Below are positions 1-64,000 of a stretch of 64,000 bases of DNA, piece after piece (positions within the stretch are counted from its first letter, which is position 1; every line of letters starts with the position of its first letter). Below the pieces are notes generated by a model. That model made no database searches. It worked only from the letters and a program-made list of their open reading frames with translations, and was not told the DNA's origin. Source of the stretch: an uncultured Clostridia bacterium (lineage in GTDB: Bacteria > Bacillota > Clostridia > Oscillospirales > Acutalibacteraceae); NCBI GenBank assembly GCA_944384825.1, contig CALWUT010000018.1, positions 62,001 through 126,000 of the forward strand, written 5' to 3'. The translations under genes and the position numbers were made by a program.

Positions 1-279
1 ATCATCATTTCCTTTGGAATTATCTTTTTTAAATTCTTTTTTTACTACTATATTTTTTCTGTAAATTTTATTTCCATTTTCTAAAATAAGTTCTGTCTCG
101 GGATTACAATCAAAATTTTCAGTAGAAATGTATTTGTCCAGACCCATACGTCCTCTAGTAATGAATTCCGGATTCTCCTCTTTCTCCATAGCTTTCGCTG
201 TATACCCTACAGAGCTTATACACATTAATCCCATGCCTAAACATACTGCACGTTTTAAGTATGTTATTATTCTATTCAT
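1..279 (-). CDS. Exported protein of unknown function (3' end outside window)
   Basis: This ORF runs off the left edge, so only its first 93 codons are visible. The ATG at 277-279 follows a good GGAGG ribosome binding site inside the short gap after the phospholipase gene, so the two genes are probably co-transcribed. The protein opens with a basic stretch and a hydrophobic segment (about residues 10-27) ending in A-K-A, which looks like a cleavable signal peptide. The visible mature part is charged and Lys/Asn/Glu-rich, with no domain I recognise. Export and its place next to a secreted lipase suggest a cell-surface or host-facing role, which is inference only. Confidence 0.6.
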   Translation of the reverse strand, partial: MNRIITYLKRAVCLGMGLMCISSVGYTAKAMEKEENPEFITRGRMGLDKYISTENFDCNPETELILENGNKIYRKNIVVKKEFKKDNSKGNDD

Positions 280-294
280 AATATAACCTCCATT

Positions 295-1158
295 CTAACG
301 CTTTAACGATTCTTGATATTTATTTGATTCCTTGACTGATTCTTTAACAAACTTGTACAACACTCCTACAACTCTTTTCTGAGCGTTAAGTACAGCATTT
401 TTTGCCAAATTATTATAGTCCTTTGTTTCAATATTTTCTAATCTATAAAAATTATCTAAAGATAGTACAGCAGTATTTTGAGCTATATCTTCAAGTAAAT
501 TTACTTCATAATATCTCAAACTCTCCGCCGGTATTACTGCGTAACATTCGTTACTTACGAGATCGCATTTCTTTTCAAATTCTACATGCAAAGGAAATTT
601 AAAAACTGCATCTGTCGGTTTGTCATAACCTGAATGTACACATGTGCTAAGGTCTTCTAAAAAGTGAATTGATCGGCCTAATTCCTCAAATATTAAATCA
701 TATGTAAGTTTCAAATCTTCCTTATTTTTATTTAAAGCATCGTCATAACCTCCTAAACTTTTCAGCAAAGTTGCTTCCAAACATCCTCTAATTGCATTTT
801 CAAAGTGTATTTTATATTTTTTAAGTGCTGTTTCTTTTTCTCCTGCAAAATTCCTTTCAGTATCAGGATTATAAAAATGATACTTGTAAGCACCTTGATT
901 TTCATCTTCATCCGGTTTAAGGCTGTAATTTATTATATGATCTTTGTAATTATCAGCTAATTGCTTTGAGATCTCATATTCTTCTTTATCCATTTTTCCA
1001 GATTTATACAAATACTCACTTAATTTAGATAAGATTTCCAAACTTGTACTTGTAACATAACTATGAGTTTGAGAATTAAATGCTAAAATATGTGTTCCTA
1101 AAGTAAGAAAAGCGGTTCCTAAACATAAAATTTTTTGCATGACTCTTCCAATTTTCAT
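295..1158 (-). CDS. Secreted zinc-dependent phospholipase C-like protein
   Basis: The 287-aa product resembles the catalytic domain of the clostridial alpha-toxin/Bacillus PC-PLC family (PF00882), which hydrolyses phospholipid head groups with three zinc ions. A signal peptide covers about residues 1-26. The expected metal ligands can be placed: H32, D83, H94 (in a YHFYNPD motif like DHFWDPD of alpha-toxin), H165, D169, H175, H191 and E195. The usual N-terminal Trp ligand is replaced by Phe-Asn after the predicted cleavage site. The C2-like membrane-binding domain of alpha-toxin is absent, so it is closer in size to the short PC-PLCs. It has an AGGAGG site before the ATG and a consensus promoter upstream. 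In an intracellular bacterium it may attack host membranes; this is inferred. Confidence 0.8.
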   Translation of the reverse strand: MKIGRVMQKILCLGTAFLTLGTHILAFNSQTHSYVTSTSLEILSKLSEYLYKSGKMDKEEYEISKQLADNYKDHIINYSLKPDEDENQGAYKYHFYNPDTERNFAGEKETALKKYKIHFENAIRGCLEATLLKSLGGYDDALNKNKEDLKLTYDLIFEELGRSIHFLEDLSTCVHSGYDKPTDAVFKFPLHVEFEKKCDLVSNECYAVIPAESLRYYEVNLLEDIAQNTAVLSLDNFYRLENIETKDYNNLAKNAVLNAQKRVVGVLYKFVKESVKESNKYQESLKR

Positions 1159-1272
1159 TTACCATATCCTCCTTTTTGCTTAAAACTTATGCTTGATAAC
1201 TAACTTTTGAAACATAAATATTCATCCCCCCTTTTTACCGAGTTTACGGCATAAATTATATTTTTCAAAGTG

Positions 1273-1301
1273 ATTATAACATATTTTTTGTTACTTGTAA
1301 A
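1273..1301 (-). promoter_or_regulatory. Sigma-A-type promoter of the phospholipase gene
   Basis: Read on the minus strand there is TTTACA (1296-1301), a 17-bp spacer and TATAAT (1273-1278). It lies about 115 bp upstream of the phospholipase ATG, leaving a leader of roughly 110 nt that contains a G6 run. Confidence 0.7.
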
Positions 1302-1386
1302 CATTTTTATTCAAAACATATAATTTTGCTTTGAATCTATAGCTTTAATATTAAACATTTAATTATCTATTACTGTAAAATACTTA

Positions 1387-1415
1387 TTGATAAAAACAAT
1401 GAAAAGCTTTATTAT
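1387..1415 (+). promoter_or_regulatory. Sigma-A-type promoter of ychF
   Basis: TTGATA at 1387-1392, a 17-bp spacer and TATTAT at 1410-1415 lie about 40 bp upstream of the ychF start, in the divergent gap with the phospholipase gene. Confidence 0.6.
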
Positions 1416-1456
1416 GGTTATAAAATATCAATTAAAACTGTCGGAGGAACTAAAAA

Positions 1457-2548
1457 ATGAAGATTGGAATCGTAGGACTTCCCAATGTCGGAAAGAGTAC
1501 TTTATTTAATGCAATAACTAATGCAGGAGCTGTATGTGCTAATTACCCCTTCTGTACTTTAGAACCAAACGTGGGAATAGTTGCCGTGCCGGATGAAAGA
1601 CTTGAAAAATTAGCAGAAATTTATTTTCCCCGTAAAATAACTTACGCAACAATAGAATTTGTAGATATCGCAGGACTTGTAAAAGGAGCTTCTCACGGTG
1701 AAGGACTTGGAAATAAATTTTTATCTAATATAAGAGAAGTGGATGCTATTGTACACGTAGTCAGATGCTTTGAAAATCCTAATATTATTCACGTAAACGG
1801 AGAAGTAAATCCACAGTCAGATATTGAAATCATAAATTCTGAGTTGATTCTTTCCGATATAGAACTAATTGAAAAACATATCCTAAAGCTTGAAAAACTT
1901 ATAAAATCCGATAAAAAATATTTATCTGAACTTGAAATGTGTAAAAATATACATCAAAGACTTTGCAAAGGTGAAATAGCTAAATCACCGGGTATTTCAG
2001 AAGAAGATTCTAAACATTTGAAATCACTTGGACTTCTAACCTCTAAGCCTGTAATCTACGCAGCTAATCTTACAGAAAAAGACTTGATTACAACCGCTCA
2101 AAATCCTTTTTATAAAGCAGTACAAGAAATTGCTAAGAATGAAAAATCAGCTTTAATTCCTATATGCGCCGAATTTGAATCTCAAATCTCTGAAATGAAT
2201 AAAGATGAAAAGCTTGAATTTTTAAACTGTGTAGGGCTTGAAAAATCCGGACTGGATAGACTCGTTTCTGAATGCTATGATTTATTAGGTCTAATTTCGT
2301 ATCTCACCGCCGGAAAAGACGAAGTACGCGCTTGGACAATTAAAAAAGGTACTAAAGCTCCTCAGGCAGCAGGAAAAATTCATAGTGATTTTGAACGCGG
2401 TTTTATTAGAGCTGAAGTAATTCCTTATGAGACTCTTATTTCTTGCGGATCTATTTCGGCGGCCAAGGAAAAAGGATTAGTTAGATCAGAAGGAAAAGAT
2501 TATATAATGAATGATGGAGACGTAGTTTTATTTAGATTTAACGTTTAA
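1457..2548 (+). CDS. ychF: Ribosome-binding ATPase YchF
   Basis: A 363-aa Obg-family P-loop protein of the usual YchF length. The P-loop GLPNVGKST is at the N-terminus, the DxxG element is DIAG, and a TGS-like C-terminal domain ends in MNDGDVVLFRFNV, the usual YchF ending. YchF binds ribosomes, prefers ATP over GTP and is linked to translation and oxidative stress responses. The start is fixed by a GGAGG site. The uracil-DNA glycosylase gene follows about 30 bp downstream on the same strand. Confidence 0.95.
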   Translation: MKIGIVGLPNVGKSTLFNAITNAGAVCANYPFCTLEPNVGIVAVPDERLEKLAEIYFPRKITYATIEFVDIAGLVKGASHGEGLGNKFLSNIREVDAIVHVVRCFENPNIIHVNGEVNPQSDIEIINSELILSDIELIEKHILKLEKLIKSDKKYLSELEMCKNIHQRLCKGEIAKSPGISEEDSKHLKSLGLLTSKPVIYAANLTEKDLITTAQNPFYKAVQEIAKNEKSALIPICAEFESQISEMNKDEKLEFLNCVGLEKSGLDRLVSECYDLLGLISYLTAGKDEVRAWTIKKGTKAPQAAGKIHSDFERGFIRAEVIPYETLISCGSISAAKEKGLVRSEGKDYIMNDGDVVLFRFNV

Positions 2549-2577
2549 ATAAAGAATTAAAGAAAGTAGTGAAAATT

Positions 2578-3165
2578 ATGAAGTATAGTTCCTGGGAAGA
2601 ACTAAAAGAGAATTGCTTGAAATGCACAAAATGTCTTCTTTGCGAAACTCGAACCAACGTAGTTTTCGGAGCTGGAAATATTAAAGCTGAAGTTATGTTT
2701 ATAGGAGAAGGCCCGGGAGAACGAGAAGATATTTTGGCCTCTCCTTTCGTGGGGAAATCGGGTAAGCTGCTTGAATCAATGCTCTTGGACATAGATTTGG
2801 ACAGAAATAAAAATATATACATAGCTAATATAGTCAAATGCAGACCTCCTCAAAATAGAGATCCGCTGCCTGAGGAACAAGAATTATGTATAGATTGGCT
2901 TAGAAACCAAGTAGCATTACTTAAACCTAAAATAATAGTTGCAGTAGGAAGAATTGCAGCTATGAAAATAATAGATCCTTCAATAAAAATTACTAAAGAC
3001 CATGGTATATTTTATAAAAAGAAAAAAATCTGGATGATGCCTACAATACATCCTGCATCGATTCTGCGAAATCCTTCTCAAAAATCTTTAGTAGCAGAAG
3101 ATCTACTTAACTTAAAAGAAAAAATCTTGGAAATATGTACACATACTTACCCTAAAATTAGCTAA
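2578..3165 (+). CDS. Type-4 uracil-DNA glycosylase (Fe-S)
   Basis: A roughly 195-aa member of the family 4 UDG group, which removes uracil from DNA in base-excision repair. Motif A is GEGPGEREDILASPFVGKSG and motif B has the HPAS core. Four cysteines, two near the N-terminus in CLKC and two in the central region, fit the family's 4Fe-4S ligands. I chose ATG 2578; an in-frame GTG at 2569 is possible, but the purine-rich site is better spaced for the ATG. It is probably co-transcribed with ychF and ends just before a strong terminator. Confidence 0.88.
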   Translation: MKYSSWEELKENCLKCTKCLLCETRTNVVFGAGNIKAEVMFIGEGPGEREDILASPFVGKSGKLLESMLLDIDLDRNKNIYIANIVKCRPPQNRDPLPEEQELCIDWLRNQVALLKPKIIVAVGRIAAMKIIDPSIKITKDHGIFYKKKKIWMMPTIHPASILRNPSQKSLVAEDLLNLKEKILEICTHTYPKIS

Positions 3166-3175
3166 ATAATAAACT

Positions 3176-3200
3176 ATCCTTTGGAATTAATCCAAAGGAT
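3176..3200 (+). terminator. Rho-independent terminator after the UDG gene
   Basis: A perfect 10-bp stem (ATCCTTTGGA with TCCAAAGGAT) and a 5-nt loop are followed by TTTT, GCG and another TTTT on the plus strand. It closes the ychF-UDG unit. Confidence 0.85.
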
Positions 3201-3344
3201 TTTGCGTTTTAAAGTTTTAAATAACTAAATTAATTTTAATCATATGATTTCTAAAAAAGCTATTTTTCGATCGTTTTTCAATTCTAAAACGTCACACCAT
3301 ATAATTTAAATTCATATCATAATTAAAAAGGAGTGAATTTATAT

Positions 3345-4436
3345 ATGAAAAATAACTTTTGTCCACCAGAGTTTTTCTTAGGAGCTAATACTCCATATGG
3401 ATTTTTTTCAATATTTAACCAGCTTTATACTCCCGGTACAAACTGGTTTTGTCATATTTTAAAGGGCGGGCCTGGAACAGGTAAGTCCACACTTATGAAA
3501 AATGTAGCAGAAAAAGCTTCAAAAAAAAAGATAAAACACGAAATAATAAGATGTTCTTCAGACCCTGAGTCCTTAGACGCAGTAATCCTAACGGATCTGA
3601 ATAAATGTATAGTAGATGGCACCGCTCCACACGTAATAGATCCTACTTATCCGGGAATCTCAGATGAAATTATTAATCTCGGAGAATTTTGGGATTCTAA
3701 AGCACTTAAAGAAAAAGAAAAAATTATTATCCCTATATGTAAAGAAAATTCTAGACTTCATCAAATGTCAAAACACTTCCTCGCTACTTTCGGATACGCT
3801 TATAACGAAATTTCCCGTTTAGTACAAGAAACTATCAATTTAGATAAACTAAATAATTTCTGTAAAAGTAATTCTAAAAAGTTAATTAAGAAAATTTCGT
3901 CAGAAAACAAAAACGAAAAATTAAGATTTATAAGCTCCGTTACTCCTAAAGGATATATATTCCTCTCTGAAACACTTGAAAGCTTATGTGAGAAAATCTT
4001 CATAATTGATGACCCGTATAGCACAGTCGGAAATATAATACTTCAGAATTTAAGACTTCACGCTTTAAACCTTAATTATGAAGTCATAAGCTGCCCTTCC
4101 CCTTTCTTACCTGCTCAACATATAGAAGCTTTGTTATTACCTGATATTAAACTCGGATTTGCTGTAAAAAATCAATTTTTACCTCAAGATACCTTTAAAT
4201 CACTTAAAGCTGAATATAAAATCATACATACTAAAAGATTCCTAAATAAAGAAAAATTACTAATCAACAAAAATTTAATAAAGTTTAACAGTAAAATTTG
4301 CAAAGAATTTCTCAGAGAATCTTCAAATGCTCTGTTTACAGCTAAAAAAATTCATGACGAAATAGAATCAATTTACAGCGCATCAATGAATTATTCTAAA
4401 GTAAATAAAATCACCCAAAAGCTCTTACACTTTTAG
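3345..4436 (+). CDS. P-loop ATPase of the PRK06851-like family
   Basis: A 363-aa protein with a Walker A motif GGPGTGKST near residue 45 in a layout I recall from uncharacterised clostridial ATPases grouped as PRK06851. It has an N-terminal nucleotide-binding half, a central helical stretch and a second half that reads like a degenerate P-loop domain without an intact Walker A. The start is ATG 3345, after AAGGAG; the in-frame GTG at 3333 lies inside that site. The function is unknown. It sits alone between a terminator and a convergent small-protein operon. It is not an eCIS AAA+ ATPase as far as I can tell. Confidence 0.65.
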   Translation: MKNNFCPPEFFLGANTPYGFFSIFNQLYTPGTNWFCHILKGGPGTGKSTLMKNVAEKASKKKIKHEIIRCSSDPESLDAVILTDLNKCIVDGTAPHVIDPTYPGISDEIINLGEFWDSKALKEKEKIIIPICKENSRLHQMSKHFLATFGYAYNEISRLVQETINLDKLNNFCKSNSKKLIKKISSENKNEKLRFISSVTPKGYIFLSETLESLCEKIFIIDDPYSTVGNIILQNLRLHALNLNYEVISCPSPFLPAQHIEALLLPDIKLGFAVKNQFLPQDTFKSLKAEYKIIHTKRFLNKEKLLINKNLIKFNSKICKEFLRESSNALFTAKKIHDEIESIYSASMNYSKVNKITQKLLHF

Positions 4437-4446
4437 GTGAAATAAG

Positions 4447-4638
4447 TTACAATTTTTTAGGTTCAGATGCTGATTTTTTTATCGGATTTATAAAGCCTGG
4501 CGTACTACATGCACAATCTTCTCCGACAATAGAATTATACAGAAATATTGTACTTGTCGCTAATACACAACAAGAAAGAAAAAATCTAGCAGAAGTTACC
4601 ATATCGTTCCATATTTGCTGTGCTGTATTGATTTCCAT
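4447..4638 (-). CDS. Small single-pass membrane protein, unknown
   Basis: A 63-aa product with one hydrophobic segment (about residues 17-36) and four cysteines, two in the hydrophobic part and two as CAC just after it. An AAAGGAG site lies at good distance from the ATG, and a 34-codon ORF with its own ribosome site precedes it, downstream of a near-consensus promoter. These signals make translation likely. I recognise no family. Cys-rich small membrane proteins can be toxins, peptide pheromone precursors or stress proteins, but nothing here decides among them. Confidence 0.5.
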   Translation of the reverse strand: MEINTAQQIWNDMVTSARFFLSCCVLATSTIFLYNSIVGEDCACSTPGFINPIKKSASEPKKL

Positions 4639-4663
4639 AATTTATAACTCTCCTTTCTAAATT

Positions 4664-4768
4664 TTAACCCCACATATGTTTTTCTATCATTTTTATAAAA
4701 CCTTTAAAATCATTAAAGAACTTGTCTAAATCACATATAAACCTAGCACCAAAATATATTATCCCCAT
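4664..4768 (-). CDS. Possible 34-aa protein, first gene of a small operon
   Basis: The ORF starts at ATG 4766-4768 with AAAGGAG about 10 nt upstream and ends just before the ribosome site of the 63-aa gene. The peptide begins MGIIYFGARF and ends in KHMWG, and is amphipathic and rich in aromatic residues. It is short and I recognise no family. Support comes from the ribosome site and the strong promoter upstream. It could be a leader peptide or part of a two-peptide system. Confidence 0.35.
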   Translation of the reverse strand: MGIIYFGARFICDLDKFFNDFKGFIKMIEKHMWG

Positions 4769-4820
4769 CGATTCATTGCTCCTTTCTATTCCATATACAC
4801 TTTCACTTATCAATATTAAA

Positions 4821-4849
4821 ATTATATAATAAATTATATATTAAGTCAA
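4821..4849 (-). promoter_or_regulatory. Near-consensus sigma-A promoter of the small-protein operon
   Basis: TTGACT (4844-4849), a 17-bp AT-only spacer and TATAAT (4821-4826) on the minus strand. It is one of the best promoter matches in the window and drives the 34-aa and 63-aa ORFs. Confidence 0.75.
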
Positions 4850-4903
4850 TTAACATTTAAAAATTAATGTTATAAATTAACGTATGCTCAGTTATAAATT
4901 TTG

Positions 4904-5272
4904 TTATATATTCATTATTTGTAAAAACTCATATAGTCGATTTATATTTTTAGTAAGATATAAATAACCAAACAATGCCTCCAGACCTGTAGCTTTTCTA
5001 TAAGTAGCCACAGAGGCATTTTTTGGTTTTCTGCTGCTTTTAAGATTTCTCCCTCGTTTATATATCGAGAGCTCGTCCGGAGTTAATATATCTTCTATTT
5101 TACTTAGTATCTCAGATTGTGCTTCAGAACAAACCGTTTCATTTTTAATTTCATTAAGCACTCCAAGCTTACCTGAATATTTAGATACAATCCTCTCTCT
5201 TACCATTAATTCATAAACTGCGTCACCTAAAAATGCTAACTTCCCGGCATCCATTTGAAATGCATCTTCCAT
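4904..5272 (-). CDS. mrnC: Mini-ribonuclease III (23S rRNA maturation)
   Basis: This is a standalone RNase III catalytic domain without a dsRNA-binding domain, the hallmark of Mini-III, which matures 23S rRNA ends in Firmicutes. The signature LAFLGDAVYELMVRE and the later ATGLEALFGYLYL element match the family. I use ATG 5270-5272, preceded by purine-rich AGAAGAG; a TTG at 5291-5293 would add seven residues but has no ribosome site. It follows obg closely and is probably in the same transcript. Confidence 0.9.
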   Translation of the reverse strand: MEDAFQMDAGKLAFLGDAVYELMVRERIVSKYSGKLGVLNEIKNETVCSEAQSEILSKIEDILTPDELSIYKRGRNLKSSRKPKNASVATYRKATGLEALFGYLYLTKNINRLYEFLQIMNI

Positions 5273-5298
5273 TATTAAAACTCTTCTTTCCAAATATT

Positions 5299-6573
5299 TT
5301 ATTCAAAAAATTCAAACTCTATCCCTTCTAAGTTTACTGTATCTCCTTGCTCAATCCCAGCTTTTTTCAATGCTTCTGCCAGGCCGGATTTGGTAATAAA
5401 ATTTTGAAAATAAAGCATAGAATAATAGTCCTCAAAATTAACCGATCCTATTAGTTTTTTTATCCATGGAGCTTTAACTACGTATGTCCCTTTTATTTTT
5501 TCTATATTTAATCTATCTTTAGAGCCTTCATCTTCTAAATCCGAACTTACTATTTCTTCAGAGGCAAATAAATCCCTTAAAGGCAATGTACTTAATTTTT
5601 CAGCAACATAATCTAGCATATCTTTTATTCCTAAAGATGAAACTGCCGACGTCGACAAGTAATCATAACCTTTACTTTCAACATAATTTTTAAACCTTTC
5701 TATAACCTCCGAAGATCCAATATCACACTTGTTCCCTACTACTAATATAGGCCTTTTTAAAAGATCAGAATTGAATTTTTCTAATTCTAAATTTATTTTA
5801 TCAAAATCTTTGCAAGGGTTTCTTCCCTCACTTCCGGAAACGTCTACTACATGAATGAGCATCCTACATCTTTCAATGTGACGTAAAAACTGATGACCTA
5901 ATCCTATACCTTTCCAAGCACCTTCAATTAATCCGGGAATGTCCGCCATCACAAAAGAAAGATCGTCTGTGTACTTTACAACTCCTAAAATCGGAGAAAG
6001 AGTAGTAAAATGATAGTTAGCTATTTGTGGCTTGGCTTCACTACATACTGATATTATTGTTGATTTTCCTACATTCGGATAACCTACAAGACCTACATCT
6101 GCTAAAAGTTTTAATTCTAACTTGATTTTTAATTCTTTTCCTTCTTCACCTGGTTTGGAAAATCTTGGAGATTGTCTTACTGAATTAGAAAAATTCATAT
6201 TTCCTGCTCCTCCACGTCCGCCAGAAGCAACAATATATTCTTTATCCTCGGATACGTCAAATATAATCTTACCAGTTTCTAGATTTTTTACGAGCGTTCC
6301 GTAAGGTACCTTTATTATTAAATCTTCGCCTTTCTTTCCTGAACGTTTACCGGAAGATCCGTTTTGTCCGTTTTGAGCAAAAAACTTCTTCTTATATCTA
6401 AAATCAGAAAGTGTTGAAAGATTATTATCAGGAGTAAAAATTACTGAGCCTCCTTGACCTCCATTTCCTCCATCTGGTCCTCCGGTAGATGTATATTTAT
6501 CTCTATGAAATGATACTGCTCCATCTCCACCGCTACCTGATCTAATTGTTATTTCCGCTATATCTACAAACAT
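5299..6573 (-). CDS. obg: GTPase Obg
   Basis: A full-length Obg of about 424 aa. It has a Gly-rich N-terminal Obg fold (GGDGAVSFHRDKY), a G domain with P-loop GYPNVGKST, DIPG and NKCD, and a C-terminal OCT domain. Obg assists 50S assembly and couples GTP levels to growth and, in Bacillus, to sporulation. I chose the ATG giving MFVDIAEI (6571-6573); a GTG four codons upstream overlaps the GAGG ribosome site. Obg next to rplU-prp-rpmA is the standard firmicute arrangement. Confidence 0.95.
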   Translation of the reverse strand: MFVDIAEITIRSGSGGDGAVSFHRDKYTSTGGPDGGNGGQGGSVIFTPDNNLSTLSDFRYKKKFFAQNGQNGSSGKRSGKKGEDLIIKVPYGTLVKNLETGKIIFDVSEDKEYIVASGGRGGAGNMNFSNSVRQSPRFSKPGEEGKELKIKLELKLLADVGLVGYPNVGKSTIISVCSEAKPQIANYHFTTLSPILGVVKYTDDLSFVMADIPGLIEGAWKGIGLGHQFLRHIERCRMLIHVVDVSGSEGRNPCKDFDKINLELEKFNSDLLKRPILVVGNKCDIGSSEVIERFKNYVESKGYDYLSTSAVSSLGIKDMLDYVAEKLSTLPLRDLFASEEIVSSDLEDEGSKDRLNIEKIKGTYVVKAPWIKKLIGSVNFEDYYSMLYFQNFITKSGLAEALKKAGIEQGDTVNLEGIEFEFFE

Positions 6574-6643
6574 ATTAGTATTCACCTCATTTTCTAATTA
6601 TTATTCTTTTAATTGCAATTTATTAGCTGAAAAATATATAAAT

Positions 6644-6671
6644 AAAGCGAACCTAATTTAAGATCCGCTTT
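6644..6671 (-). terminator. Putative terminator or attenuator between rpmA and obg
   Basis: A 10-bp stem (AAAGCGGATC with GGTTCGCTTT, two wobble pairs) with an 8-nt loop is followed by ATTTATATATTTTT on the minus strand. It could partly end the rplU-prp-rpmA transcript. The U-tract is imperfect, so read-through into obg is likely. Confidence 0.5.
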
Positions 6672-6779
6672 AAATTTATTATAAGTAATTAATAATCGAA
6701 AACCAAAATATAAAAAAATAGTTTTATTAAATGCTTTCAATACAAATGAAATATAGCAAACACTTAACTTAAAATGCAA

Positions 6780-7055
6780 TCAAGCATAAACACTGACACA
6801 CTTACGATCGCGACCCATTCTTTCAAATTTTACTTTCCCATCTATTAAAGCAAATAAACTATCATCAGATCCACGTCCCACATTATGTCCTGGATGTATT
6901 TTAGTTCCACGCTGTTTGACAAGAATATTTCCAGCACGTACTGTTTGACCATCGGCACGTTTCACCCCAAGACGTTTAGATTCAGAATCGCGTCCATTCT
7001 TAGTCGATCCCATACCTTTTTTATGAGCAAAAAGTTGGATGTTTAAATTTAGCAC
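6780..7055 (-). CDS. rpmA: 50S ribosomal protein L27 with cleavable N-terminus
   Basis: A 91-aa L27. It begins with a short hydrophobic extension ending in IQLF, then [15 protein letters not shown], the normal mature N-terminus that reaches the peptidyl transferase centre. Firmicute L27 proteins are processed at this F-A bond by Prp, encoded just upstream in the same operon. Translation starts at GTG, nine nt after GGAGG; that site lies within the end of prp, suggesting coupling. Confidence 0.95.
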
Positions 7056-7059
7056 TGCT

Positions 7060-7386
7060 TTACACCTCCATATAACTTACTTTAACATGTTTAAAATAAG
7101 TTTCTTCAAGCATAAGTAAATGCATCTTCAGACCTTCAAAAATTAAATTACACCTACTTACTTCGTTATAAGGGATTGAAACATACATTGATCCACACTT
7201 TTCATTTATCTCAATTTTAGCATTAACTTTTAAAAGTTCAATAATAATATTTGCTGCCATATACGCTGCCGAAGAAACTGCTGAACACACAATATCTTTT
7301 CCATGTTCAGAATAATTTGCATGACCTATTATATTAAATCCTATAATCTTACCTGACGCTAAAGTAAGAAATTTAACTTTTATCAT
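7060..7386 (-). CDS. prp: Ribosomal-processing cysteine protease Prp
   Basis: A 108-aa Prp (YsxB/DUF464), the protease that removes the L27 N-terminal extension. The catalytic pair is visible as H22 in [11 protein letters not shown] and C34 in DIVCSAVS. It is between rplU and rpmA, its invariant firmicute position. The cleavable motif in the adjacent L27 makes the function call strong. Confidence 0.93.
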
Positions 7387-7404
7387 AACATAACTTAGTT
7401 TCTT

Positions 7405-7713
7405 TCAAAAACTTATTTTTTCTATTTGTACTTTTGAATAAAGCTGTCTATGACCTAATTTACGTTTGCAACTTTTCTTTGGTTTATAAGTAAACACTGT
7501 TATCTTTTTGCCTTTTCCGTTCTTTAAAACTTTTCCGCTTACAACGGCAAAATCAATAACTGGATTACCTACATAAAATCCTTTTTCATCTTGTCCGGCA
7601 ATAACTTCAAAATTAACTTCAGTATTTTCAACTGCATCCAACTTTTCTACGTAAATTATATCGCCTACAGAAACTTTATATTGTTTACCTCCGGTTTTTA
7701 TAACTGCGTACAT
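7405..7713 (-). CDS. rplU: 50S ribosomal protein L21
   Basis: A 102-aa L21 of normal length, beginning MYAVIKTGGKQYKV and with the C-terminal KKSCKRKLGHRQ region that contacts 23S rRNA. It is the first gene of the rplU-prp-rpmA operon, with AAGGAG before the ATG. The untranslated leader upstream matches the L21 leader family. Confidence 0.96.
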   Translation of the reverse strand: MYAVIKTGGKQYKVSVGDIIYVEKLDAVENTEVNFEVIAGQDEKGFYVGNPVIDFAVVSGKVLKNGKGKKITVFTYKPKKSCKRKLGHRQLYSKVQIEKISF

Positions 7714-7800
7714 TACTCCTTACGCACCTACCTTTACTCTAATTCGCTGCCTTATCAGGCGGATTTACTGAAAATCACTTTCAGCCTGTAGCAAGCGGTA
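7714..7800 (-). ncRNA. L21 ribosomal protein leader
   Basis: The stretch between the promoter and rplU contains CCGCTTGCTACAGG, GGCAGCGAATTAGAG and GGTAGGTGCG blocks on the minus strand. From memory these match the conserved firmicute L21 leader, a structured 5' UTR thought to mediate autoregulation by L21. The boundaries are approximate; a covariance search with the Rfam L21_leader model would settle them. Confidence 0.75.
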
Positions 7801-7805
7801 AAATG

Positions 7806-7834
7806 ATTTTATCATCAAAAAAATAAAAAGTCAA
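7806..7834 (-). promoter_or_regulatory. Sigma-A promoter of rplU-prp-rpmA
   Basis: TTGACT (7829-7834), a 17-bp spacer and TAAAAT (7806-7811) on the minus strand lie immediately before the L21 leader. Confidence 0.75.
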
Positions 7835-7864
7835 GTATGAAACACTTTAAAGCTTGTACACATT

Positions 7865-8947
7865 TTAGTCTAAATAATCTTTTAATTTTTTGCTCCTACT
7901 TGGATGTCTCAATTTTCTTAGCGCCTTTGCTTCTATCTGACGAATCCTTTCTCGTGTAACTTCAAATTCTTTTCCAACCTCTTCTAAGGTCCTTGGACGA
8001 CCATCTTTTATTCCAAACCTCATTTGTAAAACTTTTTGTTCACGAGGAGTAAGAGTCTCTAGTATTTTTAAAAGTTGCTCTCTTAATAAAACATTTGACG
8101 CTTCTTCTACTGGTGCTAAAGCTTCGCCATCTGGAACCATGTCACCTAAGTGTGTATCGTCTTCTTCCCCCAGTGGAGTCTCTAATGATAGAGGATCCTG
8201 AGATGCACGCATTATTTCACGGATTTTCTCCACCGGCATATTAAGTTCTTCAGCTACTTCTTCCGGCGTAGGTTCATGGCCATTGTTATGAAGAAGCTGG
8301 CCTGATACTTTTCGTACTTTATTCATAGTTTCCACCATGTGTACAGGAATACGAATCGTTCGAGCTTGATCTGCTATTGCACGTGTAATTGCTTGACGAA
8401 TCCACCACGTTGCATAAGTTGAAAATTTAAATCCTTTAGAATGGTCAAACTTTTCTACCGCTTTCATAAGCCCTAAATTTCCCTCTTGAATTAAATCCAA
8501 AAAATGCATACCTCTTCCCAAATATTTCTTTGCAATACTTACAACCAATCTTAAATTAGATTCAGAAAGTCTTTTTTTTGCATATTCATCTCCTTTCGAA
8601 GCACGATTAGCCAATTCAAGTTCTTCTTCGTTACTCAGAAGAGGTACCATTCCTATTTCTTTTAAGTAAGCTTTTACAGGATCGTCAGTAACCAAAGCAT
8701 TTTCTTCACTCAATGATCGAGAGCTATGAGAATCTATGTCTCCACTTTCTTCAAATCCATCTATTATCTCAACACCTAAAGACTCCATAGAATCATAAAG
8801 TTTTTCTATTTCATCTGGATCAAAATCCATTTCTCCCATAGCGTCTAGTATATCGCCTGTACTTACATGTCCTGAACCTTTACTTTGGTTCGCCAAATTT
8901 TTTATAACATTATTCATATCTGATTCCATATATCTAATTTCTTGCAT
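7865..8947 (-). CDS. sigA: Primary sigma factor SigA (RpoD)
   Basis: A 360-aa housekeeping sigma-70. A short region 1.1 (about residues 10-75) is followed by region 1.2 ([11 protein letters not shown]), regions 2.3-2.4 ([26 protein letters not shown], shown in part), region 3 and the region 4.2 helix-turn-helix [15 protein letters not shown]. It follows dnaG, the usual dnaG-sigA pairing. GGGGGA precedes the ATG. It explains the TTGACA/TATAAT-type promoters seen throughout. Confidence 0.95.
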
Positions 8948-9022
8948 TTTATTCCCCCTATCTTTTGACTTTATTCAAAAAATTTTAACTTAATAAAATT
9001 GTATTTTTTATTTCTAATTAAA

Positions 9023-10786
9023 TCATGATTTATTCAATTTTTTGATGTAATTTTGAATTTCTGTTTCTGAAATGTTGTTTATATTTTGAAATCTATTTTT
9101 TTCTTTCTCTTGTCTGAGAATGCTTATGTTTTCATTTATATATTCATCTTGTCCCATATAGCTATTGTAAGAACAAATTATCTTTGTTATTCTTCCTACT
9201 TCTTTAACAGAAAATTCATAACTTGAAATTGTACTTATATCCAATTTTCTACCTTTAGATTTAATATCTTTTAAACATATAAAAATTTTTTTATTAAATT
9301 CAGTAACAAAATAATTTTCATCGACCTTAGAAAATATAGTGTTAGCTAAACCGGGATTATTTATAACACAAGATAACAGGTTTTCTTCCGCTAAAGCAGC
9401 TCTTAAATTATTTCGCTTTTCTTTATTAATATCATCGTTAAAAGCACATGTACTTTTTTCAATGTTTTTAAATTCTTTAAATAGTGAATTTTTTTGATTT
9501 TGTTTTATATACTTATTTATCTGAATAGAAATAATTTCTTTACTTACTCCTATTTCGGAGCTTATTGTTAAAGCGTAAACTTCTCTTTCTATAGTACTTT
9601 TACACCTTGATAAAATTTTAGCACTCTCAGTAAGATATTTGATTTTTCCTTCTGAAGTACTTATATCACATAGTGATTTTAAGTTCTCTAGCTTAAATTC
9701 AATATCATTTTTAGACTTCTCAATTAAACTACTAAATTTAAATGCTCCATTTTTTCCTTGTGACCGTAGATATTCATCGGGATCTTTACAGTTTGGCATA
9801 GAAATTATTTTTACCCTGAGTCCATTATCTTTAAGAATTTTTATGGCTCTTTCTGAAGCTTTCTGACCCGCTTCATCGGCATCATATGAAAGTATCACCT
9901 CTTCTACATTTCTAGATATTAACTTTGCTTGAAAAGGAGTAAGTGCTGTACCAAGAGTAGCTACAGCATTTTTAAAACCTGCTTGATGTAGTGCAACAAC
10001 ATCCATATATCCTTCTGTTAAAATCAGATTTTGTTTACCCGATTTGACTGCAAAGTTAAGAGCAAATAAATTACTGCTTTTTTTAAATACAAGAGTATCG
10101 GATGTATTTATGTATTTGGGTTTCTCACCGGAAAGACTGCGTGCCCCAAAAGCTATAACGTTGCCGCGTACATCAATTATAGGAAACATTAATCTACCGC
10201 TAAATCTATCAATTTCTTTCTTACTTCGAGATGTAAATGCTAAATTCGACAACATTATATCTTTTACATTATATCCTCTTTTCTTTAAGTAGTCTATAAG
10301 GGAATATCTATCATTAGGAGAATAGCCTAGTCCAAAACGCTTTATCATATTATTGTTAACACCTCTTAAGCTGAGATACTCCCTAGCTTTTATACCCGAT
10401 TTCCCTATAAGACATTTATAATAAAATTTAGCAGTTTCTCTGTTAATTTCATAAATAAGTAATTTTTTCTTATAAGTCAGATTTTCTTCTTCGCTGACTT
10501 CAACGCTCATTCCTACTCTTTCTGCCAAATATTTTACCGCTTCAATATAATCATAATGCTCTATAAGTCTTAAAAATGTAATAACGTCCCCGCCTACTCC
10601 GCACCCAAAACAATAAAAAGATCCGTTAGCAGGATAAACGCAAAGAGACGCAGTGCGTTCCGCGTGAAAAGGACAAAGCCCCATCATATTTCTACCTTTT
10701 CTTTGAATATCAACGTATTCTGAAATTATCTCACTTATATCATTTTTTTCTTTAATTTCAGATATAAAATCGTCTGAAAGAATCAT
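9023..10786 (-). CDS. dnaG: DNA primase
   Basis: A 587-aa primase. The CHC2 zinc finger has C38, H41, C59 and C62, followed by the DnaG core and a Toprim domain with LTEGYMDVVALHQAG and the acidic SYDADEAG. The C-terminal third, the helicase-binding domain, is divergent and Lys/Asn-rich. Primase makes RNA primers at replication forks. It lies upstream of sigA on the same strand with a gap of about 75 bp. Confidence 0.94.
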   Translation of the reverse strand: MILSDDFISEIKEKNDISEIISEYVDIQRKGRNMMGLCPFHAERTASLCVYPANGSFYCFGCGVGGDVITFLRLIEHYDYIEAVKYLAERVGMSVEVSEEENLTYKKKLLIYEINRETAKFYYKCLIGKSGIKAREYLSLRGVNNNMIKRFGLGYSPNDRYSLIDYLKKRGYNVKDIMLSNLAFTSRSKKEIDRFSGRLMFPIIDVRGNVIAFGARSLSGEKPKYINTSDTLVFKKSSNLFALNFAVKSGKQNLILTEGYMDVVALHQAGFKNAVATLGTALTPFQAKLISRNVEEVILSYDADEAGQKASERAIKILKDNGLRVKIISMPNCKDPDEYLRSQGKNGAFKFSSLIEKSKNDIEFKLENLKSLCDISTSEGKIKYLTESAKILSRCKSTIEREVYALTISSEIGVSKEIISIQINKYIKQNQKNSLFKEFKNIEKSTCAFNDDINKEKRNNLRAALAEENLLSCVINNPGLANTIFSKVDENYFVTEFNKKIFICLKDIKSKGRKLDISTISSYEFSVKEVGRITKIICSYNSYMGQDEYINENISILRQEKEKNRFQNINNISETEIQNYIKKLNKS

Positions 10787-10889
10787 AAAAATTATTCACC
10801 TCTCAAACTTTTCATCAAAAATGTACTTTTAGCCTTATAACTTATATACTTTTTCACTTAATTATTTTCTATTCCTTACAACCATTAAA

Positions 10890-11909
10890 TTAAAATACTT
10901 TTGAAGGCCGGGGAAGAAATAAATCTTTAAAAAGACTTATAGCAAATTGATCTGTCATACCGGCAATATAATCACAAACCGCCCTGTCTATCCCTTCGTT
11001 TTTAGCTATTATCTGTAAATAGTCCGGTAATTTATCAGGATGAGTTTTAAAATAATTGTATAGTGATTTTATTACAAACGGAACTTTTTCTTCCTCCGAA
11101 AATGATCTTTTGTTAAGATAAACATTTTTGTACATAAAGTTATGTATTTTCTCAAAAATACATCCCATCTCTGAGCCCATATTTATATTTCCTTCTTTAG
11201 TGTAAGTAACTATAGAATTTACCATAACGTTTATTCTTGAGGAAAAGCTCAGTCCCATTACATCTATTATATCCTCTGGCACTAAATTTATATTTAGCAT
11301 TCCAGCTCTTATAGAGTCTTCAATATCATGGTTTATATAAGCTACTTTATCACACAGCCTTACTAATCTTCCTTCTACAGTAAAAGCTTCTTCTCCTGAA
11401 GTATGATGCAGTATACCATCGAGTACTTCCTTAGTTAAATTCAGTCCTTTTCCTTCCTTTTCCAAAATTTCTAAAATTCTTACACTTTGCTTATAATGAC
11501 TAAACCCAGTAGGGCATAACTCATTCAGAACACTTTCACCAGCATGTCCAAAAGGAGTATGACCTAAATCATGTCCCAAAGCTATAGCTTCTGTTAAGTC
11601 TTCATTAAGTTGAAGCGCTCTTGCGACAGTACGTGAAATCTGAGAAACTTCCAAAGTATGAGTTAATCTTGTTCTATAGTAGTCGCCAAGCGGAGATATA
11701 AACACTTGAGTTTTATGCTTTAAACGTCTGAAAGACTTACTATGTAAAATTCTATCCCTATCCCGCTGATACTCCGTCCTGATATTACAAGGCGTTTCAT
11801 AAAATTTTCTGCCTAAACTATTCTTAGATAACGACGCTTCTTTACATAATGTGATTATTTCCCGATCTTCAAGTTCTTCCCTTATATTTCTGACCATACT
11901 TAATCCCAC
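10890..11909 (-). CDS. dGTPase-like HD-domain triphosphohydrolase
   Basis: A 339-aa protein of the deoxyguanosinetriphosphate triphosphohydrolase-like family. The N-terminal ETPCNIRTEYQRDRDRILHS and RRLKHKTQV blocks are followed by the HD motif (TRLTHTLEV and LGHDLGHTPFGH). In clostridia this gene commonly precedes dnaG, as here. The first possible start (GTG) lies against the AAGGAGG site, so the ATG at about 11897 may be the true start. The substrate is inferred from the family and may be any dNTP. Confidence 0.85.
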   Translation of the reverse strand: MGLSMVRNIREELEDREIITLCKEASLSKNSLGRKFYETPCNIRTEYQRDRDRILHSKSFRRLKHKTQVFISPLGDYYRTRLTHTLEVSQISRTVARALQLNEDLTEAIALGHDLGHTPFGHAGESVLNELCPTGFSHYKQSVRILEILEKEGKGLNLTKEVLDGILHHTSGEEAFTVEGRLVRLCDKVAYINHDIEDSIRAGMLNINLVPEDIIDVMGLSFSSRINVMVNSIVTYTKEGNINMGSEMGCIFEKIHNFMYKNVYLNKRSFSEEEKVPFVIKSLYNYFKTHPDKLPDYLQIIAKNEGIDRAVCDYIAGMTDQFAISLFKDLFLPRPSKVF

Positions 11910-11939
11910 CCTCCTTAAATTTATTCAAAACCAATAATA

Positions 11940-12572
11940 CTAAATATTATAATAGCTTTCTCCGATTAAATCGACGCTGTCAGAAGTCTTCAGTAAATTG
12001 TTAATTTTATCAATAGCTTGAGTGGATACTGATTTTGGAACGTGAAACCAAACCTTTATTTTACTTTCATAAGTTACTTTATCCGTTTTCCCTTTAAAAT
12101 TAAGAATAATTGAGTTTATCTGATTATAATACTTATATTCGCACTCCACAAGTATTTGACTACACTCCTCCATTTTTTCAGCTCCGGACATTTCCAGTAC
12201 ATTTCTCGCACCGGAAATATACATTCTTCTAAGTCCGCCTGTTCCTAGCAAGATTCCTCCAAAATATCTTACCACTAGAACCATTACATTCTTTAAATTA
12301 AGTCCTTTTATTACTTCCATAATCGGCAATCCGGCAGTTCCAGAAGGCTCACCGTCATCGCAGTACCTTTCAGAAAATTCATCCGTTAATCTATACGCGT
12401 AGACATGATGTTTAGCGCTGTGATGACTTTCTTTTATCTTCCTCATTTTTTCTTGAACCTCAAAACTGCTTTCTACTTTAAAACTATATGAGATAAATTT
12501 GGAACGCTTTTCCACTTCTTCATAAACACATTCCTGATAAATAGTTCTATATTCCATATAACTCTTCACCAT
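11940..12572 (-). CDS. YigZ/IMPACT family protein
   Basis: A 210-aa protein with the two-domain YigZ layout: an N-terminal UPF0029 domain (SKFISYSFKVES, HHVYAYRLTDEFSERYCDDGEPSGTAG, quoted in parts) and a C-terminal DUF1949 ferredoxin-like domain. Family members resemble the N-terminal domain of eukaryotic IMPACT; their biochemical role is not firmly known. ATG at about 12557 has the better ribosome site. A strong hairpin separates it from rpmE. Confidence 0.85.
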   Translation of the reverse strand: MVKSYMEYRTIYQECVYEEVEKRSKFISYSFKVESSFEVQEKMRKIKESHHSAKHHVYAYRLTDEFSERYCDDGEPSGTAGLPIMEVIKGLNLKNVMVLVVRYFGGILLGTGGLRRMYISGARNVLEMSGAEKMEECSQILVECEYKYYNQINSIILNFKGKTDKVTYESKIKVWFHVPKSVSTQAIDKINNLLKTSDSVDLIGESYYNI

Positions 12573-12577
12573 TCAAC

Positions 12578-12609
12578 ATAATAGGCAACGCTAATGCGTC
12601 GCCTATTAT
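12578..12609 (-). terminator. Stable hairpin between rpmE and the YigZ gene
   Basis: A 14-bp stem (ATAATAGGC...GC with GC...GCCTATTAT, one G-T pair) and a 4-nt loop. No T-tract follows on either strand, so it may be an RNA stabiliser, processing site or partial terminator of rpmE rather than a classical terminator. Confidence 0.45.
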
Positions 12610-12636
12610 AATAACTAGAAATTTTAAATCTCTTAC

Positions 12637-12840
12637 CTACTTTGCACACGCTAAACGTTTCTTGAATTTACCTATACGTCCGCCCGTGTCAACATATCTT
12701 TGTTTGTCTGTGTAAAAAGGATGGCACTTTGAGCAGACTTCTACAGATATATCTTTGCGAGTAGATCTGGTAGATATAATGTTTCCACAAGAACATCTTA
12801 TTTCTGTATTCTCGTATATAGGATGTATACCAGCTTTCAT
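12637..12840 (-). CDS. rpmE: 50S ribosomal protein L31, zinc-binding form
   Basis: A 67-aa L31 with the Cys-containing (C+) signature: RCSCGN near the N-terminus and [10 protein letters not shown] in the middle, then [22 protein letters not shown] precedes the ATG and a consensus promoter lies upstream, so it has its own transcript. Confidence 0.95.
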
Positions 12841-12893
12841 TTATTATTTCACCTCTTTAATTTCAAAAGCTTCAAGCTATAGACATATATTGT

Positions 12894-12922
12894 ATTTTAC
12901 CATATACATTAAAATATTGCAA
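12894..12922 (-). promoter_or_regulatory. Sigma-A promoter of rpmE
   Basis: TTGCAA (12917-12922), a 17-bp spacer and TAAAAT (12894-12899) on the minus strand, about 55 bp upstream of the rpmE ATG. Confidence 0.6.
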
Positions 12923-12960
12923 TAGTATTTATTGTTTTTAAAATTAAATTTTAAATTCTA

Positions 12961-13488
12961 TCAGTAAAATCGTCCCGCTTTACTATCGGAAGCTACAACT
13001 AATGAGCCGTGATTATGTTTAACTAATTTAGAAAGTCTAATGCGATTAAATCTTTGAATAAATAAGAAAGGTAAGTTTGCCAATATGGGAATTAAAGAAA
13101 ATAATACAGCATAAAAAGTTGAATTTATGCAAAAAGATACTATCCAGTACATGCTGCACATAAAATGATTCCATTCCGCTCGGCATGTTTCAACTATAAA
13201 CTTCTCAAGATATTCCTTACTAAGTTCTGATAAAGACTTCAAGGAACGTTTAGAAAATCCTTTCTTAGAAACAAATTGAGGTAAATTATCCTTCCACTTC
13301 TTTATTTTAAGAACACTAATATAAAAACTCCCGTTTTTTTCCCACTTTCTAACTGTATACATTCGCTTTCTAGGATCAAAAAAAGACGAACTTAAGTTCA
13401 TGCAGATAACTAAAATTGCCAAATGCCATGCGATCATAAGAAAAAAATTTATCAATATCACTTTTCCGGGAGTCAAATCATGTAGCAT
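12961..13488 (-). CDS. CrtO-like membrane protein (glycosyl-diaponeurosporenoate acyltransferase family)
   Basis: A 175-aa protein with an N-terminal membrane segment (about 10-30), a central charged domain and one or two hydrophobic segments near 110-145. DPRKRMYTVRKWEKNGSFY, KIKKWKDNLPQ, CRAEWNHF and FLFIQRFNRIRL match my memory of the CrtO family, which includes the staphyloxanthin acyltransferase. No carotenoid genes are visible here, so the true substrate is probably a different glycolipid. It lies downstream of an anchored unknown protein with a short gap, likely the same operon. Confidence 0.65.
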   Translation of the reverse strand: MLHDLTPGKVILINFFLMIAWHLAILVICMNLSSSFFDPRKRMYTVRKWEKNGSFYISVLKIKKWKDNLPQFVSKKGFSKRSLKSLSELSKEYLEKFIVETCRAEWNHFMCSMYWIVSFCINSTFYAVLFSLIPILANLPFLFIQRFNRIRLSKLVKHNHGSLVVASDSKAGRFY

Positions 13489-13530
13489 AAGTTCCTCCCT
13501 CTTTCCCTTTAAATGTTAAAAGTAATCTAA

Positions 13531-14007
13531 CTATACTTCTAAATTCTTCATGGATGCTCTAGCTTCTTTTAATTTCGCATCCGCTTCTTTTATTAAAGTA
13601 GTACGTTCTTCACCTAAATTCTTTGGTGCTGCTTTTACATACATATCAATAGCCTGAAGATATATTTCGTACGCTGCCATCATTTTTTCATAATGGCCTT
13701 TTGAATTTTGAGGTACTTTTGGTCCTAATTGCTCCTCTAATGATTTAACAAATTCAGTAAATTTGGAAGCAGTTTCTTCTAATTTTTTAGTGGATGCTTC
13801 ACTACCATTATAAGATATTACTTGATCTAAAAACTTGTCCAAAGCAGACTCAAAACTTTCATTTTGTACGACAACCTCTTTTACATACTCTGCTTTAGTA
13901 AAAACTCTAGAGGAATTTACTTGAAGAAAAAATATGACCCCAATTATTCCTAATACGGATATAACAATCAAAGTTATCCATTTTTTTTTGCTTTTTTTAT
14001 TCTCCAT
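13531..14007 (-). CDS. Membrane-anchored helical protein, unknown function
   Basis: A 158-aa protein: a Lys-rich start, one transmembrane segment (about residues 11-28) and an extracytoplasmic domain of about 125 residues predicted to be helical, with regular Glu/Lys spacing. By the positive-inside rule the domain faces outward. I recognise no family. It lies between the ATP/ADP translocase, behind that gene's terminator, and a CrtO-like gene. Confidence 0.6.
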   Translation of the reverse strand: MENKKSKKKWITLIVISVLGIIGVIFFLQVNSSRVFTKAEYVKEVVVQNESFESALDKFLDQVISYNGSEASTKKLEETASKFTEFVKSLEEQLGPKVPQNSKGHYEKMMAAYEIYLQAIDMYVKAAPKNLGEERTTLIKEADAKLKEARASMKNLEV

Positions 14008-14244
14008 TTTATTTTTTGTCCCCTTTCATTAGAAACTAAATGTTATCATATCATAATAATTAAAAATCTTCTACACTAAGAAGTTTTTTAACGTACTTAC
14101 CCTTTAAACCATGAAAATTTTTTAATTAATTCAAATATTTAAATAAATAACTAGATTTAATTCTAATATTTACTCATTTATCTTTAAATTACTCAATAAT
14201 TTTATCATAAATGTATATAATATCAATATTAATATAATTAAAAA

Positions 14245-14268
14245 ACAGTCACTTATTTAAGTGACTGT
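14245..14268 (-). terminator. Rho-independent terminator of the ATP/ADP translocase gene
   Basis: A perfect 10-bp stem (ACAGTCACTT with AAGTGACTGT) and a 4-nt loop are followed by TTTTT on the minus strand, about 40 bp after the translocase stop. The rest of 14008-14305 is AT-rich and shows nothing else. Confidence 0.9.
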
Positions 14269-14305
14269 CTTACTTACGTGATGATTTAAAAATTCTAAAT
14301 GTAAG

Positions 14306-15814
14306 TTAATTCTTTATACTCTCTTGCTCAGCTACCTTAGATTCATATTTCTTACTAAGGTTAAATACAGATCCTAACCATACTACTACAGTCGTTGCAA
14401 ATAAAACTGAAATAGTAACTAAATGATCCGTTAATGCTGATCCCGCAGCTACAACACTTGTTAAAAACATTCCTACTGCTGAAGCACCCGCTTTACCGGC
14501 ACGTCCTCCGATAACTTCAACCGCAGCTTGGCCTTTAGTTCTTGTATCTTCGTCAAGCGGTAAGTAAGCCATATTTTTCGTTGCGTCGAACAAACAGTAC
14601 TTGACACTTTTTGAAAGAGCATCCTGGACAAGTCCGAACCATACCGCCAAAGCAGTAAAACTCATTCCAAAAATCGTCGGAGAAATGTACTCACCATAAA
14701 GAACTATTACAAAAAAGATTCCGCCAAAAATAGCTAAAATAGAAGCAGGAATAAGTGCTGCTGTTCTCCATTTGGTCTTTCTAAGAATATTTTGACCTAC
14801 AAATGAAGCCAAAATTGTTAAAACACCAGTCAGCATTGATAAATTGGCCATCATGTCAGAAACTCCGCTTGCACCTTTTACCATGCGATCCGTATATTTC
14901 TTCCAAATAACTTCGAAAAAGTTAATTCCTATGCCATAGCAAAGAACTATTGCACAGATCATTAAGAGATATGGAGATTTACATAAAATCTTAATTCCGT
15001 CCATGAGACCTACTTTTTCTTTTTTCTTTTTAGATTTTACCTGTGTAGGATCATAAAGTCTTGGATCTTTAAGAACAACAGCATTAATATACCAATACAT
15101 TATCATTGTTGCGATTCCAAATGCTATACATGCTCCAATACTTATGTATATATGAGCATCACCGGGCATTTTTGCGAGAGTTTTCAAAAGTCCACCGGAA
15201 CATACAACACCTATGTTTCCTACTATTGCATAAAGTCCAAAGAATCTCTTAACTTCATTTTTCATTGTAACTTCATATGCAAACTGCCAGAAAAGTGAAG
15301 ATATTGCCATGGTTCCCCAAAGCTCTGAAAGTACATAAAATAACGTAAAAGACCAGTTAGTAAGGCACGGAATAATCCAATAGAAAAATGGTGGCCACGA
15401 TGCCTGCATTGCACGAACTGTTGCTTCGTTAGCATGAATAACCGCACGATTTGGATATAAGAACAATAGGAATATTGCATAAAATGCCATAAAAGCAGAA
15501 ACCATGATGTAAAAAGTTTTCTTAAATCCAAATTTGTTAAGTAAAAAAGTATAAACTATTACTAGTAAAAAAGCAGCTGGCATAACAAACCATAGTTTAA
15601 GCTGAGGAACAAGCTCCGCTCCTCCTCCTATTGCTTCTTTTCTAACTAGAGAGTCTTTTAAGTCTCTTACCATTGTATAAACAAACAAAATAAAGAACAT
15701 TAAAAAACTCATAGGTAAAAATTTCTTCATCTCATAACCATGAATTGGCCACAATATTGACTGTAGCTTACCAAATTCAGGCTTTTGAGTCGAAGTTTGC
15801 GTTGATTCGCTCAT
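14306..15814 (-). CDS. ATP/ADP translocase (Tlc/Npt nucleotide transporter)
   Basis: A 502-aa polytopic protein of the bacterial/plastid nucleotide transporter family (TlcA/Npt1/NTT). The N-terminus KFLPMSFLMFFILFVYTMVR and the following RDLKDSLV, the mid-protein VKRFFGLYAIVGN and DGIKILCKSPYL, and the late KYCLFDATKNMAYLPLD and GGRAGKAGAS blocks are typical. About 11-12 membrane segments fit the family topology. Such carriers exchange host ATP for bacterial ADP in Rickettsia and Chlamydia and are rare in Firmicutes. The gene is monocistronic, with AGAAGGAG before the ATG. Nucleotide specificity (ATP/ADP exchange versus broad uptake) cannot be read from sequence alone. Confidence 0.93.
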   Translation of the reverse strand: MSESTQTSTQKPEFGKLQSILWPIHGYEMKKFLPMSFLMFFILFVYTMVRDLKDSLVRKEAIGGGAELVPQLKLWFVMPAAFLLVIVYTFLLNKFGFKKTFYIMVSAFMAFYAIFLLFLYPNRAVIHANEATVRAMQASWPPFFYWIIPCLTNWSFTLFYVLSELWGTMAISSLFWQFAYEVTMKNEVKRFFGLYAIVGNIGVVCSGGLLKTLAKMPGDAHIYISIGACIAFGIATMIMYWYINAVVLKDPRLYDPTQVKSKKKKEKVGLMDGIKILCKSPYLLMICAIVLCYGIGINFFEVIWKKYTDRMVKGASGVSDMMANLSMLTGVLTILASFVGQNILRKTKWRTAALIPASILAIFGGIFFVIVLYGEYISPTIFGMSFTALAVWFGLVQDALSKSVKYCLFDATKNMAYLPLDEDTRTKGQAAVEVIGGRAGKAGASAVGMFLTSVVAAGSALTDHLVTISVLFATTVVVWLGSVFNLSKKYESKVAEQESIKN

Positions 15815-16119
15815 TCTGAATCTTCTCCTTCTTTATAATAAGTCAGACATATACGTATATAATTTTATCTATTCATATAACGTTAAATCTAAATTTTCTC
15901 ACCCTCACTTTCCTGTCATAAATACTTTGACGTAAACAGTTATATAAAGATCAATTATATACTTTTTGATACTAACCATACTTTTTTATAATAACATATA
16001 ATTGAATTTTTAGCTATAAGAAATTTTTAATATCTTTGCAGTATTAAATGTATGATTTATACACAAAAATTATGTTAAAGATGAAAATTAATTGGTTTTT
16101 TAAAACTCCACTTCCCTTA
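15815..16119. other. Intergenic region between divergent tlc and rpmB
   Basis: This AT-rich stretch upstream of the translocase and rpmB has no convincing ORF or RNA. Several TATAAT-like strings lie on the tlc strand but none has a good -35 at 16-18 bp, so the tlc promoter is unassigned. Confidence 0.5.
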
Positions 16120-16148
16120 TTGAATTTCATTAACTAATATGATATAAT
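16120..16148 (+). promoter_or_regulatory. Sigma-A promoter of rpmB
   Basis: TTGAAT (16120-16125), a 17-bp spacer ending in TGA and TATAAT (16143-16148). A leader of about 95 nt precedes rpmB. Confidence 0.7.
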
Positions 16149-16251
16149 TACAATTAAAGAAATCAGGATTTGGTATATTTTAGTAATCATTTAACTTACA
16201 GTAATTCCAAAGCTCTGTTTCTTAATCTAAATTATTTAAGGAGAAATTATT

Positions 16252-16440
16252 ATGGCAAAATGTCAAATTTGCAGTAAATCTGTATCATTCGGAATAAAAG
16301 TCTCACACTCTCACAGACGTTCCAATAAAATGTGGAAGCCAAACGTTCGTAGAATAAAAGCTGTTATAAATGGTACCCCTACACATATATACGCCTGTAC
16401 CAGATGTATGAGGTCGGGAAAAGTTGCATCTAATGCCTAA
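16252..16440 (+). CDS. rpmB: 50S ribosomal protein L28, zinc-binding form
   Basis: A 62-aa L28 with CQIC near the N-terminus and CTRC near the C-terminus, making it the zinc-binding (C+) version. Middle blocks SHSHRRSNKMWKPNVRRIK are typical. AAGGAG precedes the ATG. The glycosylase gene follows 26 bp downstream and is likely co-transcribed. Confidence 0.95.
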   Translation: MAKCQICSKSVSFGIKVSHSHRRSNKMWKPNVRRIKAVINGTPTHIYACTRCMRSGKVASNA

Positions 16441-16466
16441 AAAATAATATAACGGAAATTAAAATT

Positions 16467-17315
16467 ATGAAAGTAATCGAAAGAGGAAACAGTATAATTA
16501 TTCAAAATCCTGAAAATTTTGACCTTTCTCAAACCTTTGACTGTGGTCAATGTTTTCGCTGGGAAATAGTAGATAATAAATATTACGGAATTGCTTATGG
16601 TAAAAAATTATGCGTCTGGCAAAAAGATAATGAAATTATTTTTGAAAACATTACTATTGAGGAATTCCATAATCTGTGGGAAAATTATTTCGATCTGAAT
16701 ACAGATTACTCAAAAATCGGAAACGAACTTTCTAAAATTGATCCTTTAGTGCATAAAGCTTATAATTCTTATCCCGGAATACGCATTTTAAATCAAGAGC
16801 CTTGGGAAACTCTTTGTTCTTTCATTATCTCACAAAATAACAATATCCCTAGAATTAAAAAAATAATTTCTAGACTCTGTAAATCATTCGGAGAAAAAAT
16901 TGAAGAAGCTGAATCGGATTTCACTTTCCCCACAGCTTCAGTACTTTCAACCCTTGTTGAAAATGATTTAGAACCTATAAAATGTGGCTTTAGAGCAAAA
17001 TATATACTTGATGCAGCTCGTAAAGTCTCAAAAGGAGAAATAAATCTAAATTTTATTAGTACTCTTTTTACTGATGAAGCTGAAAATGAATTGGTTAAAA
17101 TAAACGGAGTGGGTCCTAAAATCGCTACTTGTACTTTACTCTATGGGTTTCACAGATTAGAAGCTTTTCCTTTAGACGTATGGACAAAAAGAATAATGAG
17201 TACTTTCTTTCCTGGTAAATCTCCTACTATATTTGGTAAATACGCAGGAATTGCTCAACAATATCTATATCATTATATTCGCATGCACTCAGAGGAGCTT
17301 TTTAAAAGTAATTAA
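16467..17315 (+). CDS. 8-oxoguanine DNA glycosylase, OGG1-type
   Basis: A 282-aa HhH-GPD glycosylase with the N-terminal OGG domain (FDLSQTFDCGQCFRW). The catalytic region shows SQNNNIPRIKKII, the helix-hairpin-helix VNGVGPKIATCTLLYG with the Schiff-base Lys, and PLDVW with the catalytic Asp. These enzymes excise 8-oxoguanine and cut the strand by beta-elimination. This eukaryote-like OGG1 form is common in clostridia. It ends 15 bp before the convergent spoIIR gene. Confidence 0.88.
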   Translation: MKVIERGNSIIIQNPENFDLSQTFDCGQCFRWEIVDNKYYGIAYGKKLCVWQKDNEIIFENITIEEFHNLWENYFDLNTDYSKIGNELSKIDPLVHKAYNSYPGIRILNQEPWETLCSFIISQNNNIPRIKKIISRLCKSFGEKIEEAESDFTFPTASVLSTLVENDLEPIKCGFRAKYILDAARKVSKGEINLNFISTLFTDEAENELVKINGVGPKIATCTLLYGFHRLEAFPLDVWTKRIMSTFFPGKSPTIFGKYAGIAQQYLYHYIRMHSEELFKSN

Positions 17316-17330
17316 TTTGTAAAACTAATG

Positions 17331-18056
17331 CTATTCAGAAAAGAGCTGAAATACCTCAAATATTTTAAATGATGGAATAAATTCTGTTTGGCTTTCATTT
17401 CTTAAGTATTGCATATTTTTTGAAATATCTAAATTATCTATACTTTCTTGATAAAATAAATTATTAAGAAAGTTTTTGATTTCCATAAGAAATTCTGTTA
17501 TTTTAAACTTTATTATGTATTCAGATTCATGCTCCACTATGTCACACTCACACGGCGTAAGGACGTCGTCAAGTTCCATTTCTTCCTCGGCGGCAGGTAA
17601 GCACAGCGGTGGAAACATAACGCACCACCAATTCTTACCTTTTCCTTCTCCTATTGTGATTCTTAAAGCGTCATAAAATCCTGACGGCAATGTATTTTTT
17701 TGATATTTTCTAATGTTAAAATACATATTTACAAGTTCGGCATTTACCTTATAATTATATCCGCTTTTATATACCTCTTCTTGAGCTACGTCCTTTATCT
17801 CTTTAAGATTAAATTCTAAATCTTTTTTAGCATTTTCCAAATTCGGAGAGTTCTTAAGTTTAGAACTAAACGCTTCTATAATTTTATCTCTGACTTTGAG
17901 TTTCACATCCTGATCTTCTTTAGAATCAGAGTTGGCTATAATATGTAATCTAAGTATCTTATTGCTTATGCTGTCACATCGGTTTGTGAAATCAGTTAAA
18001 GAAAAAATTAATGAAAATAAAAAGCCTAAAAGTAATGCTTTAGTTTTAGTACCCAA
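17331..18056 (-). CDS. spoIIR: Stage II sporulation protein R
   Basis: A 241-aa SpoIIR. A signal-like hydrophobic segment (about 5-22) is followed by the conserved LRLHIIANSDSKEDQDVKLKVRD block, and later by FYDALRITIGEGKGKNWWCVMFPPLC (shown in part across the text). SpoIIR is made in the forespore, crosses to the intermembrane space and triggers SpoIIGA to activate sigma-E in the mother cell. Its presence suggests sporulation is, or recently was, possible. The start is TTG with AGGGG eight nt upstream. The C-terminal third is less conserved. Confidence 0.88.
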   Translation of the reverse strand: MGTKTKALLLGFLFSLIFSLTDFTNRCDSISNKILRLHIIANSDSKEDQDVKLKVRDKIIEAFSSKLKNSPNLENAKKDLEFNLKEIKDVAQEEVYKSGYNYKVNAELVNMYFNIRKYQKNTLPSGFYDALRITIGEGKGKNWWCVMFPPLCLPAAEEEMELDDVLTPCECDIVEHESEYIIKFKITEFLMEIKNFLNNLFYQESIDNLDISKNMQYLRNESQTEFIPSFKIFEVFQLFSE

Positions 18057-18069
18057 TAAAAAAACCCCT

Positions 18070-18097
18070 ATTCTTTACCAAATTGTCTATAAAGAAT
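18070..18097 (-). terminator. Possible AT-rich terminator upstream of spoIIR
   Basis: Perfect 8-nt arms (ATTCTTTA with TAAAGAAT) and a 12-nt loop are followed on the minus strand by AGGGG and T7. It may end the LemA/TPM transcript, but the T-run also lies next to the spoIIR start, so the assignment is weak. Confidence 0.35.
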
Positions 18098-18139
18098 TGT
18101 GGGATTTTTTTTTTATTTTATTCAATTAAAAAATATTTT

Positions 18140-18955
18140 TTAAAATCCTCGTGACGCTCCGCCGCCACTTGTAGTTCCTCCACCACCGGAAAATCCTCCA
18201 CCACCGGAAAATCCTCCGCCACTAGAAAATCCACCACCGGAAAATCCTCCGCCAAAGAATCCTCCTCTAGAGCCATGGTTAATATCATGATAATCATGTG
18301 GGTAAAAACGTCTTCTTCTAAAAATTAGTGGAAAAATTCCTCCAAAAACAATCATTAATGCAACTATTATTATTCCCATAACCATTCCAATTTTACTGTC
18401 TTCAGAGTTATGATCGTATTCTGACACTAACATCGAAACCTCTTCAGGCATTTCTACATTGTATTCTGAGTATATTTCAGCTAATAATGCAGAATACAAC
18501 GCTTTTATTCCTATGTCCCATTCATCCTTTTTAAACGAAGGGATACCATAATCATCAAGAAATCTTCCGGCTTTAGCATCATTTATTCTGCCTTCCAATC
18601 CATCTCCAACTTGAATCCTTATTTCACGTTCTTCCATAGTTAAAAGTATAAGGAGTCCGTTATTTTTTTCTTTGTCACCTATTCCCCAATTTCTGAATAA
18701 ATTCAAAGAATAATCTTCTAAATTTTCTCCTTCTAAAGATTCAACAGTTACGACAACTAATTGTGCTGTTGTTTTATCGAAAAGCGCAGCACTATTACTT
18801 AAAATATAATCTTTCGTGTCTTTACTTAAAACTCCTGCAAAATCGTTTATATAAAAATCACTAGTGGGATTGACAACCGCCATCACATTCGTCATACTTA
18901 AAACCCATCCGATAATAATCAGACATGTAAGCAATAATTGCTTCTTCTTTACCAT
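18140..18955 (-). CDS. TPM-domain protein with Gly-rich tail (YgcG-like)
   Basis: A roughly 271-aa membrane protein. It has a signal peptide, a TPM_phosphatase domain (PF04536; about residues 30-180, with FINDFAG-like start, VVVTVESLEGENLEDYSLNLFRNWGIGD in the core, part quoted), one membrane segment near residues 190-215 and a tail of repeated GGGFSGGG units. Such proteins are often encoded next to LemA and both are membrane-envelope proteins of uncertain function. ATG at 18953-18955 follows AGGAG. Confidence 0.85.
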   Translation of the reverse strand: MVKKKQLLLTCLIIIGWVLSMTNVMAVVNPTSDFYINDFAGVLSKDTKDYILSNSAALFDKTTAQLVVVTVESLEGENLEDYSLNLFRNWGIGDKEKNNGLLILLTMEEREIRIQVGDGLEGRINDAKAGRFLDDYGIPSFKKDEWDIGIKALYSALLAEIYSEYNVEMPEEVSMLVSEYDHNSEDSKIGMVMGIIIVALMIVFGGIFPLIFRRRRFYPHDYHDINHGSRGGFFGGGFSGGGFSSGGGFSGGGGFSGGGGTTSGGGASRGF

Positions 18956-18975
18956 CAATCCTCACTCCTAAAAAA

Positions 18976-19551
18976 TTACTCAAAGCTTACAGTAGGTGCG
19001 TTTTGCGCCCCTTCACTCGCTTCAAACTGATCCGCTGCGCTAAATCCAAACATAGACGCAATTAAAACAGTTGGAAATTTCTTTATAGTTTGATTGTAAT
19101 TTTGAACTGCTAAATTATAATCCTTTCTTGAAACTGCAATACGATTTTCAGTACCTGACAGTTCATCTGTCAATGCAGTAAATTGTGTATCGGCTTTTAA
19201 ATTAGGATAATTTTCAACTATAACCAGCAACCTGCTTAACGCGCTAGATAATTCTGCATTAGCATTAGCTTTATCACTTACAGTCGAAGCTCCGGAAAGT
19301 TTTTCACGTGATTCTGAAATTTGCTGCAATACTTCTGATTCGTGTGAAGTATATCCTTTGACTGTACTTACCAAATTCGGAATAAGATCCATTCGTCTTT
19401 GAAGCTGAACGTCAATATTTGAATACTGATTATTTACTGTTTCTTTTAAAGTTATCAAATTATTATAACTTCCTATCCCCCATACCCCTAGTATTACTAC
19501 TAAAGCAGCAACTATAATTCCAAAAATTCCCCATCCTGATATTTTTTTCAT
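18976..19551 (-). CDS. lemA: LemA family protein
   Basis: A 191-aa LemA with an N-terminal signal anchor (about 7-27), then SYNNLITLKETVNNQYSNIDVQLQRR (in part) and the DLIPNLVSTVKGY block. It is predicted to be helical and displayed outside the membrane. It pairs with the TPM-domain gene 17 bp downstream. It starts only about 50 bp after the last eCIS gene, and I see no terminator between them, so co-transcription with the injection system is possible. Confidence 0.9.
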   Translation of the reverse strand: MKKISGWGIFGIIVAALVVILGVWGIGSYNNLITLKETVNNQYSNIDVQLQRRMDLIPNLVSTVKGYTSHESEVLQQISESREKLSGASTVSDKANANAELSSALSRLLVIVENYPNLKADTQFTALTDELSGTENRIAVSRKDYNLAVQNYNQTIKKFPTVLIASMFGFSAADQFEASEGAQNAPTVSFE

Positions 19552-19600
19552 TTCCGTTACACCCCTTTTTACTACAATTTCTTATTATAATTATGTTACA

Positions 19601-21394
19601 TCATTCTACTGAACTCACTACTACATACGCGGAATCAGATTTATTTTCAAATTTTACACTATATGCTTTAACTTCATAAACTCCTTCTTTAGACGGAGCT
19701 GTATAAAGTCCGTTATTATCAATTGTTCCCGTATTATTCTCTGCCATTCCCCACCTAACTTCTTGACTTATCGCTCCTTCAATATGAGCTTCGAATCTGA
19801 CTTGTTCTAAAGGCCTGATTCGGACTGTATTTGGAGTAATCACTACTCTTACATTCTCATCAATTACTAAATCTTCTTCCTCTTCATGAATCTCCACAGG
19901 CTTAAACGCCCACCACCGAATGTCTACTGCTTGAGCAGTAGTTTTTTCTTGAAGTCTTACACCTAGACGAACGGTTCCTTTCTCGGAATTGACTATTGCA
20001 GCTATTTGAACATTAGGAGACGATATAGAAATCTCTTCTTTAGAAAATATCCCCTTATCACCAAATACAAGCAGACCTTTATCATCTGTTAAGTAATTGG
20101 ATTTATTGTCTATAGCCGTAACTACAGCGACATTCCCCTCTCCTAGACCATGAACAAATTCATAAGAATAATAAGACTTACCTACTTTAGGATTAAACCC
20201 TAAATTGATCCTTTCCACTCCTGTAACTATATTATCGATTTTAGGTTCCGGAAGATCTACTACCTGAGGAACTGTTTTCTCTAATTCTTGCTTATTATTT
20301 TCATTACGAGATGTAATTATCTCTGTCGAATTTTCAACTGATTGAAGTAAACTTATAAGTTCATTACTGTAAAGATACTGCTTAAAAGGATGCTTTTCAA
20401 AGCTTTCAATAAAATAAGTAAGTTGATTTGTAACTATGTGAAATTTAGCTAGGTATAGAAATTTATTATCAACTTTCTCTATAAGTTCTGTAAAATTCTT
20501 TGCATAGTAATCGTTAATTATTATTTCCTTTATAGGAGTGGTTTTAATCGAAACAGGACACGTAAAATCGTTATTTATCGTAAATTCGTCTTTACCTACC
20601 TTTAATTTAAAAGATTTCTTACTAATCTTTAAATGTGAAATTGCATCTGTAACAGCATCGCATTTCATATAATAATTTTTTTTAAAAGTTTTGTAAGTAG
20701 AAATTTCAGTTTCCTGAAAATTAATACCTAATGATTCTTCTCCGGAAATGTTTTTAAAAAACTCTCCTTCTATATCAAACGAATAACCGACAGGAGCTTC
20801 TACTCTTTCTTTTTCAAAGATTACGGAAATTTTTAAATTCTTTCCGGGATTTACATATCTACCTATTTCTAAAGATATTTTAATGCCGTCTTTATTGTAA
20901 AGTTCTCTTGTTTCGAATATCAAACTGTCCAGCTTAAGAATTTCTTCTTTAGGTTTTTCCGCTGTTAAAAACAGTTCATATCCTTCACTTATTCTGTTAA
21001 ATTCTTCACTTACACCTCCGGATTTCCCCGAACCAGAAACGGAAAATGTAGTTTCTTTTAAATCTTCTTTGTAAGCTAAACACAAATATAGAATTCCCTT
21101 ATCTTTATTTTCCTCAAATCCCTTTATAACGTTTAAACGTCTTACGTAAGGTTCTGATACTACTATTTCTCGTCCCATGTAATCAAGTGCCATGCCGGTT
21201 TCCAGAGAAAAAGTTTTATTGTCTACTAAAATAACATCGAGTCCCGAAACAATCCCCGCTCCGTTTAGCATCTTATTTCCCAAACGGCGCTTTGAATTCA
21301 TGTATGTTTGCTCAGTTTGAAAATCTCTTACAGTCATCAATTTCCCGAAAAAATAATTATTTCTTTCGCAAGAATAATACTGTTTGTTTTCCAC
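19601..21394 (-). CDS. Conserved eCIS-cluster protein with C-terminal Ig-like domain
   Basis: A 597-aa protein. The N-terminal block YFFGKLMTVRDFQTEQTYMN followed by KRRLGNKMLNGAGIVSGL is one I recall from large hypothetical proteins encoded in contractile injection clusters of other phyla. The middle is beta-rich with little similarity I can name. The last 80 residues (ITPNTVRIRPLEQVRF, then WGMAENNTGTIDNNGLYTAP) form a bacterial Ig-like (Big) domain, common in adhesins and tail fibres. It is the last gene of the cluster, so a distal baseplate or fibre component is plausible. The start is GTG with AGGGG upstream. Confidence 0.7.
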   Translation of the reverse strand: MENKQYYSCERNNYFFGKLMTVRDFQTEQTYMNSKRRLGNKMLNGAGIVSGLDVILVDNKTFSLETGMALDYMGREIVVSEPYVRRLNVIKGFEENKDKGILYLCLAYKEDLKETTFSVSGSGKSGGVSEEFNRISEGYELFLTAEKPKEEILKLDSLIFETRELYNKDGIKISLEIGRYVNPGKNLKISVIFEKERVEAPVGYSFDIEGEFFKNISGEESLGINFQETEISTYKTFKKNYYMKCDAVTDAISHLKISKKSFKLKVGKDEFTINNDFTCPVSIKTTPIKEIIINDYYAKNFTELIEKVDNKFLYLAKFHIVTNQLTYFIESFEKHPFKQYLYSNELISLLQSVENSTEIITSRNENNKQELEKTVPQVVDLPEPKIDNIVTGVERINLGFNPKVGKSYYSYEFVHGLGEGNVAVVTAIDNKSNYLTDDKGLLVFGDKGIFSKEEISISSPNVQIAAIVNSEKGTVRLGVRLQEKTTAQAVDIRWWAFKPVEIHEEEEDLVIDENVRVVITPNTVRIRPLEQVRFEAHIEGAISQEVRWGMAENNTGTIDNNGLYTAPSKEGVYEVKAYSVKFENKSDSAYVVVSSVE

Positions 21395-21415
21395 GTCTGT
21401 TCCCCTTTTCTTTAA

Positions 21416-22621
21416 TTATTCTTCTTCAAATATATCTGCAAAATACTCTGCAGACCTTTTATCCATTTCCTCTGATATTACAAGATTGTTTGTATCTCTT
21501 TGAGTTTTGTCCAAAACCAAATCTTGATTTTTGGTTATAAATGAATTTATACCCATATAGCAGTGATTGTCTAAATATATCTGATCATTAAGTACAACTA
21601 AGTTGCATATGGAATCTACCGGCTTAATATTATTTATTACTCTTAATAATTCTATATAACTTTCCGTATCTTTTACGCATGATTCCGGAAGCATAACAGT
21701 AAAAATATATCCGTTATCTCCAAAAAGATTTTCAATTAAATCTTTTTGCTTATAGTAGCACATGTTATCTTTAACGTCAAATTGTTCAACTATAATAGGT
21801 TCTACTCCTACATATTCTTCCACTACTCTTGATATTGCTCTGCGCGTACCTTTCATTTTATATATACTTACCGATTCTTTAACAAGCTTTCTTAATCTTT
21901 TTTCTCCCCACATCGAAGGATCCTTTACAGATAACCAGTCTGCCATCCAATTTAAAAAATCTTTTGTAGTGCGATCAGGGTCAAATTTTAGAGGCATTAC
22001 ATCGATTTGATCTTCCAAGTCTACATACACGGATTGAAAAATCCCTAAAAACCTTGATAAAAATGAATTTTCTCCCGCTTCCTTACGATATATCTCCGGT
22101 AAGTAATCCACAAAGGTCACCTGCGGAAATTCAATTTTAACAGACTTTATAATTACAGGATCTTCTACATAACTTATAATCTCTAAACACATCCACAAAT
22201 ATCTTCCTTTAAAATCGTAAAGTAATATATCCGTAGGTGTGTCAAAACTCTTTGCCCCTATTAAATCAAACATATCTATTTTTCGCCCTATAGCTATTGA
22301 ATCATCCTTAATGTACTCATTTATATCTACTTTTGACTTTCCTGCAGCTCCAAACGATGGAATGACTATTTCAGGAGTATCACTTGCATAAATTTTTAGC
22401 TTGTAGCTTGCACTACTGGGCAAGGTTACGTCTAAACGGAGTCTATGCCATGTAGTACCTCTTTGTAAGCTATCAAAGGATTTTGAAATATATACTCCGT
22501 TTTCACCACTTCTACTTCTAAATGTCAGATTATCATTTTCGAAATTTAAATTTTTTAGTATACTTTTATCTTTCCAATCACTTTCTCGATTAAGTATAAA
22601 ATATATAGCTCCTGAAGCCAC
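21416..22621 (-). CDS. Baseplate wedge protein, phage tail protein I (gpI)-like
   Basis: A 401-aa protein. Residues about 175-280 carry a P2 gpI-like signature (FVDYLPEIYRKE, FLSRFLGIFQSVYVDLEDQI, LNWMADWLSV, IYKMKGTRRAI), found in eCIS tail proteins that attach to the baseplate wedge. The N-terminal part is a beta-rich segment resembling a carbohydrate-binding-like or discoidin-type sandwich, uncertain. GGGGAGG precedes the GTG start. It lies directly after the second baseplate-J-type gene, the usual eCIS order. Confidence 0.78.
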   Translation of the reverse strand: MASGAIYFILNRESDWKDKSILKNLNFENDNLTFRSRSGENGVYISKSFDSLQRGTTWHRLRLDVTLPSSASYKLKIYASDTPEIVIPSFGAAGKSKVDINEYIKDDSIAIGRKIDMFDLIGAKSFDTPTDILLYDFKGRYLWMCLEIISYVEDPVIIKSVKIEFPQVTFVDYLPEIYRKEAGENSFLSRFLGIFQSVYVDLEDQIDVMPLKFDPDRTTKDFLNWMADWLSVKDPSMWGEKRLRKLVKESVSIYKMKGTRRAISRVVEEYVGVEPIIVEQFDVKDNMCYYKQKDLIENLFGDNGYIFTVMLPESCVKDTESYIELLRVINNIKPVDSICNLVVLNDQIYLDNHCYMGINSFITKNQDLVLDKTQRDTNNLVISEEMDKRSAEYFADIFEEE

Positions 22622-22632
22622 AAAATCCTCCC

Positions 22633-24795
22633 CTAACTTCTATAAATTTCAGAACTTTTTACGTAACTAAAATCTATCTTTTGAACGTAGTAAACTCCAT
22701 TTGGCGGAATTATTATGTCTTCAGATACATTCTTCTGAGTATTGTTGCCAACAGCTGTTATTCTAAGTTTGTTTAAACTTGAAACATATTTCAAGCGATC
22801 TATCATTCCAAATAAATCTCCAAATTTAAGAGGCTGTCCCATTTCACTATTTATGTTTTTAATAAAGCTTTTTACCTCTTTTTCTATATATTGATCGCTT
22901 TCCCGGTACGAAGAATCTACAGTTATTACTCCGCTTATAATCAATCCTATATACTCAGGACTTACAACTTTTATTTTAGTATTTATAAGTCTGTATTTCT
23001 CAAGATGATTAATAATATTCTTTCTAAAACTTTCAGGCAAAGTCAATCCTACTTTTCTGTTCCACCTTACTGCTATGGTTAGACAATTTTGTTTCATCAA
23101 GTCCTCACCTGGCATGTAATTAGGAAGAATCTTAACATTACTAAACATGAGTCCGGGAGTACTTTTTACTATATTTTCGTAGTCTTTAACCGTTACAGCT
23201 CTTTGTGGATTACTGAAAATATCCGCTGACCTAGCTTGAGCATGAAGTAAAGTTTCTTCATTCCGACCTCCTACAGCCGGCTTTATTTGACGAATCATAC
23301 AATTGTTTATGACTTTATTCTCACTTATAACCGAATTTATCATTCCTTCTTTTATATTAGACTCTCTTCCAAAAGTTTTTCTCAAACTGCATATTTTTAT
23401 ATTGTTTATTCCTATTCTCGGCGCCATTCCCCGTTCATGATCTCCAAATAATATGGCATTCATTTCTTTATCTAAAATGTAATGCCTATCATACTTAGAA
23501 GATGAAAAAAAGTCATCAACCCTTTCCCACTTATAAAATACTTCTTTACCTTCTACCCTTTCGGAAATCATTATTTCTAATCCGTCATAAAGTATGTCTT
23601 TGAAGGATATCTCCGAGCCTTGATGGGAAATTCCGGTTCCGCTACCCAATATCATCTTATCTTCTAACGTTTTTTCGTAAGAAACTATCATAACAGCTTC
23701 TTCATTGTGTCTTAAAGCTTTTATTTCATCCCATATTCCACTAAGATTTACGATTGTTTCACCACGTTTAATGTTGTGCTTAAATACAGGAAGTTCACTT
23801 TTGATCCATCCCCCGTGTTTTTTAAAGTAAACGTCGCTCTTTCCGTACAAAGCTAAATTACTAGACAATTTCACCACGTGGCTTGCAGAAATATCTTCTT
23901 TCTTTATTATAACGTTTTCACATACTGTATCGTTTTGCGCCGCAATAAAAACATTGGTAAGCAGATTATCTATCCTGGGAGGATAATCATATTCATCATA
24001 TTCAAGAACTGCTCTTATTTTATACTCTCCGTCCAAAGGTAGAGTATCACCATTAAATTTCATTTTTATAATACCGGAAAACAAAAAATTGTGAGTATTA
24101 TCATTTACTATTTCTACTTTATGCCAGCCTACTTTTCCTTTTTCTTTTCCATAATACTCCCATTTTACTTTAGCCATTTCTTCAAATTTATCCGAAGGAT
24201 TTATAGGATTTCTTTCCAATCCCTTACTTACATATATCGAGAAATAGAAATTGACTACAGAATTCTTTGGAAGAGAAGAGTCAAAATTGATTGTAAACTT
24301 TCGCTTATTCTGTTTATCATTCTTCCGCCCTATATCTTTTCCGAAAAGGAAAAACGCCTTTTTGCCATCAAACTTATAATATTCTTCCTGCGACGGAAAC
24401 TCAGGATTTTCAAATACTACGCTCAGTATTTTTGATTTAATGAGTATTTGTGAATTTAAATTTTCAAAAATCATATTATTAAATTTCCATTTAGTTCTAA
24501 GCGGAAGATTCACGTTATCCTTTAAACCTGAAACCTCTAAAAGTGTTTCAGATCCTTTGTTTTTGTACATCGAAACATCCAAAAGCTTTAAAAATTTCCT
24601 CTCTACTCCCACAGATATCCGATTAAGATATTCATGCTGTACAAACTTAAGCCACGAAAATAACTCTACTAATGTTATTCCCGGATCAGACTCTTGAAAA
24701 TTAGTCCATTCGGTACTTTGATACAGTATCTGCTTTTTTGCATCTTCAAGGATGCTCTCAAGCGATGCATCATTAAGATTTTGTATTTCAATCAT
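22633..24795 (-). CDS. Baseplate J-like protein (Afp12-type)
   Basis: A roughly 720-aa protein of the putative baseplate assembly family. The N-terminus (WTNFQESDPGITLVELFSWL) is a classic start of Afp12-like proteins. The C-terminal half contains the baseplate-J-type region with YILDKEMNAILFGDHERGM, VGGRNEETLLHAQAR and KTVRD-like VTVKDYENIVKSTPG. The ATG at 24793-24795 is eight nt after AAGGAGG; an in-frame GTG overlaps that site. Together with the 1002-aa protein it would form the wedge ring around the hub. Confidence 0.85.
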   Translation of the reverse strand: MIEIQNLNDASLESILEDAKKQILYQSTEWTNFQESDPGITLVELFSWLKFVQHEYLNRISVGVERKFLKLLDVSMYKNKGSETLLEVSGLKDNVNLPLRTKWKFNNMIFENLNSQILIKSKILSVVFENPEFPSQEEYYKFDGKKAFFLFGKDIGRKNDKQNKRKFTINFDSSLPKNSVVNFYFSIYVSKGLERNPINPSDKFEEMAKVKWEYYGKEKGKVGWHKVEIVNDNTHNFLFSGIIKMKFNGDTLPLDGEYKIRAVLEYDEYDYPPRIDNLLTNVFIAAQNDTVCENVIIKKEDISASHVVKLSSNLALYGKSDVYFKKHGGWIKSELPVFKHNIKRGETIVNLSGIWDEIKALRHNEEAVMIVSYEKTLEDKMILGSGTGISHQGSEISFKDILYDGLEIMISERVEGKEVFYKWERVDDFFSSSKYDRHYILDKEMNAILFGDHERGMAPRIGINNIKICSLRKTFGRESNIKEGMINSVISENKVINNCMIRQIKPAVGGRNEETLLHAQARSADIFSNPQRAVTVKDYENIVKSTPGLMFSNVKILPNYMPGEDLMKQNCLTIAVRWNRKVGLTLPESFRKNIINHLEKYRLINTKIKVVSPEYIGLIISGVITVDSSYRESDQYIEKEVKSFIKNINSEMGQPLKFGDLFGMIDRLKYVSSLNKLRITAVGNNTQKNVSEDIIIPPNGVYYVQKIDFSYVKSSEIYRS

Positions 24796-24817
24796 GTTTT
24801 TCACCTCCTTCAGAGTT

Positions 24818-27800
24818 TTAACCTACCGTTATATTTATTTCAGGCACTCCAAATATCGGAACTACAAATTTATATTTTCCAATATTCTCAAAATCCACTT
24901 CTTTCTTTCCTTCCGGAGTTATAAGCTTAGTAAAAATATTTATATTCTTTATCCATTTAATTCCCGGAACAATTTTTATATAGTTATATATAAATTCTTT
25001 TCTAGGAAATTTACCAATTTCCCATCCCTCTCCGGAAAAATTGCCACGCACAGGATCTAAAAATTTTTTAAGTCTTGTCTCAATTCCACTATAAACTCCT
25101 TGATACGAATTAAAGTCATCTATTACAATATCTACACTTATTGATGTCTCGACGTATCCTACTTCAAAAATCCTAAGCCTTGAAGACTGCGAAAGTGACG
25201 CAGGAGATTTCTCATCTATGAATTTCCAAACTTTATTCTTTATGCCTTGAAACTTTTCATAACCCTGCATATAAACTCTTGGAAGTATAGCTATCGAAGT
25301 AACTCCTATACAAGGATTACTATCTTCATCAAAGTGAGAAAGACATTTAACCCTATATATATTTCTATCGTGAAATCGTATGGAATCTTCAAAGTCGCTT
25401 AATGAAACCAATCGATTTCCTCCTGAAATCTGTCCAAATACTCTTCTAGCGGCACTATCAATCGATTCCATGTCTACTCCACCTAACATTGGAGAAAGGT
25501 TGTACACTCCATCAATATGAGGAATAGTATTAACAAAATCCTTTATTTCCTTTATTCCTATATTACCTTTGCTTCCATTGCATACCGAATATTCTATCTT
25601 TATACTTTCATTATACTGTTCCGGAGGTATTTTACCATTTCTGCCGTTTCCAAATATTATTTCTCCTTTTGAATAATCAACTTCATAAACTCTGTCATTT
25701 ACGCCGTAAGATATCAAATTAGAAACTTTTTTCCATTTTATCCATAATTTTTCTAAGCGTCCTAATTCATCGTATTCAGGATTTACTTTATCTACTGAAC
25801 ACTTTAAAAACATTTCCTGTTCGGAAGTTGATATCTTGCCGAACTCATCTATCCATACTTCTACATTCGCAATATTTGAATGTGAAAGCTTACAATGCTT
25901 GTCTTCCTCATCTTTTTCAATCCAAAAGTACTCCGGCGGACGGGTATCTTTCTGCATAGCACGGATGGAATTGAACTTTATGTCATTTATTACAGGACGA
26001 TTAGAAATATCGGCATTGTAGGAATATGTGTTATCCTGGTTAACAATTCTAACAAAATATCCAGTAACTCCAAATATCGTACTCTCTACAAAATCGTTTT
26101 TACCTATCATGGTTACTGTTTCGGTATGAGAAAAATTATCAGTAGCATCCATTACCTCAATATGCTTCCATTGAGCTTCACCTTTGTGATTTCTAGCTAA
26201 GTACTCCCATTTAAGAGTAGGATTAAATCTGTGAATTCCCTCTTCTATGTTTATAAGAATTCTTATCATGCCTTGTACCAAAGGCTTACTCAAGCACATA
26301 TACATCGCAGGACTTTTACAAATGCGTCTTTCCATAAGAACGCTCAAGCCTTTATCAGAAAGATTTATAAAATTACTTTCCAAATCCGATTTTACTATTA
26401 CGTTATCAAACTGATGTTCACTACCTTCATAATTATATTTAACTTTAAAGTCATGAACATAGGGAGTAATAAAATTTGCATAAAAGTCAAATCTATCACT
26501 CATTTTGGTTATTCTAGACCTTATAAAATACCCATTTGCCGACCCTACCGAAACGCTTTGAATATCTTCAGGACACTTAAATTTTAATACCCTCTCCGAT
26601 ATCTTTTCTTCTTTTAAAGTGAAAAATTCTTCTCCGTTTTCAAAAGTCTCCAGCCTTGCCCATCCCGATCCATTCCAATACTCCCACTTAACCTTTTCTA
26701 TTTTTATATCTCCAGGCTCAAGATCCGCAAAATCTATGTCACTCATTATTGACTTATATTTTTTACCGGGAATTTTCATATTAGTATTTATCTTTACAAA
26801 CTGAACTCCGGCACTTAATTCTATTATAGCTCCCTTTTTAGTAAACGCTTCATCAGAAGCAACTGAAAATCTATTATACATTGTATACTCTTCGTCAAAA
26901 GGATAAAAATCGTTTTCTGCAAGTTGAGTATCATCAGCAAAAAATGAATCCGCAGGAATATAGTCAGATACAGATTGATATTTTATTGAAGTTACCCTTA
27001 TATCACCTTCAGGTACTATCTTAAACCTGCATCTTAAAAAACGTGATTCTTTATCTAATACCTTTGTAGGTATACTACTTCCTTTAAATTTTATCTTCAC
27101 CCCCAGTTCAGTCTTTTGAACTGAATCCACACTTTTCCACTTTTTGCCGTCATAGTACTCCCATGTTACATTATCAGGATCCGAAAAAATTGCGGGAAGT
27201 GAGTTTTGCCCTATCGCTGACAAATTATTATAAAAGGAAAATATTACATCTGTATTCGACATATTAAATACTATATCATCCCAAAAGTACATTTCATGAC
27301 TCTGCAAATTTTTGCAAAACATATTATCAAATATTCTAAATGGAATTATTTCCTTTTCTTTTTCTAATTTTACATTCTCGTAAACACAACTTATAACGTC
27401 TTTTATACCATCCGTAAAATAAACAGCCTTTAAAGTGGTGTCAATAGCAGTCAAAGCGTCCAAGGTTTCATAAATAACCATTCCATCTTCATTATCAGCA
27501 GGAGCAAAAAGTCTGGTTCCTTGGTCAATATAAACTCCTTTTGAACTTCCGGAAGATTTTACTATTATCATACCCGATGCAGAAGTGGCAGGCCGCAGCT
27601 TAGTTCCAAGCATATTAAGAAAAGTTAGATAATAATTATATAAAGTTTTATTATATCTGCTTAAAGTATCCTCCATCATATTACAAAAAACTTTAGCAAA
27701 AACTATCCCTAAGTCTTCACTGTTTTCATCAAAATTCCATTCAGGTATATACTGCTTAGCCAGTCTCTTAACTTCATTCATTAAATCACTGAAATCTCTT

Positions 27801-27826
27801 TCATCTAATTTAGGTATCTCACTCAT
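24818..27826 (-). CDS. Baseplate J-like protein (Afp11-type)
   Basis: A 1002-aa protein. The N-terminus (LVEIF-like IVFAKVFCNMMEDTLSRYN) and repeated WEYYDGKKW/WEYWNGSGW modules are typical of Afp11-type wedge proteins. Later it has YEVDYSKGEIIFGNGRNGKIP and GGVDMESIDSAARRVFG, the baseplate-J signatures. It is probably the main wedge scaffold. Unusually, I see no ribosome binding site before its ATG, so translation may depend on coupling to the gp25-like gene or an unrecognised signal. Confidence 0.87.
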   Translation of the reverse strand: MSEIPKLDERDFSDLMNEVKRLAKQYIPEWNFDENSEDLGIVFAKVFCNMMEDTLSRYNKTLYNYYLTFLNMLGTKLRPATSASGMIIVKSSGSSKGVYIDQGTRLFAPADNEDGMVIYETLDALTAIDTTLKAVYFTDGIKDVISCVYENVKLEKEKEIIPFRIFDNMFCKNLQSHEMYFWDDIVFNMSNTDVIFSFYNNLSAIGQNSLPAIFSDPDNVTWEYYDGKKWKSVDSVQKTELGVKIKFKGSSIPTKVLDKESRFLRCRFKIVPEGDIRVTSIKYQSVSDYIPADSFFADDTQLAENDFYPFDEEYTMYNRFSVASDEAFTKKGAIIELSAGVQFVKINTNMKIPGKKYKSIMSDIDFADLEPGDIKIEKVKWEYWNGSGWARLETFENGEEFFTLKEEKISERVLKFKCPEDIQSVSVGSANGYFIRSRITKMSDRFDFYANFITPYVHDFKVKYNYEGSEHQFDNVIVKSDLESNFINLSDKGLSVLMERRICKSPAMYMCLSKPLVQGMIRILINIEEGIHRFNPTLKWEYLARNHKGEAQWKHIEVMDATDNFSHTETVTMIGKNDFVESTIFGVTGYFVRIVNQDNTYSYNADISNRPVINDIKFNSIRAMQKDTRPPEYFWIEKDEEDKHCKLSHSNIANVEVWIDEFGKISTSEQEMFLKCSVDKVNPEYDELGRLEKLWIKWKKVSNLISYGVNDRVYEVDYSKGEIIFGNGRNGKIPPEQYNESIKIEYSVCNGSKGNIGIKEIKDFVNTIPHIDGVYNLSPMLGGVDMESIDSAARRVFGQISGGNRLVSLSDFEDSIRFHDRNIYRVKCLSHFDEDSNPCIGVTSIAILPRVYMQGYEKFQGIKNKVWKFIDEKSPASLSQSSRLRIFEVGYVETSISVDIVIDDFNSYQGVYSGIETRLKKFLDPVRGNFSGEGWEIGKFPRKEFIYNYIKIVPGIKWIKNINIFTKLITPEGKKEVDFENIGKYKFVVPIFGVPEINITVG

Positions 27827-27936
27827 ATTATAAGGTAAAAATCTTTAAGCTTATTTTAAAAACAGTTATTCACTTAAAGGCATTTTTCCCTTCTTCACAT
27901 CCTTTCATAGAGCTGTAAACATTAAAAGGATTTTTC

Positions 27937-28326
27937 CTATCTATCATTTGAATCTATCCGAGCACTTATCTGTTCTTGAGTCGGCTCGATATCCGTAATG
28001 TAGTCTATAACCGCTTCTACTTGCGAAACCGGTCCAGAAGACGCTTTGATAGAAACATTTAAGTCCCTAATATGACTTTCCCATAATTTAAGCGAAGAAC
28101 TAATGGAAGTTTTTAAATTAGAAATAAATCTGGGATCTACAATTTCAAACATAAACGCTCTCAGATCTGTTCCAAAATTCGGAACTATTTTTCTTTCATG
28201 TCTTTGAGTGCCCAGTATTACTTTCACGGCTTGTTTCACATTCTCATTATCCTCTATAGTTTTTATTTTACCTGTATTCTTGTCTATTTCAATAGGGAAC
28301 TTCCAACCTCTTAAAGTTGTTTCCAT
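27937..28326 (-). CDS. Baseplate wedge protein, gp25-like
   Basis: A 129-aa gp25/lysozyme-like (PF04965) protein, the inner wedge component that triggers sheath assembly in T4, T6SS (TssE) and eCIS. WKFPIEIDKNTGKI at the start, the conserved VKQAVKVILGTQRHERKIVP and FGTDLRAFMFE fit well; EPR-type residues are here GTQRHERKI. AGGAGG precedes the ATG. It follows the spike gene by 24 bp. Confidence 0.9.
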   Translation of the reverse strand: METTLRGWKFPIEIDKNTGKIKTIEDNENVKQAVKVILGTQRHERKIVPNFGTDLRAFMFEIVDPRFISNLKTSISSSLKLWESHIRDLNVSIKASSGPVSQVEAVIDYITDIEPTQEQISARIDSNDR

Positions 28327-28350
28327 TTCTTTTTCCTCCTACTGTTTATG

Positions 28351-29106
28351 TCAATTTATTTTAGTTATAGATCCTTTAACTACAGTCTGTCCGCTTGAAC
28401 TGATTTCCGCTCCTGCAGATCCGGTAGCTTTAAACTGAGCACTTGCTTCACACTCTAAATTTGCATTTGCTTTAATATTCACTCCATTTACATTAACTTC
28501 TAGTTTTCCCCCTGAACTGGAAAGATTAAGTCCTTTTTGATTTTCAAGAACTAAAGTATCCTGCCCTGCAGAAAATGAAATTTTTGAATCCGCTTTAAGC
28601 TCTATTTCGCCATTCTTAAAATCTACTCTAAACCCTGTTTTTCCAGTCTTTTCTTGAACTTCAAGCTGTTCATTTTCTCCGTCGTCTAAAGAAATTATAT
28701 GGCCTTTTTTAGTAGTTATAGTAATTTTTTGTTGGTCTTGTTTATTGTTTATTTCAATTTTTAACTCTGCTGGAAATTGAATCATCATTATTTCGTTTTC
28801 TTCGTTTATTTGAAGAGGAGGTTTGCTTTGTGCGTTATATAAGCTTCCGAGTATAACAGGATTATTTATCTGCCCGTCTACAAATCCAACTAATACTTCT
28901 GCACCTTTTTGCGGTATAAAAACAGTTCCAAAATTTTCCCCCGCAAAAGTAGCCATAACATCCGCTAACGGACTTTCCAATTCTTCTTCTACCAACATTA
29001 CTTTTATTCTATTAAGTCCATCCGGATCATTTAAATCCTTTACAATTCCTCTTTTTAATCCTAATACATTATTATTCTTAAAATTATCAATACTACCTGC
29101 AAACAT
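28351..29106 (-). CDS. Central spike protein, gp5/VgrG C-half type
   Basis: A 251-aa spike. Residues about 15-95 form the OB-fold (GIVKDLNDPDGLNRIKVML, FIPQKGAEVLVGFVDG, NNPVILGSLYN), and the rest is a repetitive beta-helix-like stretch (ISFSAGQDTLVLEN, LEVNVNGVNIKA). With the separate gp27-like hub upstream it equals a split VgrG. No PAAR tip gene follows, so the tip may be the C-terminal repeat itself or be encoded elsewhere. GGAGG precedes the ATG. Confidence 0.9.
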   Translation of the reverse strand: MFAGSIDNFKNNNVLGLKRGIVKDLNDPDGLNRIKVMLVEEELESPLADVMATFAGENFGTVFIPQKGAEVLVGFVDGQINNPVILGSLYNAQSKPPLQINEENEIMMIQFPAELKIEINNKQDQQKITITTKKGHIISLDDGENEQLEVQEKTGKTGFRVDFKNGEIELKADSKISFSAGQDTLVLENQKGLNLSSSGGKLEVNVNGVNIKANANLECEASAQFKATGSAGAEISSSGQTVVKGSITKIN

Positions 29107-29123
29107 ACATTAATTCCTCCTCC

Positions 29124-30290
29124 CTAAAAAAAGCTAATCCCAGATTCTTGCGGACTAAACCTATTCGTACTTAAAGTAAGAACAGTAGTATACCTCGAAC
29201 CGCTTGATGAAGCATTATCTAAAATACATCGATGTTCAATTCCGCTAATAATATAATCATTATCAATGGGATCTCCAAAATTATCAAGTGTTACTTTACT
29301 TCCAAGCTCTACTTCCGGATATCCTATAATTTCTAAATTTACCTCCATTAAATTTAATTCACGTCTGTTATATATAGCTTCAGCTAAAAATTTTGCTTCA
29401 CTTACCGATGTTATAGTATTATCTATAATAGTTATGGTATTTGCATCGCTTATGTTGGATGTAAGAGAAGTTGCTGATTTACCATCTCCTATACTATTTG
29501 AATTTGTAGCTTTAGCTTCGATTAACATGTTTTTATCCTTTTGGTCTACTCCAACTACTTTAACAACCTTTGGAATTCCCCATACACTCGCACACATTTT
29601 TATATTTAATATAGCGTTTCCGGGTTTTATTTTTAACTTGGGAGAATTAAGCGATGATGGACTTACAAAGTAAATCTTTCCTTGGTCTATAAAAAACAAG
29701 CATCCCGTTAGTATACTTATACGCTTTAAAAATTCAAAATCACTTTCATTTCGTTGATATATCGGTGCTTCAAACTTTACTTCTCCATCTATATCTACTT
29801 CCTTGCCTTCAAGTTTACTTGAATAATCATTGCATACATTGTTTACTACTACCGAATATTTTTTTATATCCTTTTTTAGCTCTGTTTTTCGACTCGCCAT
29901 CATCCACATTTTAGCGTCCATGCCTTGAATATTAAGTATAGCACGTTCTTTATTATCTACTTCTATTTCAAATGATGAAATATAACCCTTGAATGCCGTT
30001 TCGACTTTAGGCTTTTCACCTACAATGTATCCTAATGAAATTTCCAACTCTACGCCTAACTTAACTTGTGAAAAATCGGAATTAAGCTTTATTTTTTTCC
30101 CATCATAATCTACTGAAGGCAATATTAACGTCGCTTCGCAAGTGCTGGCTTCCCCTTTTACCGAAGAAAAAACATATACATGTGTAATAAATATGTCATT
30201 AGAACTCCAATTTTTGTTTTTTATCTTTATACTAGCTGTAGGATAAAAACAGCTTTCATTATCATCCATGTAATCTTCCAAAAAACCCAT
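29124..30290 (-). CDS. Baseplate hub protein, gp27/gpD-like (VgrG N-half)
   Basis: A 388-aa protein similar to phage late control gene D proteins and the N-terminal half of VgrG/Afp8. Key stretches are FKGYISSFEIEVD, IYQRNESDFEFLKRISILTGC and PSLNSP-like surface loops, ending in a VTLDNFGDPIDNDYIISGIEH domain that joins the tube end to the spike. It is 17 bp from the spike gene, making a translationally close hub-spike pair. Confidence 0.88.
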   Translation of the reverse strand: MGFLEDYMDDNESCFYPTASIKIKNKNWSSNDIFITHVYVFSSVKGEASTCEATLILPSVDYDGKKIKLNSDFSQVKLGVELEISLGYIVGEKPKVETAFKGYISSFEIEVDNKERAILNIQGMDAKMWMMASRKTELKKDIKKYSVVVNNVCNDYSSKLEGKEVDIDGEVKFEAPIYQRNESDFEFLKRISILTGCLFFIDQGKIYFVSPSSLNSPKLKIKPGNAILNIKMCASVWGIPKVVKVVGVDQKDKNMLIEAKATNSNSIGDGKSATSLTSNISDANTITIIDNTITSVSEAKFLAEAIYNRRELNLMEVNLEIIGYPEVELGSKVTLDNFGDPIDNDYIISGIEHRCILDNASSSGSRYTTVLTLSTNRFSPQESGISFF

Positions 30291-30341
30291 AAGAAAACTT
30301 CCTTCTTTTAAACATTACAAATAATAATTTATAGAATTTAA

Positions 30342-33023
30342 TTAAAATATTCCACTTCTTCTTTTGTCAATCGAAAATTTACGTTCAATTTTATTAATTA
30401 CAACTTGTGAAATTGATTCTATATCAATATCGCCTATATATGACTTTATTAAATTTTCTATTTCTTTTTTTCCTAAAGTATTTGCCATAACACGTTTTTC
30501 CATTGCTTTGGCGTCTAACGTATTTGGAACTAAAGATTTAGGTTTTTCTTTAATAATTACATCAGGTTCTTCTTTGATGCTTAAAGGTTCTTCTTTTACC
30601 GGTTCTTTAATTTCTTCCTTAGCGGCCTTAATATTCTCTTTGTAGACAATATGAGATTTATCTACATATATTTCTTTAGGTTTATCTATTCTAAAAACTT
30701 TAGTCATTCTAAAATTTTCACGATTTATAAGCTTCGTAATATCCAGTTTTTCAGGAGCGTAAAAAACTCTTAAATCCTCTATGAACTTTTTTTGATTATT
30801 AAGAGTCATCTTTCTTTGCTGCGTGTAATGAATATCTTTAAGACTTTTAAATAACTGAAACTGGTTCAAAACTTTTTGTCCATCGTGATTAATAAATCTC
30901 TGAAATACATTTAACTTATTTAAATTTTCATCTATATGCTCTAAATACTTAAATCTATCTACAGTAGTATAGGTAATTCTTTCTTTTAACTTTTTAACTA
31001 ATTCTTTATTAAATTTATTTATTATTAAGTTATCATTATGATTTACGAAATCATAATTAATTTTTTCTTTAATTCCCGACTTAACTTTATTAAACTTCAC
31101 AGTATCGTAAACTTTAAAACTCTTCTTCGAAGTTAAATTTTTTGTCACTTCAGAATAAAGTTTCTTGTATGCATATACATGATCTTTAGTATCTAAATTT
31201 AAATATTCACGAACATTTTGGGAATTTAAATTTACGTAAATTTTTTGTAAGCTATGCCGTTGAAAGCTTTCTTTGTTTATCTCGTCGTTACGATTTAACA
31301 AAGCTTTATAATTAGTGTATTTGTTCTTAAGTTCTTTTATAAAAACATTATTTTCATGAATATCCTTTATTAATTTATTATCAACATTTATTACATGTCT
31401 ATTTACATTCGTTCTTTGTTTAATTTCTTTATTTTCGTTTTCTTTTCTATGATAAAATAAATTTTTATTTATAATTTTATACAAACTTGTTTCTTCATCG
31501 TAAGAAAAATCTTTGAATATATTTTCAGAAATAGCTTTAAAATTAAGTCTATCTTTTCCTTTTGCCCCAACTAAAAATCTTGATCCCTTTAGCTTATTCC
31601 TAATTTCTTCTGCTGTAATGTTTTTCCTTTGAATTTTACTTAAAAGATTTTTATTAATTTCTATTATATTCTTAGTCAGATCAACTTTATCATAAACAGC
31701 ATGAGCTTCATCTTTAGAAGTTCTATAAAATAGAGTTTTATTTACAATCTTATTCTTGCTAATACTTTTATTAAGAAAAGAGCTTTGAATTGAATTCTCA
31801 TAAATGTTATTAAATTTTAATACTCTTCCGCTCTGAAGTACAAGCTTATTTAAATTCTTCTTTACTAAATTTTCTACATTTAGACCTATACTTTTATTAT
31901 TTCTAAAAAGATCCGTGAAAGTTTGAGAAATCGTTTTTGAACTATGTAATTTCTTTACTTCACCATATAAATTCTTGATTTCTCGTTTACTTCTTGCCTG
32001 TTCGTTTAGGTAATGCTCTTGATATTGAGTTACATTTTCACGCAGTTCATTAATTTGGGTTTTTACTACTATTTTATTAATTAGCTCCGTCTCAGAAGGC
32101 AAAGACTTATATACCTTCTTGTTTAAAACGCGTTCTATAAGAGATTTGGTTTTACTTAGTATTTTTATTTCAGAAATGCGAGAATGAATTTTAATAATAG
32201 GTAAAATAATCCCGGATTTATTAACGATACTATTTTCATAAATATGATTTATAGTTTTTAAAAATTTCTTATCTTTTTTTATAAGTTTACGAATTGAAGG
32301 ATCTTCTAAAATTTCATTATAAATTTCTTCGGAATAATTTTCAAATAAGCTTTTTTCTTCATTCTTTATTCCTTTAGGAATTTTGGATGGAAGCAAGTCT
32401 TTATGAAAATTTTTCTTTAAAACTAATGAATTATGAATATTTTCATGCAATGAAACTTCACTAATTATTTTTCTATAATTAGCAAAAGTTTTTTCTAAGT
32501 TTATATTAAATATTCGATGTTTAAGAAAAATGCTATCCGCTAATGAAGGATTTTCCTGGGATTTTTTTTTTGAATTTTCTAAAAAAGAATTTAAAATATT
32601 CGTAAGAGTTTTAGGGTCAAAGGAGTTGCTCGAAACTACTTCTAACTCTTTAATTTGTTTTTTCGTAAGCTTATGACTTATACGAAAGATTTCATTTTTT
32701 AATTGATTAAGAATTTGTTCACGTAAAACTGTATTATTTTGAACAATTATATTTTGATCATCTTGAGCTGCCCGAAGCTGTAAAAGTAAATCTATAATTG
32801 TTCCAAAAAGTTCTGAATTTAATCCTTCAGCTTTTGAGGTATCGTACACTAAATTTTTTGAATCACCAAAATAAACAGGTCCATCAATAACGCTAGCTAT
32901 CTTATTTTTTTCAAAAATTTTATTGCAAAAACTATTATTGTACTTTAACCTTACTAACCCTGATGAGGATCTTAAATTTTGTAAAGATGCAGATACTTTG
33001 GGTTTAATAGGCTCATTCTTCAT
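30342..33023 (-). CDS. Large helical basic protein in the eCIS cluster; candidate tape measure
   Basis: An 893-aa Lys/Asn/Ile-rich, Gly/Ala-poor protein with no signal peptide or membrane segment. It looks almost entirely helical. Short internal similarities recur, such as IYENSI (twice) and the pair NKTLFYR/NKNLFYH followed by VIN/NLL helices. A Pro/Glu/Lys linker (about residues 800-825) joins a C-terminal helix ending DKRRSGIF, which resembles the ERERRG-ending helices I remember from other eCIS-cluster proteins. By position (after the tube and chaperone-like genes, before the hub) a tape measure is the best guess; a cargo or internal filling protein is also possible. No homology is claimed. 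Confidence 0.55.
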   Translation of the reverse strand: MKNEPIKPKVSASLQNLRSSSGLVRLKYNNSFCNKIFEKNKIASVIDGPVYFGDSKNLVYDTSKAEGLNSELFGTIIDLLLQLRAAQDDQNIIVQNNTVLREQILNQLKNEIFRISHKLTKKQIKELEVVSSNSFDPKTLTNILNSFLENSKKKSQENPSLADSIFLKHRIFNINLEKTFANYRKIISEVSLHENIHNSLVLKKNFHKDLLPSKIPKGIKNEEKSLFENYSEEIYNEILEDPSIRKLIKKDKKFLKTINHIYENSIVNKSGIILPIIKIHSRISEIKILSKTKSLIERVLNKKVYKSLPSETELINKIVVKTQINELRENVTQYQEHYLNEQARSKREIKNLYGEVKKLHSSKTISQTFTDLFRNNKSIGLNVENLVKKNLNKLVLQSGRVLKFNNIYENSIQSSFLNKSISKNKIVNKTLFYRTSKDEAHAVYDKVDLTKNIIEINKNLLSKIQRKNITAEEIRNKLKGSRFLVGAKGKDRLNFKAISENIFKDFSYDEETSLYKIINKNLFYHRKENENKEIKQRTNVNRHVINVDNKLIKDIHENNVFIKELKNKYTNYKALLNRNDEINKESFQRHSLQKIYVNLNSQNVREYLNLDTKDHVYAYKKLYSEVTKNLTSKKSFKVYDTVKFNKVKSGIKEKINYDFVNHNDNLIINKFNKELVKKLKERITYTTVDRFKYLEHIDENLNKLNVFQRFINHDGQKVLNQFQLFKSLKDIHYTQQRKMTLNNQKKFIEDLRVFYAPEKLDITKLINRENFRMTKVFRIDKPKEIYVDKSHIVYKENIKAAKEEIKEPVKEEPLSIKEEPDVIIKEKPKSLVPNTLDAKAMEKRVMANTLGKKEIENLIKSYIGDIDIESISQVVINKIERKFSIDKRRSGIF

Positions 33024-33081
33024 TTGTACACCATCCTAAATATTCACCTACTGAGATTTAAGCTATACCTATTAAAATAAT

Positions 33082-33708
33082 TTAATATGAATTTAATTTA
33101 CTAACAGATCTTTTTATCCTCATATTCAGATCATAAATTTCTTTTTTTAATTTTGCACACATTTCATCTAAATTCCTTAAATTAGCTTTCTTAAAATTTA
33201 AATTTTCATCATACCGCTTATCTTTAAACTTATGATTGATGTCTCTACATGCTTTTATCGCCAGCATATCTTCATACTTTTCTTCTTTTTCTTCTCTGAT
33301 GCAGTTTAGTATAAAAGTCTCTTTCTTTAAAGCTTCTAATTCTATCTTTCTAGCTTTTGCTTTTGCCATTTCGTATTCTTCCGAAGATTTATTAAAGGCT
33401 TCTTCCCTTATCTTCCTTGACTTTTCAAATGCTTTTTGAGTCTCATTACCTATGTTTATCTTCTGACTCTCAAAATCTTTCTTTGCTTTTTCCAGTTTTT
33501 CTTTCTTTATTTGTTCTATTTGTTTTCTAGTAAGGATTTTAACTTTTTTAAATTTTAAAAGTTTTTCTTCAGCAATACTTATTTCAGTTTTTATTTGAGA
33601 CAAATCGTCGTCTAGTTTAGATATCGACTTGTTTTTTTCTTCGATTTTCTTATTCGACTCTTCAATAAGCTTTTTTAATTTCTCTAATTCTCCACTTTCA
33701 TGCTCCAA
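33082..33708 (-). CDS. Coiled-coil protein of unknown function in the eCIS cluster
   Basis: A 208-aa, highly charged protein predicted to be nearly continuous coiled coil (heptad-like Leu/Ile with Glu/Lys pairs). It has no signal peptide and no domain I recognise. It starts at TTG after GGAAGTG, between the second tube-like gene and the 893-aa gene, so it is probably a structural or assembly factor of the injection system. A length ruler partner or cargo chaperone are alternatives. Confidence 0.55.
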   Translation of the reverse strand: MEHESGELEKLKKLIEESNKKIEEKNKSISKLDDDLSQIKTEISIAEEKLLKFKKVKILTRKQIEQIKKEKLEKAKKDFESQKINIGNETQKAFEKSRKIREEAFNKSSEEYEMAKAKARKIELEALKKETFILNCIREEKEEKYEDMLAIKACRDINHKFKDKRYDENLNFKKANLRNLDEMCAKLKKEIYDLNMRIKRSVSKLNSY

Positions 33709-33840
33709 ATGTATTCACTTCCCAGAAATTTTTAGAAATTAATCTAAAATAACCATTTTTACTCTTATTTTAACGTTAAAAATTTAACTTAGGCATATTT
33801 TCTTAAAGGTGTATTTAAACATCTGGGTTAAACTCTAAAA

Positions 33841-34737
33841 TCATATTTCTTCTGTCTCTGCAGCTTCTTCGTTACTATCTTCCTGTCCTTCTTCTCGTGA
33901 ACGTCTAAGCTCTTCTTCCTTTTTTGCACGTTCTTCCTCTAATCTCTCTTTTTCTTTTTTTTCTTTTTCCAATTCTTTTTCTTCTTCTCTTTTTTTACGA
34001 ATTAATGCAAGTTCTTCTTCTTTTTTTCTCTTAAGCTCTTCTGCCGCCTTCCGACGTTCTTCTATTTCTTCAGCTCTACTAGATGCTGATTGGGCATTAC
34101 TTAAAGTCTCGGCATCAGAAACCAAACTCATAATGCTACGGGCAATTGGAGGTACCGGATCAACCGGATGCCGAATTAAACCCGTATGTGCTACCGTAAA
34201 CTCTTCACATAATATGCTACCGGAAGTTGCATCTAAATCATCTGCTCTCCAGGAAATAGTACCTAAAGAGAAAAATGAATATAGTGCTCTAAGCTTTCTT
34301 TCCCTATTAAAGACCTGAATCGTCCCAAGAGAAGGTCCCGAATCCAATGATTCCTGAGGGTCAAGCATGTTTAAACGTAACAACGCTTGCTGTCTAACCA
34401 TATTAACAGGAATGGCAGCGGCAGCAGCACGTGCAACTTGACTCAAAATTGTAGGACTCCTCATAATCATTCCGCGCCTAAAAGTAAGAGTAGGATGTTC
34501 ATAGGAAGGCCTTCCAACCATAATTTCATGATCATTAACTCCGCCTTCTGAAATATAATCAACAGATTTTTCTATCGAAAACCCTGAAACACTTTGAAAT
34601 CCAAACGTAAACTCATTAAGCATAACAATAAAACTAAAAGGATAAAATGCACAGTCCATAGCGGATATCCTCGCTTGAGGTATTATATGAACCGCTTCCC
34701 CACTTTCGCTTTTAGCATAAGCATTTATTCCCAGCAT
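33841..34737 (-). CDS. Second tube-like (gp19 family) protein with long charged helix
   Basis: A 298-aa protein. Residues about 1-200 have the T4 gp19-like tail tube fold pattern (PFSFIVMLNEFTFGFQSVSGF, IVGRPSYEHPTLTFRRGM, quoted in parts, and EEFTVAHTGLIRHP near the end of the fold). This suggests an inner-tube or tube-initiator protein (Afp5-like). The last 90 residues are E/K/R-rich and probably form a single alpha-helix or coiled coil, unusual for tube proteins. AGGAGG precedes the ATG. Confidence 0.75.
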   Translation of the reverse strand: MLGINAYAKSESGEAVHIIPQARISAMDCAFYPFSFIVMLNEFTFGFQSVSGFSIEKSVDYISEGGVNDHEIMVGRPSYEHPTLTFRRGMIMRSPTILSQVARAAAAAIPVNMVRQQALLRLNMLDPQESLDSGPSLGTIQVFNRERKLRALYSFFSLGTISWRADDLDATSGSILCEEFTVAHTGLIRHPVDPVPPIARSIMSLVSDAETLSNAQSASSRAEEIEERRKAAEELKRKKEEELALIRKKREEEKELEKEKKEKERLEEERAKKEEELRRSREEGQEDSNEEAAETEEI

Positions 34738-34768
34738 TTTTTTATCCTCCTATTTAGGAAAAGGTACT

Positions 34769-34972
34769 TTAATCTATATCAAATATGTTCTTTCTATTTC
34801 CACTTGACTCTGCATTCATCTTTTTGTTTATTTTTGAAACCTCAGAACAGAATCTAATTCTTTCTTTGTGCGGTAACTCCATTAATTCATGGCGCGACCA
34901 ATGAAAGTAATAAGCCAAAAAAGCTATCTCTTCATAGATTACTTCAACTGGATAACTTTTTAGGCTTCCCCG
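34769..34972 (-). CDS. DUF6760-like domain, probably expressed by -1 frameshift
   Basis: This open frame encodes 67 residues after the shift point (SYPVEVIYEEIAFLAYYFHW, then HELMELPHKERIRF), which match my memory of the small DUF6760 proteins found next to T4_baseplate genes in eCIS. There is no ATG, GTG or TTG between the in-frame TGA upstream and the conserved region, and no ribosome site. The upstream gene ends in the 0 frame four codons after a T_TTT_TTC heptamer at 34972-34978. A -1 slip there joins the two, giving a 188-aa fusion, like the G/GT tail chaperones of phage lambda. An ATT start is the only other option I see. Confidence 0.75.
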   Translation of the reverse strand, partial: RGSLKSYPVEVIYEEIAFLAYYFHWSRHELMELPHKERIRFCSEVSKINKKMNAESSGNRKNIFDID

Positions 34973-35334
34973 AAAAAAGGCAATTCAGACCTAAATTCAT
35001 GCGCGCATTTCGGACAAACCACTTTCATAATCGGTGGTTCAACTGCGTTTATTTTCTGATAAAGATCCTGCAAATAAGCCATATCCGCTGTAAAAAGACT
35101 TTCTATTACATGAGCGTCCACTTTCTTTAATTTCCCAAGTTTAGTTACAACTCTTTCTAAAAGCAGCACACTTAAATATCCCGGATTCATTTTAACGCGC
35201 GGATCATTAAGCGGAATAATTTCATCAGCTGCATTTGCAAGTCTCATAACGCCACGTCTGTGGATTTCTCCCGTTTTATCTACGTATCCACGTGGTAACT
35301 CAAATTCAAATTCTGTTTCAAAAGTATTAGCCAT
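34960..35334 (-). CDS. T4_baseplate-type protein (PF12322-like), tail chaperone position
   Basis: A 124-aa protein that follows the tube gene, as in other eCIS clusters. Typical blocks are LPRGYVDKTGEIHRRGVMRLA, DPRVKMNPGYLSVLLLERVVTKLG (each in part) and a C-terminal zinc-ribbon-like VCPKCAHEF. In eCIS annotation this family is called T4 bacteriophage base plate protein; its position equals the tail assembly chaperone of phages. The last codons carry the slippery heptamer described for the next feature, so two products (124 and 188 aa) are predicted. Confidence 0.85.
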   Translation of the reverse strand: MANTFETEFEFELPRGYVDKTGEIHRRGVMRLANAADEIIPLNDPRVKMNPGYLSVLLLERVVTKLGKLKKVDAHVIESLFTADMAYLQDLYQKINAVEPPIMKVVCPKCAHEFRSELPFFGEA

Positions 35335-35425
35335 TAAATAATCACTCTTTCTAAAAATTTACAGTTTCCTCCCCGCGCCCATAAAACACGAGGAGAAATA
35401 CAAAATTCAAAAAATTATAATAAAA

Positions 35426-35950
35426 TTAACCAGTTGCTACTGAAACATCTCTTCTGATTCCCTCGTGTGCTAAAGTTAGAGTTTCTATTAATATTGAAGA
35501 ATCTTCAGCACTAAGATCTCCAGATCTATAAGAAGTAGGCCATGCATTTATTACGCTCCAACTTGCCGTTGGTTCTCCTGCGTTATTATAAACTGTAATA
35601 ACAGCATTAACCGGTGTAAAATTATTCCCTTCAAGAAAGTCATTGAAAAAGTTATATAAAAGTGGGTTAGAATAAAGTCCCTTTTCTAAAGTTATATCAT
35701 CATAGCTTACTAATCCTGGTAATTTTCTGGAAGTTAGATATCCAAATCCGCCTTCACGATAAGGGTTACTATCGACCGTAGATGAAAATCCTGCTACACT
35801 TTTAAATGAAGTAGTACCAAGTCCTTCAAAGTTTGCAGTAAATCTGAACCCTCTTAACGGAGAAGATAATCCGTTTGTAATTGACGCTCTAGTTGATAAC
35901 ACCTCTGTGCCTAACTCTTGGATACCTGTGGTTGCTAAGCCATCTGCCAT
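35426..35950 (-). CDS. Inner tube protein, gp19/Afp1-like
   Basis: A 174-aa protein of the phage tail region/T4 gp19-like family. It has PLRGFRFTANFEGLGTTSFKSVAGF near residues 30-55 (in part), YLTSRKLPGLVSYDDITLEKGLY in the middle and SILIETLTLAHEGIRRD at the end, typical of Afp1/Pvc1 tube subunits. Hexameric rings of it would line the tail inside the sheath. AAGGAG precedes the ATG. It lies 37 bp after the sheath gene. Confidence 0.92.
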   Translation of the reverse strand: MADGLATTGIQELGTEVLSTRASITNGLSSPLRGFRFTANFEGLGTTSFKSVAGFSSTVDSNPYREGGFGYLTSRKLPGLVSYDDITLEKGLYSNPLLYNFFNDFLEGNNFTPVNAVITVYNNAGEPTASWSVINAWPTSYRSGDLSAEDSSILIETLTLAHEGIRRDVSVATG

Positions 35951-35987
35951 TTTAAATCATACTCCTTTCTAATCAGACATAAGTTTT

Positions 35988-37709
35988 TTATTCACCTGTT
36001 TTTTGAGTTATTCTGAAAATTACAAATTCAGCAGGTTTTACCGGTGCAACACCTATTACACATACTAAACGCCCATTATCAATATCATCTTTAGTCATTG
36101 TATTTTGTCCGATATCTACGAAGAACGCATCGGCCGGTGAAGCTCCTACCAGCGCACCTGTTCTCCAAATTCCTTCCAAGAATATTTCAATCGTTCTTCT
36201 TACTCTGGACCATAATGTTACATCGTTTGGTTCAAAAACTACCCAGTTCGTATTTGCTTTTATGGATTCTTCAAGATATATAAATAAGCGCCGAACGTTG
36301 ATATACTTCCATAAAGGCTTGGATGAAGCAGTTCTTGCTCCCCAAACCCTTATGCCAGCTCCGGGAAATTTACGAATCAAATTGACTCCCCTTGGGTTTA
36401 ATAAATCTTGCTCTCCTACATTGTAATTCACGAATAAACCAGTACAATTTGACACTACTTCATTAGCTGGAGCTTTATGCACTCCTCTATCATTATCACT
36501 TCTTGCATATATTCCCATCACTGAACCTGAAGGAGGAATAAATGTTTCTTTTTTATCAAGAGGATCAAAAACTTGTAGCCAAGGATGATACATAGCACAG
36601 TAATCACTATCAACTATATCACGATGCTGTAAGACATCCGTTACAGTCTTAGAAGTCATAGGCATGTCCAAAACTGCAAACCTACTTGCTAATTTTTCGC
36701 AGTGTGCAACCAAGGAAAGTTGAACATTTGGACTTACTATTCCCGGAATCGCCATTATATTTACATCTGCATTATCTAAAAACGCTTGAATGCCTGTCCT
36801 GGAACCCGGTCCCTCATCTTTACCAATAAAATCTGCATCAGTTAAGCTTGAAGCTGTACCATTTGCACCTCCAGTTAAGGTTACTTTTATTTCTTCACTT
36901 TCTGTACCGAATACTTGTCTTACAACGTCAATAGGAGATACCGCTTCTTCCATAGGCTGTGCCTTAAGTGAAACTATTTCAGACTTGGCCATAGCTTTTT
37001 CTATAAAGTTCGGTAAAAGAACATTGAAAGAAACTCCACTATACTTTTCTAAAATCTCATTTTGTTCAACTACAACGTTCATTTCGCAATTTTTAATAGT
37101 AACTTTAGGAAGCAGCCCGGTATCTACTACATTGCCTTCGAATGGTTCTGAAAATGTAACTACGTCGCCGGTAACTTTTGTAACTACGCCAAATTTTGGT
37201 TCACCGTCACCTTCAACTTCAACAACGTCCCCTACATTAAAACCTACTGCACTCTTTAATTTGTATTGAGCTTTACCTAGATCTTCAAGGATTTGAGTCT
37301 TACTACTGCTCGAAGGTTCAAAAGTTATTAAAATTGAATTGCCCCAAGCACCAGGATCTTTAGCAGAAATTTCCAAAACACCCTCTTTGCCCTCTTGACA
37401 TGCAGCCTTTGCAGTAGTTGCATCAGAAGGTGCAACCCGCATAACAAATGCTCTTGATCCACCATTAATGAAGAAGTGATTGACAGCATGTGCTAAAAAC
37501 CTATATTCTCCAAATTCATTTTCATGCAAATATCCACCAAATTTACGCGTAAAATCTGCTGGACCGGTTACAAGAACGGGAGAACCTGAAACAGGACCTT
37601 TTTCTGCTACTCCTATAAATCCGGCTGTACTTGTACCAACACCTTGCATGGGAGTAGGACCACTGTCAAACTCTTCTACATAAACTCCCGGAGATAAATA
37701 TTCTGCCAT
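35988..37709 (-). CDS. Contractile tail sheath protein
   Basis: A 573-aa sheath of the phage tail sheath family (Afp2/Pvc2-like). The N-terminus YLSPGVYVEEFDSGPTPMQG and the C-terminal core (VNYNVGEQDLLNPRGVNLIR, WGARTAS, YINVRRLFIYLEESIKANTN, GASPADAFFVDIG) are diagnostic. An inserted domain covers about residues 120-290. Many eCIS clusters carry two or three sheath paralogues; only one is present here. It is the first structural gene after the 312-aa leader gene. Confidence 0.95.
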   Translation of the reverse strand: MAEYLSPGVYVEEFDSGPTPMQGVGTSTAGFIGVAEKGPVSGSPVLVTGPADFTRKFGGYLHENEFGEYRFLAHAVNHFFINGGSRAFVMRVAPSDATTAKAACQEGKEGVLEISAKDPGAWGNSILITFEPSSSSKTQILEDLGKAQYKLKSAVGFNVGDVVEVEGDGEPKFGVVTKVTGDVVTFSEPFEGNVVDTGLLPKVTIKNCEMNVVVEQNEILEKYSGVSFNVLLPNFIEKAMAKSEIVSLKAQPMEEAVSPIDVVRQVFGTESEEIKVTLTGGANGTASSLTDADFIGKDEGPGSRTGIQAFLDNADVNIMAIPGIVSPNVQLSLVAHCEKLASRFAVLDMPMTSKTVTDVLQHRDIVDSDYCAMYHPWLQVFDPLDKKETFIPPSGSVMGIYARSDNDRGVHKAPANEVVSNCTGLFVNYNVGEQDLLNPRGVNLIRKFPGAGIRVWGARTASSKPLWKYINVRRLFIYLEESIKANTNWVVFEPNDVTLWSRVRRTIEIFLEGIWRTGALVGASPADAFFVDIGQNTMTKDDIDNGRLVCVIGVAPVKPAEFVIFRITQKTGE

Positions 37710-37846
37710 AATTCTCTCGGTTCACTACTATTAACTAGCAAGAACCTTTCAACTCCTTTCTAATACTAGAAATATAAGTTATTTTATATAACACATAAAA
37801 TAGAGAAATGAACTCTAATTTATAGTTATCCAAATTTATTTTCATT

Positions 37847-38785
37847 TTAAGAAGTAATATTTAAACTTTTAGCAATTTCTCTCAATTGATTTTCAGTTAA
37901 ACTATTAAGATCAATACTAATAAGTTTTTCTAAATTTTCTTCATATTTACCTTCATTTATTAATTTTTCAATCATCTTTTTTAAAAAAATTACATTTATT
38001 TTACTCGATAACTCAATCACTCTTTTACTTCGAGCTATAGCCTCATCTGATTCAATCATTTTTTTTAGCTTACCTTTTTTTAACTTTTCAACAAATTTTC
38101 TTACTTCTTTTATAAATTCTAAATTATCTTCATTTTTTTCTTCTTGAATCTCTTTTAAAATAGATATTTTTTTATTAATCTGATGCTTTTGAGTCTCAGA
38201 AGACTCTGCTTTCCGTCTCTTTAAACTTTCTATTTGTTTTTCTTCCCTTTCATCTTCATAAAGCAGCTTCTCTTCTTGATCCGGTATACCATCATTATCA
38301 TCCTCAAGCTTTTGAACTTCTTCCATGTCAGCATCATATTTAAAGCTTAATTTACTTGCTTTAAAATATTTTTTACTTGTTTTCCATTCAGACCCCAAAT
38401 AGTTGTTTGGATCGTCAAGCTTTTTAGTTTTTATATGATTTTCTTTTTCAAAAGTTTCAGGAATAAAAGTAAAAGCGATGTCGGTATTTCTTTTATACTT
38501 ATTATAACCTACAGAAATAGTCCCAAATCGTGATTTAAAATATCCTAAATTATTAGGAGTGTTTTTAAATTTTTTCATATTATTAGGCAATACTTTTGTA
38601 GCTTTTAAATTATTTTTCAAAAAATTTATTTTTAAATTATTTTCTTCATTAATAACTTTAGCGCCTTTATTATTTTTTACTAATTTATGGGTTATATAGT
38701 AATCTAAAGTATTTTCTTTTTTACTTTTATTAAATTCTAAATTTTTATCTTTTTTTACTAAATAACTTGATTTTCTCAAACTCAA
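37847..38785 (-). CDS. Lys-rich protein of unknown function, first gene of the eCIS cluster
   Basis: A 312-aa basic N-terminal half (Lys/Asn-rich, with KFKNTPNNLGYFKSRFGTIS) is followed at about residues 160-170 by EDDNDGIPDQEE, a D-x-D-G type calcium-binding loop, then a charged coiled-coil region to the C-terminus. I recognise no family. A TTG start, three codons after another TTG, has GAGGGGAG at proper distance. Its composition matches the 208- and 893-aa proteins of the cluster. It may be cargo, a cap or an assembly factor; nothing decides. Confidence 0.5.
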   Translation of the reverse strand: MSLRKSSYLVKKDKNLEFNKSKKENTLDYYITHKLVKNNKGAKVINEENNLKINFLKNNLKATKVLPNNMKKFKNTPNNLGYFKSRFGTISVGYNKYKRNTDIAFTFIPETFEKENHIKTKKLDDPNNYLGSEWKTSKKYFKASKLSFKYDADMEEVQKLEDDNDGIPDQEEKLLYEDEREEKQIESLKRRKAESSETQKHQINKKISILKEIQEEKNEDNLEFIKEVRKFVEKLKKGKLKKMIESDEAIARSKRVIELSSKINVIFLKKMIEKLINEGKYEENLEKLISIDLNSLTENQLREIAKSLNITS

Positions 38786-38897
38786 CTCCCCTCAGTCTAT
38801 AACATTTTTCCTTTTTTATTACATGTTTTAATCACCTCGACCAAAATAGTTCTCAATAATGGTAAACTTAAGTCTTTTTAAAAATTACTTATAGGTA

Positions 38898-38926
38898 TTA
38901 ATAATAGTTTATATATAATTTTTCAA
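38898..38926 (-). promoter_or_regulatory. Candidate promoter of the eCIS cluster
   Basis: TTGAAA (38921-38926), a 17-bp AT-only spacer and TATTAA (38898-38903) on the minus strand lie about 110 bp upstream of the first gene. It is a moderate match in an AT-rich context. Confidence 0.4.
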
Positions 38927-39053
38927 TTCGACTCAAGTTTTTTCTCCATTTTATGCTATTATACCACGTAAAAACTTTTTAGGCCATTAATTTTTTACTA
39001 AAAGATGGTTTCAAAACTGTTATTTATATTAAAACATGATGATTTTTTCGAAT

Positions 39054-39419
39054 CTAGTATGTAGAATCAATTCCTCCTGGCAATCCAAAGCTTATCGACA
39101 AAGCTTGATCAACCTTGTTCATGGAATACTTATCTGCTGATCCACGTTTTTCTTTAAGTCTTTGTTTATCAATGGTTCTTACTTGTTCCAAAAGAACTAC
39201 AGAATTTTTCGCTAGTCCGGAACATCCGGCAGATATATTTATGTGCGTAGGTAAATTTGATTTAGTATCTTGACTGGTTATCGCTGCAGCAATTACTGTA
39301 GGACTATGTTTATTGCCTACATCATTTTGTACTATAAGAACAGGGCGTACTCCTCCTTGTTCCGATCCTACAACAGGACTTAAATCGGCGTAAAATATAT
39401 CTCCTCTTCTTACGTCCAT
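39054..39419 (-). CDS. MazF/EndoA-type mRNA interferase
   Basis: A 121-aa PemK/MazF-family protein very like firmicute EndoA (NdoA). It has [39 protein letters not shown] and the later [13 protein letters not shown]. These are sequence-specific endoribonucleases controlled by an antitoxin normally encoded just upstream. No antitoxin ORF is visible here: the upstream 200 bp hold only a terminator. GGAGGG precedes the ATG. Confidence 0.88.
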
Positions 39420-39558
39420 TTGTTTTCACCCTCCAATATAAATTTATCCGATAAAAGTATTTTTGCCCATAGGATCAATTTTAATCATAAAAATTAATAA
39501 TTTTGTAACTTGTTTCTTCGCATAGACTTCAATCTTAAAATTAAATCTATAACAAAAA

Positions 39559-39582
39559 AATCCAGACTGTATAGTCTAGATT
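39559..39582 (-). terminator. Rho-independent terminator after the GNAT gene
   Basis: A 10-bp stem (AATCTAGACT with AGTCTGGATT, one T-G pair) and an ATAC loop are followed by T7 on the minus strand, about 40 bp after the GNAT stop. It separates that operon from mazF. Confidence 0.85.
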
Positions 39583-39625
39583 AATACAAATATAGTTCTT
39601 ATTTTAAATTAAATATTTTAAACTC

Positions 39626-40240
39626 CTATTTATTTAAATGTCCATTGTAAACCAGTTCAGTATGCTCGTCATTATAGCAGCCTATTATCTCTTCCGTTAA
39701 TTCCCATCCATACTTTCTAATAATGCTTTCAAACGCTGCTTTCTTATATTCTGCAAAAGTGATTAAAGGAGTTGTAGTTCCTAAAAGCTCTATAGCTCTA
39801 TCAATTAACTGCGTTCCTATGCCTCGCTTTTCAAACTCCGGCGAAACATACAATGTACAAATCTTCTTTTCTATGTCTGAATTTTTTACAAAGCAAACAG
39901 CAACAACAGAATCAAATTCACTTCTTACAAAAAAGACTTCCCTTAATCCAGTTCCTACTTCCGGTAAATGCTTTTCAAAAAACCAGTTTTTATGATTAGG
40001 ATAATCTTGACATATAAAGTCTGTAATAGAATAAATTTCTTGGACTAAATCATTATATTCCTTGTCAGAATATAAATTAATAAAATGACTTAAATTCTCT
40101 ATTTCGAATTTCTCTTTATTTTCATTTTCTTTACAAACTACATTAAACTCTGAAGAGTAAACTTTTCTTTCAAAATTGAGAAAGCATACACTAGAAAGTA
40201 AAATACACGTACTAACAAACACTAATTTAGAACTTTTCAA
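39626..40240 (-). CDS. Exported GNAT-family N-acetyltransferase
   Basis: A 204-aa protein. Residues 1-29 look like a signal peptide (basic start, then VFVSTCILLSSVCFLNF), followed by about 50 residues of linker. The GNAT fold follows with VAVCFVKN, ICTLYVSPEFEKRGIGTQLI (acetyl-CoA binding motif A, R-G-I-G) and a C-terminal AAFESIIRKYGW. Most bacterial GNATs are cytosolic; an exported one in a probable intracellular bacterium could act on host molecules. TTG start, with AAGGAG lying in the end of the preceding ASCH gene, so the two are coupled. Confidence 0.75.
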   Translation of the reverse strand: MKSSKLVFVSTCILLSSVCFLNFERKVYSSEFNVVCKENENKEKFEIENLSHFINLYSDKEYNDLVQEIYSITDFICQDYPNHKNWFFEKHLPEVGTGLREVFFVRSEFDSVVAVCFVKNSDIEKKICTLYVSPEFEKRGIGTQLIDRAIELLGTTTPLITFAEYKKAAFESIIRKYGWELTEEIIGCYNDEHTELVYNGHLNK

Positions 40241-40244
40241 GTAC

Positions 40245-40613
40245 TTATTGCTCCTTTTCTTTTATTAAATCAAAATATATAGCTAAAGCTTCAAATTGTT
40301 TCTGAATATCTTTTGGATAAAAGTGATTTAAATCTTTGAGTAATTTTTCCGGTGTTACAGAAGCATCAGCTAATAAATTAATATTAAAATTTTTAATTAA
40401 ATGATCAAAATCAGAATAAGTAAGTATTTTTTTCACTTTAACCTTAATCATTTCATCTCGATATGGTTCTTTAAAAAAAAATATGACATCACCGAGTTTT
40501 AAACTTTTAAACTTTTCTTTATACAATCTAATTTCTACTCTTTTAGTACCATTTTTTATAAAGCTGAAATATTTTTCATCTAAACCCAGCTCAAAAAAAT
40601 ACAATATATTCAC
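40245..40613 (-). CDS. ASCH-domain protein
   Basis: A 122-aa ASCH/PUA-like protein. YFSFIKNGTKRVEIRLYKEKF, followed by LKLGDVIFFF and VKVKKILTYSDF, is the typical ASCH strand order with the G-x-K-x-x-E/R motif. ASCH proteins bind RNA or nucleic acids, and some are amidohydrolases; which applies here is unknown. The real start may be TTG at about 40604, after AGGAG. An 8-bp inverted repeat lies just upstream. Confidence 0.7.
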   Translation of the reverse strand: MNILYFFELGLDEKYFSFIKNGTKRVEIRLYKEKFKSLKLGDVIFFFKEPYRDEMIKVKVKKILTYSDFDHLIKNFNINLLADASVTPEKLLKDLNHFYPKDIQKQFEALAIYFDLIKEKEQ

Positions 40614-40623
40614 TCCTAAATTT

Positions 40624-40646
40624 AGTTAAAGTATAAAACTTTAACT
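40624..40646 (-). promoter_or_regulatory. Inverted repeat upstream of the ASCH gene
   Basis: AGTTAAAG and CTTTAACT are perfect 8-nt arms with a 7-nt spacer, immediately upstream of the ribosome site. It could be an operator or an RNA hairpin. Confidence 0.35.
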
Positions 40647-40753
40647 TTATTTTCACTATAGATTTGATAATAAAATTAACAATCAAAAAATTAAATTACT
40701 AAATAAAATGAATATTATCTTACACAAAATTAAAAGTTATTAAGCCAAAAGTT

Positions 40754-40830
40754 TGGTAGACACAAAGGGACTCGAACCCTTGACCTCTCGCGTGTGAAGC
40801 GAACGCTCTAACCAACTGAGCTATGCGTCC
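40754..40830 (-). tRNA. tRNA-Val (CAC)
   Basis: A 77-nt cloverleaf on the minus strand. The 5-bp anticodon stem (TTCGC with GCGAG, one G-T pair) holds the loop TTCACAC with anticodon CAC. The D-loop AGTTGGTTA, T-loop TTCGAGT and an encoded CCA end are present. Confidence 0.93.
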
Positions 40831-40852
40831 GTGCAAATATCTAAGCTGAACA

Positions 40853-41315
40853 CTATCTATTTAATTCATTTAACAATAATTCTTTAAATTCCTCCGGATG
40901 AGAAATATAAAAAAATTCCTGATAAATTGAATAACTTCCAATAACTATTGGACCATAATTAAAAATTTTACCTAAAAAAACTATATCGAATTGAAACACT
41001 ACTTATTTTATCTAAAAGAATATTAGGCTCAACAACATTTATTAATCCTTTTTGATACAAAACTTTTTTATTAGTGATATATAAATTAGTTTTAAATACA
41101 CGTATCATACAAATTATAAAAACAGGAATTTCAATCAAAAAAACTATATACATCCCTATTTTTGAACTTAAACCATAAAAGAAATTACCTGCTATAACCC
41201 AAATAAATACAGCTAAAAATATAGATATTATAGAATGAACAATTAAGTGAACCTTACTAATTTTGGCTTTATATAAAATTTTTTCTTGTTGAGTAGGAAA
41301 AGACAAAGTAATCAC
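40853..41315 (-). pseudogene. PH-domain (bPH2-like) membrane protein, frame broken in a T7 run
   Basis: The first frame gives 115 aa: two hydrophobic segments (about 27-46 and 52-70), then LYITNKKVLYQKGLIN and DKISSVSIRYSFF, the start of a bacterial PH (YdbT-like) domain. It stops right after T7 at 40974-40980. The missing rest (GKIFNYGPIVIGSYSIY and ISHPEEFKELLLNELN) continues in another frame to a TAG at 40853-40855. Removing one T restores a 153-aa protein of normal family shape. It may be a young pseudogene, a slippage-corrected gene, or a sequencing error. Confidence 0.8.
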
Positions 41316-41317
41316 CC

Positions 41318-41686
41318 CTAAATGGTAAATTTAAGTTTGCTTTTCAAAGGACTTACCCCTATGGCACAACAACCTAGACTTTTTACTCTTTCTGAGCCAG
41401 GAAAACTATTATAAACTTTCAAGGCCTCCACAGTATCTTTTACAAAAGGTACCATTCTATTTACGCCTTCATTATCGAGCATATCTTCAAAACTGTCGTA
41501 AAAATTTAAATAAATTATTTTACATAAAACTGATTCAAAATTAGAAAATAAAATCAGATTCCTACCAATCTTGAAATTCTTAATGTAATCAGTAGCAATC
41601 CGACATTCCGCTTTCTTAACTCCCAAAGTGATGTACTGAAGAAAAGGCATCTGCCTATTACTAATAATTTTTAATTTATACACCAT
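41318..41686 (-). CDS. ASCH-like domain protein (second copy)
   Basis: A roughly 122-aa protein. MPFLQYITLGVKKAECRIAT, FKIGRNLILFSN and VLCKIIYLNFYDSFEDML follow the ASCH strand pattern, and the C-terminus ends in GCCAIGVSPL, typical of ASCH domains. It is divergent from the ASCH protein at 40.2-40.6 kb. ATG at 41684-41686 is my start choice; TTG codons upstream lack a better site. It lies between tRNA-Glu and the broken PH gene. Confidence 0.6.
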   Translation of the reverse strand: MVYKLKIISNRQMPFLQYITLGVKKAECRIATDYIKNFKIGRNLILFSNFESVLCKIIYLNFYDSFEDMLDNEGVNRMVPFVKDTVEALKVYNSFPGSERVKSLGCCAIGVSPLKSKLKFTI

Positions 41687-41709
41687 TATCAACAAACACT
41701 TTCAAAATT

Positions 41710-41784
41710 TGGTGACCCGGACGAGAATCGAACTCGTGTTACCGCCGTGAAAGGGCGGTGTCTTAACCGCTTGACCACCGGGCC
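41710..41784 (-). tRNA. tRNA-Glu (TTC)
   Basis: A 75-nt cloverleaf on the minus strand. The acceptor GGCCCGG pairs with CCGGGTC (one G-T). Anticodon loop CTTTCAC holds anticodon TTC. T-loop TTCGAAT and an encoded CCA are present. Confidence 0.95.
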
Positions 41785-41796
41785 ATATTTAATACA

Positions 41797-41873
41797 TGGT
41801 AGCGACAGATGGACTCGAACCATCGACACTTCGGGTATGAACCGAATGCTCTAGCCAACTGAGCTATGCCGCC
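41797..41873 (-). tRNA. tRNA-Met (CAT), elongator type
   Basis: A 77-nt cloverleaf on the minus strand. Anticodon loop TTCATAC holds CAT. The body (GGCGGCATAGCTCAGTTGG start, CCCGAAG after the anticodon) resembles the Bacillus elongator tRNA-Met, and the stem lacks the GGG/CCC pairs of the initiator. It is 12 bp upstream of tRNA-Glu, in the same transcript. Confidence 0.9.
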
Positions 41874-41903
41874 ATCTTCACAACCTAAATTAATCATGTT
41901 ATT

Positions 41904-41932
41904 AGTATATACCATGCTAAATGAAATGTCAA
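41904..41932 (-). promoter_or_regulatory. Consensus promoter of the tRNA-Met/tRNA-Glu unit
   Basis: TTGACA (41927-41932), a 17-bp spacer and TATACT (41904-41909) on the minus strand, about 30 bp upstream of tRNA-Met. It is the strongest -35 match in the window. Confidence 0.85.
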
Positions 41933-41969
41933 GAATTTTTTTTAATAATTTTTCAATTTTTTTAATTAT

Positions 41970-43076
41970 TCAAATAATCAGATCAGATATTATCTTATTC
42001 GACAATAAAAATCCTTTTTTGGTTAATTTTATGACATTTATATTAAACTTTACTAAACCCAAAGTTTCATACTTACTGATTTTTTCAAAGTATATTTTAG
42101 GAAACGATCTTCCAAACTTTTTTTCGTACTGGTTAAATTTAATTCCTTCCGAAAGTCTGAGCTTTAACATTATATATTCTTCCTCAGTTCCTCCAACTCC
42201 TTCTCTTATGATCCGACCTTTATCATTAAATTCATGTATATTGCTTTCATAATAAAATCTTTCATTTTTTATTAATGAATGTGAAGAAGGCCCTATTCCC
42301 AAATAGTCTTCTAAATTCCAATATTTTAAATTATGCTTACTTTCTTTGCCCGAAACAGCAAAATTAGATATTTCATAATGATTATATCCTATATATTCCA
42401 TTTTGTCAGAAATATAAAGGTAAAAATCACTACACATATCATCCGAAAGGAAATTAAGTGACGACTTGTTATAATAATAAGGAGTATTTTCTTCTACTTT
42501 AAGCAAATAAATCGAAACATGCGAAACATTATTTTCCCCGCAAAAATCGACTATTTTATCCAAGCTTTCAAATCGTTGCCCGGGAGCACCAACTATAAAA
42601 TCGACAGATATATTGCTTATTCCTGATTTTTTTACACATTCATAAGTAGAAAAAACGTCATTAGCATTATGACGTCTTCCTAAAATTTTAAGCTCATTGT
42701 CATCCAAGGATTGTACACCTATTGATATACGATTGACTCCTGCAAATTTTAATTTCTTAAAATCTACTGATTTATAATCCGCCGGATTTACTTCCATAGT
42801 AATTTCCGGGTCTATAATACGAAAGCTTTCATTAACAGATCTTAAAATATCTACTATTTTATCCGACTTTAATAAGCTTGGAGTTCCTCCGCCAAAATAT
42901 ATGGTATCTACAGGTTTATTTAAAATATTCCCCCATTTTCTTATCTCACTACATACTTTTTGAATGTACAATTCTTTAATTTCTTCATCGCTTTCTAATG
43001 AATAAAAACCGCAATATGGACATTTACTTTTACAAAATGGAATGTGAATATATAGTCCTAAACTATCATCAGACAA
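41970..43076 (-). CDS. hemW: HemW-like radical SAM protein
   Basis: A 368-aa HemW/YggW family member with the radical SAM cluster motif C15-x3-C19-x2-C22 (FCKSKCPYCGF), FGGGTPS, MEVNP and RISIGVQS. HemW proteins bind heme and are proposed heme chaperones; they are often mis-named coproporphyrinogen oxidase. No heme genes are visible nearby. It follows lepA in the usual clostridial order. The start is TTG. Confidence 0.9.
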   Translation of the reverse strand: MSDDSLGLYIHIPFCKSKCPYCGFYSLESDEEIKELYIQKVCSEIRKWGNILNKPVDTIYFGGGTPSLLKSDKIVDILRSVNESFRIIDPEITMEVNPADYKSVDFKKLKFAGVNRISIGVQSLDDNELKILGRRHNANDVFSTYECVKKSGISNISVDFIVGAPGQRFESLDKIVDFCGENNVSHVSIYLLKVEENTPYYYNKSSLNFLSDDMCSDFYLYISDKMEYIGYNHYEISNFAVSGKESKHNLKYWNLEDYLGIGPSSHSLIKNERFYYESNIHEFNDKGRIIREGVGGTEEEYIMLKLRLSEGIKFNQYEKKFGRSFPKIYFEKISKYETLGLVKFNINVIKLTKKGFLLSNKIISDLII

Positions 43077-43106
43077 AAAAATTCATCTCTTTCTAAAAAT
43101 AAATTC

Positions 43107-44915
43107 TTAATCCTCTTCAAGCTTCAAAACTGACATAAAAGCATCTTGTGGTATTTCTACATTTCCAAGCTGCCGCATGCGTTTCTTACCCTCTTTTTGC
43201 TTTTCAAGACGTTTTTTCTTGCGCGTAATATCCCCGCCATAACATTTCGAAAGCACATCCTTACGCATTGCTTTAACCGTTTCTCTCGCTATTATCTTTC
43301 CTCCTATACACGCTTGAATCGGCACTTCAAAAAGTTGACGAGGTATCTTTTCTTTTAATTTTTCAACCATTTTTCTAGCTCTATGATATGCTTTCTCCCG
43401 ATGAATTATAAAAGATAACGCATCCACTACATTCCCATTAAGCATAATATCCAGTTTTACTAAATCAGACACCTGATACCCGGATAATTCATAATCAAAC
43501 GAAGCATAACCTTTGGTTTTTGATTTCAATGAATCAAAAAAATCATATACTATTTCATTAAGCGGCAATTTATAGTGAATGTCAACCCTTTCAGTATCAA
43601 GGTATTTCATGTCTATAAATGTTCCTCTTCTGTCTTGGCAAAGCTCCATAATACATCCTACGTATCCAGACGGTGAGTAAATATGAGCATCGGCAATCGG
43701 TTCCTCACAAGACTGAATATTTGAAGGCGAAGGATAATTTGCAGGATTATCCACAAATAATACTGTCCCATCAGTAAGAAATATTTTGTAAACTACGCTC
43801 GGTGCTGTAGTTATCAGGTCAAGACTATATTCTCTTTCCAAACGCTCTTGAATAATTTCCATATGAAGAAGACCTAAAAATCCACATCTAAATCCAAATC
43901 CTAATGCCCCCGAAGTTTCCGGTTCATATGAAAGTGAAGCGTCATTTAATTTCAGCTTTTCAAGTGCATCCTTTAAGTCAGAATACTTTGAACCATCTAA
44001 AGAATAAATTCCACAAAACACCATAGGATTAACGTCTCTGTACCCCGGAAGAGGTTCCTTGGCTGGATTAGCTTCAAGAGTTATAGTATCCCCTACATGC
44101 GCCATACTAACAGCTTTTATTGATGCTGCAATGTATCCTACTTCTCCCGCTTTTAATTTTCCAGTCGGATCTAAGATAGTTGCCTTTGATAGTCCGCATT
44201 CTGTAACAGTAAAACATTCACCATTAGCCATAAATTTAATTTTATCGCCTACTTTAACTGATCCGTCCATTATCCGGACGTATACTATTACTCCTTTATA
44301 AGCGTCGTAATAAGAATCAAATATAAGAGCTCTAAGCGGAGCGTCAACTTCGCCTTTTGGAGGCGGAACGTTCTTTACTATACTTTCTAAAACTTCTTTA
44401 ACATTTTGCCCAGTCTTAGCAGAAATCCTGGGAGCATCCTCTGCAGGAATTCCAATTATCTCCTCAATCTCCTTACTTACTCTTTCAGGATCTGCACTTG
44501 GTAAATCTACTTTATTTATTACTGGTATTATTTCTAATCCTGCATCAAGGGCAAGATATGTGTTTGCAAGCGTCTGCGCTTCTATTCCTTGCGACGCATC
44601 AACTACAAGTATTGCTCCTTCGCAGGCTGCCAATGACCTGGAAACTTCGTAGTTAAAATCGACATGACCCGGAGTATCAATAAGATTGAAAAGATACTCC
44701 AATCCATCCTCTGCTCTATAATATAAACTTACTGCATGAGACTTTATGGTTATTCCACGTTCTCTCTCAAGATCCATATTGTCTAAGAGTTGACTTTCCA
44801 TTTCTCTTGCAGAGACAGAATTGGTAAGCTCCAAAATCCTATCCGCAAGAGTAGACTTCCCATGATCTATATGAGCTATAATACTGAAATTTCTGATTTT
44901 TTGTTCTTGATCCAT
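43107..44915 (-). CDS. lepA: Elongation factor 4 (LepA)
   Basis: A roughly 602-aa translational GTPase of normal length with [17 protein letters not shown] and [10 protein letters not shown] in the G domain. The C-terminal LepA-specific domain is intact, ending [20 protein letters not shown] and LGNVEIPQ. LepA affects ribosome back-translocation and initiation. I use the ATG giving [10 protein letters not shown]; a GTG five codons upstream overlaps the AGGAG site. Confidence 0.96.
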
Positions 44916-44939
44916 ATGTAGATTATTCACTCCTAAGAC

Positions 44940-45995
44940 TTATAACTCATTTCCATTTGCAATCGATCTTAATATATCAATCTTTTTTTGATGTTCTATT
45001 GAAAGATTAATCTTATACTTTTCTAAATAATCGTCTAATAGCCCTAGTACTTTTTCAGAAAAATGTATTTTATCATCTTGATTTTCCAATTCATTAGTTA
45101 TCCTATTATAAAATACTCTAAACAAGGCATTTAACGTCCATTCCTCTCCACCCGGAAAATTAAATCTATCATGGTTATTAAAAATTTCTTCTATAATAAT
45201 GAGGTTGGAGTTTAAAACACTTACAGTATTAGAAGTGGAAACTATGGAACCTGGTCTTTTCATCCTATATATATAAAATATATTGTTACTTTTAACTCCC
45301 TTACAGACTAAAGGAAATGCTAACCAATCAAATAAATAATCTTCACCTGATGGTAAGCCTTCTTTAAATTTTAATCCATTCTCTTTAATGAAGGAATTTT
45401 TCCAAACTTTATCCCAAACGTTATTATCATTAAGACTTAAAGTAATAAAAGGATTATCATTAATTTCTCGCTGCACCACTATCTTATCTAATTCATCACA
45501 TGAAAATTCGTTAAAATCTACACTTTCTCCATCAGTAAAATTGAAAGACTTAAACTCTATTACCTCCGCATCATGCTCTTTAGCACTGTTATAAATGCAC
45601 TCATACGCTTTCGGTAACATCATATCATCAGAATCCAGAAAAGCTATATATTCTCCCCGTGCCGCATTAATTCCTGTATTCCTAGCGGCGGAGAGTCCGC
45701 TATGCCTTTGATTTATTATCCTTATTCTCGGATCTTTACTTCTATGTTTTTTTAAAACTTTTACAGAACTATCAGTAGATTCATCATTAACACAAATTAT
45801 TTCAATTTCCTTTAATGTTTGATTTTCAACGCTATCTAAGCATTTATCAAGATATTTCTCTGTATTGTAAACTGGAATAACAATCGAAACTTTAGGATTA
45901 CTTATTTCCTTACTGTTATAAAAATAAGAATATGTGGAAAACGCAAAAATTAAGCTCAAAACTCCGCAAATAACAATTATTTTATTAACTTTCAT
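44940..45995 (-). CDS. Family 2 glycosyltransferase with N-terminal signal/anchor
   Basis: A 351-aa protein from the ATG at 45993-45995, four nt after GGAGGAG. Residues about 5-22 are hydrophobic behind two lysines, then come GT2 motifs: VSIVIPVYNTEKYLDKCLDS, CVNDESTDSS, RHSGLSAARNTGI and the metal-binding LDSDD. A C-terminal domain of about 150 residues is helical. GT2 enzymes are usually cytosolic with later membrane segments; here the anchor leads directly into the catalytic domain, which would place it outside the membrane or secreted. Substrate unknown. It is wedged between pnp and lepA. Confidence 0.8.
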   Translation of the reverse strand: MKVNKIIVICGVLSLIFAFSTYSYFYNSKEISNPKVSIVIPVYNTEKYLDKCLDSVENQTLKEIEIICVNDESTDSSVKVLKKHRSKDPRIRIINQRHSGLSAARNTGINAARGEYIAFLDSDDMMLPKAYECIYNSAKEHDAEVIEFKSFNFTDGESVDFNEFSCDELDKIVVQREINDNPFITLSLNDNNVWDKVWKNSFIKENGLKFKEGLPSGEDYLFDWLAFPLVCKGVKSNNIFYIYRMKRPGSIVSTSNTVSVLNSNLIIIEEIFNNHDRFNFPGGEEWTLNALFRVFYNRITNELENQDDKIHFSEKVLGLLDDYLEKYKINLSIEHQKKIDILRSIANGNEL

Positions 45996-46007
45996 TTGCT
46001 CCTCCAA

Positions 46008-48089
46008 TTAAGTATTTTTTAGAGAAAGATTAATCCTTCCTTTACGATCTATTTCGATAATTTTTACCCTAACCTCTTGTCCTACAGATAAAATATCGCT
46101 TACCTTATCTATTCTTTTGTCAGATATTTGAGAAATATGACAAAGACCTTCTTTACCGGACGCAAATTCTATAAACGCTCCAAAATCAGTTATCCGCACT
46201 ACCTTACCTATATACACGCTGCCTACTTCCGGATCAATAATAAGATTTTTTATAAATTCCAAAGCTTTCTCACAATTATTTATATCTGAACCTAAAACAA
46301 ATATTTTTCCGCTCTCTTCTATGTCAACTTTAACATTAAAATCTGAACAAATCTTCTGTACTACTTTACCTCCTGATCCTATGACGTCACGAATTTTATC
46401 CAAAGGAATATTAATTGAAACTACTTTTGGTGCATGTTCAGACAAAGAACTCCTTGATTTTGGGATCGTTTTTAAAATAATTTCATCAATTATATATTTT
46501 CGAGCCTTACATGTTTTTTCTAACGCTTCTTTTATTATTTCTTTAGTTAAACCTTGTATTTTAATATCCATTTGAATAGCAGTAATACCTTTATGCGTAC
46601 CAGCAACTTTAAAATCCATATCTCCAAAAAAATCTTCCAAGCCTTGGATATCTATCATAGTCATCCACTTATCGCCTTCCGTTACGAGGCCGCACGAAAT
46701 TCCTGCCACAGGAGCTTTTATAGGCACTCCTCCGTCCATAAGTGCTAGAGTTGACCCACAAACCGAAGCTTGTGAAGTAGATCCATTCGAAGAAAGAACC
46801 TCGGAAACCAATCTTAATGCATAAGGAAATTCCTCAACCGAAGGAATAACAGGTAATAAAGCTCTTTCTGCAAGTGCTCCATGACCGATTTCTCTTCTCC
46901 CTGGCCCTCTGCCGGGCTTTGCTTCTCCTACTGAATATGGCGGAAAATTATAATGATGCATATATCTCTTAAATTCTTCAGAGTCTATTCCGTCGAGCGT
47001 TTGTTGGTCACTAATAGACCCAAGAGTCAATATGGTTAAAACTTGAGTTTGTCCTCTATTAAATAATCCGGATCCGTGAACTTTTGGTATTAATCCTACT
47101 TCTGCGCTTAATGGCCTTATTTCATCCATAGCTCGTCCGTCTACTCTTTTTTGCTCGTCTAGTAACCACCGTCGTACTATATGCTTTTGAACTTTATATA
47201 TACATTCGTTAAGATTATTTTCGCCATTTGGGTAAATGCTGTCATATTTCTCATGCACTTTTTTATAAATAGGAGCCATTCTTTCTTCACGAACTTTTTT
47301 ATCATTAGTATATAAAGCTATTTTTAAGTCTTCTTCAATATATTTTTTTACGTCTTCATACATTTCTGACGAAAGTTCAAAACTATCATATGAAAATTTG
47401 ACTTTACCTACCTCGGAGCTTATTTCATTTATAAACTTTATAACTTCTTTATTAACATCATGAGCTTTTAAAATAGCTTCGTAAACCTTTTCATCTGCAA
47501 CTTCATTTGCTCCTGCTTCTATCATAGATATAAAATTTTCAGTCGAAGCAACAGTGAGTGAAAGTTCAGATTGACTACGCTGCTTAGCAGTAGGATTTAT
47601 TATTATCTCATTATCTATAAGTCCCGCAATACTTCCTGAAATAGGTCCATTCCAAGGAATATCTGAAATAGATAAAGCTATGGAAGTACCAATCATAGCG
47701 GTAATTTCAGGTGAGCAATCTTCATCTACTGACATAACTGTGCAATTAACCGATACATCATTACGCATATCTTTAGGAAAAAGTGGCCTAATTGGCCTAT
47801 CAATTACTCTGGAGGCAAGAATAGCTTTTTCAGAAGGCCTTCCTTCTCTCTTTGAAAAAGAACCGGGAATCTTACCTACTGAATAAAGTCTTTCTTCAAA
47901 ATCTACTGAAAGTGGAAAAAAATCTATTCCTTCTCTCGGCTTTTCTGATGCTGTAACTGCTACATGAACAGTAGTTTCTCCATATTTTACCATGCAGGAT
48001 CCATTTGCTAGCTGCGCAAATTTTCCTGTTTCGACTTCTAAGGTTCTACCTGCAATTTGGGTTTTAAAAACTCTATAATCTTTGAACAT
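46008..48089 (-). CDS. pnp: Polynucleotide phosphorylase
   Basis: A 693-aa PNPase, the 3'-5' exoribonuclease/polymerase. It shows two RNase PH domains (FFPLSVDFEERLYSVGKIPG in the first; RGQTQVL, SSNGSTSQASVCGS in the second), a KH domain (IRDVIGSGGKVVQKIC) and an S1 domain (GKVVRITDFGAFIEF). All are intact. It follows rpsO, the classic rpsO-pnp pair. GGAGG precedes the ATG. Confidence 0.97.
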   Translation of the reverse strand: MFKDYRVFKTQIAGRTLEVETGKFAQLANGSCMVKYGETTVHVAVTASEKPREGIDFFPLSVDFEERLYSVGKIPGSFSKREGRPSEKAILASRVIDRPIRPLFPKDMRNDVSVNCTVMSVDEDCSPEITAMIGTSIALSISDIPWNGPISGSIAGLIDNEIIINPTAKQRSQSELSLTVASTENFISMIEAGANEVADEKVYEAILKAHDVNKEVIKFINEISSEVGKVKFSYDSFELSSEMYEDVKKYIEEDLKIALYTNDKKVREERMAPIYKKVHEKYDSIYPNGENNLNECIYKVQKHIVRRWLLDEQKRVDGRAMDEIRPLSAEVGLIPKVHGSGLFNRGQTQVLTILTLGSISDQQTLDGIDSEEFKRYMHHYNFPPYSVGEAKPGRGPGRREIGHGALAERALLPVIPSVEEFPYALRLVSEVLSSNGSTSQASVCGSTLALMDGGVPIKAPVAGISCGLVTEGDKWMTMIDIQGLEDFFGDMDFKVAGTHKGITAIQMDIKIQGLTKEIIKEALEKTCKARKYIIDEIILKTIPKSRSSLSEHAPKVVSINIPLDKIRDVIGSGGKVVQKICSDFNVKVDIEESGKIFVLGSDINNCEKALEFIKNLIIDPEVGSVYIGKVVRITDFGAFIEFASGKEGLCHISQISDKRIDKVSDILSVGQEVRVKIIEIDRKGRINLSLKNT

Positions 48090-48234
48090 TTACTGGCCTC
48101 CAAAATAATTCTTTAAGTGAATTTAAATGATTCTTTGGTAATAGCAATCTAAATTATTAACTAAATGAGTACTATAATAAGCAGGCAACCATATTTTAGT
48201 CACCTGCATAACTTAGTTGTTCGAAATTTAAAAG

Positions 48235-48501
48235 TTATTTACGGATACCAAGCTTTTCAATAAGAGCTCTATATCTTTCAATATCCATTTTAGAAAGATA
48301 ATTTAATAAATTTCTCCTTCTTCCAACCATAATTAAAAGCCCACGACGAGAATGATGATCTTTTTTATGAATTTTCAAATGTTCAGTAAGATCATTAATT
48401 CTTTTGGTTAAAAGAGCAATCTGAACTTCCGGAGAACCTGTATCTCCTTCGTGACGCGCATGCCCACCAATTATTAGCGTTTTCTCTTCTTTTAATAACA
48501 T
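48235..48501 (-). CDS. rpsO: 30S ribosomal protein S15
   Basis: An 88-aa S15, the usual length, when started from the ATG at 48499-48501 rather than the GTG inside the AGAGAGG site. [17 protein letters not shown] and [19 protein letters not shown] are conserved. It is transcribed from a promoter some 340 bp upstream, so it has a long leader that could hold an autoregulatory structure. Confidence 0.95.
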
Positions 48502-48834
48502 ACTATTTAACACCTCTCTAAAATTTACCCTTCATGTAAGCTAAAACTGACATCGTCTTCAGAACTAAAATCCAAAGAAGGGGGTAAGTAGATCCATCAA
48601 TGTAGCTTATAAAAAATCATAAAAGCTCTATATTTAGTATTACTCATTTATGATAATTAAACCAACTAATTAAAAGTATCACTTACTGAACTTCCCTAAA
48701 AATATTTTACGCTATTCCCACTTAAATATCTTTCCATCTTGACTTTACCCCTTAAATTAACCCTTAATTTAAGAATATTATTAAAATCTAGACTCGACGC
48801 GCAAAATTTAAGTAATAAACAGTCTATTTTTTAG
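48502..48834 (-). other. Long 5' leader of rpsO
   Basis: About 330 nt lie between the predicted rpsO start site and its ATG. The stretch has no ORF with a ribosome site. S15 autoregulates through leader structures in several bacteria, but I could not match a known S15 leader fold here. Confidence 0.4.
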
Positions 48835-48875
48835 AAGTATGCTTTGATTTTAGCATACTTTCAAAAGTAGGTCAA
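48835..48875 (-). promoter_or_regulatory. rpsO promoter overlapped by an inverted repeat
   Basis: TTGACC (48870-48875), a 17-bp spacer and TAAAAT (48847-48852) form a good promoter on the minus strand. Perfect 8-nt arms AAGTATGC and GCATACTT (48835-48842 and 48853-48860) flank the -10 element, one arm in the spacer and one near the start site. This is the geometry of a repressor operator. Confidence 0.6.
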
Positions 48876-48978
48876 CTCATTTTTAAACTTATTCATCTCT
48901 TAAAAAACTTTGAATTATAAATATAAATTCATTTTATTAAAACTACTTTTAAAGCATATTTATATTCTCTGAATTTAA

Positions 48979-51087
48979 TTAAAAAAGATGAAAAGCAATT
49001 GTAAGACCCGCAAAAACTATTGCAACCATAGAAGTAAGCTTGATAAGAATGTTTATTGCTGGACCCGAAGTATCTTTAAACGGATCTCCTACTGTATCTC
49101 CTACTACTGCAGCTTTATGACATTCAGAACCTTTTCCTCCAAGATTTCCAGCTTCTATATGCTTTTTAGCATTATCCCATGCACCGCCTGAATTAGCCAT
49201 CATAATTGCTAAAGCAAATCCAGTAATAGTTGTACCTGCTAAAAATCCTGCTACTCCGTTTACTCCTAAAATAAGCCCAACCAATACAGGAACAACTACC
49301 GCTAAAATAGCTGGTAAAATCATTAATTGCTGCGAAGAACGAGTACACAAGTCTACACAAGACTCATAATTAGGTTCAGCTGTTCCTTCTAAAAGGCCTT
49401 TTATACTCTTAAACTGACGCCTTACTTCATGAACTATACTTTGTGCAGCTTTACCTACGGCTTCCATAGTTAAAGCTGCAAATAAAAATGGAATCATCGC
49501 TCCGATAAACAACCCTACAAGTACTGGCGGATTAGTAATATTCAAATTGAAATTTATAGACGGAGATAAAGTCTTAATTTCAGAAATATATGCCGCAATT
49601 AATGCTAAAGCCGTAAGAGCCGCAGAACCTATCGCAAAACCTTTACCTGTAGCTGCCGTAGTATTTCCAAGAGAATCAAGTGCATCAGTTCTTTCACGCA
49701 CTTCCTCTCCAAGCCCTGACATCTCTGCTATTCCACCTGCATTGTCAGCTATAGGACCATATGCGTCTGTAGCTAAAGTTATTCCTAAAGTTGAAAGCAT
49801 ACTGACAGCTGCAACTCCGATTCCATAAAGTCCTCTATTAAAGCTCAAAACTGTATCAACATTTCCTCCACATGCAAAGAAACTTACAAGTACTGTAGTA
49901 CTCACTATAATTACAGGCCAAACAGTTGAAATCATTCCTAAAGAAAGTCCGCCTATAATAACGGTCGCCGGACCTGTAGAAGAAGTTTTAGAAAGAGCTT
50001 TCGTAGGATTATATGTATCAGAAGTATAATACTCCGTAGTAAATCCTATAAGCGCACCCGCTACTAACCCTGCAATTACTCCATAAAATACGCCTATATA
50101 TTCTGACAAAAGATATCTTATAACAAAGTATGAAATTATCGCTATTAATACCGCACTTATATACGTTCCGACTCTAAGAGATTTTAAAAGCATTTTTTGT
50201 GTCGCATTTTCTTGAGTTTTAACAAAAAACGTGCCTATAATCGACGCTATAACCCCTAACGCCGCTAATAACATTGGAACAGCCATACCTTTCATTCCGA
50301 GGCCTGCACTAACTGCTAAAGCACTCGTAGAAACTATTGAACCAACATATGATTCATATAAGTCTGCTCCCATTCCAGCAACGTCTCCAACGTTATCTCC
50401 CACATTGTCTGCTATTACTGCCGGATTCCTTGGGTCGTCTTCAGGAATTCCTGCTTCTACCTTTCCTACCAAGTCTGCACCTACGTCAGCTGCCTTAGTA
50501 AAGATTCCTCCTCCAACTCTTGCAAAAAGAGCCATGCATGACGCTCCCATTCCAAAAGTTAACATGTTGGAAGTAATATTTTGAATCATTAATGATTCGC
50601 TAGTTATAACTTCTATATTACTATACCAATACCTAAGAAAGAAATACCATATAGATAAATCTAATAAACCAAGCCCCACAACTACAAATCCCATTACCGA
50701 TCCTGCCGAAAACGCTACTCTTAATCCTTGATTTAAGCTCTTTTGAGCTGCACACGCTGTACGATCATTTGCCATAGTTGCAGTTTTCATACCAATAAAT
50801 CCCGAAAGGGCGGAAAAAAAGCCTCCAGTTAAAAAAGCAAAGGGAACAAAATGATTTAAATATCCTAAAAATGAGAGTACAAAAAGCACTACAAAAACAA
50901 TTCCAAAAAATAATCCTACACCTTTATATTGACGCTTTAAATATGCATCTGCACCTTTTCTTATAGCGTTTGCTATATTTATCATCTTTTGAGTACCTTC
51001 TGGTTGACTTTTTACTCTACTAAACATAATCCAGGCAAATACGAGTGATATTATCGAACCTGCTGCTACAAACAACATTAAATCCAT
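48979..51087 (-). CDS. hppA: Membrane-bound proton/sodium-pumping pyrophosphatase
   Basis: A 702-aa membrane pyrophosphatase with about 16 membrane segments. The substrate-binding loops [20 protein letters not shown] and [20 protein letters not shown], and later [12 protein letters not shown] and [14 protein letters not shown], are intact. In the K+ signature region it reads [20 protein letters not shown], with Ala and Gly at the positions that are Lys and Thr in K+-independent enzymes, so it should be K+-dependent. Whether H+ or Na+ is pumped cannot be decided by eye. It would recover energy from the PPi of biosynthesis. Confidence 0.95.
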
Positions 51088-51178
51088 ATTTATTCGGATT
51101 TATATAAAATTTACCATATTAAAGATAAATTTTTTAAATCCTATTTCCTACCTTCCTGCACTACGCATTAATACATAA

Positions 51179-51229
51179 TTTCGTCCATGACTCAAGTAAT
51201 GATAAATAATTAACCGAGCATGAACGAAA
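51179..51229 (-). terminator. Hairpin after rplQ, possible end of the ribosomal superoperon
   Basis: An 11-bp stem (TTTCGTTCATG with CATGGACGAAA, one T-G) encloses a long loop with a further CTC/GAG pairing. It is followed by TTATG, not a clear U-tract. It could be a weak terminator or an RNA 3'-end stabiliser between rplQ and hppA. Confidence 0.4.
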
Positions 51230-51247
51230 TAAATTTCTTCAGTTTAA

Positions 51248-51589
51248 TTATATTAACTCCAAGATAGCCATTTCAGCTGCGTCTCCACGTCTAGGACCTA
51301 ATTTTGTAATTCTTGTATAGCCACCATTTTTATCTAAGTACTTAGGAGCAATTTCATCAAACAGTTTTCTAGTTACTTCTTTTTTAGTTACAAAAGAAAA
51401 TACCATACGCTTATTATGCAGATTATTAATTTTAGCAATGGTTATTATTTTCTCTGCTAAACCTCGTACTTCTTTTGCTCGTGTAACTGTAGTTTCAATC
51501 CTTCCATTTTCTAAAAGAAATGTAACAAGCGCTCGAAGCATAGCTAATCTATGCGCTGTAGCTCTTCCTAATTTTCTTTTTTTGGACAT
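51248..51589 (-). CDS. rplQ: 50S ribosomal protein L17
   Basis: A 113-aa L17 of bacterial length. [20 protein letters not shown] and the terminal [22 protein letters not shown] are typical. It is the last gene of the rpsM-rpsK-rpsD-rpoA-rplQ block, 34 bp after rpoA. Confidence 0.96.
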
Positions 51590-51622
51590 CTTTATATTCT
51601 CCTCCCTTCAGACAGTCTTTTA

Positions 51623-52573
51623 CTATTGATCAGATTTACAAAGATTTAATCCTAATACTTGCAATTTTTCAATAACTTCATCTAAAGATTTACGCCCTAA
51701 ATTCCGAACTTTCATCATTTCATCTTCAGTTCTCGATGTTAAGTCTCTAACAGTACTAATCCCTGCTCTTTTTAGACAATTATACGATCTTACTGAAAGT
51801 TCAAGCTCGTCTATACTTACATCCAAGTCTCGGGTTACTTTATGTTTTGAAGGTTCAACCATAACATTAGTTTTTTCAGCTACTTCAGAAAGGCCGAAAA
51901 ATAAATTAAAATGCTCTATAAGTATTTTAGCTGCTATAGAAACTGCTTCTTCGGCCAAAACTACTCCATTTGTCCAAACCTCAATAGATAGTTTGTCGTA
52001 ATCAGTTATCTGCCCTACACGAGTGTTTTCTACGAAATAATTCACTTTCAAAACAGGAGTATATATAGAATCTATTGGTAAAACTCCAATAACATTTTCT
52101 TTAAATGATTTATTCCTTTCTGCAGAAACATATCCTCTTCCTCTATCAAGTACAATTTCCATCTGCAATTTAGCCCCTGGGCCTAAAGTCGCTATATGCC
52201 AATCAGGATTTAAAATCTCAACTTCACTATCATGAATTATAGTTCCCGCTGTAACTTCACAAGGCCCTACTGCATTTATTTCAACAGTCTTTTCTTCACA
52301 GCAATTTAAACGAGCTAAAAGTCCTTTTATATTTAATACTATTTCTGTAACGTCTTCTTTAACGCCAGGAATAGTAGAAAACTCATGAAGCACTCCATCT
52401 ATTTTTATAGATTTTGCTGCCACTCCCGGTAAAGAAGATAATAATACTCTTCTTAAACTGTTTCCCAATGTATGTCCAAATCCTCTTTCAAGAGGTTCAA
52501 CCAAAAACTTGCCGTAGGTACCATCTTCGGAAATTTCTGCTACGCTAATCTTAGGCTTTTCTATCTCAATCAT
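51623..52573 (-). CDS. rpoA: RNA polymerase alpha subunit
   Basis: A 316-aa alpha subunit from the ATG at 52571-52573, five nt after GAGGAGG. The alpha-NTD ([21 protein letters not shown]) supports assembly, and the alpha-CTD ([31 protein letters not shown]) binds UP elements and activators. Both are complete. A TTG eight codons upstream is unlikely as start. Confidence 0.96.
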
Positions 52574-52663
52574 CAAATCCTCCTCAACATTCTCCAAAAA
52601 ACTGAGGTATCTGAAGTACCTCTTAAAAAATGTACATCGCGCTTATGGTAAATTAACACGATA

Positions 52664-53293
52664 TTATTTGGAGTACAATTCGACAATTAAGGTTTCCTCA
52701 ACGTCTAAATCAATATCTTCTCTAGATGGAAAAGCAATTTTCTTAGCTTCAAGTTTATTCATATCTAACTCCAACCACTTTGGTATTGGACGAGTACTAC
52801 CGGCTTCAATAATAGATTTAAATTTAATGCTGCTTTTGGACTTTTCATTCAAGGATATAATATCTCCATCTTTAATTAAAATTGAAGGAACATTTACCTT
52901 TTTACCATTTACTGTAAAATGCTTATGAACTACCAGTTGTCTTGCTTCTGGGCGTGAACTTGCCCATCCTAATCGGTAAATTATATTATCAAGTCTTGAT
53001 TCCAAAATAGCGAGAAGATTTTCACCTGTTTTTCCTTCTTTTATCTTAGTAGCTAAATCAAAATAGTGAGAAAATTGATGCTCAAGAACTCCATAATAAC
53101 GTCTTGCTTTCTGCTTAGCACGAAGTTGTAAACCATACTCCGATGATTTTTTTCTACCTTGCCCATGCTGACCGGGTGCATAAGGGCGACGCGAAATTGA
53201 GCATTTTCCTGTATAACATCTTTCTCCTTTTAGGAAAAGCTTTTGTCCTTCTCTGCGGCAGAGTCTGCACACAGCTCCAGTATATCTTGCCAT
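52664..53293 (-). CDS. rpsD: 30S ribosomal protein S4, zinc-binding form
   Basis: A 209-aa S4. The N-terminal zinc ligands C9, C12, C26 and C31 are present (C+ form), followed by [14 protein letters not shown] and an S4 RNA-binding domain ([24 protein letters not shown], in part). It nucleates 16S rRNA assembly and often represses its own operon. Its position between rpsK and rpoA is standard. Confidence 0.96.
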
Positions 53294-53326
53294 TTTATTT
53301 ATTACACCTCCTATATCAATTTTATA

Positions 53327-53731
53327 TTAAACACGTCTTCTTTTTGGTGGACGACATCCATTATGCGGAATCGGAGTGACATCCTTTATCATGTTTACTT
53401 CTAATCCTGCTGCTTGAAGTGCACGAATTGCTGCTTCACGCCCTGACCCAGGCCCCTTTACATAAACTTCTACTGACTTTAAACCATGCTCCATAGCAGA
53501 TTTAGCTGCTACATCCGCTGCCGCTTGAGCAGCAAAAGGAGTCGATTTTTTAGATCCTTTAAAACCTAATCCTCCTGCACTTGCCCATGATAATGAATTC
53601 CCTTGAATATCTGTAATAGTAACAATAGTATTGTTAAATGTAGACTGAATATGAGCCGCTCCACGTTCAACGTTTTTTCTGTCACGACGCTTACGTGTTA
53701 TAGGTTTTTTGGCACCTGACTGTACTGCCAT
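53327..53731 (-). CDS. rpsK: 30S ribosomal protein S11
   Basis: A 134-aa S11 with [37 protein letters not shown] and the terminal [18 protein letters not shown], all conserved. It lies between rpsM and rpsD and forms part of the 30S platform. Confidence 0.96.
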
Positions 53732-53753
53732 TAAAATATTCCTCCTTCGCTAT

Positions 53754-54122
53754 TTAACCTTTCTTATTTGCCATTGTTTTTTTAGGTCCTTTTCTTGTTC
53801 TGGCGTTTGTTTTAGATCTTTGACCTCTTACCGGCAATCCCTTTCTATGGCGAACTCCTCTATAGCATCCAATTTCTATTAACCTTTTAATATCAAAAGC
53901 TATTTCACTTCTTAAATCACCTTCTACCTTATAGTCTTTATCTATACAGCTTCTAATTTTAGATATGTCATCTTCAGTCAAATCTCTAACGCGAGTATCG
54001 GGATTTACACCAGTTTTTTTAATTATTTCCTTTGCGCTTGTTCTTCCAATTCCAAAAATGTAGGTAAGTCCGACTTCTACTCTTTTATCTCTTGGTAAGT
54101 CTATGCCTGATATACGGGCCAT
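53754..54122 (-). CDS. rpsM: 30S ribosomal protein S13
   Basis: A 122-aa S13 beginning [20 protein letters not shown], with [20 protein letters not shown] and the basic C-terminal tail ending KKTMANKKG. It contacts the 50S and P-site tRNA. It follows rpmJ by about 30 bp. Confidence 0.96.
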
Positions 54123-54153
54123 CTATAATTACACCTCCATGTCTTAATTTTAA

Positions 54154-54267
54154 TTAACCTTGTCTTTGCTTATGTTTTGGATTTTCACATATAACCATAA
54201 TTTTACCATGTCTTTTTATTATTTTGCACTTATCGCATTGCTTCTTAACAGAAGGTCTTACTTTCAC
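54154..54267 (-). CDS. rpmJ: 50S ribosomal protein L36, zinc-binding form
   Basis: A 37-aa L36 read directly from the minus strand. It starts at GTG with [14 protein letters not shown] and carries the zinc ligands C11, C14, C27 and H32. AGGGGAGGG-like purines precede the start. It lies between infA and rpsM, the universal position. Confidence 0.96.
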
Positions 54268-54290
54268 AATATTCCCTCCCCTATTTCTTA

Positions 54291-54593
54291 CTACTTCTTA
54301 GCACTAAAATCTATATTTTCTTCATCAAAATTAGTACTTTCTTCAAAATTCTTACTCTTAAATGATTTATCACTATTTTTGGATCTCCATGTGACCCTCC
54401 CACGAGTTAAATCATAAGGAGATATTTCAACTGTAACATTATCTCCTTGTAAAATTCGAATATAGTTCATTCTAAGCTTACCGGATATATGAGCTAATAT
54501 TTCTTTTCCGTTTTGAAGTTCTACTTTAAACATTGCATTAGGAAGTACTTCTGTAACCTTACCATTAAGCTCTATGACATCATCCTTAGACAT
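54291..54593 (-). CDS. infA: Translation initiation factor IF-1 with C-terminal extension
   Basis: A 100-aa IF-1. The S1-like fold (residues 1-71) is canonical: [34 protein letters not shown] and [11 protein letters not shown]. Bacterial IF-1 normally ends there at about 72 aa. Here a further 28 residues rich in Ser, Lys, Asp and Glu follow without a domain. IF-1 blocks the A site during initiation, and the tail would project from the 30S. Confidence 0.93.
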
Positions 54594-54803
54594 ATCTCAA
54601 AAGCGTTAATTCACAAAAATGCTAAATACTTTTTAACATTTAAAAAATTATACGCCTACTCCACCACCTTTGCTTTAAAATCTCTAAGGTTTTCATCCTA
54701 CATTATTATTCAGCAGAAAGTGGAAAACGCTTAGTTTAAGCTACTAAAATCTAATTATATCGTAAATTTAATTTTTTAGCTTGCATCTAAAAATCAAATT
54801 AAA

Positions 54804-55082
54804 TTATTCACACTTTGAAACTTTGCAATTGTTATTCCTTATAGACTCTGAAAACGGTTTTAAAACTAATCTTATAGATTTATCAGTAGTTAACATATCT
54901 TCTTTAATAACAGTATTAGTAAGTCTTACATGAATAAGCTTCTTCTTCTTTAACTTATTAAGAGGATGACTTTTTCCGTCACACAAAAACACATATCCGT
55001 TTGATTCATTCATAATTACCTGAAAATATCCTTTGTCATGCCCTGCAATAGAACGGACAACCATCCCTTTTCTTAATTCCAT
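54804..55082 (-). CDS. KOW-domain RNA-binding protein (L14e-like)
   Basis: A 92-aa protein with a KOW motif at the N-terminus (GMVVRSIAGHDKGYFQVI) and a basic KLKKKKLIHVRLT block. Proteins like this are found between map and infA in many clostridia and resemble archaeal/eukaryotic L14e. RNA or ribosome binding is inferred from the fold. About 210 bp without features separate it from infA. Confidence 0.85.
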   Translation of the reverse strand: MELRKGMVVRSIAGHDKGYFQVIMNESNGYVFLCDGKSHPLNKLKKKKLIHVRLTNTVIKEDMLTTDKSIRLVLKPFSESIRNNNCKVSKCE

Positions 55083-55094
55083 TAACTAACCGCC

Positions 55095-55847
55095 TCACTT
55101 AGGATCCGTTAATATAACTGCTCCCTCAGGAGTAATTGCAACAGTATGTTCAAAATGTGCAGAAAATTTACCATCGGCCGTAACTGTAGTCCAGTTGTCT
55201 TCCAGCACTTTAACATCGCCAGTCCCTAAGTTAACCATAGGTTCTATAGCTATAGTCATACCTAGACTTAAACGCGCTCCATGCCCTTCACGTCCAAAAT
55301 TAGGAACTGAAGGTTCTTCATGTAACTGCGTGCCTACTCCATGACCTACAAAATCGCGTACCACCGAGTAACCACGTGATTTAATATACCCTTCTACCGT
55401 ATTTCCTATATCTCCTATGCGATTGCCAGGCTTTGCTATTTTTATTGCTTCAAATAAGCTATCACGTGTTGCATTTAATAAACTAGAATATTCAGGTAAT
55501 ATATCTCCACAAGGAAAAGTCCAAGCATTATCACCATGAAATCCATTTATATATGCTCCTACGTCTATGCTTACTATATCTCCGCTTCTTACTTTACGAT
55601 TAGAACTAGGTATACCATGGATGACTTCATTATTTAAAGAAATACAACAGCTTGCAGGAAAACCATTATAATTTAGAAATGAAGGAGCTGCCCCTTGCGA
55701 AATTATAAACTTGTGTACAATATTATTTATTTCTTGAGTTGTAACACCAGGTTCAACTGCTTTACCGGCAAGCTCAAGAGCTCGGGCAGCAATTTTCCCC
55801 GCTTCCCTCATTAAAATCAATTCTTTATTGGTTTTCAATACTATCAT
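55095..55847 (-). CDS. map: Methionine aminopeptidase type I
   Basis: A 250-aa MetAP that removes initiator Met. The metal-binding residues fall in SIDVGAYINGFHGDNAWTF, VGHGVGTQLHEEP, IEPM and FEHTVAITP. It overlaps adk by the ATGA tetranucleotide, so the two are translationally coupled. It has no N-terminal extension. Confidence 0.96.
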   Translation of the reverse strand: MIVLKTNKELILMREAGKIAARALELAGKAVEPGVTTQEINNIVHKFIISQGAAPSFLNYNGFPASCCISLNNEVIHGIPSSNRKVRSGDIVSIDVGAYINGFHGDNAWTFPCGDILPEYSSLLNATRDSLFEAIKIAKPGNRIGDIGNTVEGYIKSRGYSVVRDFVGHGVGTQLHEEPSVPNFGREGHGARLSLGMTIAIEPMVNLGTGDVKVLEDNWTTVTADGKFSAHFEHTVAITPEGAVILTDPK

Positions 55848-56485
55848 ATTTCAACTCTTAACACTTTTAACACATCTGCTGTAATTTCCTTAAGAGGCTT
55901 AGTACCATCTATAGCAACTCTTATTCCTCTTTTATCGTAATATTCTTTAAGAACATGAGTTTGATTATAATACACCTTTAACCTCTCTTTTACAGTATCT
56001 GCATTGTCATCCATACGTTGAATAAGGGCACCTGCACAAAAATCACATTTTCCTTCAACTTTCGGTTTCTTGTCTGTGTTGATATTAAAAGTTTTATTAC
56101 ATTTTTCACAGATGCGACGTCCCGACATCCTTTTATAAATTAATTCATCATCAACCTCTATATCAATGACGTAATCAATTTTTACATCCGAATTATCTAA
56201 CGCCTCAGCTTGAGCAACCGTTCTAGGAAAACCATCTAGAATAAATCCACTTTTACAGTCATCTTGATTTAATCTCTGCGTTACAATCCCTATAACTACT
56301 TCATCTGGTACTAAATGCCCCTTATCAATAAAAGATTTAGCTTTTAGTCCCATTTCAGTACCATTTTTTAAAGCTTCCCTTATAATATCTCCAGTAGAAA
56401 TAGTAGGAATTTTAAGTAATTCAGAAATTATTTCAGCTTGTGTCCCTTTACCAGCACCCGGGGCTCCTAAAAGTATTATATTCAT
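55844..56485 (-). CDS. adk: Adenylate kinase, zinc LID form
   Basis: A 213-aa long-form kinase: P-loop GAPGAGKGTQA, GFPRTVAQAEAL, and a LID with CEKC and CDFC cysteines for zinc. It interconverts ATP, AMP and ADP. In a cell that imports ATP it would balance the adenylate pool. It normally follows secY directly, but here a 359-bp gap intervenes. Confidence 0.96.
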   Translation of the reverse strand: MNIILLGAPGAGKGTQAEIISELLKIPTISTGDIIREALKNGTEMGLKAKSFIDKGHLVPDEVVIGIVTQRLNQDDCKSGFILDGFPRTVAQAEALDNSDVKIDYVIDIEVDDELIYKRMSGRRICEKCNKTFNINTDKKPKVEGKCDFCAGALIQRMDDNADTVKERLKVYYNQTHVLKEYYDKRGIRVAIDGTKPLKEITADVLKVLRVEI

Positions 56486-56844
56486 CGTACCGAACTCCCT
56501 TTTTATGCTTTTCTAACTGTTTTAACTGTACTTATTTACAAGTTCAACCATCATAAATTCACATTTTATCTTAACTTTTAGGAGTAAATTGTGAATTTAT
56601 TAATATCTTAGTCTTTTTTAAATTGATTAACAAACTTACTTCATTTAAATAAGAACCAACGCTAAAATCTGTTGCTCACTACTGCTTTTCAACGTTTAAA
56701 ATTTATTGCATTACTTAATAAACTAAATAAAGCATTCTCTATTTTAAAGCACTTTTAATAATTTTGTTAAATTAAGCTTTAGTATTACTATACACAAATT
56801 ATTGACATCGCCGGACAAATTTCCCGGCGACATCTTTTTATCGA
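56486..56844 (-). other. Unusually long secY-adk intergenic region with inverted repeats
   Basis: There is no ORF with a ribosome site. Two structures stand out. Just after secY there is a GC-rich hairpin (TCGCCGG with CCGGCGA, 56803-56835), not followed by a U-tract on this strand. Near adk there are 11-nt perfect inverted arms ATAAATTCACA and TGTGAATTTAT (56553-56563 and 56590-56600). No clear promoter was found; an adk-map promoter or leader element is possible. Confidence 0.5.
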
Positions 56845-58170
56845 TTAACCAAGAAATCCTTTGTAGTGACGCATCATAAGCTGTGACTCCAATTGTTTTA
56901 CTGTTTCTAAAGCTACACCTACCATTATGATTATTGAAGTACCACCCATAGAAAGGCTTTGCATACCAGTAAGATTAGTAAAACCTATCGGCAATAAAGC
57001 AATAACCGCTAAAAATAATGCTCCCATAAATGTTACTTTAGAAAGAACTTTAACAAAATAGTCAGCTGTCGGCTTTCCGGGACGAATTCCCGGTATAGCT
57101 CCATTACTTTGGCGTAAATTATTAGCCATCTCTATAGGATTATAAGTTATTTCTACATAAAAATATGCGAAAATAAATATAAGGAAGAAATAACATATAG
57201 TATATACTGTACCATTTATGGAAAATGAATCAAGAATAGTCTTCCAAATTCCGGTAGGCTTTGTAAAGAATCTTATAAAGTTGGGAATTGCCAATATTGA
57301 GGTTGCAAATATTATAGGCATTACACCTGCTATTCCCACTTTTAAAGGTATGTGAGTGTTTTGTCCTGCATACATCTTTCTCCCTACAGTACGTTGAGCA
57401 TACTGAATGGGAATTCTTCTTTCTCCATCATTCATAAATACAATTATCCACATCATAAACAAAAACAAAATTATAAATAATGGAACATATATATAGAACT
57501 TCCAAAAAAACTTTGGTTCACTTGCTGCCCACGATAAATAAGTAACTAATTGAGCAATTAAACTAGGCATCCTTGAAACAATTCCCGCAAACATTAAAAT
57601 AGATACTCCATTTCCAACGCCTTTAGCATTAATTTGCTCTCCAAGCCACATCATTAAAGCAGCACCTGCTGTGAAAGAAAGGACTATAATAACTGCTACA
57701 AAAATCCCTTCAATTCCATCCGTATATCGCACAATGGATTGACCTTCAAAGCTACCACTTCTTAAATAAAGATAAAAAGCTGTCCCTTGAGCAAGTGCTA
57801 AAATGATTGTAACATACCTTGTAATAGCTGTAATTTTCTTACGACCTTCTTCGCCTTCTTTTTGCAACGATTCTAAATAAGGAAGCGCTACAGTCATAAG
57901 CTGAATCACAATTGAAGCGTTAATGTATGGTGAAACTGACATAGCAAAAATTGTTGCCTGAGCAAACGCTCCTCCTGAAAGAGTATCAAGATAAGTAAGA
58001 ATCGCTCCACTTTCACCTAAATTTCCCATCATTCCCGCTAAAGCATCTACATTCAAAAATGGAACTGGAATTATAGATCCGATTCGAAACACTATTATAA
58101 TCATTATTGTAAATAGTAATTTACGCCTTAACTCTTTAACTTTCCAAGAATTTATTAACGTCCTAATCAA
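56845..58170 (-). CDS. secY: Protein translocase subunit SecY
   Basis: A 441-aa, ten-segment SecY, the channel for signal-peptide proteins such as the exported enzymes in this window. LRRKLLFTIMIIIVFRIGSIIPVP at the start, SVSPYINASIVIQLMTVALP (plug region), RRIPIQYAQRTVGRKMY and NNLRQSNGAIPGIRPGKPT are conserved (each quoted in part). It follows rplO with no gap. Confidence 0.97.
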   Translation of the reverse strand: MIRTLINSWKVKELRRKLLFTIMIIIVFRIGSIIPVPFLNVDALAGMMGNLGESGAILTYLDTLSGGAFAQATIFAMSVSPYINASIVIQLMTVALPYLESLQKEGEEGRKKITAITRYVTIILALAQGTAFYLYLRSGSFEGQSIVRYTDGIEGIFVAVIIVLSFTAGAALMMWLGEQINAKGVGNGVSILMFAGIVSRMPSLIAQLVTYLSWAASEPKFFWKFYIYVPLFIILFLFMMWIIVFMNDGERRIPIQYAQRTVGRKMYAGQNTHIPLKVGIAGVMPIIFATSILAIPNFIRFFTKPTGIWKTILDSFSINGTVYTICYFFLIFIFAYFYVEITYNPIEMANNLRQSNGAIPGIRPGKPTADYFVKVLSKVTFMGALFLAVIALLPIGFTNLTGMQSLSMGGTSIIIMVGVALETVKQLESQLMMRHYKGFLG

Positions 58171-58611
58171 TTAGATCACCTCCGCCTTCCCTCCTGCAGA
58201 TTCAATTTTCCTAATCGCAGATTCTGAAAACATCTGTGCTTTAACTGTTAAGTTTTTAGTAAGAATTCCATGGCCGAGTATTTTAATTTTATCAAATTTG
58301 CGCTTTACAATTCCCATATTTACTAATTCGTTAGCATCTATAACTGAACCATTACCAAATTTTTCTAAGTCTTTTACATTTACAGAAATAACTTTTTTAG
58401 CAAATATATTGTTAAATCCTCTTTTAGGTATTCTCCTTTGAAGAGGCATTTGTCCGCCTTCAAATCCAGGACGTACTCCACCTCCAGAACGTGCATTCTG
58501 CCCTTTATGACCTTTACCAGCTGTTTTTCCTTGTCCGGAGCCATGCCCTCTTCCTATACGTTTTGGAGCTTTTCTAGATCCACGGGGGCAAACCAAATCT
58601 TGTAGCTGCAT
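58171..58611 (-). CDS. rplO: 50S ribosomal protein L15
   Basis: A 146-aa L15: GSRKAPKRIGRGHGSGQGKT, AGKGHKGQNARSGGGVRPGF and PLQRRIPKRGF (each in part) are diagnostic. A GGAGG-rich site precedes the ATG. Normally rpmD (L30) would lie directly upstream; it is missing here. Confidence 0.96.
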   Translation of the reverse strand: MQLQDLVCPRGSRKAPKRIGRGHGSGQGKTAGKGHKGQNARSGGGVRPGFEGGQMPLQRRIPKRGFNNIFAKKVISVNVKDLEKFGNGSVIDANELVNMGIVKRKFDKIKILGHGILTKNLTVKAQMFSESAIRKIESAGGKAEVI

Positions 58612-58702
58612 TTTGTCGTCACCTCCCTATTTTATTCCATATTCTTTAGGTTTAACAAGGTATTAAATCTTCACTGTTTTTCAAAACCCTGAACCAATTA
58701 TT

Positions 58703-58731
58703 ATTTTATCATATTAACTATATTATATCAA
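58703..58731 (-). promoter_or_regulatory. Internal promoter upstream of rplO, in the place of rpmD
   Basis: TTGATA (58726-58731), a 17-bp spacer with TGA before the -10, and TAAAAT (58703-58708) on the minus strand, inside the 145-bp rpsE-rplO gap. It could boost rplO-secY expression. Confidence 0.6.
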
Positions 58732-58756
58732 ACTTAATTAAAACTCCTCTTAAATT

Positions 58757-59257
58757 TTATCTAAGAATTTCCTTTGGAGCTTTACCGCGCAACTCTGCTA
58801 CTTGTTCTGCTGTACGCAAACCCTTAAGTCCCTCTATTGTGGCTCTTACTACATTACAAGGATTATTGGAACGCAGCGCTTTAGTTCTAATATCTTTTAT
58901 CCCTGCCGACTCAACTACTGCACGAACCGGCCCTCCAGCAATAACTCCAGTACCCGGAGCCGCAGGTTTCATAAGTACTCTACCAGCTCCATAAGATCCA
59001 AGAATTTCATGCGGAATAGTATTTCCTTTTAATGGTACTTTAATTAAATTTTTCTTCGCGTCTTCAATTCCCTTTCTAATAGCGTCTGGTACTTCTCCGG
59101 ATTTTCCAATTCCAAATCCCACTACGCCTTTACCATCGCCTACAACCATTAAAGCTGCAAACTTAAATATGCGTCCACCTTTTACTGTCTTTGAAACTCT
59201 ATTAATAGCAACCAATCTTTCTTTCAAATCGAGAACTGAACCATCAATTCTAGCCAA
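58757..59257 (-). CDS. rpsE: 30S ribosomal protein S5
   Basis: A 166-aa S5: [40 protein letters not shown] and [19 protein letters not shown] are conserved. It supports decoding fidelity. It is followed by a non-coding 145 bp instead of rpmD. Confidence 0.96.
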
Positions 59258-59278
59258 AGTTTTTACCCCCCTTCTATT

Positions 59279-59638
59279 TTAGAATTTAAGACCTGCTTGA
59301 CGAGCCCCTTCTGCTAATTCCTTTACACGTCCGTGAAACAAATATCCTCCGCGATCAAAAACTACATCCTCAATTCCTTTTTCAAGAGCTCGTTTTGCAA
59401 TAGTATTTCCTACTTTAAATGCTGCTGCTTTATTTCCACCATATTCGACAAAATCTTTCTCATAGGTAGAAGCACTAACCAAAGTTACACCCGAAATGTC
59501 ATCGATGATTTGAGCATAAACGTTACTCCTTGAACGAAATACATTCAAACGAGGACGGCTTGCAGTACCGATAATTTTGCCACGTACTCTTCTATGACGT
59601 CTTAAACGGGCCTGATTTTTATCTGCCTTGTTTACCAT
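59279..59638 (-). CDS. rplR: 50S ribosomal protein L18
   Basis: A 119-aa L18: [35 protein letters not shown] and [20 protein letters not shown]. It binds 5S rRNA. It is 21 bp from rpsE, in standard order. Confidence 0.96.
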
Positions 59639-59655
59639 ATCTATTCACCTCTTTA

Positions 59656-60192
59656 CTACTTTTTACCGGTTTTTCCCTCTTTACGACGTATGACTTCATT
59701 CACATACTTAATTCCTTTACCTTTATAAGGTTCCGGAGGACGTTTTTCACGTATTTCAGCAGCACATTGTCCCACTTTTTGCTTGTCAATTCCAATTACT
59801 GAAATACGATTTCCTTGAGCTTCTAATTTAATTCCTTCAATCTCAGGAACAATAACTTGGTGAGAATATCCTAAACTCATTACTAAATTTGAGCCTTGCT
59901 TCTGTACACGATATCCTACTCCGTTTACTTCAAGCTCTTTTTTAAACCCTTTGGTAACTCCTTCAACCATATTAAAAATAAGTGAACGAGTAAGGCCATG
60001 AAGAGCTCTGTTTTCTTTTTGATCATTTGGCCTTAATACACTAATAATTCCATCATCTATACTTACTTTCATTTTAGGATGAATAATTTGAGTTAATGTT
60101 CCTTTAGGACCTTTAACAGTTATTTCTGAATTATTAAGTCCAACTTCCACTCCTGATGGAATCGTTATAGGTTTACGCCCTATTCTTGACAT
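59656..60192 (-). CDS. rplF: 50S ribosomal protein L6
   Basis: A 178-aa L6: [17 protein letters not shown] at the start, [18 protein letters not shown] in the middle and [20 protein letters not shown] near the end. It lies at the base of the L7/L12 stalk. Confidence 0.96.
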
Positions 60193-60210
60193 TTCTATCC
60201 CTCCTCTGTT

Positions 60211-60609
60211 TTACCAAATAAATGCCAAAACTTCGCCGCCCACATTTTCCTTACGCGCTCTGCGATCAGTCATGACTCCCTTAGATGTAGATATTAAAGC
60301 TATTCCAAGTCCTTTCATAACTCTAGGCATTTCTTCTACATTACTGTAAATTCTTAATCCTGGCTTTGATACTCTCTTAAGACCTGTAATTACCGGTCTT
60401 TTATCTTCTGTATATTTAAGAAAAATTTTAATCATACCTTGCTTACCATCTTCTGTCACTATGAACTTTCTGATGTATCCTTCATCAAGAAGTATCTGAA
60501 CTATAGATTTTTTGATATTAGAAGTAGGTATCTCTACAGTTTCATGTTTTGCAGCACTTGCATTGCGAATTCTAGTAAGCAAATCTGCAATCGTATCGGT
60601 TATCTGCAT
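60211..60609 (-). CDS. rpsH: 30S ribosomal protein S8
   Basis: A 132-aa S8: [33 protein letters not shown] and the terminal [20 protein letters not shown]. In many bacteria S8 represses the spc operon by binding its mRNA; no such site was checked here. Confidence 0.96.
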
Positions 60610-60636
60610 AACTTATTTACCTCCTTTGCTAACTAT

Positions 60637-60822
60637 TTACCAACTGGCTTTTCTTACTCCCGGAATTTCCCCTTTATGTGCAAGTTCTCTAAAGCAAATA
60701 CGGCATACACCAAACCTGCGAAGGTAACCATGCGGCCTGCCGCATATTCTACAGCGATTATATTCACGAGTAGAGAACTTCTGTTTTCTCGCTTGTTTTA
60801 TCTTCAGCGATGTTTTAGCCAC
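60637..60822 (-). CDS. rpsZ: 30S ribosomal protein S14, zinc form (type Z)
   Basis: A 61-aa short S14 with paired CxxC motifs (RCRICG and VCRICF), the zinc-binding type Z of Gram-positives. It lies between rplE and rpsH as usual. Confidence 0.96.
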
Positions 60823-60834
60823 AATAATCCCTCC

Positions 60835-61374
60835 TTATTTTACAAATGGTGCACCTAGTAACTTTAGTAATTCTCTTGCTTCGTCATTACTATCCGCAGT
60901 AGTGGAAATAGAGATATCCATTCCTCTGATTTTATCGATTTTATCATACTCAATTTCCGGGAATATTAGCTGCTCTTTTACTCCCATATTGTAATTTCCT
61001 CTACCATCAAACGACTTAGGATTTATACCTCTAAAGTCTCTTACACGCGGAAGTGCTAGGTTAAAAAGTCTGTCAATAAATTCGTACATTTTTTCTCCGC
61101 GCAAAGTAACTTTTGCGCCGATTTTCATTCCTTCACGTACTTTAAAGTTTGCAACTGACCTCTTAGCAGTACATACTACTGCTTTTTGCCCCGTAATAAT
61201 AGCAAGATCGTCTAAAATGGAATTTATAATTTTAGAATTATCTCTTGCTTCTCCTGCACCAACATTAATTACCACTTTTTCTAATTTAGGTACTTCCATT
61301 ATATTTTTATACCCAAATTTTTCCATTAACTTTGGTACTGCCTGCTCTCGGTATAAGTCTTTTAATCTGGCCAT
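60835..61374 (-). CDS. rplE: 50S ribosomal protein L5
   Basis: A 179-aa L5: [40 protein letters not shown] and [19 protein letters not shown]. It binds 5S rRNA and contacts the P-site tRNA. It is 12 bp from rpsZ. Confidence 0.96.
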
Positions 61375-61385
61375 CTATATCCTCC

Positions 61386-61745
61386 TTATAACACTTCGCC
61401 GCACTTTTTACAGCTCCGCTTTTTCTTACCATCTTCCATAAATTTATGGGCAATGCGAGTAGTTTTACCACAATGAGGACATATCAACTGAACTTTACAT
61501 GCATAAAGTGCACTTTCAGTCTTAACTATGCCCCCTTCCTGACCCACTTTGCGGGGCTTAACATGTTTTGAAACTAAGTTGACTCCCTCAACAATTAACT
61601 TTCCTTCTTTTGGACTTACCGCTATAATTTTTCCTTGTTTTCCGCGGTCTTTTCCATTCAAAACTACAACTTTATCTCCACTTTTTAAATGAATTTTATT
61701 TTTAGTATATTTAGCTGTTTTCCCCTTATTTCTTCCAAACATCAC
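61386..61745 (-). CDS. rplX: 50S ribosomal protein L24 with zinc ribbon
   Basis: A 119-aa L24 with the KOW motif (LKSGDKVVVLNGKDRGKQGK) and GVNLVSKHVKPRK. The C-terminal part carries CPHC and CKKC, a zinc ribbon (C+ form). It starts at ATG-ATG, either possible. Confidence 0.95.
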   Translation of the reverse strand: MMFGRNKGKTAKYTKNKIHLKSGDKVVVLNGKDRGKQGKIIAVSPKEGKLIVEGVNLVSKHVKPRKVGQEGGIVKTESALYACKVQLICPHCGKTTRIAHKFMEDGKKKRSCKKCGEVL

Positions 61746-61758
61746 TTAACACCTCCTC

Positions 61759-62127
61759 TTAGAGAACCTCCGGGGCTAAACTCGATATTTTAAGATAACC
61801 TCTATCACGTAGCTCTCTGGCTACAGGTCCAAAAATACGTGTTCCTTTCGGAGTCTTATCTTCTTTTATTATTACAGCTGAATTTTCATCAAAACATATA
61901 TAAGATCCATCTGCTCTGCGAACTTTAGACTTAGTACGCACTACTACCGCTTTAACTACATCACCTTTTTTAACAACGCCTCCGGGTGATGCTTTTTTGA
62001 CTGAAGCTACTATAATATCGCCAATAGCTGCATATTTTCTACGGGTTCCACCAAGAACTCTAAAACACATTATTTCTTTTGCTCCAGTATTATCAGCAAT
62101 TTTTAAACGAGTCTGAGGTTGTATCAC
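61759..62127 (-). CDS. rplN: 50S ribosomal protein L14
   Basis: A 122-aa L14: [40 protein letters not shown] and [20 protein letters not shown]. It forms an inter-subunit bridge and is the RsfS target. Confidence 0.97.
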
Positions 62128-62169
62128 AGCAAATCACTCCTCCTAACTGCTAGAAAATTAATTTTTAAG

Positions 62170-62427
62170 CTATTTAGCTCTTTCTATTATATTTACAAGT
62201 CTCCAACTTTTTTCTTTCGATAAGGGTCTGGTCTCCATTATTTTTACAAGATCCCCTACTTTACACTCATTAGATTCATCATGAGCTTTAAATCTTTGTG
62301 TACGCTTAACAATTTTTTTATAAAGCGGATGTTTTACACTGTCTTCTACTGTAACAACTATGGTTTTATCCATTTTGTCACTTACAACTTTTCCTATTTT
62401 TACTTTTCTCATATTTCTTTCGATCAA
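62170..62427 (-). CDS. rpsQ: 30S ribosomal protein S17
   Basis: An 85-aa S17: [40 protein letters not shown] and [12 protein letters not shown]. The N-terminal IERNMRKV aligns with SERNQRKV of Bacillus, favouring the TTG start at 62425-62427 over the ATG five codons later. Confidence 0.95.
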
Positions 62428-62447
62428 AATAATCCATCCCCCTTCCG

Positions 62448-62690
62448 TTACGCCGGAGCACTTCCGCTTGTTTCCTTCTTATCTAAAGACAATTTATTAC
62501 TTTCCAGCTCTTTTTCACGAAGGAACGTTTGAACTCTTGCAATATCCTTTTTAACCGCTTTAATTCTCATAGGATTTTCCAACTGATTAACAGCAAGTTG
62601 AAATCTAAGATTGAAAAGTTCGGATTTAAGGTCTTTCAATTTAAGCACTAATTCTTGTGCACTCAATTTTTTAATTTCTGAATTTTTCAT
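62448..62690 (-). CDS. rpmC: 50S ribosomal protein L29
   Basis: An 80-aa L29. The core [40 protein letters not shown] and [16 protein letters not shown] is standard; the last 14 residues extend beyond the usual 66-aa form. It is at the exit tunnel. The first base of its start codon overlaps the rplP stop. Confidence 0.95.
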
Positions 62691-63115
62691 TAAACCTCAC
62701 CATCCGTTTCTTGCTTCCTTACAAATTTACACTTTATAGGTAATTTATTAGCTGCCAGGCGCATTGCTTCACGAGCAGTAGCTTCAGGGACTTCACCAAT
62801 TTCAAACATAATCCTTCCAGGCTTTACTACGGAAACCCAAAATTCCGGCGAACCCTTTCCTTTACCCATTCTTGTTTCAGCAGGTTTTTTAGTAACAGGT
62901 TTATCCGGGAATATTTTTATCCAAACTTTACCTGCTCTCTTACAAAACCTTGTCATCGCTACACGTGCAGCTTCTATTTGATTAGAAGTAATCCAGGCGG
63001 GTTCCAAAGCTTGAAGTCCAAAATCTCCATGAGAAACTTTACTTCCCCTGATTGCACGACCTTTCATTCTTCCTCTGTGCATTTTTCTATATTTAGTCCT
63101 TTTTGGCAACAGCAT
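62690..63115 (-). CDS. rplP: 50S ribosomal protein L16
   Basis: A 141-aa L16 beginning [19 protein letters not shown], with [20 protein letters not shown] and the terminal [14 protein letters not shown]. It overlaps the end of rpsC by 23 bp, and the conserved MLLPKR start confirms that overlap. It lies near the A site. Confidence 0.96.
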
Positions 63116-63782
63116 TTATTCCGCCCCCTTTCACAGATTCCTGCTTTCCTGAATTTAATAAAATTTCGCCTTTATAAATCCAAACTTTTACTCCTATAAT
63201 TCCATAAGTTGTAGACGCTTCCGCAAACCCATAATCTATATCAGCTCTTATAGTCTGAAGAGGAATTGTTCCTTCATGATAATGTTCTGTACGAGCAATT
63301 TCTGCTCCACCCAATCTTCCGGAAACTTGAGTCTTTATTCCTTTGGCACCGGATTTCATTGCACGTCCCATAGCCTGTTTTAAAGCTCTCCTAAATGAAA
63401 CCCTTTTTTCCAGTTGTGCAGCTATTCCTTCTGCTACTAACTTTGCGTTCAAATCTGAATTTTTAACTTCAACTATATTTATAATCACCGGTTTATCAGT
63501 AATAGTCTTGCAGTAAGCTCTCAGCTTTTCTATCTCTGCTCCACCTTTTCCAATCACTATTCCAGGTTTAGCACAATGAATATGAAGACGAATTTTATGA
63601 CTGTCTCTTTCGATCTCAATTTTCGGAACTCCTGCAACTTTAAGTTTTTTCATAAGCAATTTACGAATTTTGTAATCCTCTACTAAAGCATCAGCAAAAT
63701 CCTTTTTCTTAACCAACCAACGCGAATCCCAATTTTTAATTACTCCTACTCGAAATCCACTTGGATGTACTTTCTGACCCAT
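63093..63782 (-). CDS. rpsC: 30S ribosomal protein S3
   Basis: A 229-aa S3: [20 protein letters not shown], the KH motif [14 protein letters not shown], and [20 protein letters not shown]. It lines the mRNA entry channel. AGGAGG precedes the ATG. The C-terminal [12 protein letters not shown] is short but within normal range. Confidence 0.97.
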
Positions 63783-63797
63783 AGTTAACCTCCTTTT

Positions 63798-64000
63798 CTA
63801 TTGATCTTTCTCTTTTAAAACTATGGTAACATGTGATGTCCTTTTTTTAATCCTATACGCTCTTCCCTTTGATACAGGTCTTATCCTCTTTATAATCGGA
63901 CCAGGACATACAAAACACTCAGACACATATAATTGTGTAATATCCATTTGGTTGTTATTTACAGCATTAGCTATAGCTGATTTTAATAACTTCTCAAGAT
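63798..64000 (-). CDS. rplV: 50S ribosomal protein L22 (C-terminal part only)
   Basis: The window edge cuts this gene; the visible 66 codons end in TAG at 63798-63800. [37 protein letters not shown] and [11 protein letters not shown] are the L22 C-terminal half. It directly precedes rpsC, in standard order. Confidence 0.95.

What the first reader, a model, noticed from the sequence alone, without database searches (positions are those of the whole stretch)
34769..35334. Programmed -1 frameshift in an eCIS operon, joining a T4_baseplate-type protein to a DUF6760-like domain
Seen: the 124-aa gene carries T_TTT_TTC in the correct zero-frame phase (34972-34978), four codons before its stop. The -1 frame is closed by TGA four codons before the slip site, then open for 67 residues that look like DUF6760. 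That second ORF has no ATG, GTG or TTG and no ribosome site. Known: phage tails use exactly this layout (lambda G/GT chaperones) between the tube and tape-measure genes. Inference: the injection system makes 124- and 188-aa products in a fixed ratio, both perhaps chaperones for the 893-aa protein. I am not aware of this being described for eCIS.
Basis: partly seen in the sequence, partly recalled or inferred. Interest (0 to 1): 0.88.

Follow-up and report, generated by a model that had tools for sequence, protein, structure and literature searches.

The report
Programmed frameshift in bacterial injection system
A phage-tail-like injection machine in this bacterium appears to make one assembly helper protein in a short and a long form by having some ribosomes slip back one base, and the same signal is kept in relatives across bacteria and archaea, which suggests that these machines are built by a ratio-controlled step known so far from virus tails.

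Summary
Confirmed and strengthened. On the minus strand a 124-aa gene (35334-34960) carries T_TTT_TTC (34978-34972) in zero-frame phase. A DUF6760 domain (PF20546, 62.5 bits) lies in the -1 frame with no ordinary start before its conserved core. I examined 133 loci from Bacteria and Archaea, the window's own included; 120 were unique and in the -1 arrangement. Of these, 119 of 120 have an in-phase slippery motif, against 21 expected from synonymous shuffles and 6 of 160 control junctions. Lineages use different motifs (TTTTTTN, AAATTTT, GGGGGAR, GGGGGGN, GGGAAAN). A covarying 3' hairpin and an upstream Shine-Dalgarno-like element show synonymous constraint; the 5' element is weak in the window itself. 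The zero-frame protein resembles a phage tail-assembly-chaperone family, and DUF6760 resembles the P2 E' frameshift extension. Best reading: a lambda G/GT- or P2 E/E+E'-type chaperone pair made by programmed -1 frameshifting in a contractile injection system. The "T4_baseplate" label was not supported; the role towards the 893-aa protein is inference. My searches of the held library found no description of this in eCIS.

The parts
34960..35334 (-). Zero-frame gene, 124 aa: tail-assembly-chaperone-like protein with one C-terminal CxxC pair
   Evidence: phrog_508 tail assembly chaperone, window member E 0.0027; AlphaFold2 pLDDT 84.8, Foldseek best hit YqbN 3klu, E 0.5, not significant
34972..34978 (-). 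Slippery heptamer T_TTT_TTC in zero-frame phase
34769..34984 (-). -1 frame (open from after TGA 34987-34985 to TAA 34771-34769), DUF6760 domain; 67 residues after the slip
   Evidence: PF20546 62.5 bits
34913..34966 (-). 3' hairpin, 5 nt after the heptamer; z -5.5 against synonymous shuffles
   Evidence: pair counts in 7 family loci
34989..34992 (-). Weak SD-like AGGT, 10 nt before the heptamer (duplex energy -3.1 kcal/mol; weaker than the mean over loci, -7.0)
   Evidence: family-wide test
35426..35950 (-). Tube protein (Phage_T4_gp19), directly upstream
35988..37709 (-). Sheath protein
33841..34737 (-). Second tube-like protein (gp19; weak CIS5 family match), directly downstream
30342..33023 (-). 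893-aa protein, no family; candidate tape measure by position only
   Evidence: no match
21416..30290 (-). Hub candidate (29124-30290, GPD match below cut-off), spike (28351-29106), gp25 (27937-28326), baseplate assembly candidate (24818-27826, TIGR02243 below cut-off), baseplate J (22633-24804), tail I (21416-22621)

Best explanation
The junction is a programmed -1 ribosomal frameshift cassette. Most ribosomes read the 124-aa tail-assembly-chaperone-like protein. A fraction pause at the 3' hairpin, slip back one base on T_TTT_TTC and continue into DUF6760, giving a 188-aa fusion. By homology with phage P2 E/E+E' and lambda G/GT, the short form probably coats the length-determining protein, and the DUF6760 tail of the long form recruits tube subunits, so the ratio helps tube assembly. 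Shown by sequence: frame relation, slippery site, hairpin, their conservation and synonymous constraint, and family resemblances. Inferred: that slippage happens, its efficiency, the chaperone role and the client.
For: (1) 119 of 120 unique -1 loci have an in-phase slippery motif, 21.0 +/- 4.0 expected; control overlapping junctions 6 of 160. (2) The motif type differs by lineage: GGGGGAR 72, TTTTTTN 23, AAATTTT 16, GGGGGGN 4, GGGAAAN 2, two weak others, none 1; about 10 changes among three main classes on a quick tree, though well-supported branches force far fewer. (3) Synonymous constraint: of 77 loci with Gly-Glu near the stop, 75 use GGG (14.7 expected); in the 70 of these without a T- or A-type site the preceding codon ends in G in 70 (30.6 expected) over ten different residues. 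(4) The 60 nt starting 5 nt after the heptamer fold more stably than synonymous shuffles (mean z -2.39, n 117; later windows -0.3 to -0.6), with covariation. (5) SD-like element 5' of the site, mean z -1.09, t -13, n 119. (6) 74 of 120 have no ATG/GTG/TTG from 60 nt upstream to the core; 8 lack even ATN/NTG near-cognates there. (7) DUF6760 matches P2 E' by hhalign, 92.3%, E 5.5e-7 over 29 columns; zero-frame protein matches phrog_508, best E 2.7e-9. (8) GGGGGAA is reported for all 'fivetwo' sites of annotated, untested phage frameshifts (PMC10885494, passages).
Against: No expression data. GGGGGAR was added as a motif after I had seen the loci. The loci are related by descent, so counts are not independent. 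In 20 of 120 loci an ordinary start follows the slip site, so initiation may add to or replace slippage there (Streptomyces, Rhizobium, haloarchaea, several methanogens and others). The SD-like element is weak in the window itself (-3.1 kcal/mol). L016 has no slippery motif; those of L028 and L108 are weak. Five of 132 loci are not in -1 register (L030, L042, L052, L069, L116). Some covariation measures were not beyond shuffles (see full report). The zero-frame protein did not match P2 gpE by hhalign (0.2%); the 51-of-51 phrog_508 count is at E up to 1 and the window member scores only 0.0027; Pfam Gp41_Mu matched 3 of 51, best E 0.0011, fewer than the 4 for DUF7575. The YqbN structural match is not significant (E 0.5). 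DUF6760 had no meaningful PDB structural match. No decoy profile was run for the hhalign result.
Confidence: 0.87

Rival explanations
1. DUF6760 is made as a separate protein by termination-reinitiation at a non-standard start (ATT, ATA, ATC, CTG) overlapping or near the stop of the upstream gene.
For: The annotated DUF6760 genes start at ATT in Pseudanabaena and ATA in Nostoc; in many loci GAA-TAA makes an ATA codon across the stop; 20 of 120 have an ordinary start after the slip site.
Against: 8 of 120 loci have no ATN or NTG codon in the stretch searched. The commonest SD-like positions lie, by my reading, about 8-10 nt before the heptamer, farther from these codons than usual for initiation. 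Reinitiation does not explain the in-phase heptamer, the G before GGG across ten residues or the hairpin 5-8 nt after it. In L012 the -1 frame stays open through an insert of about 130 nt between the two genes, although that locus also has TTG and ATG before the core.
Confidence: 0.08
2. Transcriptional slippage on the homopolymer run produces mRNAs with altered length, which are then translated normally into the fusion.
For: The window's site is a T6 run in an AT-rich stretch; many sites are G5-G7 runs.
Against: Bacterial slippage is described on runs of 9 A or T (PMC5009743, passage); here runs are mostly 5-7. AAATTTT and GGGAAAC sites without a further T run hold no long run. Zero-frame phase, SD-like element and RNA hairpin point to ribosomes.
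Confidence: 0.03
3. The frameshift is real, but the short and long products are structural or regulatory parts (e.g. baseplate or plug) rather than assembly chaperones.
For: No function tested. The zero-frame family has a conserved CxxC motif not known to me from phage chaperones. P2 gpE itself did not match.
Against: phrog_508 tail assembly chaperone matches, weak Gp41_Mu matches, P2 E' match, position directly after the tube gene. Neither family's profile matched a solved contractile-particle chain, as expected for proteins absent from mature particles, though that is weak evidence.
Confidence: 0.2
4. The layout is a sequencing error or a decaying gene.
For: Out-of-register layouts exist in the set (L042, L052, L069, L116).
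Against: Same layout in 120 unique loci with conserved proteins on both sides.
Confidence: 0.01

Closest known systems
Phage P2 gpE / gpE+E' (tail assembly chaperone, -1 frameshift)
   Same: -1 frame extension after a tube gene, T_TTT_TTG site, E' extension similar to DUF6760 (hhalign 92.3%, E 5.5e-7); P2 and 11 selected related records (phages and two plasmids with phage genes) have an in-phase heptamer in 12 of 12, including AAATTTT and GGGAAAG, though the stretch searched was long in a few
   Different: Zero-frame proteins do not match each other by hhalign (0.2%). P2 has the tape measure gene directly after E'; here a second tube gene follows. Phage rather than eCIS.
Phage lambda gpG / gpGT
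   Same: Low-level -1 frameshift near the end of the first gene gives a chaperone pair; the T part binds the tube protein (PMC5009743, passages)
   Different: No sequence comparison with lambda was made here; lambda's site differs (recalled).
Phage Mu gp41 chaperone
   Same: Weak Gp41_Mu similarity of the zero-frame protein in 3 of 51 members
   Different: Mu is annotated with a -2 frameshift; here -1.
E. coli dnaX frameshift cassette
   Same: SD-like element, slippery heptamer and 3' stem-loop (PMC5009743, passages)
   Different: Different gene; in dnaX about 50% of ribosomes shift and make the shorter product, whereas here the shift would give the longer one.
Actinobacteriophage frameshifts with GGGGGAA ('fivetwo')
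   Same: Same slippery motif as the commonest eCIS class (PMC10885494, passages)
   Different: Phages; frameshifts annotated, not tested; not eCIS.

Membership tests
Phage tail-assembly-chaperone frameshift pair (G/GT, E/E+E' kind) | Extension in the -1 frame of the first gene, without its own start | tested here: met
   window has no ATG/GTG/TTG before the core. 74 of 120 loci likewise; 46 of 120 have one within the stretch, 20 loci after the slip site
Phage tail-assembly-chaperone frameshift pair (G/GT, E/E+E' kind) | In-phase slippery site in the overlap | tested here: met
   119 of 120; window T_TTT_TTC
Phage tail-assembly-chaperone frameshift pair (G/GT, E/E+E' kind) | Zero-frame protein related to known chaperones | tested here: met
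   phrog_508 in 51 of 51 at E up to 1, best 2.7e-9, window member 0.0027; hhalign to P2 gpE failed, Foldseek to YqbN not significant
Phage tail-assembly-chaperone frameshift pair (G/GT, E/E+E' kind) | Extension related to known extension domains | tested here: met
   hhalign to P2 E' 92.3%, E 5.5e-7, no decoy run; PF06528 in 21 of 51 at E up to 1, best 0.0035, window member none
Phage tail-assembly-chaperone frameshift pair (G/GT, E/E+E' kind) | Gene lies between tube and tape measure genes | tested here: inconclusive
   Directly after the tube; the 893-aa candidate matches no family and a second tube gene intervenes
Phage tail-assembly-chaperone frameshift pair (G/GT, E/E+E' kind) | Both products are made, in a set ratio, and are absent from the particle | not testable with these tools
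   needs proteomics or reporters
DUF6760 (PF20546) | Score above the curated cut-off | tested here: met
   62.5 bits, cut-off 27
   No such match for the window protein at E up to 1 or among 51 members at E up to 0.01; a profile-profile comparison with that family was not made
Extracellular contractile injection system (eCIS) | Sheath, tube, spike, gp25 and baseplate genes without head genes | tested here: met
   no capsid, portal or terminase match among the 29 window products given to Pfam; other window ORFs were not scanned
Extracellular contractile injection system (eCIS) | eCIS-specific cap/adaptor genes (Pvc16, CIS5, CIS13) | tested here: inconclusive
   Pvc16_N over cut-off but on another contig; CIS5 and CIS13 matches below curated cut-offs; AAA ATPase not sought
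dnaX-type three-part frameshift cassette | 5' SD-like element | tested here: inconclusive
   Enriched across loci, weak in the window
dnaX-type three-part frameshift cassette | 3' hairpin 5-9 nt after the site (spacing range recalled) | tested here: met
   5 nt in the window; 5 nt in 49 and 8 nt in 26 of 76 GGGGGAR/GGGGGGN loci, 17 nt in one; z and pair counts

The most novel reading that the evidence does not exclude
One frameshift-made chaperone pair is a general, ancient assembly component of this branch of contractile injection systems in both Bacteria and Archaea. DUF6760 mostly exists only as a frameshift extension. The slip motif has been swapped repeatedly (TTTTTTN, AAATTTT, GGGGGAR, GGGAAAN) while slipperiness, the 5' SD-like element and the 3' hairpin were kept, and methanogen/ANME copies would be programmed -1 frameshifts in archaeal cellular genomes.
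Probability: 0.65. Interest if true: 0.85.

Novelty: new variant of a known kind. Interest (0 to 1): 0.76.

Why it matters
Contractile injection systems are studied as natural weapons and as engineered protein-delivery devices, yet how tube length and assembly are set is not clear in all of them; two Streptomyces clusters, for instance, are reported to lack a typical tape measure protein (PMC10066040, passages). A hidden fusion protein made by frameshifting would be missed by standard annotation: DUF6760 is annotated as a stand-alone gene starting at ATT in Pseudanabaena and at ATA in Nostoc, and it could be lost when genes are recoded or cloned one by one. It would supply a missing phage-like assembly step, give a function to DUF6760, and add a widespread cross-domain example of programmed frameshifting in cellular genomes. 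It is testable with a reporter and with junction-spanning peptides.

Tried and rejected
T4_baseplate identity for the 124-aa protein: not supported by Pfam. Link to the Cis6/Afp6 spike plug: Cis6 is resolved in a cyanobacterial CIS structure (PMC8894136, passage), but the DUF6760 profile matched no CIS chain in the PDB sequences, so this identity was dropped. Viral-contig search with the tube protein confirmed no relative. tblastn of DUF6760 against phages found nothing at E up to 0.01, so a phage copy of this exact family was not seen. Viral-contig search with P2 E' returned 80 listed loci all 100% identical to the query, useless for a profile; I fetched 11 diverse hits instead (of 40 listed from 258 records). 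Zero-frame protein against P2 gpE by hhalign: no match. DUF6760 model (pLDDT 72) against PDB: no meaningful hit. Transcriptional slippage and reinitiation considered and ranked low (see rivals). A first dinucleotide-shuffle hairpin test was replaced by the stricter synonymous shuffle. The statistic on G-class codons was circular (selected on the motif) and was redone unconditionally.

Full report
WHAT IS THERE. On the minus strand, 35334 to 34960 encodes a 124-aa protein ending CCT TTT TTC GGG GAA GCC TAA. The heptamer TTTTTTC at 34978-34972 is therefore in X_XXY_YYZ phase. The -1 frame is closed by TGA at 34987-34985 and then open to TAA at 34771-34769. Its product is DUF6760 (PF20546, 62.5 bits, cut-off 27), the only match in the 1.18-Mb genome. 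There is no ATG, GTG or TTG before the conserved core; a TTG (34918) and an ATG (34882) lie inside it. The fusion would be 188 aa.

SETTING. The operon holds a sheath, two gp19-type tube proteins, a spike, gp25, baseplate J and tail-I proteins, and a weak hub match, with CIS5, CIS13 and TIGR02243 matches below their curated cut-offs. It lies among chromosomal genes such as LemA, SpoIIR and OGG. No head gene was matched among the 29 window products given to Pfam; the remaining window ORFs were not scanned. Pvc16_N is on another contig. This fits an extracellular contractile injection system, possibly split in the genome.

RELATED LOCI. PF20546 was sought in 200 genomes of the same family (10 with a match), 394 of the order (21) and 398 of the phylum (13); these sets overlap and each includes the window's own genome. 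I added 11 of 18 plasmid records with a hit and the best 80 of 462 confirmed relatives from one pattern scan of the species collection, whose titles include Firmicutes, cyanobacteria, Nitrospirota, an actinobacterium, proteobacteria, Omnitrophota and many methanogen/ANME archaea. Of 133 loci (L001-L133, the window's own being L001), DUF6760 was re-found in 132 (not L029). Five are not in -1 register (L030, L042, L052, L069, L116) and seven are duplicates, which leaves 120 unique -1 loci.

SLIPPERY SITES. Of the 120, 119 have an in-phase motif (X_XXY_YYZ or G_GGG_GAR), against 21.0 +/- 4.0 in synonymous shuffles with each locus's own codon usage. Overlapping -1 junctions with ordinary starts in loci L043-L133 had one in 6 of 160, or 3 of 160 against 116 of 120 when only the last nine codons count. 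Classes: GGGGGAR 72, TTTTTTN 23, AAATTTT 16, GGGGGGN 4, GGGAAAN 2, two weak (L028, L108), none in L016. GGGGGAR was added after seeing the loci. A passage in the PRFect paper (PMC10885494) reports GGGGGAA for all of its 'fivetwo' motifs in SEA-PHAGES data and explains it by G:U re-pairing; those frameshifts were annotated, not tested. A test that does not depend on the motif: of 77 loci with Gly-Glu near the stop, 75 use GGG (14.7 expected); among the 70 of these without a T- or A-type site the codon before ends in G in 70 (30.6 expected) across ten residue types, 9 of the 70 being the non-degenerate Trp or Met. On a quick tree of 117 loci built without the slip-site columns the three main classes need 10 changes; well-supported branches alone force only one or two per class.

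STARTS. 74 of 120 have no ATG/GTG/TTG in the DUF6760 frame from 60 nt upstream to the conserved Tyr of the core; 46 have one. 20 have one after the slip site, and 8 have no ATN or NTG codon in that stretch. Those 20 include Streptomyces, Streptantibioticus, Rhizobium, two haloarchaea, Nitrospira, several methanogens/Methanoperedens and some Firmicutes; each has both a slippery motif and a start, so it may use either route.

STIMULATORS. A 60-nt window starting 5 nt after the heptamer has mean z -2.39 (se 0.17, n 117, 59% below -2) against synonymous shuffles, while windows further on have -0.3 to -0.6. In the window the hairpin is 34966-34913, 5 nt after the heptamer, -16 kcal/mol, z -5.5. In 76 GGGGGAR/GGGGGGN loci the spacer is 5 nt in 49, 8 nt in 26 and 17 nt in one. 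Pair counts: in 71 distinct sequences of 78 G-type loci 89.1% of cells pair, with 25 double changes against 10.0 +/- 2.5 in shuffles (0 of 500 as high) and covariation score 0.185 against 0.144 (0 of 500); but the number of pairs with a double change was ordinary (4 against 3.7, 310 of 500 as high) and further pair types were reached in 10 of 500. In 7 loci of the window's family 94.9% pair, with 5 double changes in 4 pairs against 1.1 (0 of 500), while further pair types were ordinary (358 of 500). These shuffles do not remove relatedness, and the structures were drawn from these same sequences. An SD-like element 5' of the site is stronger than in synonymous shuffles (mean z -1.09, t -13, n 119), and by my reading of the duplex positions it most often ends roughly 8-10 nt before the heptamer; it is weak in the window itself (-3.1 kcal/mol).

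WHAT THE PROTEINS ARE. Of 51 zero-frame proteins, 51 match phrog_508, tail assembly chaperone, at E up to 1 (best 2.7e-9; window member 0.0027). In Pfam at E up to 0.01 only weak matches appear: DUF7575 in 4, Gp41_Mu in 3 (best 0.0011), a zinc ribbon in 3 and single others; the window member has none. The AlphaFold2 model (pLDDT 84.8) has YqbN 3klu as best Foldseek hit, at E 0.5. That YqbN is a phage-type tail assembly chaperone is recalled. DUF6760 matches the P2 E' extension: hhalign 92.3%, E 5.5e-7 over 29 columns, no decoy run, with weak PF06528 matches in 21 of 51 at E up to 1, not the window member, and phrog_1756 'tail protein' in 31 of 51 at E up to 1. P2 is annotated with a -1 frameshift and Mu with a -2 frameshift. 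In P2 and 11 selected relatives the extension is in the -1 frame with an in-phase heptamer in 12 of 12; 5 of the 12 also have an ATG/GTG/TTG somewhere in the open stretch. Zero-frame protein against P2 gpE gave no match. Neither eCIS profile matched a solved contractile-particle chain; the one hit of each at E up to 1 was unrelated.

MECHANISM. The best reading is programmed -1 frameshifting that makes a short chaperone and a long chaperone-DUF6760 fusion. In lambda, gpG binds the tape measure protein and the T part of gpGT binds the tube subunit, with neither in the mature virion (PMC5009743, passages). I infer the same division here; the client, the ratio and slippage itself are unproven. 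The 893-aa protein is a tape-measure candidate by position only.

LITERATURE. Searches for eCIS or contractile injection with frameshift(ing), for DUF6760, for contractile injection with assembly chaperone and tape measure, and for GGGGGAA listed no paper that, by title, start of abstract, or passages read in seven papers, describes this in eCIS. I read no paper whole. The library holds only open-licence PMC papers, so a report elsewhere is possible. A reference entry seen (Vladimirov et al. 2022) concerns T4-like phage chaperones; its title suggests a route other than frameshifting.

Noticed in passing
window 14306-15814 (-): TLC ATP/ADP transporter (PF03219, 467.8 bits) in a 1.18-Mb genome that also has a SpoIIR-like gene: suggests an energy-parasitic, host-associated life for this bacterium.
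   Followed up: no
L012 (about 1332-1677): About 130 nt inserted between the chaperone stop and DUF6760, yet the -1 frame stays open from TTTTTTG through the insert into DUF6760.
   Followed up: partly
L016: Similar insert in a related genome, -1 frame open but no strict slippery heptamer; ATG codons before DUF6760.
   Followed up: partly
L030: A second, lone DUF6760 with its own ATG, after a tube-like gene; the upstream ORF is not the chaperone.
   Followed up: no
L042, L052, L069, L116: Upstream frame is out of register with the usual layout; intact copies exist in relatives.
   Followed up: no
L050, L095 (haloarchaea): GGGAAAC in phase together with an ordinary start for DUF6760 at the overlap.
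   Followed up: no
L047, L053, L048: The annotated DUF6760 gene starts at ATT in Pseudanabaena, ATA in Nostoc and at a TTG inside the core in Rhodococcus, as if no normal start was found.
   Followed up: partly
window 30342-33023 and 33082-33708 (-): 893-aa and 208-aa operon proteins with no confident match in Pfam or NCBIfam.
   Followed up: no
L225 (Zymomonas pZM36): A plasmid with phage genes whose gene annotated Gp41 is followed by a P2 E'-like extension in the -1 frame at a T-run heptamer.
   Followed up: no
window 34960-35334 (-): The zero-frame family keeps a single CxxC pair near its C-terminus (C107, P108, C110 at least 90% conserved), just before the slip site; role unknown.
   Followed up: no
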